A stretch of 64,000 nucleotides of DNA from Macrocystis pyrifera (lineage: Eukaryota > Sar > Phaeophyceae > Laminariales > Laminariaceae), in assembly GCA_031763025.1 (NCBI GenBank), contig JASSKH010000026.1:2170001-2234000 (forward strand). The letters are read 5' to 3'. The notes under the pieces are model-generated. The model made no database searches, was not told the DNA's origin, and saw only the letters and a list, made by a program, of their open reading frames with translations. The stretch's first letter is position 1, and each line of letters begins with the position of its first letter. Positions 1 to 64,000 of the stretch are shown here, piece by piece. A program made the position numbers and the translations under genes.

Positions 1-855
1 CCACGGCGCACACTACAATAGCAACAACAGTAGCAGCGAGCGGCACAACAGCAGTACAACAGCACCAGCGCTCCACACTTCAGCATTTGTGACAGCCACG
101 GCTGTGCTTTTGTGCGTGTATGTGTGTGCAGTGTTTGTTCACCCTGAGATAGATGCATGCAATGGTGTTCAAATTTCCCGTACAATTAAAAAAAAAAAAA
201 ACACACACACACACGTCGTCGAACCCCATCGCGTCGCACAGCAGCAGCAGCAGATACAGCAGCAACAGTCAGAGTAAATAGGGAAAAGCCTGATGATGAG
301 ACGGTGATGACGCTCCCTCTATCGACACACGACACCCTCGGGATTTCGAGTCAACCGCATCCCGAAGGGAGACCTCACGTATACCGGGTATGAACATATA
401 ATTACTTACAGATATATCACTCTCTGAGCGTCCTCGGTTGGTACATCCCTGGCCTCTCAGAGCTCCCACTTGGGAATCGCCTCCTTTATTACTTGCCGGA
501 CCTTTCCAGCGGGCCTTTGTTTTCCCTATTTTTCTTGGGACTTCCGGTTCTTTTTTTCCTTTTTTCTTCTTTCGCTTCGTGTGCGTGCGTGTACTCGGAG
601 CACTGCACGGCGGGCGAGCCCGGCGCCGTCGCGGATGTCAGCGGGTGCTGGCGGGTAGGGGGAGGGTTGAAAGGAGCGGTGTCGCCGTTTTCGTGCCTAG
701 GCGTCGCGTGTGCCTCGAGACACGAGGGCAGCATGAATGGGCTCTGTCTGGCCTCCATTTGTGGTTTTTGATAGAGTATATACGAGATTATAAGGGTCGT
801 TCGGGATTTCAAGATAAGATTCAAGCGGTGCATATTTTTGCGACCGCTCTTGAAG
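1..855. other. Left-end sequence without a supported gene
   Basis: The first 270 bases are rich in CAG/CAA triplets and a CA run. The rest has T-rich stretches and chance open frames on both strands with biased, low-complexity translations (Phe, Arg or Ser rich). I see no convincing exon before position 856. Confidence 0.5.
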
Positions 856-917
856 CTCAAAGAGAGAGGTACGCAGTCTGAGCGCCAACATTGTCGAGCT
901 GGAGAACGACGGCCACG
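856..917 (+). CDS. Candidate internal exon, prefoldin subunit 2-like
   Basis: A 62-base open stretch lies between an AG acceptor (854-855, preceded by a T-rich stretch) and a good donor (G|GTGAGC at 918). In the only long open frame it reads SKREVRSLSANIVELENDGH plus one base of a split codon. The pattern resembles the N-terminal coiled coil of prefoldin subunit 2, where an ELE-x4-EH-x-LV segment occurs: the split codon could supply the Glu of the EH pair. Prefoldin is a cytosolic co-chaperone that hands actin and tubulin to CCT. I could not find the next exon, which should start with AG or AA followed by a His codon, and earlier exons would lie outside the window. An alternative acceptor exists at 875-876. 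Because only 20 residues support the call, it is tentative. Confidence 0.33.
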
Positions 918-2059
918 GTGAGCACCGGGCTTCACGCGAGGCGGGCGACGGGGCTCACTGTGACAGGGAGTGAGGAAAGCTTTACCCGGACCGAATCGGT
1001 GGCGAGGTAGTTGCGAGAGGGGCGGGCTGCATAGGAGGCTGAGAGAAGCTCTGCTGTTGGATTTTTTTCTTTTTTGACCAGTGCAAGGTGTTCCAATCAG
1101 GCAGAAAATTACTACATGAGAGGGGACGGGGATTTTTTTTCCTTTCCGAAATTTCGGTTTCATTTTCATTGTTTTTGCGGTGCTGCCGTTGGGCCGTGCT
1201 GTGCTTTCTCTTTCGTACATTCAGCAGTTACTCACAACAAGAAAAAAAGTACCCTACGTACCTGGGGTATGTACGTACGTACGGCATGTGAGCGAACCGC
1301 CCGCGCGCGAAGCGTACGTATGTGCCTTCCGACCTGTTTTTCTCCTGAAGCATGGCGGCGGGACTCAAGTCGGTAGTTTGCAACTCTGTACTATCATAAA
1401 AAAAAAAAACTATATTCAATCATGGACCTCTGTCCGCTCTGCATAATTTGATGTACTTTTCCTTCGTGAGCGAGCGTAGAGGGCGGCCTAGGCTGCCCGC
1501 GGAGCGAAGCGCCTTGTATATACGTATCATAGCTATATACGCGTATATATCCTTTCTCCGTTTCCTCGCTGCCTCGGCAAGGCATGCTGCAAGGCATGCC
1601 CCATCAGGCTTGTAGCGAGTGGGGTAGGTCTTTCTGGCGGGTGCAAGGCCGGACTCACCCTCAAGGAATGATACCTTCTTGCTGCTGCGTGCGGCCGCGA
1701 GGCTTACCCGTGTAAGTAGATTTTGTTCTTCACGGCTTCCTTGACGGCTTCCTTGACGGCTTCCTTGACGGTTGTCCGTCATGGGGCAAGAGTACCGTCA
1801 ACCGATATATTTCCATACAGCAAGTAATAGTATTACTAGTATTTGCCGCATACCGCACACCCAGCAAAGATGTCAGGAGACATGTCAAGCAACGCAAAAC
1901 GTGCGCTGTCGAGGGTGTAGGGCCGATAATTCCACACTAAAAGCCAGTAATTTGATGTCAGTCAAGGCATGTCAAGGCAAGCTTGCTGTCAGTCAAGGGG
2001 TGAAATGCTGTCTCCTGACATCTTTGACACCCAGTGTTGGCAATGGCGCCGAAGAAAGG

Positions 2060-2410
2060 TGCGATGCGACTAATAATAATGCGATATACCTGGTAATCGT
2101 CTTTTGACTTTTTTTTCGCGATTAATCGCCAACGAAAAATATAATCGCGATATATATATACGTACGGGCAGAAAGTGGTCCCCAAGCGGAGCAACCGTCA
2201 AAAACATAAAATGTTGACCCTGAAAAAACCAAAAACTAGGGTCTGGAGTAAGGATGTGCGGGAGATGCGAGTATTTCGTGAACATTGGATTGGGGATAGG
2301 CTCCATGTCGTCATCGGGAAGACGAAACAGGAAAAAAAATGTTGGTAATTTTGTAATGTTGCTCCCTTAGTGTTTCACAGAGGGTTTCGGAGGCGTTTTT
2401 GCATTTCAAT
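2060..2410 (+). repeat. Dispersed repeat family I, copy 1
   Basis: This aligns over about 350 bp with the reverse complement of 22900-23290. Shared landmarks in order are an ATCGCGATATAT block, a GTTGACCCTGAAAA block, GGAGATGCGAGTATTT, GAACATTGGATTG and GAGGGTTTCGGAGGCGTTTT. The reading frame that is open in the other copy is broken here. Confidence 0.7.
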
Positions 2411-2757
2411 ATATCGTGATCGCGGGAGATATTTTCGCGATCTCGATTGCTGTTTTTAAGACTATATCACGATTTCATCACGATTACATCGTGATCGTAA
2501 AACGTAAAACGCGATTGACAACACTCTGTGCACACCCCACCCCACCCCACTGCACACCTGAACAGGCAACATAAATGAACAGCAGGTGATCGAAACCAGA
2601 CTATTAATATCAACACTCGAAATGAAGACGGAAGACGGAAAACGGAGCGGCGGATTTCAATGTTCGAAGTTCAATTACTAGCCGTGCGAGTCAATTTTCC
2701 TTCCACAGACGTATGTAATACGATTCAGTGCTAAATGACAATTTCTACACAATTTCC

Positions 2758-3127
2758 TGCTGTAGTTTTTCGTATTTTATTGCAACCTTGACGTTTATTA
2801 TTGATAGTAATAGTCAACACGTATACTTGTACAAGTATACGCTCGCAGGGCAGGTCGAGAAGCGTTGCGTAACATTTGGTATCAGATGAAATTTCCGACA
2901 ACGATCAAAGCATCTCACACGCAGAAAAAGAGACGAGGGTGGAATGCTGTAGTTTTTCGTATTTTATTGAAACCTCGACGTTTATTATTGATAGTAATAG
3001 TCAACACGTATACTTGTACAAGTATACGCTCGCAGGGCAGGTCGAGAAGCGTTGCGTAACATTTGGTATCAGATGAAATTTCCGACAACGATCAAAGCAT
3101 CACACACGCAGAAAAAGAGACGAGGGT
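2758..3127 (+). repeat. 187-bp direct tandem duplication
   Basis: Copy 1 is 2758-2944 and copy 2 is 2945-3127; they are nearly identical with a constant offset of 187. Each contains the perfect 20-bp palindrome GTATACTTGTACAAGTATAC. The duplication creates paired short open frames that are not convincing genes. Confidence 0.9.
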
Positions 3128-3451
3128 TGTTTTTGTGTTTTCCAGAACTGCTGTCTCTTTTAACTGTGTATTATTATCATAATATTCGTGGATCAATCTC
3201 GGGACGCACAGGTGCGTTTCTGCGTTTCTACTCGCATTTGCAACGAGCAGTACTGCACCAAGTGCTTCCAGAACCTGGGAGCTTGGGAGGAGTCAAGGGG
3301 CAGTATTTCGTCTGTTGGTGCTGCCAGTACTCCGAGTACTCGGAAGTATCGAAATACTCTCAATAAACGACGTATACTCCGCGTATGACGCGTAATCCGA
3401 CCATTTATTTATGCGACGTTTCGGCAATGCCATCCCCGTTTATTTGCAGAA

Positions 3452-3555
3452 AACATTCATTCACAGAATGGTCCCACGTCCCACGAGTGGAAGTTGGACC
3501 AAATGAAAACATTCACAGAATGGTCCCACGTCCCACGAGTGGAAGTTGGACCAAG
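3452..3555 (+). repeat. 52-bp tandem duplication
   Basis: The segment with ACAGAATGGTCCCACGTCCC and GAGTGGAAGTTGGACCAA occurs twice at an offset of 52. Confidence 0.85.
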
Positions 3556-5338
3556 TTACTTTTGGGGGGGGGCTGCTGGATTACTTACTTACGTAGAGTA
3601 CTGGTGGTACTTCGGGAATATATACTGCTTGTACTCGCAGTATTTCGGGTTCAACACTCTGGATGCTCTTGAGCACTACGTCTATTTCGAATTTATGTAC
3701 TGCGGGTACTGCTTGTGCTCGGGGTTCTGTACTATGTATGTTGTGTCGGCCGCACCTAGTGCGAAGGCATGGTATTGCGTAGGCTATTAATGCATTACGG
3801 TGTGTTATCTCTGTGTCGTAGTCTGTGACCACAGAGCTCGTATCTTTCTAGGGTGAAGAATCAGCACGGACACTGGGCTTGCTGGATGTCGACGAGTAGA
3901 AGAACGGTTTAATGTGAAGAACACACACACACACACCTCCCATAGACTCCCATTACAGTTAGTATTCGCAGTATTTAGGCTTTCAGTACTGCTCATACTG
4001 CCAGTACTACAGCAGTACCAAGTGTTTGGGCCTTCAGTACTGCTCCTACTCCCAGTACTCGCAGTATTTAGGCCGCCAGCACTGCAAAAACTCTCGGCAC
4101 TTGGAGTATGAAATATACTCGATACTCCGAGTATACCTGGTACGTCGTGCAGCAGAGCAAGGAGTAATGAACCCGCGAGCAGCGAGAGAGCGAGGCAGAG
4201 AGCGACAGAGCCGACACGCAGACTACCTTACCGCCTCTCTCCAAGCCACAAATAACAACTGCACTGGTCGGGAATATAGCACCCGTTTGATACCCCCATC
4301 GGATTCGAAACGAGGCTATATATTCTCGATCAAAGTGGTATACGTCGGCTATACGACGCCTACATGTAGCACCCCGTACAAATTCTCTCTAATAATACAA
4401 TAGTTCCACGGATACATGGTATGTACCTGGTGCTGGTCTGCTGGTACAACTGGGACACATCACGTACTCGAAGAAGCCCTTTGCGAGACTCGACAGGACG
4501 GGGGGGGAAAGCAAGCTACGGATAGGTACTACAGAAGCAGCGGCATGAAAAGTATGAAACGTAGCAGCACACAGGCATGGACAGGGCAAAGCACGCGAGT
4601 GCTACATAATACCGTACCTACCCTCAGTGTAACCCCACGTGAACGACCACAAACAAGAGTACCTTGGCAAACGCGCCGCCGCAGCAGACTGGACGAGCTA
4701 CTGCTGACCTGTAGATAAAACGTGTTGCATTTTGAAGTAGAAGTCCCCCGTGCATCACAGAGGGTTGGGTGCTTTCCATACACACCCTACTCGTAACTCG
4801 TAACATAGCAGCGGAGGCAATCGTACACAACAATTGTTCACACATCATATCACGATACTGGAGTCGATATGATACAAAGCTAAAATATACGAGAAAGGTT
4901 CGAGGCACCTGAGACATGGCGCCACAGCTTTTCGGCAGATGCCCGCCCACTTTTCCAGGCGGTGTAAGCACCGTGGACGCGTAAAGAGCGCCCGAGACAG
5001 TGCTGTACAGATACAAGTAAATTTTCCCTTACTCCGTGCTCTTACCTAGGCCGGATAACTCATGCATCCTCGCCCGCAAAGTGTGTCCCGAATCGAGCGC
5101 CTCTCTTGTGTACGAGTAGTTCCGCTTTCTGCGCAAATACGGTGCACAAAAAAAGGATGCTCTATATCTTGCGCAGGCCTCTGCACAAAGGGGATTATTC
5201 GTGTATTCCCACCGCCAAATACAACAGAATTGGCCATGGCGCCTCAAAAGGTTTTGTCTGTGTGCTGCTTCTCAGCGTGTCTGCTGTAGCGGGGCCAAGG
5301 GACGGGGGCACCTGCCTGGATTGCATAGGCGGTAGTAA

Positions 5339-5504
5339 ATGCCCGCAGTAGTTGAGAGCTCCAAGGGAAGGGCCAAGCTATTCAACACCTTGGACCGGTC
5401 TGGGGCGCACTTTATTTCTGTTGGATCGGGATCATCATCGGACTCGGAAGGCGACGACTCGGAGGAGGACGGCGGGCAGGCATCGGCGACGAAGGCTTCC
5501 CCAG
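5339..5504 (+). CDS. Candidate exon, acidic serine-rich protein of unknown function
   Basis: An ATG at 5339 (A at -3) opens a 55-codon frame, ending at a CCCCAG|GTGCGG donor after one base of a codon. The translation begins MPAVVESSKGRAKLFNTL and then has an acidic Ser/Asp/Glu tract (GSGSSSDSEGDDSEEDGG) typical of casein-kinase-2-type, nuclear or nucleolar low-complexity regions. Codon choice looks coding. A phase-compatible second exon exists at 7209-7336 (acceptor CTTCAG at 7208). It would add a basic segment (RSARKRTRKVLSLWHTL) and end at TAA 7334-7336. An upstream ATG in good context (5236, MAPQK) could instead be a first exon with a weak donor. The opposite strand is also open over 5272-6117, but its translation lacks recognisable domains. 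I recognise no family. Confidence 0.3.
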
Positions 5505-6528
5505 GTGCGGCCGTATGTACGAGTAGTAACACTTGCGTGCACTGCTCTTGGTGAATGCGTGACCGCCCGTACGGATGGATATCTGGGTGTTGATATAACA
5601 GCAGTGCAGTGTGTGCGGTGTTCTTTCGGCGGGTCAGCTTGAGGATTTCGCCTCTTGACTCTAGTCTTGAGTCAGTTAACAGCAGTTCAGAGTTGTCTAC
5701 GACGCAGTCTAGACTGACTACTGCTGTGTTGTATCGTACTCTTGTACCTGGTATTTGATCTGCTGGGCAACCTGGAAGGAAGTCTTTACTATACGATGGC
5801 CTCCATGAGTACTGTATGCATCTGGCATGTAGAGCGTACAACCGCTGCTGTGTTGTGTCTTTGGGGTGCTCGCTGTAAAGGCAGGCGGTGAGGTAGCGAT
5901 GTGGTGATATCCGTAGAAGACGCTCAAGATCGACGGTTCCCGTTTTGATCGAATGTTCTCGTCGCAGAGGTGTAAAAGTGGTGCCGACGACATGCGTATA
6001 AACTCGGGCTGGTACACACCCAATCGCCAAATCTAACTTGGCCTTCCAAGCAGCTGCACTGCTGTACTGCTGTGTCTGCACGCGTGACCGAGTGTTTACT
6101 TTACACATATTATCCATGGACCGTAATCCCGTCGCTCGTGAGACTTGGCATTGGGTGTGATTGATTGCCCAGCACGCAGCAGCAGCAGCAGTCGCGCTGT
6201 TCTAATATGATGGCCGGCGTCCCCGGTGGCTTGGTAGGTGGTCCGCGAGCCTATCAAGATCAATTTCGTGAGTTCGAGTCTCACCGAGTGCATCCTCATG
6301 CATAGGGCTTTTTCTTGCATAAAATTGATTAGCGGAAAGCGCGAGAGCGTGAGTTAGCTGTACATTCGATGAAAATCGACGAGCAGTGGGAATGCTGAAC
6401 CCTATGCGCGATAAAAACTATAGGCACGTACCGGGGGGGGAGAAGGGACGACACCTGTGACCACGGCTTGTCCAGAAGATCGTCGAGGGTAAAACCTCCT
6501 ACGAGTGGGCTGGAAAGTAAAAGTGATG

Positions 6529-6568
<40 letters not shown>

Positions 6569-7208
6569 CCTACCACGCTGGCCGATAAATTCCCAGCCAG
6601 CGTGGCATTTGAATAGCGCGACTATCGGTGTTGTGCTGGCCGATCGCTCCCGCTGTCAAGTCTCTCTCAAGAGACGTGATAATGGTGGAAGGCTTTACGT
6701 AATGGGTATAGAGTAAACGCTCGGTCACATGTGCAGGTAGACATCAGACCAGCTGCTTGGAAGACCAACTTGGATTGTTGACTCATTGTTTACAAGCAGC
6801 TGCTTTGCTGTGTCTGCGTCCGTGACGAATTTAGAATGGGGAGTGACGGTCACGCCTTCCGTTTCGCGTATTCTCGGCGCATCCTTCCTCTCGTACGACA
6901 CACCAGGCAACCCCCACAGACTAGTGGGAAACGACACAGCGAAGCCCCGCAACAGGGTCTTTCGTGTCAAATATACCCTATACCTGCTCGTAGCTTCACA
7001 TCACGTCAACAACCGCGCTGCAGCTCTCACAGTCCTAAAGACTTGCACCTATATCAGCCCCACCCCGATAAGCAAGGCCTCGATGAAACCCGGGGATGGT
7101 GTAAGAGTACGTCCCTCCTTCCAGTTCTACAGCAGAGAAATATATACTTGGCTACAGCAGTACTAGAAACTGAATTCAAGCGCGTGGAACCACATGTTCA
7201 AACTTCAG
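5505..7208. other. Intervening DNA with SINE
   Basis: Holds the tRNA-derived SINE at 6211-6563 and otherwise chance open frames. If the 5339 and 7209 exons belong together, this is their intron. Confidence 0.4.
6211..6563 (+). mobile_element. tRNA-derived SINE with poly-A tail, copy 1
   Basis: The 5' head is tRNA-like: an A-box-like TGGCTTGGTAGGTGG followed about 45 bases later by a strong pol III B box, AGTTCGAGTCTC (6271-6282). The body continues through a conserved CGCGAGAGCGTGAGTTAGCT block and a G-run, and ends in a long A tract (6531-6563). The same body, on the other strand, is at 35916-36246, and tail fragments are at 32302-32440 and 59095-59240. A-box divergence argues against a functional tRNA gene. 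Confidence 0.75.
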
Positions 7209-7336
7209 CGACGAGGTCCGCCCGAAAGAGGACACGGAAAGTGCTATCGCTTTGGCACACACTCACGGGAGTGGACAAAGGAGCTCATATCTGCCCTACC
7301 AAATATTGGCTTGATGGCAACGTTCGGAGCTATTAA
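7209..7336 (+). CDS. Possible terminal exon joined to 5339-5504
   Basis: The acceptor TTCAG|CG restores the phase left by the donor at 5505: one base plus CG gives Ala. The frame runs 42 codons to TAA and is basic at its start. The support is splice-phase consistency only. A different frame here reads KCYRF, reminiscent of prefoldin 2, but without the conserved GG that should follow. Confidence 0.2.
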
Positions 7337-7353
7337 TAGAGCAGAAGAACGAA

Positions 7354-7662
7354 ATGTCCTCAGGAAAAAAAACGCGGGCAGACGTGGTTCCAGTGTCTTT
7401 GTTGTCGGGAGTTTTGGCAATTTTAGCTTTTTTTGTGGGCAGTGAGTGCAACACAGGTGTCATCCGCTACATTATGTTCAGTAATCGTGATGATCAGTTA
7501 GGCCAAACCGGTTTGGTTTCTGGAAATCGAGGTTTCAGCACCTTGGCAGGCGTGTTTGACCAGGGAAACGGGCGAATCGGGCCCGCTTTTCTTGAAGTCC
7601 CACCAGCCATTTTGCGAGAGGCATGCAACGCCATTTGCCGTTTCTTCAGGATAGCAGTTTGA
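7354..7662 (+). CDS. Uncertain 102-codon open frame
   Basis: An uninterrupted frame from ATG 7354 to a stop at 7660-7662. The translation has an N-terminal hydrophobic segment (VSLLSGVLAILAFFVG, residues 13-28) followed by a mixed-composition tail without low complexity. I recognise no family, and chance frames of this length occur elsewhere in the window. Confidence 0.18.
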   Translation: MSSGKKTRADVVPVSLLSGVLAILAFFVGSECNTGVIRYIMFSNRDDQLGQTGLVSGNRGFSTLAGVFDQGNGRIGPAFLEVPPAILREACNAICRFFRIAV

Positions 7663-8548
7663 AAACTTGTCGATACACTTCAGTTTCCTCTGTTCAGTTT
7701 CGGACGCGATTTATCTGAAAAAGAGGCCATTTTTTCGGCTGAAACGTCGACATATATCTGAAAATGACTTGATTTTTTGTGTGGAAACGACAACATCGTA
7801 ATAATTTCGAACGACACCCCTGGATAAAAGAAAAACGGATCTAGATACCTCTCCCCAACAGACTGCAAGTATTCTGAGAAGAGCGAGCCTGATTCGGTCG
7901 GACTCTGGCTCTAAAATACGTGAAAGTACGTATAAAACACAGTTTCGGGTAAGTTTTTCGGTTTTCAAAACCCTCCCGTAAGAGATGGCCTTATTACAGC
8001 AGTAGTGGCACTCTATATCGTGCCGTTATGTGCCAGTAGACCCCATACACCGGCATTATAGCGGGCACCGGCACTATTCCGCACAATACCACACTGGTTA
8101 TTAACAGTATTAATAGGAATCTCATCTGTGCCAAGCGATTCCAGCGGCATTATATCGGGCACCGGCGTTGAACCTGTAGAGGGACGGGACCCCTGCTGCT
8201 GTACGAGTACCTGGGTTTTTTTTTCCGCAAAAGGAAGGTACCATACTACTGCTGTAGGCACCGTACTACGTGCAGTATAGGCCCACCGGTAAGAAATAAG
8301 AAAATGAGCTACCAAGAGTATTATTCTAAGAAACTTGAGGCTCACTTTTTGGAGGACGCTATTTAAGATTGCCAGGTATGGATTAAGAAATCGCGTTGAT
8401 GGGTGAGCGCTTCACTGATCACTATTAATACCAAGAACCACTCTGTCTCTCCACTTAAGGACCGTTTGTACACTAGAATGTTCAGGCAAAAATGCTCTTA
8501 TAATATTCAGAGCGAGGTTGTTCGAGGATGGTGTCACGATAAGGTCAT

Positions 8549-8638
8549 CAACCCTTTTTGGACGGCAGTCCCGTTTAGGGGAAAAAAACACTTGGAATTA
8601 GAGTAGTTTGTCCCCAAAATAGGACTGCAGTACTCTGG
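8549..8638. mobile_element. Family-K inverted-repeat element
   Basis: Begins AACCCTTTTTGGA, then GCAGTCCCGTTTAGGGG, a spacer containing CTTGGAATTAGAG, then TTTGTCCCCAAAATAGGACTGCAGTA. The two halves are inverted repeats able to form a hairpin. Related copies are near 30988-31213, 43366-43565, 55410-55440, 55600-55630, 59849-59925 and 63050-63155. Confidence 0.65.
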
Positions 8639-8828
8639 GGGTCAAGTCACAAGAACGGTGGGAGTGAGGAGCGTGACAGACGCCTTCAACTGTGTGAGCG
8701 ACTGCTGCTGCCTTGGCGGTTCTTCCGTTTTGACTGTGTCCCAACAGCAGCAGTCTTGGGATCGTGTCGCTATCAAGGGATGCAGAATCTTGCTCGGTGA
8801 GAATGGTTGGCGGGCGGAGGGGCGGGGG

Positions 8829-9070
8829 GGGTGTGTGTGTGCTCATTTTCAAGCATGGTCGTAGTCGTATGATACCATAGACCCTCGCATCCCTACAAAG
8901 CCGAGACGGAGCACGTCGGGTTTTCACCGATCAGGCAGACATTGCTTGCATCAAGCGCGAAGCGCCGTGAGGTGTTGGGCGAGTCGTATGAAGGGTGAGC
9001 TTCATCCTACTAGGAACAGCTTTGGAGGCGGATTTTCTTGCATACAGGTGACGGCGTCAATGGTTTGATT
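8829..9070 (-). mobile_element. Family-P poly-C-ended element
   Basis: Minus-strand copy of the P consensus (…CACGGCGCTTCGCGCTTG… then …CCGACGTGCTCCGTC… then …GGGTCTATGGTATCATACG…), ending in AATGAGCAC and a C-rich run. It carries the internal hairpins characteristic of the family. Confidence 0.75.
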
Positions 9071-9698
9071 ATTTTCTGGTGTGGCTTCCGTGCACGCGGA
9101 GACTGAGACCAAGCTCGTGCCCCTCTGGAAAACCCCTGGTTTTCCACGTAAGATACGCCTCCCAAGTATTACAAATACGATCCCAGTCCCTGAATCCAGG
9201 TAATTACCGGGCTTTCAACTATATTCAAGGCAGTATCATAACACTAGCCCACTCTGATAAGCCGTATATGCAGAATTATGGGAAATTCATGGAAACCCCG
9301 ATTCCACTAACTAGAACATGAGTCGAAGATGCGGCTCCTCAAAACCCACTCGCACACCTCTGAACGGCAAGGCGACGAAGCCGGCAAAGTACGTAAAAAA
9401 AACAATGAACGGAAGACCTAGCCTTAAGGGGCAGGAAGAAATCGTCAATGAAAGCCATCGCCATGCCACCCACACGGGGGGGCGGGGGGGGCGAGGAAGA
9501 TGCATGGAAAAGCGAAAAGTGAACACCAAAACGTTCTGCTGCTAGTATAAGAACTTATCACTACTTCATGGTCCTGTCTGCGTTTAGGAACATTACTCTC
9601 GTCTACCCCGACTGGGACGCCGCCAGAGATAGCAGTGGGTTTACTATGTGACTGCCTCGTGGGTGCCTTACCATATACACACAACTGGACGTGTTCAT

Positions 9699-9908
9699 TT
9701 GTTGCTCGCCTTAGCCATTTGACCAATGACCAAGCATCCCTTTCGAGACGGAGCACCGTTCCCACTCCTAAAAGAGACACCTCCAACAGTTTGGGGGCTC
9801 ATTGCACTGTTTGCCCATACTACAATAGAAACTATTTGCTGCTCGTGTCCCCTTCCTGGCTCGCCTCCTGTGGCCACCATCTATCTCTTAGGAACAGCGA
9901 TCGTTTTC
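9699..9908 (-). mobile_element. LINE-Q 3' end fragment
   Basis: The reverse complement matches the 61275-61490 copy: an ATGGTGGCCAC block (Trp-rich end of the coding part), GGAGGTGTCTC, GAGACGGAGC read in reverse, and the GCAACAAATGA terminus. It is 5'-truncated, as expected for target-primed reverse transcription. Confidence 0.7.
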
Positions 9909-10145
9909 TCGCTACTATCGGTTGTGCCAAACTCCGGTATGTTGTGTATGTATTAAGCATATAGTTGTTTCAGTTTTTTATTCTAACTGACTTCGTCGCC
10001 ATAAAAATCTAGGCCTGTGGTCACAGGACAGGCAGGCTCCAAAAACTCTGGAGTGGAAAAAAAAAACGCAGGAAAAAATAACATGACAAGTATCATACGA
10101 ACGACGGTGGTGTTTGGTCGTTTGGTTGTTTGTTTGGCCACGCAG

Positions 10146-10335
10146 GAGGCGGAAATAAAGGCAAGGCAAAGCACGACAGATCGTGCCAGAAGCACAAGCG
10201 AAAGCAGCAGAGGCTAAAGCAGTCGACGCCCCTTCAGAGCCCCTGCGACGGGGAGGAGGTGCCGAGGAGCGGGGAGGGAGGCAGCATCATGAGCGTGCGA
10301 TACAACAGGGTAACGTCCGGCGACGGCCCCAGCAG
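10146..10335 (+). CDS. TMEM128-like gene, exon 1 (5' UTR plus start)
   Basis: A pyrimidine-rich acceptor ending CACGCAG (10145) and a near-consensus donor CAG|GTGAGA (10336) delimit this exon. ATG at 10289 starts MSVRYNRVTSGDGPS. The same frame is open back to the acceptor, giving a Lys/Gln-rich stretch that may be 5' UTR or an N-terminal extension from an upstream exon. Confidence 0.55.
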
Positions 10336-13300
10336 GTGAGAGCCGCGCTTCGCAAACGTTTAGCTCTCGCGGACGGAGCGGAAGCGGAAGCTCCTCCTCG
10401 ATTGAGGAGGCTGCCCAATATCTTTGGATCCGTTGAAAACAAATACGAAAAGTGTTCGTTGGGTAGCTGGGCAATGGGATTGTGCGTCGGGCTTAGCTTA
10501 CAACGTGTCACACCTCGGAGATATATCATGATCTACTCCTGCTGCTGTAGTTCTTCGCCTGCCGCTGCGCAGTATCTATTGAAGTAGTGCAGATCCAGCC
10601 CAGGAAACATGTGGTACTTGCTGTGTGTGTTCTTCACATTAAACCGTTCTTTCTACCCGTCGACATCCAGCACAACCAGCGTCCGTGCTGTCTTATTCTT
10701 CAATCTTATTAATAGAAGAGATAAACGTAGGTGGTGCAGACTATGTACGGAATCAATCCGGTGACTCGAGCTACTGCTGTAGAGCAAGAGATTGCGAATA
10801 GATCAGATCTGCCTCAGAAGGTTATGTGACGAAGTCGGAATCGATCACCTGTCGGACGTGTGCAACGTTTCCCACGGATGTTGAGGTGCGGTACTTAAGA
10901 GACTCCTCGAGTGAAGTGAAGAGTACGATACGATTTTAGGCGCTACCCACCCCTCAAGGCAAACACGTGAGGTCAGGCTCCTTATCATACTCCTATGGCC
11001 ACCTTATGCGAGTAGGGGTGCGATAAGTTGCCGGCTTCTGTAATATCACGGGGGGGGCATAGTAGTACATGGTAATATTACGGGGGTCCATAGTTAACAG
11101 GACCAAATTTTGTTAGTAAAAATAGGTAAATATATAGGTTTTTATGTATGCCATAGGTCCTATTAACTATGTACCCCCGTAATAGTACATGGTAATACAT
11201 GGTAAGACCAACTTTTATGGGAAATTATTAATTCTGGGCTCCAGCAACGGAGTTTTTAGGCGGAATATGCGCGTTTTACTCGCCGGGACAGTGAAAAACA
11301 CACCGGTAGACTCCTCAGAATGCTCCCCGGAGTTTTCCGAGATCTTTCTGGAACAGGTTTCCGTTTCTCCAGAGTCCTAGGTTGATTTTAGGAGCAGCCA
11401 ATCAGTGTCCTGTGTGTTGTCGTCACATTGGGTCGTCCTTTTTACCCAGCAGCTTCATCAGTACACTCACCGTGCGTCCTGGGGAGAAATACTGGTACTG
11501 ATTCTGTGGTCACAGACTGTGAGACAGGGGAAGACCAAAAACAAAAAAAAGTAATCGCAAATTCAAGGGTTAAGCAAGTGAAGTGCCAGCGTACCGGGTA
11601 CGAGAACACAACAACACAAGCAAGGCCAAAAAATAATAACAAAAAAGACAACTAAAACAAATAAATTCTGCAATGAACCAGAAATAATAATGACGCAAGG
11701 CGATCAGAAAGACTGCTATTAATAGATGGAAAGCGTACGTACTAAGGAAGGACAGATAGCTGCCGCACGGACGAAGCAACACGAAGGACAGGAAGATACC
11801 GGCATACGGACGGCAGGGCGGGGAAAGGAAACAAAGAGAGAGCTCAGGCAAAACGCAAGAAGGAAGAGAGAACGGGGATGTAAGGTCAAGAATATTATTG
11901 TTCGTCAGAACTGGGGCCAGAAATAATGGATCTTTGAAGATTTCTGGTGAAAAATCATGATGTCCTCAGAACCGGCAATATGGACGAACAGCCCAACTAC
12001 GACCCTGGAGAAACGCAGAACTGTCAACGAAAGCTCTCGGGAAAACTAAGGGGAGCATCCTCAGGAGTCTCCTGGTGTTTTTGACAGTCCGGCCGAGAAA
12101 ATCGCGGGTTTTCGGCAAAAAATAAGCAAGATGTTATACGGCAAATTTTATACGTCACGGGACAGCTTACGCGGACTTTAATTGCGCGCCGCGCAATGTA
12201 TGCAAAACCCCTGTTTTGGCAGATACTGGAGCGATGTATAGTCATTCCCAGTGACTAGAGGCAACCTTTGTGAGAATCCTCGGCAGACTTCGATCGACAA
12301 AACCAACGACACCGTCATGAAATCTGAACGGAATGCGCTTGTTAAGGTCTCCGACCCAGCCTAGTGTCACAGTGCTCACACCTCGGTCGGTGATATGTGG
12401 CGTGGGCTGACCAGGCGTCTGATTAAAAAAAAAACATTTTGGCACTGGTCTGTCGAAGACAGACGACAAAAAATCTCTACCCCTCACCGAGGGCAAAAAA
12501 TAGACAATTTCTCAGGTTTGACATCGATCGACAAACCCAACGATTACGTCACGAACTCTGAATGAAGTGCGCTGGTTAGAGGCTCCGATCCACACTAGTA
12601 TCACAGTTCTCACACCTCGGTCGGTGATATGTGGCGTGGGTGGGCCAGGCGTCTACTAAAGACATATTTGGCAGCTGGTATGTAGAAAATAGACGACAAA
12701 AACTCTCGATTCCTCTCCGTTGGCACGAAACAGAACTTTTTGAAAGCTCTGACGAAGAGCATAGGACGCCGCGGCCAACCTCTCGCCCCCTGGACGACGG
12801 ATTCCAATTATACCTCCCAGGCCATAATTTGCACTCATTGGCCTTGCCCGGTACCAAGTTCGTTGACCATGGGTGGAGTATATGTCGAGATCGAAGGTCA
12901 ATCGTCGCGTGACTGCGGGTGTGCGAGCTGCGAGCTGTGTCTTTCTTCTTCTAGTTTGTGTGCGGCGTGATTTCACGTGGTTCCCGTGGTTCCCGTTAAT
13001 ACAGCGATTTTATTGGAAGATGGCTCCCGTCGTTCGCGTTATTTCAGCCATTTGATTGGAAGATAGCTGGCGTCAACTGCCCCGTGTTATTTTAGACTTG
13101 CCATGTTATACCTATGCCAATGGGAACGCGAAGTATCAATAAAAAGTTTGAATTCCAAAGATACCCGCCAAAAAAAATTAGAACAGGCTTCCTATGGGCA
13201 CGTTTAGAAAAAAAAAGTTCCCAACTTTTGGAAAAGCCCGAAAAAAAAGCAAATCTGGGCCGATGTTGGGCCAAGATCGGCTTGAGAAAAACTCAGGCCG

Positions 13301-16300
13301 ATCTTTGGTTCGAAGCGGCGAGATTCCGAGTCCTCGACAGACATCGATCGGCAAAACCAACGATTGCGTCATGAATTCTGAACGGAGTGCGCTCGTTAGG
13401 GGCTCCGACCCACCCTTGGGTCACCGTCTTCACACAATGGCCAGTGACTTGTGGCGGGCGCTGGCCAGGCGTACGATAAAAAAACAATTAGCCGCTGGTG
13501 TGTACAAAACAGAAGGTAAAATTTCTCGATCCGCCTCGAATGGCAAAAACAGTTTTTTTTTCAGATTTGGGAGGATACCGCAGGACGCCGCCGGCGAGCT
13601 CTCGCCCCCTAGAGCATTTAACCACTTTCTATCTTCGATGCCGTCATCTATACTCGTTGGCCTTGCCCTACACCAAGCGAGTTGGCCGTGGGCTGAGTCT
13701 ATATCGAGATCGAGCATCTATCGTGGCACGAGCTGATTTTTATCAGCGTGTTGACCACTTGCAACGAGAAAAAACAAATTGCGCCGCCTGCAGCCGTTGG
13801 AAAAAAAAGAAGGAAAAATCAAACATTTTTTCCCTTTTTTCCCACAGCGGCGGTACGAGGATATTTTCGGCTATTTTTTTATAGCAATATTTTTGAAAGA
13901 AAAGTTTTGGACTTAGCGTTACCATTGGCATAGGTCTTATACGTAGTCCTTCAATTTTTTCCCGTAATAGTTGGTCTAATACATACCACTCTTGTCCCAT
14001 TATATAAGAACCGTTTTTACGTTAATTTTTATACCGAACGGGGCCTATAATGCGGGATAGAGTGATAGTAGTCAGGACCCACGATGGACCTAAAGACCAT
14101 ATATTCACCTACAGTATGTGTTACTACTGTGTTCTCCTCTAATAACATATTGAAGTTATACAACCACCATCGGTAAATTTTCTTTTCTGTGAGTAGAGCG
14201 GCAAGCTTTGTGGTCACGATCCACAAGCACGACGATGGTACGAGGTAGAGAGGGTTAAGGGTTGGGAGCCGAGGGGAGTCTAGTCTGAGGGTCAACGGCC
14301 CCAGCAAGGGGAGGCGATTCCACACCCCTGATGCATCGAGGGGGCTGTGAATTTGTCCGTCTACCGTAAGGAAGCGGGTGATATCGCTCAGGGGTGCGCG
14401 ATCGTTTTTCCCCGATCTTTGTTCAGCGGTCGGTTTCTCGACAACGGAAAGTTTTTGCCGACACCGAACAAGGGACGTTTTTCGGAAAAGATCTGGTCGG
14501 GCAGAGCCATGCAAAAAAACCAGGGCTCTTCACGGGTCATGATCCGAATGCGGATCCGGTCAGGAAGGTTCTGAAGTATCACAGGTTGGGTCGGGTGGGG
14601 TGGGGTCGGGTCGGGTCAGGAGGTTTTCGAACTCTCACGGGTCGGGTCGGGTCACCCTCACCCGACCAGACCCGATCTGACCCGCGAGGTTTTGACTCGA
14701 CCCGTATTAGCCCTGGAAAGTTCGATTTTACGAGTGTAGCACCCTTGCCGTTGTCGAGAGAAAACGATCAGCGCTGGGAAACGATCGTGTACCAATACCC
14801 CTGTGCGATAACCCGCTTCCTTGCGGTATATACGTCGCCGACGAGTTGCTTGTTGCCTGGGCATTGCAACTAGGTTGCGGCGGCGCCGACTCTCCGACTA
14901 CTCGGGTTTCCTTGTTTGCGGGAAGGCTTGATAGGTTTCATCACGACTTTATGTGTATGTACAAACAAGCCAAATACGACGCAGCGTCGGCGTGCCCTCC
15001 TCGGGGGCTGGGGCGCCTTCGGCGGACCCTCGGGGGGCGCTTGCCTCAGGCGTCTCTTGGTCGGGGGGGGGGGGGGGGGGGATGTACTCATTCTCATGCA
15101 TGGTCGTAGTCGTATGATACCATAGACCCTCGCATCCCTACAGTGCCGGGACGGAGCGCGACGGGTTTTCACCGACCAGGCAGACATTGCTTGCACCAAG
15201 CGCGAAGCGCCGTGAGGTGTTGGGCAAGTCGCATGAAGGGTAAGCTGCTGCATACTACTAAGAACCGCTGTAGAGGCGGATTTTCTTGCATGTGGATGAC
15301 AGCAGCAATGAATTGATTCAATTTCTGGTGTGGCCCAATTCCAGAGACAGCAACGGGTCTACTGTGTAACTGCCTCGTGGGGGGTTGACTCGCTCTGCTC
15401 TTCTATTGGCAGACGGTTGGCTGGTATCTCCACTGCTTTATTACGCAAATAAATGCCTTCAGACACGACAAAAGTTCAAGCACAGCCGGTAGTACGCGTG
15501 TGCATCGACCGCGCCTTTTTCCTGAACCCGCGACCTTGATGTTCTTCCGTTTTCTGTTGTTGTCCCCGACCCCATCCTTCCCGCGCGCACGCTTGGCGCG
15601 GAAAGCAGCAGCAGCCCCGCGTCAGAAGCGGAGCACTCCAAGCGACGCCGATCCCAGCTGGCGGAGAGGATATCCAACAAGCTGCACGCGCTTTTGTGGA
15701 TAGTTGTTGGGATCGCGGTCGCGTATCGCACGGATTTCGTTCGAGTGTTGTTGGAAGATGACCGGGTCAATCGGTGAGCTGTATGATATGGTGGTCAGCA
15801 CCGCAGCGGCAGCAGCAGCAGCAGCAGCAGCGGCAGCAGCAACTTTCCGCACGCGCTGTGCTGTAACAATTGTATGGGGGGCGTTTGTGTCTCTTGTCTT
15901 TCTTCTGTGCCCATGCCATCCTTGTTGGTCGCGCGCATTGCGTTCGAGTGTTGTTGGAAGACGACCAGGGTCGATCGGCGAGCTCTATGATATGATGGTC
16001 AGCACTAGAGCGGTGGCAGCAGCAGCAGCAGCAGCAACAACAACACGTAGTCACAGCTGCCAGCGCGTGCTGTGATGTGCTGTGCTGTGCTGTGCTGTAA
16101 ACACGTTTGTGTCTCTCGCTTTTCTGTTGTGCCCATGGCATTGCACACTGCAGCGGTTGCCGTACATCGTTGCTGAAAATCGCGGTCGCGTATCACGCGG
16201 ATTCCGATTGGGTGTTGTTCGAAGACGACCGGGTCAACCGGTGAATTATTTTGGGGTGTTGCTAGAAGACGGTCGGGTCAGCCAGTGAGCTCTATGATGC

Positions 16301-16314
16301 AGCAGCCCTACAGC

Positions 16315-16368
<54 letters not shown>

Positions 16369-17416
16369 GCAGCAGCAACTGCAACGGCAACAGCAACCGC
16401 AGCCGCAGCATGTGTTCCCAGCGTCCCGCGCGCGCGCTGTGCTGTAGCCATCATGCAGGGCGCGTCGGTGCCTCTTGTCTTTATGGTGCGCTCGTACCCT
16501 TGCGGCAGTACAACACTCACTTCCATGGAATGTATTTGTGCAATTCTACTGTTCTGCCGGTGTGGCTGGGGGCCATCCATAGTACGGCAATCAGGTCCCA
16601 CGATGGACCTGTGTTCCAGGCATCCCCCTGTGTTGACCCATATTAGGTTCTGATTACTGCTATGCTCCCGTAACAGCTGCGCTTGAGGTTGCGATGGTTG
16701 GTGCGCTTGTTTTGTCGTCGCGGCCTAGGAGGCAGCGAGTAGCGCGAGGCCGCACGAACCGAACAAGCCGAGTGAGCCGTCCTACTTCTCCAATCGTTTT
16801 GGTTTTCTGTGGTGGTCAGCTATAATAGCGCGGCAAGGACAGGTGGCAATCAAAGAACGAGAGAATGGAACGTTACCGGGGGTTTTGGGGTCATGATCTC
16901 TGCCTCTCGCCTGTTTGCTCTGTATCTCGGCAGAGGAGGGTCGTTGTTCGTCGACCTACATACTTATTTTTTAATGTTTTTTTTGTAGAGCACGTTCGTG
17001 GTGTTTTCAGTGCCCCGCGAAAGCGCTGCAGACCGCACGGCACTGCATATCGTCTCGTCTTTGAAGATATCTCCACGTGCTTGATTGTCTCCGCCCCCTC
17101 CCTCCCCCTCCTCCCTCCCTCCCTCCCCCCCTCTCCTGCGAGGGTCTATGGCCATACGACTACGGCCATGCATGACAATGAGCCCACCCCCCTCCATCGC
17201 GCTGCCTTGCCCGCGATTTTGTTGCGATCGATCAACGTGATGTGCAGGTTCTGGTTCAACCTTGGGGCTGTGTGCTTCAGTGTGAACGTCGTGATTCTGG
17301 CGTACCTGACCGTGTGGCTGCCGCATGTCCGAGGCGTGAAGGTTTCTTGGAACGTGTACTGCCCCAGGGCCATCCCGACCGCCACCGTTGTCGGCCTGAT
17401 CTGCGCGCTAGCGTAA

Positions 17417-17449
<33 letters not shown>

Positions 17450-20398
17450 GCATGATAATGAGTACACCCCCCCCCCCCTCCCTGGGTCGGTGAAAACCCG
17501 ACGTGCTCTGCCCTGGTAGTGCAGGGATGCGAAGGTCTATGGTCGTACGACTACGGCCATGCATGATATCGAGTATCCCCCCGCCCCCGGCGTTGTAGGT
17601 ATGCGAGGGTCTATGGTCATACGACTACGGCCATGCATGATATCGAGAACCCTCCCTCCTCCCCCCGGCTATTGTGGGGATGCCAGGGTCTATGGTCATA
17701 CGAGTACGGTCATGCATGAGATCGAGTACATCTCTCCTATCGAGTACACACCACCCCCCCCGCTCCGTCTCGAAAGGGATGCGTGGTCAATGGTCAAATG
17801 ACCCAGGCAAGCAACAAACCCCCCCCCCCCCCCCCCCCCTATGCAAGTCCGCCTCACAAGCGGTTCTTAGTAGGATGCAGCTCACCCTTCATGCGACTCG
17901 CCGGACACCTCACGGCGCTTCGCGCTTGGTGCAAGCGATGTCTGCCTGCCTGGTCGGTGAAAACCCGACATGCTCCGTCCCGGCATTGTAGGGATGCGAG
18001 GGTCTATGGTCATACGACTACGGCCATGCATGAGATCGAGTACATCTCTCCTATCGAGTACAACCCCCCCCCCCCCCCCCTAGGAGATAGATGGTGGCCT
18101 CAAAAGGTGAAACAGGAAGGGAATAAATTCGTCATCTTTTTTTTTGTTTGTATATTATTAATACCACTCTGCCCTCAACTATGAGGAACGTTATATTTAG
18201 GGGCTGAGTGGTACAATGCAACATATGATTTTAAACGTAATGAGCACCCAACTGTGTTGGAGGTGTCTCTGTTAGGAGTGAGAACGGTGCTCCGTCTCGA
18301 AAGAGAGTGCGTGGTCAATGGTCAAATGACCAAGGCAAGCAACTAATGAGTACGCCCCCCCCCCCCCCCCCCCGCCTCCCGGACTGCTCGTTCCGTTTCA
18401 GACTGAGGGCACTGATGATAAACTTTCAAACGTCAGGCTGATCATCTACAGATAGATTATCTAGATCATCTACAGATAGATCAGCTAGATCATCTAGATC
18501 CTAATCTGCCGTTAGAAATGTTGTGCAGAATCTGTAAAATGTTGTGTAGGATCTGTAGAGTACAGCTCCACCCAAGGAAGCACGTTCTGGACCATGCAGA
18601 TTGTGCGTGTCCCACCCGGCAACATGAGGTAGATCATGCAGATCATACAGATCATCTGCCGTGAAAGATCTAGATGATGAACTGTCGGAATCGGTGATCT
18701 ATCCCAGGAGTGTAAAATTCTCTAGAGTGGGCCGGGGGGGTGCGGTGCACGAATAAGAGACCTATATTTTTTTATCGTTACAACCCAAAAACGGACCCCG
18801 GGTATGCGTGATGTTGTTGACGCGTATAGAGGAAGAACGGCTTATTGTGAAAGACCAACACACGCGGGTGTTTCACAACACTGGTGTTGCCTGAAAAACT
18901 TCGCCCATGGGGCAGATGATGATCTGCTGCCGATCGTACAGATCATCTGCCTGCCGTGATCGCATGGTGTTGCAGACATTTATCTATAACGTCCAGGTCC
19001 AACCCAGGAAGCATGTGCTAGGTCGTGCATATCACCCGGGACCCCTCCCGGCGCAACGTTATCTAGCTCCTGCAGATCCTAAAGCAGATCATAAATATCA
19101 TGCGTACGTCTCTCTCTGCCTTGAACGATTCAGATGGTGAAGCTGGGTTCTGGTCTGTCCGATGGGTGAAAGCTCTTCCGCCACTCGGTGGTATATCCAT
19201 TTTTCAGAAGCACACCAACCATGGCATCGTTTTTTTTTTTTTGTGTGTTTCGCTTGACTCAAGGAGTCGGGAAATGCTCGGTGGCGACCCCCCGAGCGTT
19301 GCTGAGTTTTTTTTTTTTGGCGCCAGGCGCGGGTGGTTGGATGAAAAAAATCGACGGATATCATACATACGTATATGAATGCTGAGGGTAACGTTCTGTG
19401 ACCATACTATTATAGTACCGCTAGAATTTCGACCGATTCTTTAAAGGGTTTTACCGAGGATACGGCGTGTTGACGGTTCGTATGTGTTTCTTATACATGT
19501 GCCTCATGCGTTCCGTGATTCGTTCGGACGAAGTGCCGAAACCGAATTATGGCCGCTTCGCCAAAGAGGCGCAGAAGCCCCTTCTAATCCCTGGACCGAA
19601 GACGACCCTACCGTTCATACGATATTTATTACCAGGTAGTGTTGTAGGGTGGTTTAGGGGAGAACTAAGGTGTTTCTTTCCTATTACGGGGGACCATAGT
19701 TAATAGGACCTACGGTCGACACAAAAAACTATACATTCACCTATTTTTACTAGCAGTATTTGGTCCTATTTACTATGGTCCCCCGTAATGGCGTGTTTCT
19801 TTCCTGCGGCAGGCGCACCCCGACGCAGACACTCTGGACTGTGCTCTGTCTCCTTCCCGAGCTGAAAGCCCCCTCTCCCGCCCGCCCGCCCGCCCGCCCG
19901 CCGTATCAACCATGCGACGCCTGAACGAGCAACACTCGTTGTCTTCGTCCCTGGCGCACCCATGCTTTTCGTTCGTGCTCCGCGCTGATTTGTGCCTCGG
20001 TTTCATGCGTTGCCCTCATGCTGTGCTTTCATCTCTCGGTGTCGACGTTTGCGTTCATGTTTTTGCGCTCACGCTTTGAATCCATGCCGTTGCGATTGTA
20101 CTTTGCACTCATGCGTTTGCGCTCGTGCTTTGCATGCATGCGTTTCAAAATGGTAACTGACGTTCGTTCATATTTGCACTAACAGTTTTTTACTTAACGC
20201 TGCGCGTCCATGCTTCGCGCGCTCTGCATCCGTTAACGCTTTCACAACTTCCGATTTCCACCTGCACCACGCATACACGCACGGAGCAGGCTGAACGTGG
20301 CCTTGTGGGACGTGTGGGGCTTCCTGACGCCGCTGATTCTCTTCGCGGTGTTTATTGGATGCTTGTTCAGCCTTCACTTCGTTCCATGGCCATGTTGA
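10146..20398 (+). CDS. TMEM128-like small multi-pass membrane protein
   Basis: Three exons join with consistent phase 2: 10146-10335 (first ATG 10289), 17248-17412, and 20290-20395 plus TGA 20396-20398. From that ATG the product is 106 residues. Three hydrophobic segments follow a short hydrophilic N-terminus: NLGAVCFSVNVVILAYLTVW; IPTATVVGLICALALNVALW; and GFLTPLILFAVFIGCLF. The core IPTATxxxxICxLxLNVALWDVWGF, with the following TPLILF, matches the conserved C-terminal half of TMEM128, an ER membrane protein of unknown function (about 165 residues in humans). Junctions are canonical: GCAG acceptors, donors CAG|GTGAGA and GC|GTAAGT. The first of the four TMEM128 membrane segments was not found. 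It may sit in an undetected phase-2 cassette exon in the 6.9 kb first intron, or be absent. Both introns are packed with repeats. The gene converges with the MYND gene downstream. Confidence 0.72.
11076..11184 (+). mobile_element. M1 inverted-repeat element (MITE), copy 1
   Basis: Ends ATATTACGGGGG / CCCCCGTAATAG. Flanks read ACATGGTA on the left and TACATGG on the right, consistent with a TA target duplication. Belongs to the subfamily with GTTAACAGGACC. Confidence 0.85.
12285..12505 (+). repeat. Family E, copy 1
   Basis: Begins GATCGACAAAACCAACGA and carries TCGGTGATATGTGGCGTGGG. Aligns with the starts of the copies at 12520 and 13330. Unknown element; no conserved reading frame. Confidence 0.75.
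12520..12915 (+). repeat. Family E, copy 2
   Basis: Contains the longer 3' part: AGGACGCCGCGGCCAACCTC, CATTGGCCTTGCCCGGTACC and TATGTCGAGATCGAAGGTC, shared with copies 3 and 4. Confidence 0.75.
13330..13870 (+). repeat. Family E, copy 3
   Basis: The fullest copy, ending in AAATTGCGCCGCCTGCAGCC and a T/C-rich tail with CACAGCGGCGGTA, also seen at 30570-30650. Confidence 0.75.
14390..14825 (+). repeat. Family H, copy 1, with GGGTCGGGTC tract
   Basis: Outer parts match 57405-57640 (GCGATCGTTTTTC at one side; TTGCCGTTGTCGAG and GATCGTGTA at the other). The middle (14580-14690) is a GGGTC/GACCC-rich imperfect inverted repeat. Confidence 0.55.
15060..15400 (-). mobile_element. Family-P poly-C-ended element
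   Basis: Nearly full-length minus-strand copy, including the 5' part (GAGGCAGTTACAC, CTGTCTCTGG, GCCACACCAGAAATT) and the 3' end AATGAGTACATC with a run of about 18 C (15061-15080 as G on plus). Confidence 0.8.
15715..16510 (+). repeat. Macrosatellite of about 210-260 bp with GCA-triplet cores
   Basis: Three to four imperfect units share GTTCGAGTGTTGTTGGAAGA, a GAGCTCTATGATATGATGGT block, a (GCA)n tract and GCGCTGTGCTGTA. The triplet tracts are at 15805-15840, 16015-16036 and 16317-16400. Poly-Ala/Ser frames through this region are by-products of the triplets. Confidence 0.75.
17135..18080 (+). repeat. Array of P-element 3' modules with poly-C
   Basis: The block GATGCGAGGGTCTATGGTCA…CGACTACGGCCATGCATGA recurs at about 17136, 17527, 17600, 17680 and 17995, each time followed by ATCGAGTA or AATGAG and C runs. 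A near-complete P body (17839-18080) and a short LINE-Q 3' piece (17760-17822) are embedded. Confidence 0.75.
17248..17412 (+). CDS. TMEM128-like gene, exon 2
   Basis: 165 bases, both borders phase 2 (acceptor GTGCAG, donor GC|GTAAGT). Encodes the first hydrophobic segment, the loop with WLPHVRGVKVSWNVYCP, and half of the next membrane helix. It is followed directly by a run of about 30 C in the intron. Confidence 0.75.
18080..18357 (+). mobile_element. LINE-Q 3' end with poly-C tail
   Basis: Starts in CTAGGAGATAGATGGTGGCC (coding LGDRWWP), continues through GGAGGTGTCTCTGTTAGGAG and CCGTCTCGAAAGAGA, and ends GCAACTAATGAGTACG then about 17 C. Confidence 0.8.
18420..19100 (+). repeat. GATC/CATCTAGAT-rich repeat region
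   Basis: Many copies of ATCATCTAGATC-, CAGATCATCTGCCGTGA- and AGATAGATC-like words. The same vocabulary recurs at 23320-23520 (inverted), 40920-41370, 46560-46800 and 63380-63710, suggesting a dispersed family of about 150 bp whose borders I cannot fix. Confidence 0.55.
19682..19790 (-). mobile_element. M1 inverted-repeat element, copy 2
   Basis: CTATTACGGGGGACCATAGT at one end, CCCCCGTAATG at the other. Confidence 0.8.
20290..20398 (+). CDS. TMEM128-like gene, terminal exon
   Basis: The acceptor GGAGCAG and phase match exon 2. Encodes LNVALWDVWGFLTPLILF and a last membrane segment, ending FVPWPC then TGA. An A-rich run follows within 15 bases. Confidence 0.75.
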
Positions 20399-20514
20399 GA
20401 ATGTTAAAAAAAAAAAACGGCGACAGTAAGCAGTAGTCGAGGAAGCTGGAGCGGGAGAGGAGGAATCAGAAGCGCATCGAACTCACGACGAGAGCGGGCG
20501 AGGAGGGGGCTACT

Positions 20515-20603
20515 CATCTCGTGCATGGTCGCAGGCGTATGACCGTAGACCCTGGCGTCCCTGCAATGCCGGGGCGGAGCATGTCGGGTTTCCGCCGACC
20601 AGG

Positions 20604-20661
<58 letters not shown>
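20515..20661 (-). mobile_element. P-element fragment fused to a 57-base G run
   Basis: The minus strand reads a P middle segment (CCGACATGCTCCGCCCC, GACCGGTCTACG-like block). A homopolymer of about 57 G (20604-20661) replaces the sequence 5' of CGCCTGGTCGG. Confidence 0.65.
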
Positions 20662-20994
20662 CGGAGTATATAAGTTGGTGCAGGTTCATCTAAATGATTA
20701 AAATACACTTTTATTTGAACGCTAGCCTTGTAACCCCAACCCCAATCGACTGGGAAATTTCTTGGGAAGTTTCTCGGGATGAATATGTTGTGAGGAATTA
20801 GTATGGTCTATCAACCACGTAGCTGAAGTAGGGCCAAGTCGTAAACATCACGGGGAGGAGGGGCTCTTGGCCTTGGCTGATGCTGTTGCTTGAATGTTGA
20901 CCTTGCTTGCTCCTCACGAGTGATATACAGCCCGGTGGTACCGAGCACTTACTATAAGGTAGCGTGAATAACTGGGACGCGGCGTTTACTACAA

Positions 20995-21245
20995 CAAGCC
21001 TTTGGTTGTTGACCTGCTCTTGGCTCTTGGCCGTTGACCTGCTCTGGCCGTTGAAAGTGTTATTGTCCGTTGAAGTACTCTCCGCCGTTGAGCTGCTGGT
21101 GGCCGTTGAACTATTGAACTGTTGAGTTGCTGTTTGGCCGTCGAGCCGCCATTGGCCGTTGAGTTGCTGTTGGTCGTTGAGCTGCTGTTGGCCGATGACC
21201 GGCTGCTGGCCGTTGAAGTACTATTGGTTTTGTTGTCGAAGTGCT
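20995..21245 (-). repeat. Degenerate minisatellite (GGCCGTTGAGCTGCTGTT type)
   Basis: About a dozen imperfect 18-24-bp units of TTGGCCGTTGA with CTGCTG spacers. The Ser/Thr/Asn/Ala-rich minus frame is a by-product. Confidence 0.7.
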
Positions 21246-22465
21246 GAGGGAGAGAGAGGACTGTAGGCACTCGTACTCGACAAGAGATGATGGCAATGCC
21301 GACGACCGACCGAGGAAGCGCCGCTTAGATCTTCGCCAGTAGGGCGCGCTCTCCTTCCAAAATGTGTACCCGGTACCACCTAATGCTGCCGGTACGACCG
21401 TAGTATTTTTTTTAGTGAACGCAGTGATTTTTTTTTTGATCGGAAGGAGTCGACTTATTCGGGCAGTGCTCAAAATGCACAAAAACCACCTGATACCGGT
21501 TCTGTTTCAGTGGATGATGTGTTTGGCTCATTCTGTTTTTTTTTTCAAGATAAAAGAGGCGCCGATTCTTTCAGTTAGTGCTGGATGGATGGATTGCCTG
21601 GACTGCAACATATAACGTTTCTTCGTGGTGTCCATGATTTTTTTTCGTTTGTCTGCCCGAGCGATCAGTCACCACCTTTTCAGTTTTTGTTTTTAGCTAC
21701 TGTAACCAGGGTAGACAGAGGGATTCGTTGACGAGGGGGAGGGTACACGGACGACCCGGCTGTAGCCGCCGTACACCAACACCGGTGTTCTATTTTCTTT
21801 TTTCGTTAACATGTGGAATTCTTCGAATTCGCTGCTATACAAACAAGATAGTAATGATGTACTTACTTACATGACGCACCATGGACTGCTGTGTTTGGCG
21901 CCTTTGAGTGTGTACTTTCGTGCATGCCGTTTCGAACCGACGCTTCATGCCGACTGGAGGTGGCTGTGGCAGGTGCTCTATGCTTATTTTTCGTTTTTGC
22001 GTAAACAAACCCCTCTGGAGGAAAAGGGCAAGACGTAAAAAACACAGCTTCTCAATCCCTTTGGGAATTTACTTGATTATATATAGTACAGCGGGAATAT
22101 CGGTGTCGATTTTTTTTTTTTTTTTGCCGTATTATACAGTAAAACAGAGTGACGATGACACAGCGGTACATGTCGGCCGCACGAAACAGCCCGCGAGGCT
22201 GCTGGGGGGGGGTAGGGGAGGTGTGTCCACACTGCGATGAAAGGAGATGGACGAGACCGCGCGCGGCAAGATCGATACCTTGCACACCCCCTTCCTATAA
22301 ATCGCACCAGTAATTGAAGTTGCTCACCTCGGGCTGGTCATCGGCTCCCACTCTGCAGTAGACAGCAGTGTTGTAGATCGGGTTTTGCTATTAATATCAC
22401 GATACAATCGCGATACTCAACGGCGCCCGGAAAGAAATAAGGTGAACCGTCACAGATTTTTTCGC

Positions 22466-22570
22466 TATTACGGGGGGCCATATTTAATAGGACCAAATAT
22501 TGTTAGTAAAATTAGGCAAAATATATAGGTTTTATACCATAGGTCCTATGAACTATGGACCCCCGTAATA
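22466..22570 (+). mobile_element. M1 inverted-repeat element, copy 3
   Basis: CTATTACGGGGGGCCATA … ATGGACCCCCGTAATAG; subfamily with GAACTATGG. Confidence 0.8.
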
Positions 22571-22588
22571 GACAAAGGGGGGGGTTAC

Positions 22589-22703
22589 TATTTACGGGGG
22601 ACCATAGTAAATAGGACCTACGGCGGTACATACACAGAAACCTATATATTTCGCTGTTTTTACTGACAATATTTGGTCCTATTTATTATGGTCCCCCGTA
22701 ATA
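22589..22703 (-). mobile_element. M1 inverted-repeat element, copy 4
   Basis: Lies 18 bp from copy 3 in opposite orientation; ends CTATTTACGGGGG and CCCCCGTAATAG. Confidence 0.8.
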
Positions 22704-22899
22704 GAACCAAGTGAAAAAACATGAAGAAATAAAAAAATTAAAATCATGTTTCTTTTTGATGCGATCACAACGGTTGCAACGTTTTTTTTTTTTTTTGTTT
22801 TCCATTCCCACCTCTGGGGGTGTGGTGTGTCGTTTTCTCTTTTTTCACGGACCCCCCTGCGATACCAGTTAAAGTTGATACAGAGATCACGAAAATATC

Positions 22900-23290
22900 C
22901 CCCCGCGACAACGATATGTATATTTGAAACGCGAAAACGCCTCCGAAACCCTCTCTGTACAACGCTATTAACACTACAGCAGCGAGCAACGTTACCCACC
23001 ACATGTTTCTTAATTCGTCTTCCTTCCGATGATATGGAGCCCATCTTTCAATCCAATGTTCTCTACCAAATACTCGCATCTCCTGTACATTCTTACCTCA
23101 CAGACCCTGTTTTTCAAAATTTTCAGGGTCGACATAATTTTTTAGTGACGGTTGCCTCGCCACGAGAGCACCGCTGTTCGCCCGTATATCGCGATATATA
23201 TATATATGCCGGCGATGGTATTTTTCGTTCGTGATCAATGGCGATAAAATGAACAAAAAAAAGGACGATTGTATCGCATCTTTCTTGGCG
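22900..23290 (-). repeat. Dispersed repeat family I, copy 2, with a coding-like stretch
   Basis: Aligns with 2060-2410. On the minus strand, after a possible acceptor GTACAG, an open frame reads EMRVFGREHWIERWAPYHRK, then a hydrophobic segment (WWVTLLAAVVLIALY) and REGFGGVFAF. It could be a captured exon or a degraded element protein; I recognise no family. Confidence 0.6.
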
Positions 23291-26162
23291 CGCGATTTAC
23301 GACACTTGACGGCAATAGATCTTTCAGGAGGGCAGATATATCCCTGACCTGTATGACCTAGCTCCCGGTGCCGGGTGGGAGGCACATAATCTGCATGATC
23401 TAGAACATGTTTCCTGGGGTTGGATAAGTCCTGTACATATCCTGCACAACAACGTATCATAACGGCAGGGTACTGTTAACAGGATCGAGATGATCGAGAT
23501 GATCTGTCCGAGGAAGTGTGGAAGTATTGAGAAGACAGCCGGCATTTATTTTTCACATTTTTTGGTCGATATTGCTTACGACACCCAGTGGACCCAGTGG
23601 GGTCCCAAAAAAGGCTTACCGGACGTGAAATCCACAAAGTAAACCTGGTAACACGCAAGACAACACCCCCTCCCCGTCCATCGGGACGAATTTCAAAGCT
23701 GGGTTCCTCGACAACGTGGACAGTGGAAACGCCTACACCCGTACGAGTCTATGGAAACCCCTCGACGAGGTATTTTCAAAGCCACCATTTGCGTCTCGCG
23801 TGTGCCCCCCTTGCGGCATGTTTGGGAGGAAATCGGGGGGGGGGGGGGGGGGGGTGTTCTCTTGCCACCCGTGTTACCAGGTAATCGGTAAACTCACCCA
23901 TCTTCCACACCTACCTGGTACGTGAGTGTCGTGTGTCAACCATCTCCTCGGTTGTGGAACACAATGGTGTCGCTGGTGCCGCTGCCGAGGTATAAATGTA
24001 CTTATATATAAATATTTACAGACGGCAACGTCAGTAAGCCCATTCGCCCTGATCCTCCCGCTGGCGTGAGCATCCCAAAGGCGTGCGGGAGAGAGATATC
24101 ATAGCTAGCCCCCCGCGGGGAGAGTAACTCTCTTTAAAAAAAAAACGTTAGTTTCTTTAGTGTACATATAATATATACTATTGCGATTGTAAATATAGCG
24201 ATCGAGACAATGATAAAATTACTGCGATTGTTGTTATGTTGCCTCGATGAAAAAAGCAATTCGAGCGCTGTCCTCAGGTTGCTTCTCTCTTTTTTTCTCG
24301 GAATACGTCGCAGTTGGAGTTGGAGTTGGCGAGAGTGACGAGAGAGACTAGTCGGCACCGGAAACTAGTCGGCACCGGAAGCAGACTGCACCCCTGCGGG
24401 CGGGGTCTGGCTCATACTGAGCGTCTGCGTGCTGGCTATCGGTGCTACTCGTGGTCCTACTGGGTGGGGATATATGGGATAACAGCGACCGAAACAACGA
24501 CAATAACTGCGACAAATATAAGGGAATATATATATATATATCAATCGTCTACTGTACGAGCAGCGTGGGAGCCCAGGGGTATGGGGAGGAATCATGGGTG
24601 CGCCAAAGCCGTACGACCCCCATCAGCTGGTATCATCCCCCAGTCGCGCGGTGGCCGCTGCTGTAATCGTCAAGTTTTCTCTTCTGAACCCGCGAAAGGG
24701 TTAGTACCTTGACCTTGACCTTCCCGATGTTACACTGTTGCCAAGATGCCCGATTTGCTTCACTCAATAAAACCTCGGAACTGGGCGAGAAGCCCAAGCA
24801 GTTTTTTTTCTTCTCTTATTATTTATTTTTGCAGCCGGCGAGGCCTTTCGGGGGGGCTACGGCGGTGGCTGCAATAAGCTGAAAAGGATGAGCCCGACTC
24901 TAAAGATTCAATCTACAGAAACATTCTACGCGACAAATCTCAACCCTTGCCGTCATAGCTTTAGCTACTGACTGTTACTGTTGGGCTTAACGGAAACGAA
25001 ACGTGCTGCACAAAACCATAGCAACATGCCAGGGAACAAGTCCTTTATCTTGAAAACATATGTTCAGCTATTTTTTACTGCTGGATCAGATACAACTGCA
25101 CGCACACGGCCGGCCGACGATAGATAGCCTTCGTCGGCGTTTTCCCTTCTTCGGACAACAAAACACACCACTACTTTCAAGACACTCCCTCCCCCCCCCT
25201 TCCCTCTAGACCCAAAGGTTCGATTTTCGCCAGTCTGGAAGTGCTCGTTCGACCCGACTGCGTACTTGAACAAAGTCATACGAACCGCGTAATTCATCGC
25301 GCTACACGACTACGGTCATACGCGACATGAGCACACACACCCCCCTCAACACCTAGTACACGCTCGCTCGGAATGGCCACGACGAAGTTGATCACGCCAT
25401 TGCCGCCGCGGCGTCCACCTTCCCAAGGGGTGGGGCACATACGCCATTGCTTCGCCCTCGCGCTTGACATCAACAACTACCACGACATACGCCGCGCTAC
25501 AACATCCCATCAAGATATATACCGCATTCCTAAGTCCCAATGACAGGTTCACAAACGCTACTACATGCCATCTCTTTCCGGGCCACGTATCACCACCGTA
25601 GCTGCCTCCCCCCGCCCCCCCCCCCCCCCCCCTCGCCTCCACCCCCCCTTCAATCTCCGCTAGTAAAACCAGATCGTCGGCCCCACCTTCCCCCCACCGT
25701 AAAACGACGAGGGGTTTGGCCTTGATTGATGTCCAAGGGGGGCCGGCTGGCCGAGCCTCGAAGGTTAGCTCGCGACCGCCAACCGTCCGGTTCTTTCAAC
25801 CGTTGGACACACTCCGTCTCGCTCCGCTCTGCGCCTCCCCCCCCCCCCCCCCCTGCCGCCTCCTTCCATCCTGCACGAGCGAAAAGGGAGGAGGTGGTGG
25901 ATACAAATGGGGCCCCCATCGAGCGAACGAAAAGCGGCACGACTGAATAAAAAACGTCCGTCATCCCGAACGAAACGACCGTTACATGGAAACACGAGGA
26001 CGCGGCGACGCCCACAGGAACGTCTGTACGAGGCAAACGACAATATATAGCGGTAGATCTCTCGCGCTACATAGGAGCTCGCGCAAAGGTGGGGGTACTC
26101 GTAACTGTCGTCAGTGCCCTGATGAAAGGGAGCGATATATAAACGACACCAGGCATATCCAA

Positions 26163-26195
<33 letters not shown>
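26163..26195 (+). repeat. G homopolymer of about 33 bases
   Basis: Uninterrupted G run. No clear P or Q body is adjacent. Confidence 0.9.
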
Positions 26196-26196
<1 letters not shown>

Positions 26197-27099
26197 AGGA
26201 AGGAGAAAATGAAGCGACTTCCTAAAAAAGGTGAAAAAAAAAAAAAAGGAACAGATTGGAGTGTTATTAAAGATTTCTGTATGAATCGAGAAAATTACTG
26301 CTTTCCTCTTTCCTCTTTTTTTTAATAACTTGGTTTTTAGTATCCCCTGTTTGGTTCTCGAAAAAAAAAATCGGGTCCTGAATGATCTTTTTTCGTGCTG
26401 CTCCCCTGATATATCGGAGATTTTCATGGCAGACTTTCGGTCGAACGTCGCGGGTCTTCCCCGGGTTCGCATTATCTGTAAGGACCTCCGCGACACCCCG
26501 AGACAAAAGAAAGCATGCTCTATCCCCTGTAGTTGTAGGCGGTCCTGGAAATTAACAACTCGCTTCGCTCGCAGTCACTAGGGTGGGCATCCGTCGCAAC
26601 ACTCAAGACTCTCTGTCGACGGGCTCAAGAACAAAAAATCAACGGTGACGAAAAAACTGCCTTGTGTCAGCCCGATTGGTTGCAGGACATCAGTGCCAGA
26701 AAAGCACTGTTTTCAAGATCACACGATTGCCCCCAAGCATGGGAGGGGTGGCGGGGGCTGTCCGAGTCAGACGCGCCACACGTCACCTCGATGATGGAGG
26801 CAGCCACCAAACGTTGGCAGCGTTCCGTGACTACACTCTAGCAGAACTGCGGTCACAAAGTTCGCCCTACTCAGTTCTTAGCAGAACATGTAAATTCGAC
26901 CGAGCACCGCACTTTGCCAGGGTCTCGCTTTTACGTTGGTCTGCTGGTCTAGGTAGGACCAGCCCTCGCATGTGCCGTAGGACTCCCCCCTCCCCTCCCC
27001 CTAACATGCCCACACCCTCGGAGACCTCCCCCTCAACATGCCTACACCCTCGGAGACCCCCCCCCCCCTCCTCGCCAACACACGCATATTCTGGATGAT

Positions 27100-27450
27100 C
27101 GTATCACGTAGTGTGTACATATGGTAAGGCACTCACGAGACAGTTACATGGTATATACCCATTGCTGTCTCTAAAAGTGGCCACACCAGAAAATAAACCA
27201 TTTCATTGACGCTGTCATCCATATGCAAGAAAATCCGCCTCGAAAGCGTAAGCGGTTTCTACATCAGTAGGATGCAGCTCACCGTTCATGAGACTCGCTC
27301 ATCACCTCACGTTCCGCTTGGCGCTTGGTGCAAGCAATGTCTGCATGGTCGGTGAAACCCGACGTGTTCCGTCCCGGCACTGCAAGGATGCGAGGGTCTA
27401 TGGCCATACGACTATGGCCACGCATGATAATGAGTGCCCCCCCCCCCCCC
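27100..27450 (+). mobile_element. Family-P poly-C-ended element
   Basis: Near full-length: GATCGTATCACGTAGTGTGT at the 5' side, CAGTTACATGG, GTGGCCACACCAGAAA, ATGCTGTCATCC-like, CGTTCATGAGACTCGC, GGTCGGTGAAACCCGAC, and the 3' end GCATGATAATGAGTG plus about 16 C. Confidence 0.8.
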
Positions 27451-27523
27451 CCGTCTTTCTCTCCAGCCAGCACGGCATCTCACCGAAATGACGGAAGACG
27501 GCGACGTCCAGCCATCACGCGCT

Positions 27524-28507
27524 TTACGTCCTCCTGCACTCCGCCTTGTGCCCCTGTTTCCAGTGCAACGCCTGGCACACCCCGGAGCAGTACATAGCCT
27601 TCTGACAGCGGCTGCACACCTTGAACTTCTTGTCCTCGCCGTTCCCCTGGCGCTTTCCGCAGGTCGGCCTCGAGCACTTGATCGCCGCGATCCGGGAGGC
27701 CTCCTTGGTCTTCATCTTGTCCATGGCCATGCCCGCCATCCTCCGGTCCTTCTCCCGCTGCCCGCCCAGTCCCAGCAGGCGCGCCAGCTGCTCCCCGAAG
27801 CCGCGAGCGAACGTGCCGTCAGCCTCGCAGTCCCTCGCCGCGGCCACCGCCTGCGCGCGCAGCCTCACCGGAGCCCTCCCGGTGAACGCCCCCAGGAGTT
27901 CCGGGTGGGCCAAGGAGTTCACGAGGAGGTTGTTGATCGTCACCGGGGTCGGCGCCGCGTCTCCCCCGGAAAGGTCGGTGGGGGAGGCGTTCGCGGCCAT
28001 GGCGAGGCTGCGGGCGACCCACTCGCGCCGCTCGGCAAGGAGGCGCAGGAACGCCTCCGCCAGGCGCTGCCGGGCATCCCTGGCGGTCTTCTCGGCCTCG
28101 ACCTTCTCCTCAGCGGCGGGGGCAGCGAGGGCCGCGGCCTTAGCCTTTTCTCCCTTCTTCGAGAGGGTGGACGTTCCTTTCGCCGGTGCTGCTGGCGGTG
28201 TCGCCGCTGCTCCTGCCGCTGCCTCTGCTGCCGCTGGCGCGGCTGCTGCTGCTGCTGCCGGTAGTGCTGCTGCTGCTGCTCCGTTGGTTTTCTGCTGCTG
28301 CTGGTTTGCTCGCTGCTGGGCTTTGAGCTTGTTGGTGTGAGGAGAGGCGTGGCAAGGCCGAAGAGCATGGCGGGGAGGACGTCTTCGTCTCCCCCCCCTT
28401 CGAACACCGAGTGCGCTTCGAGGGCCGACGTGATGGCCGACAAAGCGTCCAGCTCCATCCAGACGTTGATCGTGTCCTCTCCCAGCCCTCCGCAGGACAC
28501 GAGAAGG
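27524..28507 (-). CDS. MYND gene, exon 2 with internal frame break
   Basis: The first part (28507 to about 28330) reads LLVSCGGLGEDTINVWMELD and on to GLATPLLTPTSS. The second part, from about 28190, reads KGTSTLSKKGEKAK, an Ala/Glu-rich helix and the MYND finger. They lie in frames one base apart, separated by the Gln/Ala-coding CAG tract. No GT dinucleotide exists on the minus strand between 28378 and 28173, so a normal intron cannot start inside the tract. Confidence 0.75.
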   Translation of the reverse strand, partial: PSRVLRRAGRGHDQRLDGAGRFVGHHVGPRSALGVRRGGRRRRPPRHALRPCHASPHTNKLKAQQRANQQQQKTNGAAAAALPAAAAAAAPAAAEAAAGAAATPPAAPAKGTSTLSKKGEKAKAAALAAPAAEEKVEAEKTARDARQRLAEAFLRLLAERREWVARSLAMAANASPTDLSGGDAAPTPVTINNLLVNSLAHPELLGAFTGRAPVRLRAQAVAAARDCEADGTFARGFGEQLARLLGLGGQREKDRRMAGMAMDKMKTKEASRIAAIKCSRPTCGKRQGNGEDKKFKVCSRCQKAMYCSGVCQALHWKQGHKAECRRT

Positions 28508-31500
28508 CTGGTGGGAGGGAGAAGCGACAAGGGGTGGGGGGGGGGGGCATGGGCGAGGGAGGATGTGGTCAGTAGAAAGCGCGATACCAAATCGTTGACC
28601 TCCACTTACCACACCGTTTTCAACGAATCGTTTCACAACAGTAACCAAACCGTTGCCGAACCGTCACCAGATCCGCTACCAAACAGTCGTACAAAAACTC
28701 AAGGGTTTCACAAAACGAAAGCTAATTAATTGCGCAGTAACACCGCTGATGGTTCTCGAAGCGTCCATCTCAATTGCTAAACGTGTACGAGACGGTCTTC
28801 GAAGCGTCTTTTCTCAATAGCTAGACAGAGCAGTATCACTCTGGCCGTGAAGACAATGCCAGTTTGCGGTCTCTCTATACGCACTGTCCGCTGAGTGGCG
28901 CCGGCTGCCCGCTACATATAGTGCCTGCGGAATCGCTAGGCACAGATGGGATTACAGTAGCCAGTGTGGTAGTGCAGTGTGGGGAGTAAATAGTGCCGGT
29001 TCACGCTATATATAGAGCCGGTATTGTTGACCGGCGCATATTATACCGGCACTATATATAGAGGGACCACCCCTACTACAGCTGTATTCACATCAGATGG
29101 ATTACACTTCCAGTCAGAGGGGTACCTTACAATGCCTACGAATAGTATGTATTGGGGGGCACCGCTGGTGTTGTATGGATCGGCCTCCGACTCCGTCTCT
29201 TGGCGCCCGGGGAAATTCCCGGGCGCATCGTTGCTCCTGCTGTACGTTCCCATGATACCTGCGTACTGCCTGTCTGTGTATGCCGTTATAAAGTATAGTA
29301 CGATGCCCTGTTACTCCGGGATATATACAAACATACTATCTGAATCTGAATCGATATAGCCGCGAACTTTTCTGGTGGGCAGGAGCGTTGGAAACGGGCT
29401 TCAATAGTATCACGTACTGATGAAGTGCGTACTGGTGGGGAACACGGTACAGCGAGTACGACATCAACACCATTCCGGTACGAAGTGTATGACCAGAGCC
29501 AACGCGAGTTTCTAGTTTATATCCCCTCCAAAAACCAGGAACTCCTTTTGAGTTCCAAGTTCTCCAATACCTACCAACGTAGCACACCAGTTGACGACAG
29601 TTACAAAATATCCTGCTGCGCGAGTTCCTCAGCGATAGCTACAGTATATACACATGGTATCTTCTTGCTTCAGCAGCACACAATCGTAGTGTGCAAAGCG
29701 CCGATGCTTTCAGCTTGTCGAGGGTGTCCCCGATGTTTCGCGTATTCCAGGGGGGTACAACACGGGCAGAAAAATAAAAACCCCAAAAAATACATACTGG
29801 AGATAATGTTGCCCTCAACAGGAATTGTCTATTCTTCATAAGGTCATACATAAAACAAGAAACACCTAATGCGAGCAAGGCCAATAACCTCACTGCGGCA
29901 TCATCCTTGAACATGCCTGGAGCAGTAGGCTGTTGTATACCGCTGTGTTCCGAAACACAAGCACCTTTCTCATTGAATAGTAATACACTATCGGTCCCTA
30001 TAAATTGGTACAGAGCGGTAGGATTTATTGAGTGTAGCTCTCGTCGCTGAGCATGATTTCTCAATCCAATTTTCTTAGCGTTCCTCCAATAAGTGAGCCT
30101 CATGTTCTCATTATGTTAGAGGATATCAGGCATTTATTTCTCGTGGGCCTATTTTGCTGTAGTACGAGCGATCCCAGTATCACACAGGAGCTGGCAAAAA
30201 TGAGTTTCGGCGAAATCCTCCATCTCAGAACGATGACAATGGGAACGCTCGCTGGTGTGCAGAAGACGTATGACAAAATATCTCCATCCCTCTCGGATGG
30301 CAAAAATATTTACATATAGAGATATATTTATTTTCCAGGTTTGGGAGAAGAACGCAGGACGCCGCCGGCAAGTTCTCGCTCCCTAGACCCACCTGATATC
30401 TTCGAGACCGTCATCTACATTCAGTTCGTTGGCCATGCCCGACACCAATCGGGTTGGCCGCGGGTTGAGATTGTGTCGAGATCGAAGGTCTATCGTCGCA
30501 CGAGCTGGATCTTTCATCACCGCGTTCGCCATTTACAAAGAGCAGAAAAAAATCAAATTGCGCCGCCTGCAGCCGCGTCAAGTAAAGAAAAAGAGAAAAA
30601 ATCTAACCTTGTTTTTTTTCCCTTTTTTAATCACAGCGGCGGTATTTTGTACAACATTTTCAGTTGTTTCTTGGAAAGCAAGAAAAAAAAAAAAAGAAAT
30701 GAAACTATAATAAACTTTACAACATCGTGTTTCCATTGTCATCGGTCTCACAGCTGAACACTTTTTTCTTTTTTTTTCATGCTCATACCAAGTAGAAAAT
30801 AACGAGCGTTCGCACGAGTGGGGACTTTTTTGGTGGCATCAGCTGATCGACAAAATATTACGGGGGTCCGTATTAAAAAGGACCTGCGGTACTCACAAAA
30901 AAAAAAAAACATATATTTCGCTTTTTTTGCCAACAAAATTTGGTCCTATTAACTATGGTCCCCCGTAACAGCAGCACTCGAGACTTGAACCCTTTTAGGA
31001 TCGCGGTCGCGCCCGTTTCGGGGACAAACTACTAGGAATTAGAGTGGTTTGTCCCCAAAACGGGACTGCAGTATCATCACGGGGGGGCCATAGTAAATAG
31101 GACCAAATATTGTTACAAAAAATAAGGAAATATATAGGTTTTTTGTGTGTACCGTAGGTCCTGTTTACTGTGGTCCCCCGTAATAAAAGGGTTGGCAACC
31201 GGCTTTAACCCTTTCAGTATACACTGCTGCACTGCTGCTGCTGCTGCTGTGGTGACTAAACACTTGGAATTAGACCTAATTTTACCGTGGGTACATGTAC
31301 AGCAAGTGCAGCAGCGCCCAACGGGCTAATTGAAAAAAAGAGGGAAAAAAAAAGTCTCGCTTTTTAAGGGGTATATATATGTCTGGTACAGCATTTTTAT
31401 CGGAACAATCACAGCTCAGTCGAACCCGGGCGATTTGCTGCCAGGAGGACTGAAAAACCTACCAGCTACCACACGATGTCACTGCTGTTCAATTGAGTGC

Positions 31501-34500
31501 CGGTATACGCAGGGAAGGAGAATTGACCGGTGGGTATGATGTTCGAGGAATTGTGTCAGCTTTTTCATTCTGAATTATGAGCAAAGAATGCCCTCCCAGC
31601 ACATGCATTGTCGAAAGGCAAATGTAGTTACCAGATATACGATATAATACTAATACTACCTTCTTACAGCAGAAGTCTATATACCAGCCTGGCCAGAAAT
31701 TTACCGGAAATATACCGGAAAGGTATATTTGGACATCTACTGCTGTACTTCTAGTTGAGATCTAAACGTCCCTGATACGTATCAGGTATATATGATCAGA
31801 CGGGTAGACTACGTTCACCATTAATACTACTGGTGCGATACCAACTATACGTACTTTCTTAGACTGTACCAGGTATGTACTACACTACTGCTGTAAGTAC
31901 CACTGGGAACACCCCCCAGGGGTATAAAATACACTACCGCAGGCTGATGGATGTGGTACATGATGGATAGAAGCACTAACAGCTAATGGGTGAAGCTACC
32001 TGCCCTGATTATATCTGCTGGAAGATACTGCTAACGGTGGGGTATCTTGACACATCAAAAAAAAAAAAACAGCAGCTGTGAGATCGAGGTTCTCGTCGAA
32101 GGTAATCTTTGCAATCTGCGTGTGATACACATCACACAATCACAGCTCTTATCTTATACTCGAACACTCGTACTGGCTGGAAGTTGGCTGGTAAGGCCAG
32201 CCAACTTACGAGTAACAGCTATTAATAACTCCCTTTACTTCATTGTTAAGAGTCGGGTGGCCTCTTTGGTTTTATTTTGCGTATATACTTCACCAGGTAT
32301 TTATCTTCACCTTTACTTTGCAGCCTAACTCGTAGGAGGTTTTCACCCTCAGCGATCTTCGGGACAAGCCCGTACATATTTATTCATTTTTACCACCATG
32401 TATGTATCGTCACTTTCACTTTCCAGCTCAACTCAAAGATATACCGAAGAGTCGTACGAGTATCTACAAAAAATACGACAAAAAAATAACGCCAAATCGC
32501 CTTCCTTCGGCACTGCCATCCCACCAGCATCGCAGTTATTAATACAAGTACGTCGCATTAATCACTAATAGTCTATTTGTGGGACGGTAGTCCCGCATCA
32601 GGAAATTCTCTTCTTAGATGTGGGTGTGGAGACACACCGAGGTGGAATCGTGTGGCGTTACGACACTCTCGGGGGTCAGCAACGAAAGGTAATCTCAGAG
32701 TACCCCCGAGGAGCCAGGAAGGCCTTCCAGGATTGTAGTGATATATAACGAGGCGGTACGATCTAGGGGACATGACCTGGTATCCACATATTAATTCGTA
32801 TTATTAATAATAATGAATGCAGTCGACGGCGATGGGTTATGTGAAGGTGTTACCTACTGAGCTCGTACGTATAGGGGCAAAAGATCGATCGAATACCCAG
32901 CCCAAGGAAATCCTTGAAGCATCTGAACGGCGGGATATCTTTGGGGCGTCGGTACCGTACGGCCGTATGTTTAAGATCAAGCTTGCGGGACACTTTGTAT
33001 CCCTGGACAGGTCTGCCTTTTACGTCGGTAAACGTCGGCACTCACGTGTGTTGCTTGCCCAATCTAAGGAGGGGTGGACAGACCTTGATAGTAGATCTTC
33101 ATGGGGGTTTTGTGTTGGACGCCTGAAGCCGACCCTCAGACCCGAACCCTAACCCTAACCCTAACCCTATGCCAGTGGTCAGTGCTGGGATGCTGTGCTT
33201 GTTAAGACTCTAGGTTGGCTCGGCCGGCGTGGATGCTAAGCTTGGGAAGACTCTAGGTTGACTCGGGATGACTCGGGATGCTGTGGCTGGGAAAAACTCG
33301 AAAGTTGATTAAGCCGCGTAAAACATACCCCTAGCCAATCAGAGTGCCAAATTAGCTACCCCAGGAAGATCTACTATCAAGGTTTGTCCACTACTGCCCT
33401 GAGCGAGTGGTCTCATGGGGAAACCCGTACCCCGCAGCAAATAAGCGTCCCATAACCGAGGAAACCCTAAAAGTTGTTGACACCGCTGCGACTAAAGCAT
33501 TAACTATAAAATGCCAATTAATACTCACAGCAGTACCAGGTACGTAATATAGCTGGCGAGTTTTCGTCGTCGATGTCACAGCTCTATGATACTCCGCGGA
33601 ATCAGGTGTACTATGTGTAGTAGACCCACTGCTAGGTACTACTGCTGTAAATACAGCTGTAATATGCTGAGCGAGTACAAGTAGAGAGTAGAGAGCCACA
33701 TCTCCTGCCTCCTACTTAGTCTGCTTGTCGGGCAAAAGGTTTGTCGAGCTCAGATTGATTTGGATTGGTACACGCGTGCAGCAGCTGAACCAACGTCAAA
33801 TTACTTTTCGTTGAATTTGATGTATGGGTTTGGGAAATTCGAAATCACTTCCAAGATAAAGTCGGCTTTCGTGTTACAACTTGTTCGTACCGCCGTATCT
33901 CCTACTTTGTAGTACTGGTTGATGATAGGACCAACCTATACAGATACCAGAAACACATACTGGTTCGTAACCTGATTCGTTCGTGAATCACAGGCGTCGG
34001 ATGATGTCATATGATTTGTTTGTCATACGGTATGATACGGGGCTGAGGTACTCGTACCGCAGCAGCTGCACGTGAATGCCTGTATGCACGTTACGTGCTT
34101 GAGAGACCATCTGATGCCAGTAGTAGTAGTAGTAGTACCGCGCGGCTGGGACTGCGCTGTCCGGTGCACTGTCCGGTAAGAGCCGGCGGCTTTCCGTGAG
34201 CAGGTAGCTACACAGCAGCACCAGTAACGGTATATCGTACCTATGATCTTCCTTGCTGCCACGATACGTTCGAGGAATTATATGCGCTCGGCTAGATCAA
34301 ACCGGGGGTATACCCGGCAACGTGCGGACTCTGTGCTGCTTGACGCTGCATTCTAGATTAGAAACATATAACAAAATTCCGAAGTCCGACGCACGCACAG
34401 ACAGACCCACAACCGAAGACACGCATACCTGTTGAGGCAAATCGCGGCGCCCACTGCGGGATTAACGTCAAGATCTTCCTCCGCCCCCTGCGGACTAATG

Positions 34501-34919
34501 CGGTGCGGCTTAGGCTTGGCCAGCGCTCCCAGAAGAGACTTGAGCACGTCGCGACGCTTGGTCACCTCGTCATGCGCCTCTTTCAAGCTCGCCACCCCGC
34601 ACATAACCATCAAGCACGAGTGCTGAAGCGCCGGGTGGTCGTCGCTGGACACTAGCGCGTTCAGCAGGTCGTTCAGGCGAGACCCTTCCACGAGATTGGT
34701 GAAGCCCTCGAGCATCTGGTCGCGTGGGACAGCGCAGAGGCTCGCCACGGCTTGATCTGCCGCCTGGAAAGCGTCCGCCGCTTTCGAGTCCGGGTACAAG
34801 CCTGAGGCGTCGGGCGGAGGTATTTCATCTCGGAGCTTCTCGATCTCCGTCCACACCGAACGGGCGACCTCCTCGGGCTTCACGGGGACCACCGTAGCAT
34901 TCTCACTAGCCGCTGTCAT
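27524..34919 (-). CDS. MYND zinc-finger protein with helical repeat-like N-terminus
   Basis: Two exons. Exon 1 (34919-34429) starts MTAASENATVVPVKPEEVAR and ends after two bases of a codon at CAACAG|GTATGC. Exon 2 starts at 28507 after TCCCACCAG; the joined codon is AGC. Across the junction the protein reads GAAICLNSLLVSCGG, a hydrophobic, helix-like stretch, so the N-terminal third looks like an ARM/HEAT-type helical region. The C-terminus is a textbook MYND finger: CxxxxC, then CSRCQKAMYCSGVCQALHW and HxxxC, ending CRRT and TAA 27524-27526. MYND fingers bind proline-rich peptide partners and often occur in transcriptional or methyltransferase-type proteins; none of the SET-domain motifs is present. 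The frame shifts by one base between about 28330 and 28190, inside a CAG/GCA tract, so the intact protein (about 490 aa) cannot be read directly. Confidence 0.75.
30220..30660 (+). repeat. Family E, copy 4
   Basis: Shares GGACGCCGCCGGCAAGTTCTC, GTTGGCCATGCCC, GTGTCGAGATCGAAGGTC and AAATTGCGCCGCCTGCAGCC-type blocks with copy 3. Confidence 0.75.
30855..30970 (-). mobile_element. M1 inverted-repeat element, copy 5
   Basis: ATATTACGGGGGTCCGTATT … ACTATGGTCCCCCGTAACA. Confidence 0.75.
30988..31193 (+). mobile_element. Family-K element with M1 inserted
   Basis: Left end GAACCCTTTTAGGATCG; hairpin arms CCCGTTTCGGGGACAAAC and TTTGTCCCCAAAACGGGAC; then CTGCAGTA, M1 copy 6 (31073-31184) and the right end AAAAGGGTT. 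The same composite order occurs at 43366-43565. Confidence 0.65.
31073..31184 (+). mobile_element. M1 inverted-repeat element, copy 6
   Basis: ATCACGGGGGGGCCATAGTA … TGTGGTCCCCCGTAATA, immediately after GGACTGCAGT. Confidence 0.8.
32302..32440 (-). mobile_element. SINE 3'-tail fragments
   Basis: Two short pieces match the 3' part of the tRNA-derived SINE: one with GGGCTTGTCCCG / ACCTCCTACGAG in reverse (32302-32375), one with CTGGAAAGTGAAAGTGACGA in reverse (32385-32440). Confidence 0.6.
33142..33168 (+). repeat. Interstitial telomere-type array (CCCTAA)n
   Basis: Four perfect or near-perfect CCCTAA units. Since the MYND gene spans it, this is internal chromosome sequence, not a chromosome end. 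Confidence 0.9.
34429..34919 (-). CDS. MYND gene, exon 1
   Basis: 163 codons plus two bases. ATG at 34919-34917. Acidic and helical, with Ala/Leu/Val-rich segments (LQHSCLMVMCGVASLKEAHD near residues 107-126). Donor AG|GTATGC on the minus strand. Confidence 0.75.
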
Positions 34920-35245
34920 ACTGGTGGCCTCTGCTGTGCGGTACGTGTGACTGGTCTCGAGAGTGATTGTCGCAACAGGTCGTATGGTATGGTGCGGTGT
35001 GCGGTGTGTTCGCTTATTGAACAGCAGTTGACAAAAGTGAAGAACAAGAAATAACGCCTCCGGTTGTAATCGAAACCCTCCGGAAAAGTTATCGAAAACT
35101 CTGCCGCGAAATACGAATCGCAGCAGTAGCACCGCCGTGTTCTGTCTCCGTAGTCAAGACACAACGGCACAGACAGTGTACATGCGTGAGAAGAAGTTGT
35201 CGAGGAGATTGGTCAAGGTCCTGAGGACCTCTTGACTTCGGAGCC
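34920..35245. promoter_or_regulatory. Compact divergent (bidirectional) promoter region
   Basis: Only 326 bp separate the ATG of the MYND gene (minus, 34919) from the ATG of the glycosyltransferase gene (plus, 35246). No TATA box is obvious at a convincing distance. The region must hold both 5' UTRs and promoters. It lacks the mobile elements that fill nearly every other non-coding interval, which suggests constraint. Confidence 0.55.
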
Positions 35246-35751
35246 ATGCTTCAGCGCAGCAGAAACACCGCCAACAACAACACCAGTTCGAACCGCACCA
35301 GCAACAGCCGTAATGATTTATCAGGAACAGCGGCGGCGGCAGCAGCAGCCGCAGCAGCAGCAGCAACAGCACGTCCTGGACCGACTACGAGCACTGGTAA
35401 ACGAAGGAGACTCGTCGTCCGGCCGCGCAGCGAGCGCCACAAGAGAGCCTGCTTAGCCGTACTGTTCGCCGCCGGCTTACTCTGCGTGGTGCACGTCCTG
35501 TCCTATGCCGGCATCACCTTTTTGGGATGGGTCGGCCCGACGGAGGAGCCGAGTGTGCCTTCGGTTTCTCTCGACTTTCAGGGTACGTCGAGAACGTCAG
35601 ACAAGAAGCCCCGCATCGCGATAGTCTCCAACGCTGTAGCTTTCCCGTTCAGCGACGTGACGACAGCACAGTGGAGCCTGTTCAAGGAGTATTTCGCCAA
35701 CAAGGATTGCTACGCGAAGACTCATGGGTACGACCTCATCATCGACTCGAG
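35246..35751 (+). CDS. Glycosyltransferase exon 1
   Basis: Encodes the cytosolic tail, signal anchor and start of the catalytic domain. Donor AG|GTAGGT at 35752; the codon is split 2/1. The downstream in-frame TAG lies in the donor itself. Confidence 0.75.
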
Positions 35752-38700
35752 GTAGGTGTTGCGTTGGTATGTACATACTGCTGCTGTTGCGGCTGATGTG
35801 TCGAAATCTAATCGGCATGATCAGTGATATCTTGCGAGTGTGGAGTGTCCCTTTGCAGGCAGGGTATAATACCAGCCAGGTACCCAGCAGTACGAGTATA
35901 ATAGATACTGGTACTTTTTTTTTTCATCACTTTCACTTTCCAGCTTAGCTCGTACGTAGGAGGTTTTATCCTCAGCGGTCTTCTTCTGGACAAGCCGTGG
36001 TCACAGGTGCCGTCCCTTCTCCCCCCCGGTACGTGCCTTTACTTTTTGTTGTGCATAGGGTTCAGCATTCCCACTGCTCGTCGATGCTCATCGAATGTAG
36101 CTAACTCACGCTCTCGCGCTTTCCGCTAATCATTTTTTTATGCAAGAAAAAGTCCCCACGAGCATGCACTCGGTGAGACTCGAACCCACGAAATTGATGT
36201 TGATAGGCAACGCTACGTACCAAGCCGCCGGGGACGGCAGCCGCAGTGTGACTATTATAAGCAGGTACCAGGTATGATACAACACGACAACACAACACAA
36301 CGCAAAAGCAGCACCAACACGCCAACACGACAACAACAACAACAACAACAACAGCAGCGACACAGCAACAAACGCCAACACGATTACAACGCCAACAGCA
36401 GCACTACTATTAATATTAATACTGCTGTGATATAATCACCGCACCACACCATCACCACCACCACCACCACCACCACCGTCAACAACAACAACCTCAACAA
36501 CGACAACAATAACAATAGAGAGCATCTAGGTCCTGCTATACTCCGAAGTAATACGACGTACGGCAGTAGTACTCCGAGCGTTGAGTCCACAACAGGTGGC
36601 AATGGCGATGTTACGTACCAGTACACCATATACTTGCTGTACCGGTATCATCGCGGACCACAACAATTATGTAATACCGGTATTTACGTACGTACGCGAT
36701 TAGAGTACGAGCAGTATTGGTGTATTCGTGCTGCTGATCCACCTGATATTGACCCTTGTGTAAGGTCGTAATTGCACGTGGTACGTGGATTCTGGACACC
36801 GCGAAGAGACGGCCTTAGGACTGAGGAGAGAGTAAGAGAGGGCCAGAGCGAGAGCAGAGCATCTTCGTGTCCCTATAGCAGTAGTATGTCCTCGAAGTGC
36901 TCGAGCAAGCAGCAAGCGGAGGGATTGGTCTTCAAGCTGAGCGGGACTGGAGAGAGGGAGAGAGAGAGCCAGAGAGAGAAGGACAGCAGCGTCCTTGCAC
37001 GAGAAAAAAGTGTCCTTAACCAATGATATCACGTCCTCATGTGATAGCGTCCAAGCAAGCAGAGGGATTGGGTTTGCTCCATATACTCACACTGCTGTCT
37101 GCACTGCCAACGCCAATGTGCTTGTGCCCCCCCTACCTATGTTGATGTAAACTGGGAATGTCCCCACTTAAAACTAATAAGGGCGCGAGAAAGTTGCAAT
37201 GGCTATAGGGCAAGAGCATGCCGAAAAAAGGAGGTTGCCAGCCATAAGCCTAGAGCTCTGTGGGAGAAGGTAACGAAGGGGCGAGTTGGAGAAAGGTGGG
37301 ATATCGTGGTCGATAAAATATGGAAGAGAATTGGAGTAAACCAAGAAGAGATGTCCATGGAGAAGTTTGAGGGGTACGAGGCGAGAGTAAAAGAAAGGAT
37401 AGAAAAGAGGGAAAGGCTACATAGCTTTTAGAAAGGTGGAATGGGAAGAATAATGAGAGATACACGGTAGGTTAAGAGAAGCAAAACTTATTTTGACGAC
37501 CCAATGGACTGCGCGAATGCTGAAACTGCATGTTCGTGTAGGGGACCGGACCTGCCAAAACTAAAACACCGGCAGCCGAGAGCAGGAAGGAGATGCACAG
37601 ATGTCCTCTTGTGGTAAAGTGAAAGAGAGTAGAACTCATAATGTGAGAGAGTGTGAAATGCACAAGGCGGAACGGGATATGTTGGAGGAGATGAGGAAGA
37701 TGGACGAATGTGACATGGATAAGTTTTGCGCACTAGAGAATAGCGAGGAAACGATCGCTATACTAGGAGGTAGATTGTGGCCACAAAAGGCGAAACAGTA
37801 AGGGGATAAGACAAGCAAAAACGTCTCCATGAAGTGTATGGAAAAAACATACTGAGCTCTCGCATGTTGGAGATGTCTCTGTTATTTGGAGTAGGAACGG
37901 TTTTCCGTCTCGGAAGGGATGCGTAGTCAATGACCAATGAAGCAAACAACCAATGAGTATGCCCCTCGCCCTTTCACGTAGTGTTTATCGTTATATGGTA
38001 CCGCACCCATGAGGCAGATATATAGTGTTCCCAGTGCTGTCTCTGAAAGTGATGAAACCGGAAAACAAATCGGTTCACCCCACGCTGTCATCCATATTTC
38101 AAGAAAGTACGCACGAGGTGCCGAAATCCGCCTCACAAGCGGCTCTTAGTAGGATGCAACTCGCCCTTCGTGCGACTCGCCGAACACCTCACGGCACTTT
38201 ACGCTCGGTTCAATCAATTCATCTTTGCCTGGCCGGTGAAAACTCGACGTGCTCCGTCCCGGCATTGCAGGGATGCCAGAGTCTGTGGTCATACGACCAC
38301 GGTCATGCATGACACACCCCCCCCCCTCATCCTCACCCAAGAATCCGGCTCGGAGTGCACTGCCACCCTGTCCGATTGTTGCGCGGGAGCTGCCTGCCCC
38401 ACAGTTTTTGCACCACCTCCTGGCGGTTCGATCAGAGATTCAGAACGTCGCGCCGGGTCTCGTAGCGGCGTTGCACCGCGGAGCTTGGTCTGAATGTTTG
38501 AAGCACCATGACGAATACAGTAGAACTTTGAACGTTCTCAGGTACATGTGCCGCATTGTAAGCGGCATTCCCTGCGAGGGGCGTGGCAGCTGTCCTCGAG
38601 GTGTCTCCACGCTGGCGTGTGACGTACGTCAGCTCTACGACCGGCCATACCGTATGCTGCTGTACTCGTACGCTATTACGGAGGACCATAGTAAATAGGC

Positions 38701-41700
38701 CCTACGGTACACAAAACAAAAAACGACATATTTCCTATTTTTACTAACAATATTTGGTCCTATTTACTATGGTCCCCGTAATACCATAGCGTGCATGCCG
38801 CTATAAGGTTGAGGCCGAAAGGCCGCCTGGACGCACAGCTGTGCGAACTTGTATCTATCTGTCTATCTGGTCCCTGGTATGCTACATGAGGTTAGCAGTG
38901 TCACGCACTTCGTACGCTCCGTGCCGTTCGGTGGGGGGCAGGATGCAGGGGCATCTTTGTTTTTTTTTTTTGTCCCCGACCCCGCCACCGTTTTTGGTCG
39001 GTATTTTTTCACTGATTATATCACCCCGTGGTAGAAGTGAAGTGTAGGATATGCGTACGTGCCAGGTATGCGGCGCGGAAAGCGCCCCGGCGATTTTTCT
39101 TTGCTTCTACATGTTGCGGTACCTTGATACTGCCCCCCCAGGACTGCAGATGGAAACGTACGATTCTGTGCGGGAGATTGGCGCGTCCTTCCGACAGGCC
39201 GTGAACACACGATCAGCAGCAGGCCTCGCTTGACGCAGACACGGCTGCACCGCCGCTCGCAACGCGCTTCAGGGCTGTGTGCGTGCCGCAACAGATATAG
39301 AACGCGTAATGTTATTTGCGTGGTTCGTTTAACCGTGGCAGTAGGCAGTGGACAGCAAAGCGCTCGAAGGGTACCGTAGTACCGTACGAGATCGTACTCT
39401 TTTGTGCCAGGACAGGCAATCGATGGCTTCGTGGCAAAAGAGCGTTCAAACTATGCACCCACTCACCCAGCCACCCACCTACCCACCCCACCTCTACCTC
39501 CCCCTCCTCCCCCCCGGTTCAACCGTCGATGACCAACACCAGCCCACTCCACCCGGCCCCACCCTACCCGTGGACGACTGGTGTTGGCACAACTATAGTA
39601 TTCGAGATGTCGCTAAAACGCCGCAAGTTTTTTTTGTAAATGTCGTCAACTTGTGTGCGTTAGTGGATCCCTTCGGTCGGTCGGTCGGTCGCTTCAGCTA
39701 TCTCGGAAGTGGTCGCTTTTTCTTTCTTGGCGCCGTGAAAAATATGAAACTCGGCAGGTTAAGGTTATTTGTAACCGTCATCAAATAGTGTGCGTTGGTG
39801 GATGCCGGTCGGTCGGTCGGTCGATCGGTCGGTCGATCGTTTCACCCATCTCGAAAGGGGTTCGGTACCTTTTTTTTGGGTGCCGTGCAAACGTTGAAAC
39901 CCGCGTAAAGCCGCTCGTACTATAAAACTATTACTAAACCAGGAATCACGTGGAAGGGATGGGTTTCTACACCAACGCGGAAACGGGGGAGCGGGGAGAC
40001 ACGAACGTACACTTCAACAAGCCCTATCTCATCCGCAAGTGGCTCCCGCACTATGACTGGGTGCTGTGGCTGGACATGGACACTTTGGTGGTCGACCTCG
40101 CCAAGCCGGTGGAGCGTTTCATCGAGGAGGTCGGAGGACAGGTATGATGAGACACTGCAACAAGTACCAGGTAGTGTAGGACATACCGTTGGATAGCGTG
40201 TCAAGAACTTTGATGCATCGATACAACGAACTTTCGATAAATCGTATCGAACGTTTTTTGCCCTCCACCCCCTGAGGCGTTCTACGCCAGGGGTAGCCCT
40301 ATTTTATTTTATTTTGCCTTTTGAGGCAATACTTCTGGCTGATGAGGCTTCTCATCCGAGCAAGTAAGTACACAATAAGGCATTCAAGGCGTGCCTTATC
40401 GTGTGTGGTATAAATATTTTTTAGTACAGACGTAGGCCAGTGGGATCCCTCGTCGCGTTAAGCGCGCACTTGTTTTTTCAAAGCCAGAGCCCCTCGAACT
40501 ATGACAGGAGCCTCGAAAGATTGCAGCTCTCCGCAGCATACCGATGAACAAAAAGAACTTCGAGTATTAATGATCGATACGTACGATTCCGACATTTTGA
40601 TAGATTGAAAGCTGCATCAAAATCACAGGGTGTGGAGGGAAAAGCACGCTGTTATGAGTGCTGGATGGACATCGTACCTGAAGTTCGATGTTTCGATATA
40701 TCGAAACGAATTTTTGGTACAATATCCGGCACCAATAGCAGCGTGTCCAGACCGGTTTTCCAGGGAAGCGGGCTGTTCCCTGTTGCACGATTCTGCGGGC
40801 TACCTGGATACTTACGAAGCATTAGCTACAGTAGCTAGTGGAGTCAAGGCTGTGGTAGGCACTCTGCGCTGCCCGCCTTGCGCGAGGGTGTTGGAACCGT
40901 TGTACACGCCGGAAATGCCGTGATCTAGATCAGATAGATCATATAGATAATATACCGGTAGACCCCTTATCTGCCTCAACTAGACCTTTGTATTTGCCGT
41001 CATGATCTATATCTCGGTGCAAGAGCCGTCTCAATATTGAGCAGGTTCATAGTCTGGGTCATGTCAGATCCTACATCTGCCGCGTCCAGAGACATTTCGG
41101 TTTTGCCTCGATGAGGTGATGTGCAAGAGCCTCATTATCGGGATAGATCATGATCCACGTAGATCATCTCGATCCCATATCTGCCGCAGTGAGATGTTGG
41201 GCAGGAGCTGAATCAGAACAGATATGTCTATCACGCCCGGCAAAAGCACGTGCGTGCGCAAGAGCTGTGTCACACAGATCCCGCCCGGAAATTCCATCTG
41301 AACGTGCAGATATTATATATCTGTCAGGGTTCTGCCTGCTCCGAGAGATCTAGATCTTTGAATGGCGATGTCACCTGTCAGAGGGGTGGAACGGTGCATT
41401 CCAAGGCTCTGCGTGTATGTTGCTATTCTATTTTAGAGGAATCATGCCACGGTATCTATAGAAACCCCCCAACTGAGGGGCTGTCGGGTGTCTGTGTAGC
41501 CCCATTTGTAGAGGTGTCAATCGTTACTCGAGTCACCAACTATTACGGAGGGCCATAGTAAATAGGACCTACGGTATACACAAAAACCTATATATTTCCC
41601 TATTTTTACTAACAAAATTTGGTCCCATTTACTATGGTCCCCCGTAATAGTTATGAGTCGCTAGCCATGAGTCGAACTACGATAATTGTTGGTCGATTCT

Positions 41701-44700
41701 CGGAGGTGCCGACTGTCCGATTTGTTGGGTTTCCATACGTGTAGGAGGGATTGTTGAAAGCGGGATACGTACGGTTTCCCCTTTTTGAGTGGGGCTCCCT
41801 CGGCCGGGTCGGGGGCTTATTTGGCTCGATTCGCTCGCCTGATTTGAGTCGGCAAGTCGGCTGGCCATTCAACCAGCCGACTTGCCGACTAAAGCTATTA
41901 CGGGGGTCCATAGTTAATAGGACCTAAGGTATACATAAAAACCTACATATTTACCTATTTTTATTAACAATATTTGGTCCTATTTACTTTGGTCCCCCGT
42001 AATGGTTAGTCGGCTAACGGAGCCTACCGACTAGATCGTAGTCGTCAAATCCTGCCGACTCACGGCTTTGTGTACCCTTTTGTGTCTTACAACGATAATG
42101 TTCGTCGTGAAGATTATATGCTATAGGCATGGTATGATATTATTTGATATGGTATGATGTGATATATGTCCTGTCCCCGAATTTGCCCAAGTGAATGCTT
42201 TCCAACCAAACCCCTAGTTGACGTGTCCCCGACTTAGGAAAATAACGAAATTGAGAGCAATGCCAAGGTAGTGGCACCAAATTTCGGCCAGACATTTTCT
42301 GTCCGGTTGAGCTCCTCCTTATCATAGCATGATCATTTTTTCTTAAAAGTAATGTACCAGGTATTTGCTCTAGGACTACAATATTAATAGTGGTACACAC
42401 TACAGTAGTTTACCAATATGGTGTATGTCGGGGATTGCAAGGACCGTTTCTAGTTCATGCGAATAAGTAAAAAGGTGTTGACCTTTCCGGACAGGGTGAT
42501 ATACTGCTACTGTAGGACTAGCGCATAGAAACGTTGATCGGGTTTGCGCGGACCTATTTTGTTAGACGTCGAGTTTCGGGTGATATAAACGGTTACACGT
42601 TTACCGCTGTCGGGTGATAGTTCGATTGAAAAGAAAAGTAACAGAAGGAAAGGAGTAGAAAACGCTTCTTGAAGCACAGCGTTAGTATATAGGCAATCAC
42701 AGACTTTGCGGAAAATTCAAAGAGGACAAGAAGAGCGGAATACTCCCCTGAAGCACCACAGCCTCGGTAGACGATCACGGGCTCGGTAGACGATCACGGG
42801 CTTCACCGGGGGAAAGAAACAACGTACACTATTTGAGCTCCTCCTCGTGCGCACAGCGGCAGCACCTCTCCAAGCAGGCACATTCGCTCTGCAAACCAAC
42901 CCTTCCTTGACGTGTCACGCAATCGCGAAAATAGCTTACAGCAAATACCTGGTAGCGATCAACCTTTGTCGATTTCCTTCCAGCAGATAAAAAAACACAA
43001 GAACGAGTACGTTATTTTGTCATCCTTTTATTACCCGCCCCTTGCTTGGCACCTCGTGTTCATCGCGGTGACGGGAATAAAACCGTACTTTTTTGTTGTT
43101 TTGTTGTTCATCGAGTTTGCCCGTGTAGTATACATACGCAAGTTTTCTTTTAAAAAAAATATGGATTTGTGGAGAGAGTTATTCGGGACCTCCGAACGTA
43201 ACGTTTGGTAGCGTGCCCCCCTCTGTATGGCGGGAGGGAGGCATCCCCAGGGAGGTGCAGAGGGGTCAACGTGTGACTTAACTTGTGGAGTACACGCTTT
43301 GTCGTTTTTGAGATAACTGGGTTGTTGAAAGAGGAACAGCTTAACTCGGTTAGGACTGCGGTCTGGTTTTGGGGGGGCAAACTACAGTACCTATAAATTG
43401 GGTGGCTTGTCCCCAAAACCGGACTGCAGTACTATTACGGGGGGCCATAGCAAATGGGACCATATATTGTAGGTAAAAATAGCGAAATATATAGGTTTTT
43501 GTGTGTACCGTAGGTCCTATTTACTACGGTCCGACGTGATAAGAAAAGGGTTAACGTCCCTCAGTGTTGACCCACCCAACGTCAGCGGGAACCCCCCCGC
43601 CCCCCCCCCCCCCCCCCCCCACCGCCCGCATAAGCAAGAAAACCCGCCTTTACAGCGATTCTTAGTAGGATGCAGCCCACCCTTCATGCGACTCGCCCAA
43701 CACATCTCGCGGCACTTCGCGCTTGGTGCAAGCAATGTCTGCCTGGTCGGTGAAAACCCGACGTGCTCCGTCCGGCATTGTAGGGATGCGAGGGTATATG
43801 GCCATACGACTACCGCCACGCATGATAATGAGTACACCCCCCACCACCACCATCGCCCGCCCAACTATTTGCAGGAACCCCTCTCTCAGATATACGCCTA
43901 CGGCCATGCATGACGTGAGCACCCCCCCCCCCCCCCCCTCCCCCCCCGACCGATCCCCAGTCTACGTGCGGTATTCGGCCATAGCTTGCGCTCCGCGGGC
44001 GACGCGCCAGACGATCTTGCATATGAACGGGAGAATAGGCTCTCGATGTCAGTGCCAAGATAAAGCGGTAGCGGTTGCTATGCACATGTGAAAATATGAA
44101 GTAAGCTGGAGCGGTCAGATCTAAAATTCCCCCAAAATCATGTTTGCATGATCGGTGTGATGTGATTCTTCGATCGCGCGTTCTGTGGGGTGTGTAGGGT
44201 TTTATATAGCTTTTCGAAGGGGCCTACAACTTCTTATGGATATGCATTTTGGTTCAAAAGTCCGTCCTACTGTAACTCCTCAGTACATCTTGTTTCCTGT
44301 CTCTCTGTCTCTGTCTTCGTCTCTGTCTCTTCATCATTTTACCGTTGCGGTGATTCGTTACCGTTGCGGTCGGTTGTTATCGTTGCGGTTGGTTGTTACC
44401 GTTGCGGTGATTTGTTTCCGTTGCGGTCTGTTGTTATCACTGCGTGGTCGTTACCGTTGCGGTCGGTTGTTATCGTTGCGGTTGGTTGTTACCGCTGCGG
44501 TTGGTTGTTGCCGTTGCGGTGATTTGTTTCCGTTGCGGTTTGTCGTTACCACTGCGTGGTCGTTACCGTTGCGGTCGGTTGTTATCGTTGCGGTTGGGAG
44601 TTAACGATGCGGTCGTTCGTTACTGCTGCGGTCGGTTTTTACCCTTGCGGTCGGTTGTTTTGCGGTGGGCAGGACAATGACATTCACGTGCTGGTGCCTC

Positions 44701-47037
44701 AAGACCAGAACGTACAGTTCTTTTTCAGCGCGTGCTCTCTCCTGCTGCGCAACAGCCCGGAGACAATGGCGATGGTGAGTGCTTTGTTTTTTTTTTTTCC
44801 AATTTTTTATGCTTGCATTTAGATACAACTGGAACTACTTTCGTGGCTAAACTGCTGGGAGTTATAAAAGGGCTTCGCAACACCACCGTATCGTCCTCGA
44901 AATACTTTAGATCAGAGATCAGTAAAAAATGAATCAGGATTCGTGTCCAGTTCCGCTCTCTCTCTCACTTCATATGCAACTTGCAACAATGTGCGTCGTC
45001 CAATCTTTTGCGCAAAAAATAGCGACCGACCTCCTCGTGTGAGGGAGGGTCCACCCATCATAATTCACACTAAAAGCCGCACGTTTGGGAACAGCGAGAG
45101 GGCAACAACATATCGTTAGCACTGCTCAATACAGCAATAAAAAAGGGACTTCGTAACGGCAGTTTTTCTGCGGGTATATATTAATAAGCAACTAATTTTA
45201 CAGGATTTGGGGTCGGTGTCACTTGCCAGCTCTTCGGTTCGTATCACAACCTGTCGGTACGACAGAGCCCAAGCGGGCTGGCTTTTGGGTCAGCGGCTGA
45301 CAGCAGGCGACGATGAACAGCACGACTAGCCTGCAGCAGGCGAGCTTCTAGCGTCAGAACCTGACTGAGGTGACGTACGCACGGCACCAATATACCAAGC
45401 CCGTGGTATGTAGTTCGTCATCACGGACAGATGTCTCTTGACAGCTGTGACAGCAAATGAACGTACGTAGACAGCGAACGAACGTACGTGCTATCACAGA
45501 TTCTTCTTTTCGAAACACGACAGCAGTGCGGACAGAGCGAAATGCTGCTACGTGTATGTGTCAGGAAAGCAAGAGTACGGGGGAAAGGGGAATCGAAAGT
45601 TGAAGGTTTCTGCTCTGCTCTGCTCTGCTCTGCTCTGCTCTGCTCGGCCTGCGGCTGCTGCTTGCTGCTGCTGCTGCTGCCGCTGCTCTGCTGCTGCTCT
45701 GCTGCTGTTGTACTGATGTGTCGGTAACTCTGCTTGCTGCTTCCCAGTGAGGTCCCCTAGCAATCTGGGAGAAGGGATCTTTAGGTTGTTAGGCTGTTCA
45801 GGTATTTTGGTGCCTGTTGGGATCAAGGCACGGGCGAAGACCCAACCCAACCCCTGACTCTAACTCTAACCTTAACTCTAACCCTGACCCCAGACCGCAG
45901 CCAAAACGGGGGCCAAAACTGGCCATAAACGCGGCTGCGCCGCGTTTGCATCGAACCAGGAAATTTCTCAATTGCAGACGACGATTCCGAAGTGCAGACC
46001 GCGCTACGCAATTTTCAAGTCAATAACACCCCTAAAGATCCCTTCTCCCAGACTGCTAAACCTACTCTTTCCGGTTTTTAGTTTCCGTTCTTGTGTTAAC
46101 GGTGTTTTCGCCCTCATTCTGCCACCGCTGAAAACTTGTGACTTGACCGTCATGACAGCGAACAAACGTGCCATGTGTATGTTGGAACGGTGTATCGAGC
46201 AAACTCACATCGTTCTTTTCGCAACTCGACCTTGGGATAACGCAATAATGAACATCACAGGAGGGGGACTGGTCCTGCTCTGCTCTGTGTGGTTGCTGCT
46301 GCTGCTGCTTGCTGCTGCTGCTGTTGGCGGTGCTAAGTGCTGTTTCTAGGGGCTTTGCTGCGACGCCCAGACAATCTCTTTGAAAGCCCCTGCTCTGCAG
46401 ATTGTGTGTTTTGTAGTGTTCTATATTTACTTACCAGAGGTGCCGGGTATAATTAACGAGCACCAGGTATCTGTTGCGATATAATGTACGTATTATTTTG
46501 TCACTAATGTCTGGCCGTGCCTGAGTCGCAAGACTAATATTGTTTTTACTCTTTTTTAGACCATCTACAGTGGTAAGGTCCTCATCTGCCGCTGTGAGAG
46601 GCCGCGCAGCATCTGCGCCGCCGTACGGATCCAACCGAGCAAACATGCGACTTTGATGATGCAGACTACACGGGTCCCACTCGCACCGGGCAGCATGAGC
46701 TATTAATGGCAGATCATACAAGACCGAGATTAGACGATATATCTGCCTTTCAATGATCTAGATGATCATCAGGTGGGAATGATCTGTACATGATCTGTCG
46801 GCGATGTGATAGATTTCAGGGAAATGAGCTAATGCGAGGGCGTTGCCATCATCATCATTGTCATCGATCGCCATCGTCGTGTATGATGCTCTCTGCAGGT
46901 GGACGATTGGTTTTCGCTGAAGGACACGTGTCCGTACGCTCTCTACGATGACCAGAGTCGGCTCTACGCAGCCATCCTTCGAATGCAACTCAAGTGAGTC
47001 TCAAAAATGGAATTGAGCCAAGAGTCGGCGGCGGCGG

Positions 47038-47075
<38 letters not shown>

Positions 47076-47395
47076 GTACTCAGGTCATGCATGGCCGTAG
47101 TCGTATGACCGTAGACCCTCGCATCCCTACAATGCAGGGACGGAGTGCGTCATGTTTTCACAGACCAGGAAGACATTGCTTGCTTGCACCAAGCGCGAAG
47201 CGAAGCGTGAGGTGTTGGGCGAGTCAAGTCGCATGAAGGGTGAGCAGCTGCATCCTATATATATACTGAGAACCGCTTGTGAGGCGGAATCTCTTTTCAT
47301 ATGTGGACGACGGCGTCGAATGAGGGGGACCGGGGGGGGGGGGGGGGGGGCAAGGGTTGGAGAGGAGGCAATCCACAAGATAGATTCCAGTACCG

Positions 47396-47426
<31 letters not shown>

Positions 47427-50400
47427 AGGGTTGGAGGGGGGCAAATCAAGAAGCTAGATTCCAGTACCAGGTAGGTGTTTATCGCGGCGGAACGATGGAG
47501 GGGGTGCCCATACGCTTTTTAGGAGGCCCCTTTCTTACCTGAGGGAGAAGCTCTGTGCCTCACTCATGACGCCATTTTTTTGGAAACCCTGATTGGTCGG
47601 AAATGTAAGGGCTATTATACATCGACATGAACACCAAGCCGTACGTATGTTTACGCCCAGCGTGGCGAGCAACAGGTTGCAAACAAGAGTTTCGACGAAA
47701 ATTCGTCGATCTCACATCTTTTCTTTTTTTTTTAATCACCAGTTATTTTTATTGAATCTTTGTAAAATCTGCTCAGCAAACAAAACTATTACGGGGGACC
47801 ATAGTAAGTAGGACGAAATATTGTGAGTAAAAATAGGTTAATATATACGTTTTTTTTGTGTGTACCGTAGGTCCTATTTACTATGGCCCCCCGTAACAAT
47901 GTGAATATCGAGCACTCACTCGAACGAATTGTCTCCAACACGGGAGCCCCGTCCTTAAGGGTTTAGTCGCAATCCGACGATCAACGAACACCGCCTGGAG
48001 TTCCGCTCTCGCCGAAAATGTAAGATCAAATTTACATCAATATCATAGTCCCAAAGGGTAGTAGTGTATACGGGGCCAGGATGGGGAAAAAAAAACAAAA
48101 CACGAAATGGGATTTTTTTTATGATACTTGGTGATGATTTTTCTACGCGCTCGTATAAATATATATACATATATGCTCGTATGTATGTGGGGTTTTGTCA
48201 TCACGAGGCTGTGTATGTATAGTGATAGATTTTTTTTCTGACGGTGAGTGAGTTTTGCTTCTCGGCGTCGCGGCTAACGTAAGCCACCAACCCCCCCTGA
48301 CCCGGAATCCTAACACTGACCTTAACCGTAACTCTAACCCTTAATTGGTTGATGGGTGTGCCGTGCTGTGGTTGTGCTTAGAAGTACACTATTAGAGGGG
48401 GGGGGGGGGGGGGGGGCGTACTGTAGTACTACATACTATGTCCCATAATATAAGAACCATTTTTACACTAGTTGATAAACCAAACGGTGCTTAAATTTTC
48501 GGGACAGAGTGTGATCAGAATCCACGATGGACGCAAGGACCGGGTAGGTATCCCCCTGTTTTTCCGCAGCGTGTTTGGCGCGTGTGCTACGACACAAGGC
48601 AGAGCACTTTTTGCGTTATGAGGCAATCTTTTCAGTATGTTGACGGAGCTCTTCAGGTGAGGAACGAAGGCATCCCCCTATTTTTCCGCAGCGTGTTTGG
48701 CGCGTGTGCTACGACACAAAGTAGAGCACTTTTTGCCTCATGAGGCGATATTTTCTGTTGGTTACGGAGCTCGCCTGCTTTGCCTGTGTTTCCTGCTTGA
48801 CCTGCTTGGCTTGCTTAGTCTGCTTAGCCTGACCAACTCCCACGAAAAAAAAATAATAATCAGTGTATGAAGCCGTTGTTTCGGCTTCGCCAAAAATATC
48901 TCCATCGCGATACTCAAGCGGGAGGGAAAACACGAGATTGATTTTCAGCGACGACGCGTTGGTGAGGACCGAACTAACCGGTATATTCTCTTTTGTGCTG
49001 CAGTATTTTTCGTTCCTATGCACGTACAGGCTATGAACGAACTTGAGACTACCACGACACGCGTTTTCGGCGAGGTACGGGGGAGCTGCTGTTTTCCACG
49101 CGAATCGTATACCAGTGTGAAGATAAAATAAAAATAAAAACCGAAGCTGTGAGGTCGAAAAACCCCCCGCAAAACTCGTCTTGGCGAGCTTGGTGCGATC
49201 CCTCGGTCACGCGTTCTAAGGAAGGTCCGCCTTCGGGGGAAGAGTTAGGCGAGCTGGTCTTCTGTTGGGTACTGTCCTCAGTTGGCAAGCTCCGTTGTAT
49301 AGTCAGATTGGTTTGGGCCCAAAAGCACCCACCCCCCCCCCCCGTCCCCGAGCTACCGCACTGTAGAGGCATGTCTCGATCAGAAGACGCGGGAGCGGGG
49401 ATAGAGCAACGGGAAACGTTTCCTGGCATCCGTTGCGTTGTGCTAACAGGGAACAGCAAGCAGGCACCCTGGTGCGAACTGCTGCCTCGTCGACCCTCGG
49501 ACGTGCCGCACCCCCTTTCTCCCCTCCCCTCCTCTTCAGTTTTCTGCTCTGAGGGTAACGTGCAACACCCGTTGATTTTGTACCTAACGGACGATACCTC
49601 GAGGAGATCCTCTCCGGAACCTTGGGTCGAAAATTCTTCGCACGCGCAGTTGTATACCATGTAGAAGTATGTATATTTTCGCGACGGTGAATCGATCGCT
49701 TGCCGTCTTGCTTTTTGTATTTTTTTTTTTTTTTTGTGTGTTTTTTGTTATTTTGCTTATTTTGCTACGCACGCGTAATTGTTGTAAAACCTGGTATCAG
49801 GCATATATATATATTTTTTTGTTATTTTAATGTTGCTTTGTTTTGCGGCTGTGTTGACGCAACGATTCAACAACAAAACAAAAGGTGGCGAGGGCAGAAG
49901 GTGGACCGCTCCAACCCCGCGACGACGGATTGCCTCGACGTTTGCGAGAAGAAGGAGACGCAGAGGGACTTCAGCTGGTAGGTTGGGTTAGGTTGGGTTG
50001 GGTTGGGTTGGACTGGGTTGGTTTGGGTTTGATTGGGGTTGGTCGGACCAGGTTGGGTTAGGTTGGGTTAGATTGGGTTGGGTTGGGTTGGGGTTGGTCG
50101 GGTCAGGCTGGGTTGTGTTGGGTTGGGTGGGGTTCAACCGCACTCGGTCAGCGATGACAGGAATATTTTTCTGAATACGTTATTCTACATCAGCTGCGAG
50201 TTCGACCGATGCCGTAGATGCCCAGCTTTATGAGTAGTGTGACAGGTCGATCTCTGAAGATGTCCAGGTGTATCGTTAATAATAAATGCCGATATATATC
50301 ATGTACCGCAGTAGATCCTCTATATTCCACTATGAGATGTACATGAGTCGTATCATACAGATCCCCCCCCCCCCTCGTATATTATATACCCGGTAGGTAT

Positions 50401-52226
50401 ATAGGTTGGGTTGGCGTCGGTTAGCGACGACGCTGTAAAAAACACGCCTCTCCCTGCGTGAGCCAGGCAGCCAGGGTACCGTTTTTTTTTTTTTTTCTTG
50501 GCGGTTACCGCGGCCGGTGGTCAAGTTAGATCATTTTTGTGCGGGGAGAACCTTTACTCCGCACAAGGGGGATGATCGTATCACGTAGTGTGTACATGGT
50601 GAGGCACCCACGAGGCAGTTACATGGTAAACCGATTGTTGGCTCTCTGGAAGTGGCCACACCAGAAATTTAATCAAGTCATTGATGCTGTCATCCGTATG
50701 CAGAAAACTCCGCCTGTAAAGCGGTTATTAGTACTATTACGGGGGACTATAGTAAATAGGACCAACTATTGTCTGTAAAAATTGGAAAATATATAGGTTT
50801 GTGTGTGTACTGTAGGTCCTATTTACTATGGGCCACCGTAATAGTAGGATGCAGCTCACCCTTCGTGCGACTCGCCCAACACCTCACGGCGCTGCTTCGC
50901 GCTTGGTGCAAGCATTGTCTTCCTCTCGACGTGCTCCGTCCCGGCATTGTAGGGATGCGAGGGTCTATGGTCATACGACTACGGCCATGCATGATGATGA
51001 GTACACCCTCCCCGCCCCCCCCCCCCCCCCCCCCCCCCCTTCGGCAAACAGCCGCGCGAGAGCCGTGTCGCCATGCAGATCCCCATCCGGCATTATGACC
51101 GACTGCAGATCGTACAGAGCTTACACATCAGGGAAATATCCACCCCGAGATATGTACAGCAGTCCGTTATGACGTGGTGGTCTACGGACTTGTAATACGG
51201 CTGCTGTGTGCAAATTTCGAGGGCACGTGTCGTATGGTACGAGTTTTTTTTTTTTTTTTTTCAATTCAACCCTCCTGCCGGATTGGTTAGGTTTTGAAGC
51301 TTAAGCTCACCACACTTCGTTTCTACGAATAAAAAAAACTCTTGTTGTTTTCATGGGCAGAGCAAGCTGCTGCCGTAGCCATCGACCTCGGGGCGCGTGA
51401 GCGAGCGTGTTGACCCGACCTGGTCCCGTGAGGATCAGGTGCGATGGAGACGGCCGCTCGGGAGGGTCAGCTTCACTGGGCAGTGTGGGAGACTTGCGCG
51501 AGCTCACCCATTGACCCAAAACCTAGGACCAACGCCGTCCCCACATTACGAAATACCTGGTGTGAGATTTTTGGGTACTATTGATGGCAACCGGGTAGAG
51601 AGTACCCTTGGTATACTGACCACAATACCATACAATATATTTATATATATATATATCCCAAACTACCGACCATATACCATACAATATATACCCGATTCTA
51701 CCGACCATATACTAATTTTACCCGGGTACAAAGTACTCTTGGTGTACTGACCTCAACACCATACAAGATATACCCGAAACTACCGACCATATACTAAGTA
51801 TACCCGGGTACAAAGTACTCTTGGTATGCTGACCTCAATACCATACAAGATATACCCGAACTACCGGCCATGTGCTAAGTATACCCGGGTACAGAGTATT
51901 CTTGATATGCTGACCTCAATTAATACCATGCAATACATGTCCGAAAACTACCGACCAGATACTAAGTACATCCGGGTGCAAAGCACTTTTGACATGTTGA
52001 CCTCAAACCATGCTGCACATACCCGAAACTACCGGCCGTATGTACTAATACCAACAAATTCTTCGGGGCGTTTTTTTGTGTTTGACGAAACATAGGTGCT
52101 TTGACACCGCGATTCGGTCCTTGGACATCCGCCGTGTGCCGGAGCTGTTCCCTCCCGTGGCGTATAGCCGCCTCCCCACGCGGAATTTTAACAAGGGGAC
52201 AGACACCGGATTGGTGTTCCAGGTGA

Positions 52227-52262
<36 letters not shown>

Positions 52263-55200
52263 GGGGTACTCGATGTCATGCTGGGGAGGGGAGGGGGGCG
52301 GGGGCGTACTCGTTTGTTGCTTGCCTTAGTCTTTTTACCGTTGACCACGCATCCCTTTCGAGAAGACAGAGCACCGTTGCTACTCCTGATCGAGACACCT
52401 CCAACAGTTGAGCGCTCAATACGTTGTTTCCATACAGAGAGGGGGGGGGGAGAGGGCTGGTGCGTGCGAGCTGTCGCGAAGTTGGCAAAAACGTGATTTT
52501 GGCAATTGCGATTTTAGCCATGCGATGTTATCGACGCAATTTTTTTAGGAATCATGCGATTTTAGAAGCGCAATTTTACGATTTTAGCAACGCCATTGTG
52601 GCAACGTGATTCTAACAAAGCGATGTTAGAGACGCGATTTTGCACAACGAAAATTTAGCAATTCGCGATTTTAGCAGCGCGATTTTGCTAGTTTGACGCC
52701 GCGATTTTAGAAACGTGACTGTAGCAACGCGGTTTTGGTATCGCGAGTTTAATGGCGTGAATCCTGGTAAAACGACATTTGACCAATGCCGTTTTAGCGG
52801 TCGACATAATCGTGAATTCCTTTTTTTTACCCGAGTTTTTTCGGCGCGACCACGGTGCCGTGCCCCACACACGCACAATCGAACGTATACCCCCCCCACC
52901 CTTACCCCCCGTCGACCCCACCCCACCCCACCTGACTTCGTCCCACCGCACTACACCGCACATCACCACACCCCACGTCAATCTGATGATCTCTCTTGAT
53001 AGTTGCGTGACGTGACGTGACGCCGTGCGTCGTCTGGTATGTTTGTGTCTGAATTTTGCTTCTGAGCAGGGTCAGTTCGGGGGCATCAAGTCTCACCCGC
53101 ACCTGGTGACACACGCCTTCTCGGTCCACACCAAACCCTTCTGTCAGAAGAGCACTCAGATTTGCTCCCCCTTCGTCGACGGGCTGCTTGCGCCAAACTA
53201 CCAGCAGGGCATGCAGAGGTACGATTATCATGCGTACCGCCAACTGAACCCAAAACCAAACTACGGTATACCGTTTTATGGCGTACCGTACCGTTTTTTA
53301 GGGGTGTGAGTGGGCACGACTTCATGCCTTTAGAACTGTGATTCCATTTCGGAGAAAAAAATACTTGTAATTAGAGTTATAGATATATGTCTATGGACAG
53401 TGCAGTACTAGCAAGGGTTATAAGTTACCGACTAGTTGGTGGTCGGATTTATAGGTCGTCGTTTCCCGGACATGCCGACTATATCCGACTGATTTGGGTT
53501 TCCATACTGGTAGGAAGGATTGTTGAAGGAAGGATTACGTTTTTTTTTTTTTTGTGAGCAGGGCTCTCTCTCTCTCTCTGTCGTGGAGGGCTGATTTTGG
53601 CTCGCTTTTTGCTCGCCTGGCTTGTGAGTCGGTATGCCGGCTGCTGGCCATCAGCCAGCTTTGCCAGCCGACTTTAAGTGTTAATGTCAGTTAGTTGGCT
53701 AGCGGCACTTACCGATTAGTTGTTCGTCGTGGAATCATGCCGACCCACAGGTCTTTTTCTTATTTCGGTGTACCGTTTTATGTCTAATGAGGACACATCA
53801 CGATGACCCGTGGTACCGTACAAGTGCACCTATACATCAGTCTCGGCCGATACGTAAGGAACGATTGGTCCTCCGACTTTTCTAAGGAAAGAAAAAAAAA
53901 ATCGAAGCCGGAGCCGTGAGATCGAAAAATTACTCAAAACTCATGCTGGCCACGTTTGGTGCGATGATCCGCTCACGCGTGTACCCCAACGCTCCTTTTT
54001 GCGTTCCCGCCCACTGAGTACACTTTTGTCTGCACCAGCGGTATATTGGCATGTACGTACGCCCTGAGCTCTTCGGATTTGCTCGGGTTTTTCTTTCCCC
54101 CCCCCCCCTAGCACTCTGTTCCCGACCAAACAGGTACTTTGACCCCGCATTGAGCCCATCCCATTTGGACACCCTGCTCTTGCTTCTATAGTGGTGCAGA
54201 AAGTACAATCAGCCCTCCGCAGGAGCCGCCGGAAACCCCACCTGGCACCTTGTTCCCGTTCGGTACCGTGTAGGCCATACACATCTACAGCAACTCCTGC
54301 TGTACATACATTCCAACCGCAAGTAAATTTCACGAGCAAAGTCGAACAGCCCAGCCCGTGCGTGCGATTTTACGGGCGTTTTGGGGAGCTGTTTACCTCA
54401 ATGCCTGTCGTAGCGCCCCCGATCTGCCCTCGTGCCTTCTTGGCTTCTCCTTCCGACCCGTCGTCTACCGAGGCACCGTGGTGCTCAGACTTCGATTGCC
54501 CTCTCAGGAGGCCGGGCAGGGAGGGAGCTCGTAAGTGCGCCGCTATTTTCGTTGCGGGGGAACCGGGCGCGCACAGACCGGGTCGGGAGCCCAGAGATCA
54601 AACGCTACGGCGAAAAGTCTTGGACGCAAATCTGAGGGGGGCTTGAGACACAGACACGCACACACCCCTTACGATGTTCCGAGAGGGTCCTCCTGGCTTG
54701 AGCTCTGTGCTGCTGTTACGGTACTGTAGAGACGCGTGCGGCGGTGGGCAGGGGCAGCAGCACCCTGCGATTTCCCGAGACGCTCGCTTCCCGCGCTTGA
54801 GGAGATAGTTAATACCTCAGTACCTCAATACCCGTCTTAGCCTTAGTCCCCCCCAAAACCTGACTCTCGAAGAACAATCCCACGACCTGAAAGATATGGG
54901 ACGAACCTATTGTACAGTAAAAACACTGCGTACTGTACCAATGGCGGTCCAACGAAAAGCGAACAGCTCCTCGTTTATAACCCACTTTTGGGACTTCGGT
55001 CCCGTTTTACTTTTGACTGGTTCGTCCCCCAAGACGGGGGACGTGCAGCTCTAAGAAGGATCAGGGAAATTGTCAGTCTCAAAAAAAAAAAAAACGAATT
55101 TCCTTTGTGCGCGTACCCCCACTTCTGATAAGAGAGAACAACACACACCCCGGGACGAATTTCGGAGCTTGTTTTTTTCGACAACGGGGAAGGTGCAGAC

Positions 55201-56356
55201 GAAAATAGCAAATGGGTCTGTGTACGGAATCATCTCCGTCGAGGGGCCTCGTTTCAGGAGGAGCCTGCCATACTGAAATGTTTCTTTTCTTCATCGCTCG
55301 GGTGATAGTATAACCCCCCCCCCCCTCGGACGAATTTTCGAAGCCGATTTTTTATCGACGATGTCGCGTACCGTAGTGCACTACTTTGTACCTAGACCTG
55401 CATCTGACTCTAGTTCCAAGTGTTTTGTCCCCAGGGCGGGAGTGCGGTCATTAAGGGGGGCCTCTTTTTGGGAAGAAAAAAAACACTCGGAATTCTTAGG
55501 GTTGTGATCGTTGTTGGATTTGGAAGAAAAAGGTCGAGAGACGGGTTTGTCACAGGAAGGCGTGTTTTTTTACCTCGTCTCTCCCTCTTAACCCTGAGTA
55601 ATTTGTCCCCAAAACGGGCCTGCACGGTCCAAAAAAGGCTTGAGACATGAATGGGGGCATCATCTGATACCTGGTAGCTTTTAGTGTGCCCGCCGTGTCA
55701 AGCCGTTTAACCTTCTCTCTTGAAAAACGGTACTTTTCTCTTTAGCCGAGAGGTATAGCTCTTAAACCGGGACCCACAATACTTGGAGTACCAGGTGCAG
55801 ATAGATACTTCTTACGAATACTTTGCTGCTATTAATAGCTGCTGTGCTGCTTTTTTAGCTGTTTTGTTTCGACGATGATACACTCACTCGTAAATAGAAG
55901 AGAGACAGTGAGATGCTTATCAAGGGCTTCCTAACGATTACGGGGTCCGTAGTTAATAGGACCTACGGTACACACAAAAACCTATATGTTTACCTATTTT
56001 TACTAGCAATATTTGGTCCTATTTACTATGGTCCCCCCCATAATATTACAGCACGCACCTTGGGACAGGTGCAAAACGAAAAGAGCGATGCGTCTGCGGA
56101 GGTATCTCGTTGATATTTTTNNNNNNNNNNNNNNNNNNNNNNNNNNNNNNNNNNNNNNNNNNNNNNNNNNNNNNNNNNNNNNNNNNNNNNNNNNNNNNNN
56201 NNNNNNNNNNNNNNNNNNNNAAATGGTGCCCGAAAAGGTAGGAAATGACCCTTAGAGCCGGTCCTAACAAGGGAAAAAAATCGAAAAAAAAACGAAACAA
56301 ACGAACAGACTTTCGATTTTTCGAAAAAAAACAGCAGGTTGAGTCTTAGCGAACCC

Positions 56357-56387
<31 letters not shown>

Positions 56388-57239
56388 TAAACGAAAAGCC
56401 GACTCGAATTTCTACGCGGTGCTAATTTTTCAGAAATGACTCAGCCGCCACAACACGTGATTGCTGGCGATAGCGCTCAACAGCGACGGTGGAAGCCACA
56501 ACTCACACACGCGAGGCACCCTCCACAGCAGGCGATTCTCGTGGTCCATCCAACCCGCTCCCTCCGGATTGCTCTAGAGAAGTTGTGTATCGGCCATCGC
56601 CTTTCGATGGCAGACGTGTGAATATTGGGTGGAACTCAGGTCGAAAAAAATATACCGCCACAGTCACTTCCTGATCCCCCGGTTTCTTGCGAGGGCACCC
56701 CTTGGTTGTACCCTGCCCATATATGCTCGCGCCGTTAGCAGACAAGCCGCGTGGCAGCGACTACCTCGGCCATCGTGCGCTTGCCAACCGGTGGTAGAAA
56801 CTTTGTCGGAACTTCATCCCAACGCTCCGAGCTCCACCTATGTTCCTCTTCGCCTCTGGGTAACCCATCATGCTTCGTTCGTTTGACACCCATTTCGTAA
56901 AAATGAAGTGCTATGGGTCTTGGTAAAATAAAATCGAAATGTGAAAACCGAGGTGCCGGGATCTCTACTTCTACTTAAAAAAAAAAACAATTTTACCAAT
57001 AAAACTCACGTACTCTTTAGCTCTGCTTTTTGGTTTTTTTTTTTCGTTTTTTTTTTTTCGTTTTTTTTTTTTTCGTTGGTTTTTCCTTTTCGTTCTTTTT
57101 TTTCGGTTTTCTTTCTGTTTTTTTTTCTCCCCCTTCCTTAGGATCCACCCTTATTATTAATATTAATAGTAGGTGCTCCTACCTTAAGGACGTCGAGGTC
57201 GCTTAGGGGCGCGATACGTGCTGTTCAGTTCTGTTTTTC

Positions 57240-57276
<37 letters not shown>

Positions 57277-60200
57277 CGGTTTTTTTTTTTTCGGTTTTTC
57301 GGTTTTGTTTTTTTTTTTTTTTTCGTTTCGCTTTCTCCCCCTTCCTTAGGACCCACCCTTATTATTAATAGCAGGTGCTCCTACCTTAAGAGCGTCGAGG
57401 TCGCAAAGGTGTGCGATCGTTTTTCAGGGCTCGATGCTTCCATAAACGGGAAGGTTAAGGTTAAGGGTTGCCAATACCGAACTACTGTATGTATAAGGGT
57501 GTTTTCGGAAATATCTAGTCGAGAGATCCTTCCTAGATTATTAGGTTGGACTTTTATCAACACCCTTTTTGCCGTTGTCGAGGGAAAACGAGCAGCGCTT
57601 GAAAATCGATCGTGTATCAGACCCCTATGCGAACTCAACGCTCTCTACGGTAAGCAAACGCAAACGGTGCTCACATTTCCGAGCGGAGCGATGTGCAGTA
57701 AGTAGCTCACGATGTACATATATATAATGTATATACCTCAAGATAGCACTCACGCCGTATCCTTGCACGGCGTTTCGGGAGGGGGGGGGTGCATCCCATA
57801 GTGAGATTGATGAGTGAATGACTTGAGTCAGTGTGAACTATTTTGTTGATTTAATTTCAGGAGACGTAAAGATTATAGTAATAAGAGGTAGGAAGTGGGT
57901 AAAATCAACTATTTATGGTAACCACTCTTTGATTAGAGGGGTGGGGTGTACTCATTATCACGCATGGCCGTAGTCGTTTGACCATAGACCCTCGCATCCC
58001 TACAATGCCGGGACGGAGCACGTCGGGTTTTCACCGACCAGGCAGACATTGCTTGCACCAAGCGCGAAGCGCCGCGAGATGTGTTGGGCGAGTCGCATGA
58101 AGGGTGAGCTGCATCCCACTAAGAACCTCGTTTGCGGCGGCCTTGTAACATGGATGATAGCGTCAATGGACGGATTTGTTTTCTGGTGTGGCCACTTCCA
58201 GAGACAGAAATGGGGGGGGGGGGGGGGGGGGGGGGGTGATTTGGATACCCTCCGGGGTAAACATAGGGGGGTACGATACCATACTAGTTATCTGTATTTA
58301 CGATATATATATACACAGGTTGGTTCAAGTAGAGCGTCTCAAAACACTGCTCGATTGTCACACAGGATATCAGCTGCGATGCTCTTGTATCGCACGAGTA
58401 CGTGCTGCTGTTCTGCTGTGTGTTTCTACGCTCTGGTGCTCGTTGAAGCTACCAGCAGGGGTGTTTGAAAAGTAAATAAATAAATAACTACTTGGGGGCT
58501 ATTTCGTCTCCTCGAATTCGGAAAATAAATACTCTTGGTTCTTAGTCTTTCTCTGTTTGTATGTATCAGTAGTGGTATTGTTTCTTTGGACTCTCCTCGA
58601 ATTCGGAAAATTCATAATTTTCGTCTCCCCGAAATTCGCAAAATAAATGCTCTTGGTTCTTAGTCTTTCTCTTGTCTATTTGTATCAGTAGTGGTATTTG
58701 TTTCTTTCGACTCTCCTCGAATTCGGAAAATACATAATTTTCGTCTCCCCGAATTCGGAAAATAATACTCTTGGTTTTTGTAATTTCATCTTTTTCCATC
58801 CATCCTGTTCGTTTTCCTCGCCCTACTCTCCCGCTCCCTCCCAGCACATCGTAACTGAAAAATCGGGAGTCACATAGCGGGCGGGCGGGCGCTCCTCACC
58901 GCGGCAAATGCCTTGAGGTTTTAAAGCGGGAACCACTCAGCATTTTTTTCCCCTCAATAGACTTGCGTCGGATTCTGCAAACCCACGCTGTGAATGAAGC
59001 ACTGCCGTTTTTTCAGGAGGCTGTTATAGCACGCCTACCTTGCTTGAGTCTTCGGAAAAAAAAAAAGGTTGCGATAAAAATCGACGAAGAGCAGTGTACT
59101 GTAGCGGGCATGCTGAACCCGCTGCGCGCTAAAAATGGAGGCGTGTATGTATGCCGGGGGGAGAAGGGAGGGCACCGGTGACCGCGGCTTTAGCCCGAGA
59201 GCTGGAAGAGTAAAGGTGATGGGTCGAAAATAACGAAACTGAGCGCATGGCAAGAGTGTTGATGCGTATGTAGCCAGCCCTCGACGTCAGAAATCTCAAG
59301 TACTACATACTGTACAGTATACACATACCTTTACGTTTGTATGCTGACGGTACCTCTATGCACTTCGAAGTACGTTAAATAGCGCGGTATACACATAAAA
59401 TTTGTCACCCACGAACAGTAAGAAATGTACCACCCGAACAGTAAGATTGTACGGTGTCAAGGGCGGGCGGGCGGGCGGGTACTTTTTGAGTATAGACTCT
59501 TGCAATGTAAAGTGGCGGCAGCGCTTTACTACACGAGTATTTTTCTTTGGCGCCTGCCTCACTCGAGGATCTTTTGTTTGTGACCGCCTCGTGTTAAGGT
59601 CCGAGTCCGCTCCTGCGCGTGAAATTACAGCAGATTCGAAACCCGTTTTTGTGATTTTCACGCGCAGGTTTCGAGTCCTGTCGTCGACGCCATTTGATAA
59701 AACGTCTTAAGTCCGTTGGGCTACGGGTAAAAAGGTCATATCCTATCGCCTCTACCCGATCTAATCAAGCCTTGTAACACTCGCCCGAAACTTGACTGAT
59801 GAGAAAAATGTTCGAGCTTCTAGCCTTTTTTAGAAGTGCTGCGGTGGTCCCGTTTTGGGGACGGCCTGCTCATACTTTAACTGAGCTGTTCCCTAAGCGG
59901 GACTGCTGCTGTCCTAAAAACGGGTTGACAATCCGATGATCGACCCCATGGCCCAGGTGTGCAACGAACACGGCTGTGAAGTCATGAATGGGACTCCGCA
60001 CCATGTGGGGTAACCCCGTCGGTCGCAGTGAAAGGGCCTCATACTATTTCACGGGGGTCCATAGTAAATAGGACCAAATATTGTTAGTAAAAATAGGTGA
60101 ATATAGAGGTTTTTGTGTTTACCGTAGGTCCTATTTACTGATGGACCCCCGTAATATTAAAGGGGACCGTAGTAAATGGGACCAAATATTGTTAGTAAAA

Positions 60201-60830
60201 ATAGGTAAATATATTGGTTTTTGTGTGTACCGTAGGTCCTATTTACTATGGTCCCTCGTGATATTACGGGGGACCATAGTAAATAGGACCAAATACTGTC
60301 AGTAAAAATGGGTAAATATATAGGTTTTTGTGTGTACCGTAGGTCCTATTTACTATGCGTAGTGGCGGTCAGAAGTGACAGCCCTTTTGGTGTCAGAAAC
60401 CCCCAGGTCCAATGAATGCTCATCAGGTTGCACGGTACCGCAACAGCACCTACTCTAGAAGAGATTGGAGCCGTTTTGGGTATTTGCGTCTGTGTCCTGG
60501 GTATGTGCACGTGCGCGGGTCTATCCCGTGGGAATCCCGTGGGAATCCCGTGGGAATCCCGTGGGGGTCCCGTGGAAATCCCGTGGGGGTCCCGTGGGGG
60601 TCCCGTGGGCGTCCCACGGGAGTCCCACAAGCAAATGGGAGTTCCACGGGAATTGTGTATGCGTGTACGTAAAGCGTTGTGCGTGTACGTGCGTGTTCGT
60701 TTCTTCTTGCCCCTCTCGCCGCCTCATGCTTTTCTGAGAATTGAGAGGGCGACGATTGACTTGACGGTGTCACTTCACTCCCTCCCCCCTCTTCCTGTCG
60801 CCTCTTGTCGCGGCCGCTCTTGCGCTCTCT

Positions 60831-60867
<37 letters not shown>

Positions 60868-62064
60868 TTCGACCTTCCCAGCTCACCGGAAGCTCACGTC
60901 CCGGGACTAAACCTTCGGTACGGGACAGAATTCCGGGGCATCCGGCAAGGCCGCAGGAGGGAGAGCGGTCCTAAGTGGCGTCAGATGGGGAAGAGGAATG
61001 ACAAGAGCTTTTGTTTCGCCAGCCTGCCAGGGGCCGGGGGCAAAGAGTTCATGGGCGAGGTGAGATTAACGGACATCGGACAGATCACTGTCTCCCAGTT
61101 CTCGAAAAGGGATCCACCCTGCGGACGTCCCCTCTCTTCTGTTTCAGGTTACTACTGCAATATCATATGATGGTCTCGTAATCCTCGGTGAAACAATCAC
61201 TGATACCATCGTCTCACAATCCCAGCTGAAACGATCACTTGTGTGTCCGCATTAGCATCACCGTTCTCCTAATTGAAAACGATCGCTATCCTAGGAGATA
61301 GATGGTGGCCACAGACGGCCAAACAGGAAGGGGATGAGATTAGCAAAACGTTTCTACGTAATATATGGAAACAACGCAATGAGCGCCCAACTGTTGGAGG
61401 TGTCTCTATTAGGAGTAGGAACGATGCTCCGTCTCGAAAGGGATGTGTGGTCAATGGTCAAATGACCAAGGCAAGCAACTAATGAGTACGCCCCCCCCCC
61501 CCGCCCCCCCCCTCCTGATATGTGTATGTAGGCTGGGTTGGCGTCGGTTGGCGGCGACGCTGTAAAACACGCCTCTCGCTGCGTGGGCTACTGCAGACAA
61601 CCAGCGAACAGTTTTTTTGTTGTTGTTTTTTTATTTGCAGTCGAGTCAGATCTTTTTTATGCGAGGAAAACCTTAACTCCGCTTTTTCCTGACGAATCGA
61701 GTAGACCTTTTCGTATCAGACGAGCGAACGTTTCGCCCCTGACAGACGTTCGTTTTATCTCTTCCTGCTCTTTCTGGCGAGCGGAACGCATGTTTTCGTT
61801 TCGTCTGACCTTTTTTTTTTTTTTTTCGCTTCGATCGGATGATTATAATTTATCTACTACTGTACGAGTACTATATCTAACCACAGCAGTAGTTCTTCGT
61901 TTTTTGACGAACGGATCTATATTATTATGACTAACGGATCTTTTTTCTTGCGAACGGTTCTTTTTTTTCCCCTCCGGCTAACGGTTGTATCACAGGTGCT
62001 GGCGCCGTTATTTCTCCAGCGATTTTGCGCCCACGGGAATTGCGATGGCATCAACACGGCCACG
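35246..62064 (+). CDS. Type II membrane glycosyltransferase, GT34 (Gma12/Mnn10)-like
   Basis: Nine exons join in phase: 35246-35751, 39943-40141, 44673-44774, 46899-46993, 49885-49977, 52096-52222, 53070-53218, 60882-61059, 61996-62064 (506 codons, no stop yet). Domain order: Asn/Ser-rich cytosolic tail with an Ala run (29-40), basic stretch (RRRLVVRPRSERHKR, 53-67), one signal-anchor helix (68-92), short stem, then a GT-A catalytic region beginning PRIAIVSNA (122-130) with YAKTHGYDLIIDS (156-168). The catalytic metal-binding DxD is in WVLWLDMDTLVVD (208-220), in the context RKWLPHYDWVLWLD typical of GT34. A later YDDQSRLYAAIL fits the acceptor-side DQ region. Such enzymes act in the Golgi lumen using nucleotide sugars; which sugar and acceptor cannot be read, although cell-wall or N-glycan elaboration is plausible. 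Exons 8 and 9 are assigned by phase and strand. It is divergent from the MYND gene. Confidence 0.68.
35916..36246 (-). mobile_element. tRNA-derived SINE with poly-A tail, copy 2
   Basis: The minus strand reads the tRNA-like head (CGTCCCCGGCGGCTTGGTA), B box GGGTTCGAGTCTC, the GCGCGAGAGCGTGAGTTAGC block, a G run, CTGGAAAGTGAAAGTGATG and a short A tail (T on plus near 35917-35926). Confidence 0.75.
37180..37985 (+). mobile_element. LINE-Q: degraded C-terminus and 3' UTR of a non-LTR retrotransposon
   Basis: Three open pieces in shifted frames read as the C-terminal part of a LINE ORF2. The first is ALWEKVTKGRVGERWDIVVD and on to YEARVKERIEKRERLHSF. The second is WTARMLKLHVRVGDRTC. The third is a Cys-His cluster, CGKVKESRTHNVREC, then HKAERDMLEEMRKMDE, ending LGGRLWPQKAKQ. 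The CxC…H…C arrangement is the zinc-knuckle-like tail known after the reverse transcriptase of many LINE clades. Stops and frame changes make it inactive. The last 240 bases are the segment repeated in all other LINE-Q copies, ending near AATGAGTATG and a C-rich stretch. Confidence 0.65.
37965..38330 (+). mobile_element. Family-P element directly following LINE-Q
   Basis: Begins TTTCACGTAGTG, contains GAGGCAGATATATAG, CTGTCTCTGAAAGTG, GCCTCACAAGCGGC and CCCGGCATTGCAGGGATG, and ends GCATGACACA plus a C run. Confidence 0.75.
38674..38783 (-). mobile_element. M1 inverted-repeat element, copy 7
   Basis: CTATTACGGAGGACCATAGT … ACTATGGTCCCCGTAATA. Confidence 0.85.
39645..39915 (+). repeat. Duplicated unit of about 135 bp with (CGGT)n
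   Basis: GTGTGCGTTAGTGGAT and GTGTGCGTTGGTGGAT head the two copies, each followed by CGGTCGGTCGGTCGG tracts and a TTGG(C/G)TGCCGTG block. Confidence 0.75.
39943..40141 (+). CDS. Glycosyltransferase exon 2 (DxD exon)
   Basis: Acceptor TAAACCAG; completes the split codon (AG+G), reads NHVEGMGFYTNAETGERGDT then the DxD region, and ends GGQ at CAG|GTATGA, phase 0. Confidence 0.8.
41541..41649 (-). mobile_element. M1 inverted-repeat element, copy 8
   Basis: CTATTACGGAGGGCCATAGT … ACTATGGTCCCCCGTAATAG. Confidence 0.85.
41650..42090 (+). repeat. Family D element interrupted by M1
   Basis: Matches 53420-53780: GTCGACT-rich ends, TTGGGTTTCCATAC, AGGATTGTTGAA, GGGGCTCCCTC and a palindromic TCGGCAAGTCGGCTGGCCA. 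M1 copy 9 sits near its right end. Confidence 0.65.
41896..42004 (-). mobile_element. M1 inverted-repeat element, copy 9
   Basis: CTATTACGGGGGTCCATAGT … TTGGTCCCCCGTAATG inside family D. Confidence 0.85.
43366..43565 (+). mobile_element. Family-K/M1 composite, second copy
   Basis: GGGGGCAAACTACAGTACC, TTGTCCCCAAAACCGGACTG, CAGTA, then M1 copy 10 (43433-43541) and AAAAGGGTTAA. Same order and junction as 30988-31193. Confidence 0.65.
43433..43541 (+). mobile_element. M1 inverted-repeat element, copy 10
   Basis: CTATTACGGGGGGCCATAGC … TACGGTCCGACGTGAT; the right end is diverged. Confidence 0.75.
43640..43920 (+). mobile_element. Family-P element plus extra 3' module
   Basis: P body from CTTTACAGCGATTCTTAGTAG to GCATGATAATGAGTACACCC, then a second short module (CTACGGCCATGCATGACGTG) with about 20 C. 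Another C run lies just 5' (43592-43620). Confidence 0.75.
44340..44665 (+). repeat. 18-bp minisatellite upstream of exon 3
   Basis: About 17 units of GTTACCGTTGCGGTCGGT with substitutions. Since 18 is a multiple of three, frames stay open across it. The exon 3 acceptor (44672) lies within 10 bases of the last unit. Confidence 0.85.
44673..44774 (+). CDS. Glycosyltransferase exon 3
   Basis: 34 codons, phase 0 at both ends (GGGCAG acceptor, ATG|GTGAGT donor). Reads DNDIHVLVPQDQNVQFFFSA and then SLLLRNSPETMAM. A minisatellite lies directly upstream. Confidence 0.75.
44775..46898 (+). other. Glycosyltransferase intron 3 (2.1 kb)
   Basis: Contains a (TCTGC)n microsatellite (45608-45648) with CTGCTG tracts, the TIR element at 45760-46056 and GATC-rich repeats (46560-46800). 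Confidence 0.55.
45760..46056. mobile_element. Non-autonomous TIR element with TA flanks and telomere-like core
   Basis: The terminal inverted repeats are 26 bp with one mismatch: GCAATCTGGGAGAAGGGATC (then TTTAGG) at 45760-45785 and its complement at 46031-46056. TA lies on both outer sides, as for Tc1/mariner-type insertions. The interior (297 bp element) has no transposase frame but carries degenerate CTAACC/TAACTC repeats (45845-45892). Confidence 0.8.
46899..46993 (+). CDS. Glycosyltransferase exon 4
   Basis: Acceptor CTCTGCAG, donor AA|GTGAGT. Encodes VDDWFSLKDTCPYALYDDQS and RLYAAILRMQL, including the DQ pair. Confidence 0.75.
47038..47330 (-). mobile_element. Family-P element with long poly-C end
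   Basis: Minus-strand P body ending ATGACCTGAGTACACC and a run of about 35 C (G on plus, 47038-47074). Further G runs at 47330-47350 and 47397-47424 are separated by a repeated GCAAGGGTTGGAG. Confidence 0.8.
47787..47898 (+). mobile_element. M1 inverted-repeat element, copy 11
   Basis: CTATTACGGGGGACCATAGT … TATGGCCCCCCGTAACA. Confidence 0.8.
48305..48345 (+). repeat. Degenerate telomere-like array
   Basis: ATCCTAACACTGACC, then TTAACCGTAACTCTAACCC: diverged CCCTAA-type units. Confidence 0.6.
48546..48780 (+). repeat. 122-bp tandem duplication
   Basis: TTTTTCCGCAGCGTGTTTGG and GCGCGTGTGCTACGACACAA recur at an offset of 122; each copy ends TACGGAGCTC-like. Confidence 0.8.
49885..49977 (+). 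CDS. Glycosyltransferase exon 5
   Basis: Acceptor AAAAG (A-rich, weaker), donor TG|GTAGGT. Reads WRGQKVDRSNPATTDCLDVC and then EKKETQRDFS. The donor opens directly into a GGTTGG minisatellite. Confidence 0.6.
49980..50130 (+). repeat. GGTTGGGTTAGG-type G-rich minisatellite
   Basis: Continuous GGTTGGG/GGTTAGG units beginning at the splice donor of exon 5. Four-G-tract spacing is compatible with G-quadruplex formation. Confidence 0.85.
50575..51040 (+). mobile_element. Family-P element split by M1
   Basis: The 5' part (GATCGTATCACGTAGTGTGT to AAAGCGGTTATTAG) and the 3' part (TAGGATGCAGCTCACC to GATGATGAGTACACC plus C runs) flank M1 copy 12. Confidence 0.85.
50734..50844 (+). mobile_element. 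M1 inverted-repeat element, copy 12 (nested)
   Basis: 111 bp, CTATTACGGGGG … CCGTAATAG, flanked by TA on both sides (50732-50733 and 50845-50846). Other P copies read CTTAGTAGGATGC with a single TA at this site, so this copy fixes the element ends and the 2-bp TA target duplication. Confidence 0.92.
51590..52040 (+). repeat. 82-bp tandem array
   Basis: Five to six units with TACCCGGGTACAAAGTACTC, TGCTGACCTCAATACCATAC and CCGAAACTACCGACCATA; GGGTACA positions at 51724, 51806 and 51887. Confidence 0.85.
52096..52222 (+). CDS. Glycosyltransferase exon 6
   Basis: Acceptor AAACATAG, donor CAG|GTGAGG. Joins phase 2 to 1 (TG+G = Trp). Reads CFDTAIRSLDIRRVPELFPP and VAYSRLPTRNFNKGTDTGLV. A G run of about 34 starts nine bases past the exon end. 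Confidence 0.7.
52227..52440 (-). mobile_element. LINE-Q 3' end with poly-C
   Basis: The minus strand reads TGGAGGTGTCTCGATCAGGA, CTCGAAAGGGATGCGTGGTC, AAGGCAAGCAACAAACGAGT and ACGCCCCC, then C-rich DNA to the long homopolymer at 52227-52260. Confidence 0.75.
52490..52780 (+). repeat. Degenerate minisatellite GCGATTTTAGCAACG
   Basis: About 17 imperfect 15-18-bp units of (A/G)CG(A/C)GATTTTAG(C/A)AA. Confidence 0.8.
53070..53218 (+). CDS. Glycosyltransferase exon 7
   Basis: Acceptor TGAGCAG, donor AG|GTACGA. Reads GQFGGIKSHPHLVTHAFSVH and then TKPFCQKSTQICSPF, a His/Cys-rich late catalytic segment. Confidence 0.72.
53420..53780 (+). repeat. Family D, uninterrupted copy
   Basis: Same block order as 41650-42090 without M1 inside, giving an approximate empty site. 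Confidence 0.65.
55937..56045 (-). mobile_element. M1 inverted-repeat element, copy 13
   Basis: GATTACGGGGTCCGTAGTTA … ACTATGGTCCCCCCCATAAT; ends eroded. Confidence 0.75.
56121..56220. other. Assembly gap
   Basis: Exactly 100 N, the usual placeholder for a scaffold gap of unknown size. Confidence 0.98.
57127..57425 (+). repeat. Duplicated block with T-rich separators
   Basis: CTCCCCCTTCCTTAGGA(T/C)CC, TATTATTAATA, GGTGCTCCTACCTTAAG and CGTCGAGGTCGC occur twice, about 205 bp apart, separated by long T/TTTTCGG tracts. Confidence 0.8.
57405..57640 (+). repeat. Family H, copy 2
   Basis: Shares GTGCGATCGTTTTTC, TTGCCGTTGTCGAGGGAAAA and ATCGATCGTGTAT-type blocks with 14390-14825. Confidence 0.55.
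57950..58236 (-). mobile_element. Family-P element
   Basis: Minus-strand P body ending GTGATAATGAGTACACCCC. A run of about 33 G (58203-58236) lies at the other side, after CCAGAGACAG, so the homopolymer here abuts the 5' part. Confidence 0.75.
58501..58790 (+). repeat. 118-bp tandem array
   Basis: TTCGTCTCC(T/C)CGAATTCGG, CTCTTGGTTCTTAGTC and ATCAGTAGTGGTATT repeat at 58505, 58622 and 58742. Confidence 0.85.
59095..59240 (+). mobile_element. SINE 3' fragment
   Basis: GGGCATGCTGAACCCGCTGC, a G run, AGAAGGGAGGGCACCGGTGA and GCTGGAAGAGTAAAGGTGAT match the 3' half of the tRNA-derived SINE. Confidence 0.6.
60045..60156 (+). mobile_element. M1 inverted-repeat element, copy 14
   Basis: First unit of a three-element head-to-tail run; CTATTTCACGGGGGTCC … GGACCCCCGTAATA. 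Confidence 0.85.
60157..60263 (+). mobile_element. M1 inverted-repeat element, copy 15
   Basis: Directly abuts copy 14; AAAGGGGACCGTAGT … ATGGTCCCTCGTGATA. Confidence 0.85.
60264..60358 (+). mobile_element. M1 inverted-repeat element, copy 16 (right end missing)
   Basis: Abuts copy 15; TTACGGGGGACCATAGTA … TATTTACTATG, then unrelated sequence. Confidence 0.85.
60520..60640 (+). repeat. 12-bp minisatellite GGGAATCCCGTG
   Basis: About nine units of TCCCGTGGGAA or TCCCGTGGGGG; each unit is itself palindromic. A CCG/CCA tract follows at 60835-60868, directly before exon 8. Confidence 0.9.
60882..61059 (+). CDS. Probable glycosyltransferase exon 8
   Basis: Acceptor CTTCCCAG after a CCG/CCA tract, donor GAG|GTGAGA. 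The first base completes the split codon of exon 7. Encodes a basic segment (YGTEFRGIRQGRRRESGPKW) then NDKSFCFASLPGAGGKEFMG. A separate gene or intervening exons across the 7.7 kb gap cannot be excluded. Confidence 0.5.
61275..61505 (+). mobile_element. LINE-Q 3' end with poly-C tail (best copy)
   Basis: AAAACGATCGCTATCCTAGG to GATGGTGGCCACAGACGGCC (coding ILGDRWWPQTAKQ), AACTGTTGGAGGTGTCTC, CCGTCTCGAAAGGGATG, CAAGGCAAGCAACTAATGAG, TACG, then C runs. Confidence 0.8.
61996..62064 (+). CDS. Probable glycosyltransferase exon 9
   Basis: 23 codons, phase 0, acceptor TATCACAG and donor ACG|GTGAGC. Reads VLAPLFLQRFCAHGNCDGIN then TAT. If the donor is skipped, the frame stops after a further 11 codons at 62098-62100, an alternative terminal exon. 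Confidence 0.5.
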
Positions 62065-62327
62065 GTGAGCGTTGAAGCTGTCCTGTATGTACAGCAGTAG
62101 GTTTTCACCCGTTAGCGTAAGCAATCCTTCGTTTTTTTGTTTTTTGTTTTTATGAGTTATGCGAAATTTCGCAAAAACTATTTTACCCGAAATGACCCAT
62201 TTAAAAAAAAAAAAAAAACTAGAATTCGTATGATATATATTCGTACATGTAAAAATCTAGAAAGCTAGGTACACCACGCGTTTATATGGTAGAAAACACG
62301 AAAATGTGGTATCAGTGCTCTAAAAAC

Positions 62328-62436
62328 TATTACAGGGGTCCAAAGTTAATAGGACCCATGGTTTACGTAAAAATCTGTATATTTACCTATTTTTACTAAC
62401 AATATTTGGTCCTATTTACTATGGTCCCCCGTAATA
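62328..62436 (-). mobile_element. M1 inverted-repeat element, copy 17
   Basis: CTATTACAGGGGTCCAAAGT … TATGGTCCCCCGTAATA, followed by CCAGG. Confidence 0.85.
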
Positions 62437-62618
62437 CCAGGCATACAGTCGGTGCCAAGGTCTGCCAGGTATAAAACGTGCATTAGGATGTCAGAAAATA
62501 CGAAAATATACAAAAATGCACATTTTTACGTGCGTGTACAAGTACTTCTGAAAAGCTACGTAGCGCGTGTAAGTCCTCTAAAAGCTGTTGTTAAAAATAC
62601 TATTGAAAAAAGCTGTTA

Positions 62619-62728
62619 TTATTACGGGGGTCCATAGTTAACAGGACCAAATATTGTTAGGAAAAATACCTAAATATATAGGTTTTTATGTATGCCATAG
62701 GTCCTGTTAACTAGAGACCCCCGTAATA
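62619..62728 (+). mobile_element. M1 inverted-repeat element, copy 18
   Basis: ATTACGGGGGTCCATAGTTA … AGAGACCCCCGTAATA, followed by CCAGG, as for copy 17. Confidence 0.85.
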
Positions 62729-62807
62729 CCAGGTGTTACATGCCAAGTATAACAGCGTATTTTTGGATGGTAGAAAATACGAAAAAAAAAGGAGTGTACT
62801 TTTTTTT

Positions 62808-63045
62808 GATTTTTTTTTTTCTGGTGAAATAGCTATATTAGAAATTAAAAAAAATTATAATATTGATGACGTTAAAAATATGTTATATGAAGGAAGCTTT
62901 ACTTTCGATTGTTAATGAAGAAGGGGTTAAAAATAAATCTTTAAAAACTCAAATAAAAATGATTGATGATTTAATTGAGAATCATAAAGAAGAAGAGATA
63001 ACAGAAAGACAACGTATAAATTTTGATTCATATATATTATTTGCC
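62808..63045 (+). pseudogene. AT-rich island with organelle-like coding remnant
   Basis: About 240 bases far richer in A/T than their surroundings, with A/T-ending codons. Two overlapping frames look coding: first GEIAILEIKKNYNIDDVKNM, then, after a one-base shift near 62885, MKEALLSIVNEEGVKNKSLK and IDDLIENHKEEEITERQRIN. Composition and codon use suggest a fragment from an AT-rich genome (plastid, mitochondrion or other donor). I recognise no family. Confidence 0.45.
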
Positions 63046-63049
63046 GGTT

Positions 63050-63155
63050 TTAACCCTTTCAGGGCAAAAACTGCAGCAAGCTAGTGTCCCGTTTTGGAGA
63101 CAAAACTGCTTAAAACTTGATCGGTCTGTCCCCAAAACGCAAAACGGGACTGACC
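63050..63155 (+). mobile_element. Family-K element
   Basis: AACCCTTTCAGGGC, CTGCAGCAAGCTAGTGTCCC, GTTTTGGAGACAAAACTGC and TCTGTCCCCAAAACG: the inverted-repeat arms of family K. Confidence 0.6.
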
Positions 63156-63869
63156 GCAGCCCCAATAGAGTTGAGCCATTTAGGAGACCCGTTCAGGGGG
63201 ATAGCGACCGAAGCAAGGGATTAAGTTTTTTTTTTTTTTTGCTGGGAAATGTACTACGAGCAGCGGGAGCGCCCAACACAATGAACTATTAATAGGCAAC
63301 AACGTGAGAGGCTGAAAAAACGGACTAGAAAACGGGTGAGGTACGTACCGTCTTTGCTGTTTGTACGGGAGACACTGATCTATACACACCTCGGTCAGAT
63401 TATCTGCAGATCGTCTACAGATCACTCATACATACTACGTGATCTAGATCTTTCGGGACACACATATATATATATATATGTATATTATATGTATTACTTA
63501 TTTATCTTTTTGTACGATCTATCTAGCTCATGCTGTCGGGTGGAAGCCGTACATCCTGCACGGTCCACAGTAAGGCATGGTTTCTGGGTTTGATCTGTGC
63601 ATGCTGCTGCTGACAGATCCTGCGTTACATCTCCTAACAACAGGGTACTAGGATCTAGATGATCTAGATGATCTATCTGTAGATGATTTACAGTAGACAT
63701 ATATCATAAATCGTGATCTGGTCAATGAATTGTATATGCGTGAGACACTCGTTGTATTTACATGCGCACGCTTCTCCCCCTCTCTTCTCCTCCCCCCACC
63801 GTCCGTCATCTCTACTGCTGTATACGCGTATACGAGGGAGACACTTATATTGGCGCCCCCCCCCCCCCC

Positions 63870-64000
63870 CCGGTGGCCACACCAGAAATTAAATCAATTC
63901 ATTGATGCTGTCATCCATATGCAAGAAAATCCGCCTCTAAAGCGGTTCTTAGTAGGATGCAGCTCACCCTTCATGCGACTCGCCGGACACCTCACGGCGC
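63870..64000 (+). mobile_element. Family-P element cut by the window end
   Basis: Starts right after a C run at GTGGCCACACCAGAAATTAA, continues through GATGCTGTCATCCATATGCA and AGTAGGATGCAGCTCACCC to CACCTCACGGCGC at the last base. Confidence 0.85.

Follow-up and report, generated by a model that had tools for sequence, protein, structure and literature searches.

The 5'-truncated LINE copy that lies near the end of the 64-kb window (the whole stretch of kelp DNA analysed here) is parted by a C-run from a piece of a second, non-coding element, and it raises the question of whether such C-runs are tails of the elements or the sites in which they landed. According to the original prediction, a LINE (LINE-Q) and a SINE-like family (P) end in the same word followed by a poly-C tail. 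By BLAST, 18 P and 7 Q fragments were found in the window, including matches for the Q and P copies that had been named (Table 1). Among the window fragments with enough flank, a run of at least six C's is present on the 5' side in 15/24 and on the 3' side in 16/24. The LINE-Q copy in question is represented at 94–97% at no fewer than 40 other places of the genome (40 scored of 4952 first-look candidates).

Table 1. P and LINE-Q copies, and associated C-tracts, in the 64-kb window
Feature	Position	Strand	Basis
P copy; C8 on 3' side	8839..9084	-	BLAST
LINE-Q copy, then P piece 9622-9685(-); no C-run on either side	9695..9935	-	BLAST
P copy; C19 at 3' end	15084..15381	-	BLAST
P and Q pieces arrayed head to tail, all on + strand, C-runs between most	17420..18373	+	
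LINE-Q 3' end, then G and C19	18234..18353	+	BLAST
P copy, 5'-truncated, preceded by C57	20511..20602	-	
P copy	27093..27435	+	BLAST
Old LINE-Q copy, 75%	37150..37959	+	BLAST
P fragment after the preceding Q copy	37993..38312	+	BLAST
P copy between C21 (5') and C6 (3')	43629..43835	+	
P copy, then C36	47076..47303	-	
P with intact 5' end after C12; short palindromic repeat interrupts at about 50734-50841	50378..51004	+	BLAST
LINE-Q copy; C10 close to 5' side	52306..52434	-	BLAST
C12 tract without element, within short repeat family; relative L019:7770 filled by short P end	55280..55360	+	
P, 5'-truncated, preceded by C25	57948..58214	-	
LINE-Q, 5'-truncated, ending ...TAATGAGTAC	61275..61489	+	94% to L013 copy
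C-run separating Q end from next P fragment	61490..61512	+	
P fragment, 5' part (P 22-177), shortly past the Q C-run	61525..61682	+	BLAST
P fragment after C16; rest cut off by window end	63874..64000	+	BLAST

The LINE, its non-coding partner and their common 3' end

LINE-Q, for which a coding C-terminus had been proposed, is indeed the coding end of a ~5.9-kb LINE that encodes a LINE-type reverse transcriptase (RVT_1, E=1.6e-31), with LINE-1 ORF2p and R2 as the closest solved structures. The terminal ATGAGTAC contains the stop codon, which thus falls within the last 8 nt, so that the 3' recognition end has to serve as coding sequence too. Pfam matches to an apurinic-type (APE) endonuclease are weak (Exo_endo_phos, 3.6e-4; Exo_endo_phos_2, 4e-5), both being below the curated cut-offs and falling in two frames of one copy. 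The copies start at many points along the element (BLAST), and both 5' truncation and target-site duplication are found. When ten LINE copies were traced toward the 3' side, six ended with ATGAGTAC of Q and a C-run and one with the variant ATGAGCAT and a C-run, while in three the end was not reached; two of these seven ends (L096 and L098) continue into P or Q pieces. The LINE 5' end was taken from L101, L105, and L106, the LINE of L009 being left out on account of its position within a segment that recurs on several unplaced contigs and of a C200 run.

P is a separate non-coding element of ~523 nt (longest stop-free frame, 75 aa), one pattern of which gives 2409 genome matches. Sixteen of 20 sampled copies begin at a TATAT-like start adjoining C-rich DNA; the exceptions are L075 (near but diverged), L080 (later start), and L065 and L072 (both disturbed), the latter two having been omitted from the consensus. 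A larger coding element of which P would be a fragment was not found in this material, and the 3' end that P has in common with the LINE fits the proposed use of borrowed LINE machinery. At the other end, P 28–70 matches LINE 30–72 (31–73 in L106), representing ~43 nt of the LINE 5' end at 88–91% (BLAST, E 3e-12 to 1e-10); apart from a T-run, the body of P gave no clear LINE match in the same comparison. The SINE label is borne out as regards the lack of coding sequence and the LINE 3' end, but not as regards a pol III origin: no tRNA was detected in 14 loci, the Rfam search of L077 gave zero matches, and the pol III box search of P was equivocal, with A-box-like words (1 mismatch) at 46 and 411, loose B-box words (1 mismatch) at 199 and 294, and a full B box only at 3 mismatches. 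P can be described both as a SINE-like non-autonomous partner and, as the LINE 5' end is also present, as a LINE-derived deletion element; it looks like a LINE-derived non-autonomous element.

In the 537-Mb, 223-sequence genome, ATGAGTACNCCCC has 16,324 exact matches (8108+8216) versus 82 (40+42) for the reversed control pattern; owing to this excess, the C-runs cannot be regarded as randomly placed relative to the shared end, random placement being the outcome that had been named as speaking against the pair. The window contains 8 instances of ATGAGTAC versus 1.27 expected, and a count of 8 was reached in 0/100 shuffles. The predicted common ending is real, but it comprises ~75 nt rather than a single word. 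In a cheaper-gap alignment of P with the last ~75 nt of the LINE, 63/75 aligned positions are identical (at ordinary gap costs BLAST leaves the P and Q tails unjoined; 13 nt, E=8), and even without the last 8 nt the P/Q tail alignment scores 49 versus a maximum of 27 in 2000 shuffles. The tail set consisted of 41 P and 28 Q, one false P tail of 42 having been removed. The predicted folds of the P and Q tails are similar (z -0.7 and -2.0); covariation in the shared 3' fold is at shuffle level, and RNAalifold gave zero predicted pairs on the gapped tail alignment. As for the A or G said to follow the end word, the preference is visible in the first set (after exact ATGAGTAC, A in 12/16 P and G in 9/15 Q), yet the rule is loose, with A in only 4/9 P of the second set.

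C-runs at element boundaries and at empty sites

The first loci were picked by ATGAGTACNCCCC, so that their 3' C-runs were selected for, while the 5' side was unselected. Removal of rows reduced 102 fragments to 83, of which 80 had flanks; L003, L004, L005, and L008 were dropped as overlapping larger stretches, and L002, L011, L017, L023, L024, and L025 as duplicates of other loci. A run of at least six C's lies no more than about 30 nt from the 5' boundary in 49/80 fragments and a G-run of at least six in 0/80, the background for such C-runs being 2.9% in random windows and 5/80 about 300 nt upstream. The 31/80 fragments that lack the 5' C-run, which pool possible effects of age and deletion with insertion into other DNA, count against C-tract targeting. 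A later set gave 16/23, or 13/17 after seven further duplicate loci were dropped. When P was chosen by its body alone, with an intact 5' region, a 5' C-run was found in 17/20 copies (further upstream, 4/20) and a 3' C-run at 17/19 tails located. Genome-wide, 54/95 exact P 5' ends lie immediately after CCCC.

C-tracts are also present where the elements are not. In a short repeat family, the element-free site was seen in 10 of the 12 loci retrieved, its C count ranging from 3 to 34, and L019 is filled; the L039 empty site with only 3 C's and the left-side family match of only about 9 bases in L019 count against C-tract targeting. In a second host repeat (40 scored of 1104 first-look candidates), 12/15 fetched copies have the C-tract without an element, and the tract is filled by a LINE 5' end in L106 and L108 and by a P-LINE chimera in L082/L092; the P-to-LINE junction of L082 is devoid of a C-run, a point against. 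L106 and L108 have a variant base in common and, seen from their 5' ends, may represent one insertion copied along with the host repeat. The C-tract both flanks the elements on the two sides and occurs in empty sites, as for a simple-repeat target. C-runs do stand at the 3' end, as the poly-C tail proposal stated, but beside both elements they appear to represent, in part at least, the site of landing rather than a tail alone.

Target duplications were recognized in L067 (ACTCCCACCCCTCCCTG, 17 nt), L088/L098 (CCCCCACCCGCC), L087/L097 (CACGACAA), L018 (C12TTCTACT), and L019 (CCGTCTTTCCTGT). The duplication test, which left out L065, L072, L075, L080, and L070 (without 3' end), gave 3/74 at a score of at least 7 (mean 0.37, P=0.005), 4 at at least 6 (P=0.053), and 8 at at least 5 (P=0.03); a looser test was not significant (14/65 at at least 10; shuffles, mean 9.8, maximum 16). 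The suggested search for duplications thus returned clear cases in a minority of insertions and a modest signal group-wide. Neighbours no more than 60 nt apart are on the same strand in 29 cases and on opposite strands in 0, in the order P-Q (10), P-P (8), Q-P (8), and Q-Q (3); 4 of them resemble pieces of a single copy.

A priming model and its alternatives

We consider it very probable that P and LINE-Q insert in C-tracts by target-primed reverse transcription, in which a nicked G-run pairs with C's that terminate the RNA. The reverse transcriptase domain, the termini in common, the two-sided C-tracts, the element-free tracts, some duplications, and the one-strand orientation form the basis on which we infer the nick position, the annealing, the C's on the RNA, and the use of the Q protein by P. 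P is composed of the 43-nt LINE 5' motif and a version of the last ~75 nt of the LINE around an intervening body, and both elements would enter C-tracts with the C strand as the sense strand. The LINE endonuclease would nick the G strand inside the C/G tract, and the free 3' run of G would pair with the C's just past ...GAGTAC at the RNA end and prime reverse transcription. A cut of the C strand slightly downstream, at the tract end or some bases past it, would duplicate C's and the next bases, while incomplete reverse transcription would account for copies that are 5'-truncated and have C's at the 5' side as well. The C-runs left by every insertion would be open to new hits, resulting in same-strand arrays.

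It is improbable that the C-run is mainly a tail, with C's added to RNA or cDNA by the reverse transcriptase or a terminal transferase at targets that are not C-rich. C-runs do follow closely behind the 3' end, and L088/L098, with a well-read 3' end, has 22 C's on the 3' side versus 5 in the left duplication copy, which fits an RNA with a further C tail, so that part of the C's probably arrived together with the element. Yet C-runs are as frequent on the 5' side as on the 3' side, and two host repeat families have the C-tract at the corresponding position in copies without an element. The variation of C-run length between duplicate loci (L002/L009, L010/L017) shows that slippage or sequencing error is real. 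It could be taken to mean that the runs carry no mechanistic signal, having formed in C-rich DNA once the elements were in place, through slippage or recombination, or as an artefact of assembly. However, the runs are located at element boundaries, the 5' side of the 80 fragments is free of G-runs of at least six, and some duplications include non-C bases, which makes this the most improbable reading.

Given that Q is directly followed by P at L012, L013, and window positions 37959 and 61489, and that a Q end lies upstream in 4/20 sampled P (L061, L064, L075, L080), P could be seen as the 3'UTR of LINE-Q within a Q-C-P composite. We rejected this very improbable arrangement on the neighbour order counts, with P-Q as common as Q-P, and on P's own TATAT-like start; in addition, the seven LINE 3' ends reached finish at a C-run, and L087/L097 appears to end at the C-run of Q within unrelated DNA, with the duplication around Q alone. 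The preferred reading, insertion into C-tracts, can be extended, if tentatively, to self-seeding homopolymer targeting: the LINE protein might prime C-ending RNAs from nicked G-runs, and insertions of the LINE and its follower might leave new C-run landing sites, so that much of the kelp C-run landscape and the one-strand arrays would be a product of the pair.

Related systems and significance

In the accessible parts of the sources cited here, a brown-algal pair is already known from Ectocarpus, formed by RTEX-N1_Ec32 and RTE-X LINEs (PMC12477816). By its description, RTEX-N1_Ec32 is like P a very abundant non-autonomous element (~600 nt) with a 3' end from an autonomous LINE and with no pol III origin shown; its 5' origin was left undetermined there, whereas the kelp P 5' end partly matches the LINE 5' end, and a C-run target, as proposed for the kelp pair, is not mentioned in the text covered (PMC12477816). 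Defined repeats serve as insertion targets, as in the kelp pair, for Mino of the R1 clade, which inserts into AC repeats (PMC3124438), and for other repeat-targeting LINEs with an apurinic-type endonuclease from the Tx1 and R1 clades (PMC4640811); in contrast to these, the kelp target is a mononucleotide C-tract, the host is a brown alga, and a non-autonomous follower is involved. The (TG)n-specific Togen LINEs of fish also have a simple-repeat target, but are discussed beside NeSL-related elements (PMC4640811), while for the kelp LINE weak Pfam matches point to a putative endonuclease of the apurinic type. Lepidoptera RTE elements, which generate microsatellites (PMC2887409), similarly tie an RTE-type LINE to simple repeats; judging by the title, the repeat there arises with the element, whereas the kelp tract pre-exists at the sites examined. 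No C-run-targeting LINE or pair is named among the literature matches listed, the coverage of which largely excludes subscription journals.

P represents a brown-algal case in which part of the 5' end of a non-autonomous element is traceable, a point left open for its Ectocarpus counterpart in the accessible text. The pair would extend the known LINE targets by homopolymer-C and would offer an abundant natural system for how annealing between primer and RNA sets target choice.

LINE-Q, element P and their common ends

All P and LINE-Q copies named in the original prediction were recovered in the window, and the common 3' end proposed for them proved real: the last ~75 nt of P align to those of LINE-Q (63/75 aligned positions identical). 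This alignment is gapped; with the final 8 nt left out it scored 49, the best of 2000 shuffles reaching 27, and the match was missed by BLAST under ordinary gap costs. The shared word ATGAGTACNCCCC occurs 16,324 times in the whole genome (537,376,219 bases, 223 sequences), versus 82 for the reversed control; the window occupies C207:2170001-2234000 of that genome.

LINE-Q had been credited with a coding C-terminus, which agrees with L011 and L013, where the frame reaches ...GQMTKASNK and its TGA stop, within ATGAGTAC, is followed by four bases before the run opens with G or C; in other Q copies read at the stop region the frame is disrupted. Ahead of the Q tail, LINE reading frames persist at several loci: an endonuclease-like part (L009), a reverse transcriptase (L013; RVT_1 1.6e-31) and the LINE C-terminal part. 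Searching with 401 bases from the endonuclease region yielded 405 first-look candidates, and among the 40 scored and listed many are dispersed at ~94%. Three copies (L101, L105, L106) have a common start point, and the coordinates of L105 and L099 give a span of ~5.9 kb. When ten copies were followed to their 3' ends, six finished with AACAAATGAGTAC and a C-run, one (L093) with the variant ATGAGCAT and then a C-run, and three ended outside the stretch taken. The LINE 5' region carries internal, 5' monomer-like repeats ~125 nt apart (L101 about 1380-2015, likewise L105 and L106).

With up to two mismatches allowed, the P body pattern matches the genome 2409 times and its control not once. A TATAT-like start adjoins C-rich DNA in 16 of 20 sampled copies, all exact matches drawn from 100 listed; the remaining starts are near but diverged (L075), later (L080) or disturbed (L065, L072). 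The consensus of 18 copies measures 523 nt, from TATATTATATACC through ATGAGTAC. P is non-coding, as had been supposed, its longest stop-free frame not exceeding 75 aa; a tRNA search of 14 P loci found none, and an Rfam search of one locus (L077) gave no match. We also observed a variant P whose second end, ...GATCGAGTACATCTCTCCTATCGAGTAC, stands ahead of the C-run (window 17720-18080, L018:254-348, L019:8893-8989), and a P copy interrupted at window 50378-51004 by a ~110-nt palindromic repeat, presumably MITE-like.

We found that P 28-70 is 88-91% identical to LINE 30-72 (local score 68 versus a maximum of 35 in 1000 shuffles). Since P matches the LINE both here and at the 3' tail, it holds parts of both LINE ends. 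In L082 (reverse strand, ~position 618) the P 5' part passes directly into LINE interior, with C-runs outside but none at the joint, consistent with a template switch between the P and LINE RNAs.

C-tracts at the insertion sites

Among 80 P and Q fragments with flanks, runs of at least six C's lie near the 5' boundary in 49 (P 32/49, Q 17/31), and as many fragments (49) have one near the 3' boundary. Runs of at least six G's occur at 0/80 and 1/80 of these boundaries, respectively; the background for C-runs is 2.9% in random windows and 5/80 at ~300 nt upstream of the fragments. A second set gave 16/23 on the 5' side and 19/23 on the 3' side (13/17 and 16/17 without duplicates). Loci outside the window were picked for a 3' C-run, which leaves only the 5' figures unselected. 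For P copies picked by body alone, a C-run was present around the 5' end in 17/20, versus 4/20 in a control stretch further upstream, and on the 3' side in 17/19. Of the 95 P 5' ends matched exactly across the genome, 54 directly follow CCCC. In the window, at ~50% GC, C/G runs of at least 15 (22) are commoner than A/T runs of that length (11).

Neighbouring elements at most 60 nt apart, in all orders, lie on the same strand in 29/29 cases; 4 of these pairs resemble pieces of one copy. Within 1000 nt, 40 pairs of the first set are on the same strand and 2 on opposite strands.

At the sites examined, the C-tract precedes the insertion. In a short repeat family the site lacks the element in 10/12 fetched relatives, which carry 3 to 34 C's; at L019:7770 a short P end occupies this site, the left flank matching the family over only ~9 bases. 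In turn, the left flank of L106 (L106:1020-1172; relatives L107-L121) belongs to a host repeat for which 40 of 1104 first-look candidates were scored; the matches listed are 96-99% identical. Of 15 fetched copies, 12 continue through the C-tract without an element, L108 has a LINE 5' end at the tract, and in L112 and L119 the repeat breaks there. At the same tract L106 carries a LINE and L082/L092 the P-LINE chimera, the latter with matching flanks left and right. L106 and L108, read at their 5' junctions, have a variant base in common and may represent one event. About 100 nt past the break, L119 shows a Q-like tail ending ...GTCAGTACG before C-rich DNA, perhaps the insertion of a related LINE.

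Clear target-site duplications were found at several loci (see table). An anchored test detected at least 7 bases in 3/30 (mean 0.13, maximum 2 in 2000 shuffles), the excess was modest in a wider set (n=74; P between 0.005 and 0.053, depending on the threshold) and a looser test showed no excess, duplications of C's alone being invisible to all these tests.

Duplications and other features by locus or window position
Feature	Position	Strand	Detail
Clear duplication	L067		17 nt
Clear duplication	L088/L098		CCCCCACCCGCC, within C-run of older P
Clear duplication	L087/L097		CACGACAA
Clear duplication	L018		C12TTCTACT
Clear duplication	L019:9358		CCGTCTTTCCTGT
Duplication counted as clear	L020		one mismatch
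Element-free C12	window 55314		member of short repeat family
~110-nt palindromic repeat	window 11070-11184, 41540-42008, 60041-60370, 62322-62728 and others		GGGGGACCATAGTAAATAGGACC...; 11 copies in first listed family; three in tandem at 60041-60370
Interstitial telomere-like repeat	window 33140-33169		five ACCCTA copies
379-aa frame	window 27524-28663	-	cysteine-rich end, which we take to resemble a MYND zinc finger

Proposed priming on C's and known relatives

The overall pattern of P and Q fits target-primed reverse transcription in which C's terminating the RNA would pair with the nicked G strand. We infer where the nick falls, how the RNA ends and that P employs the Q protein. In L088/L098, 22 C's stand on the 3' side versus 5 in the left duplication copy, thus the RNA probably supplied C's of its own. 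The P and Q tails have the same predicted fold, GUGCUC closing with the terminal GAGUAC; as covariation did not exceed that of shuffles and RNAalifold predicted no pairs in the shared tail, the common fold is offered as a suggestion.

PMC12477816 describes a ~600-nt non-autonomous element of Ectocarpus whose 3' end is common with RTE-X LINEs. It leaves the 5' origin of that element undetermined, whereas kelp P has its 5' match in the LINE. Insertion of LINEs into AC and TG repeats is likewise described in PMC3124438 and PMC4640811. No C-run-targeting LINE was among the literature matches listed.
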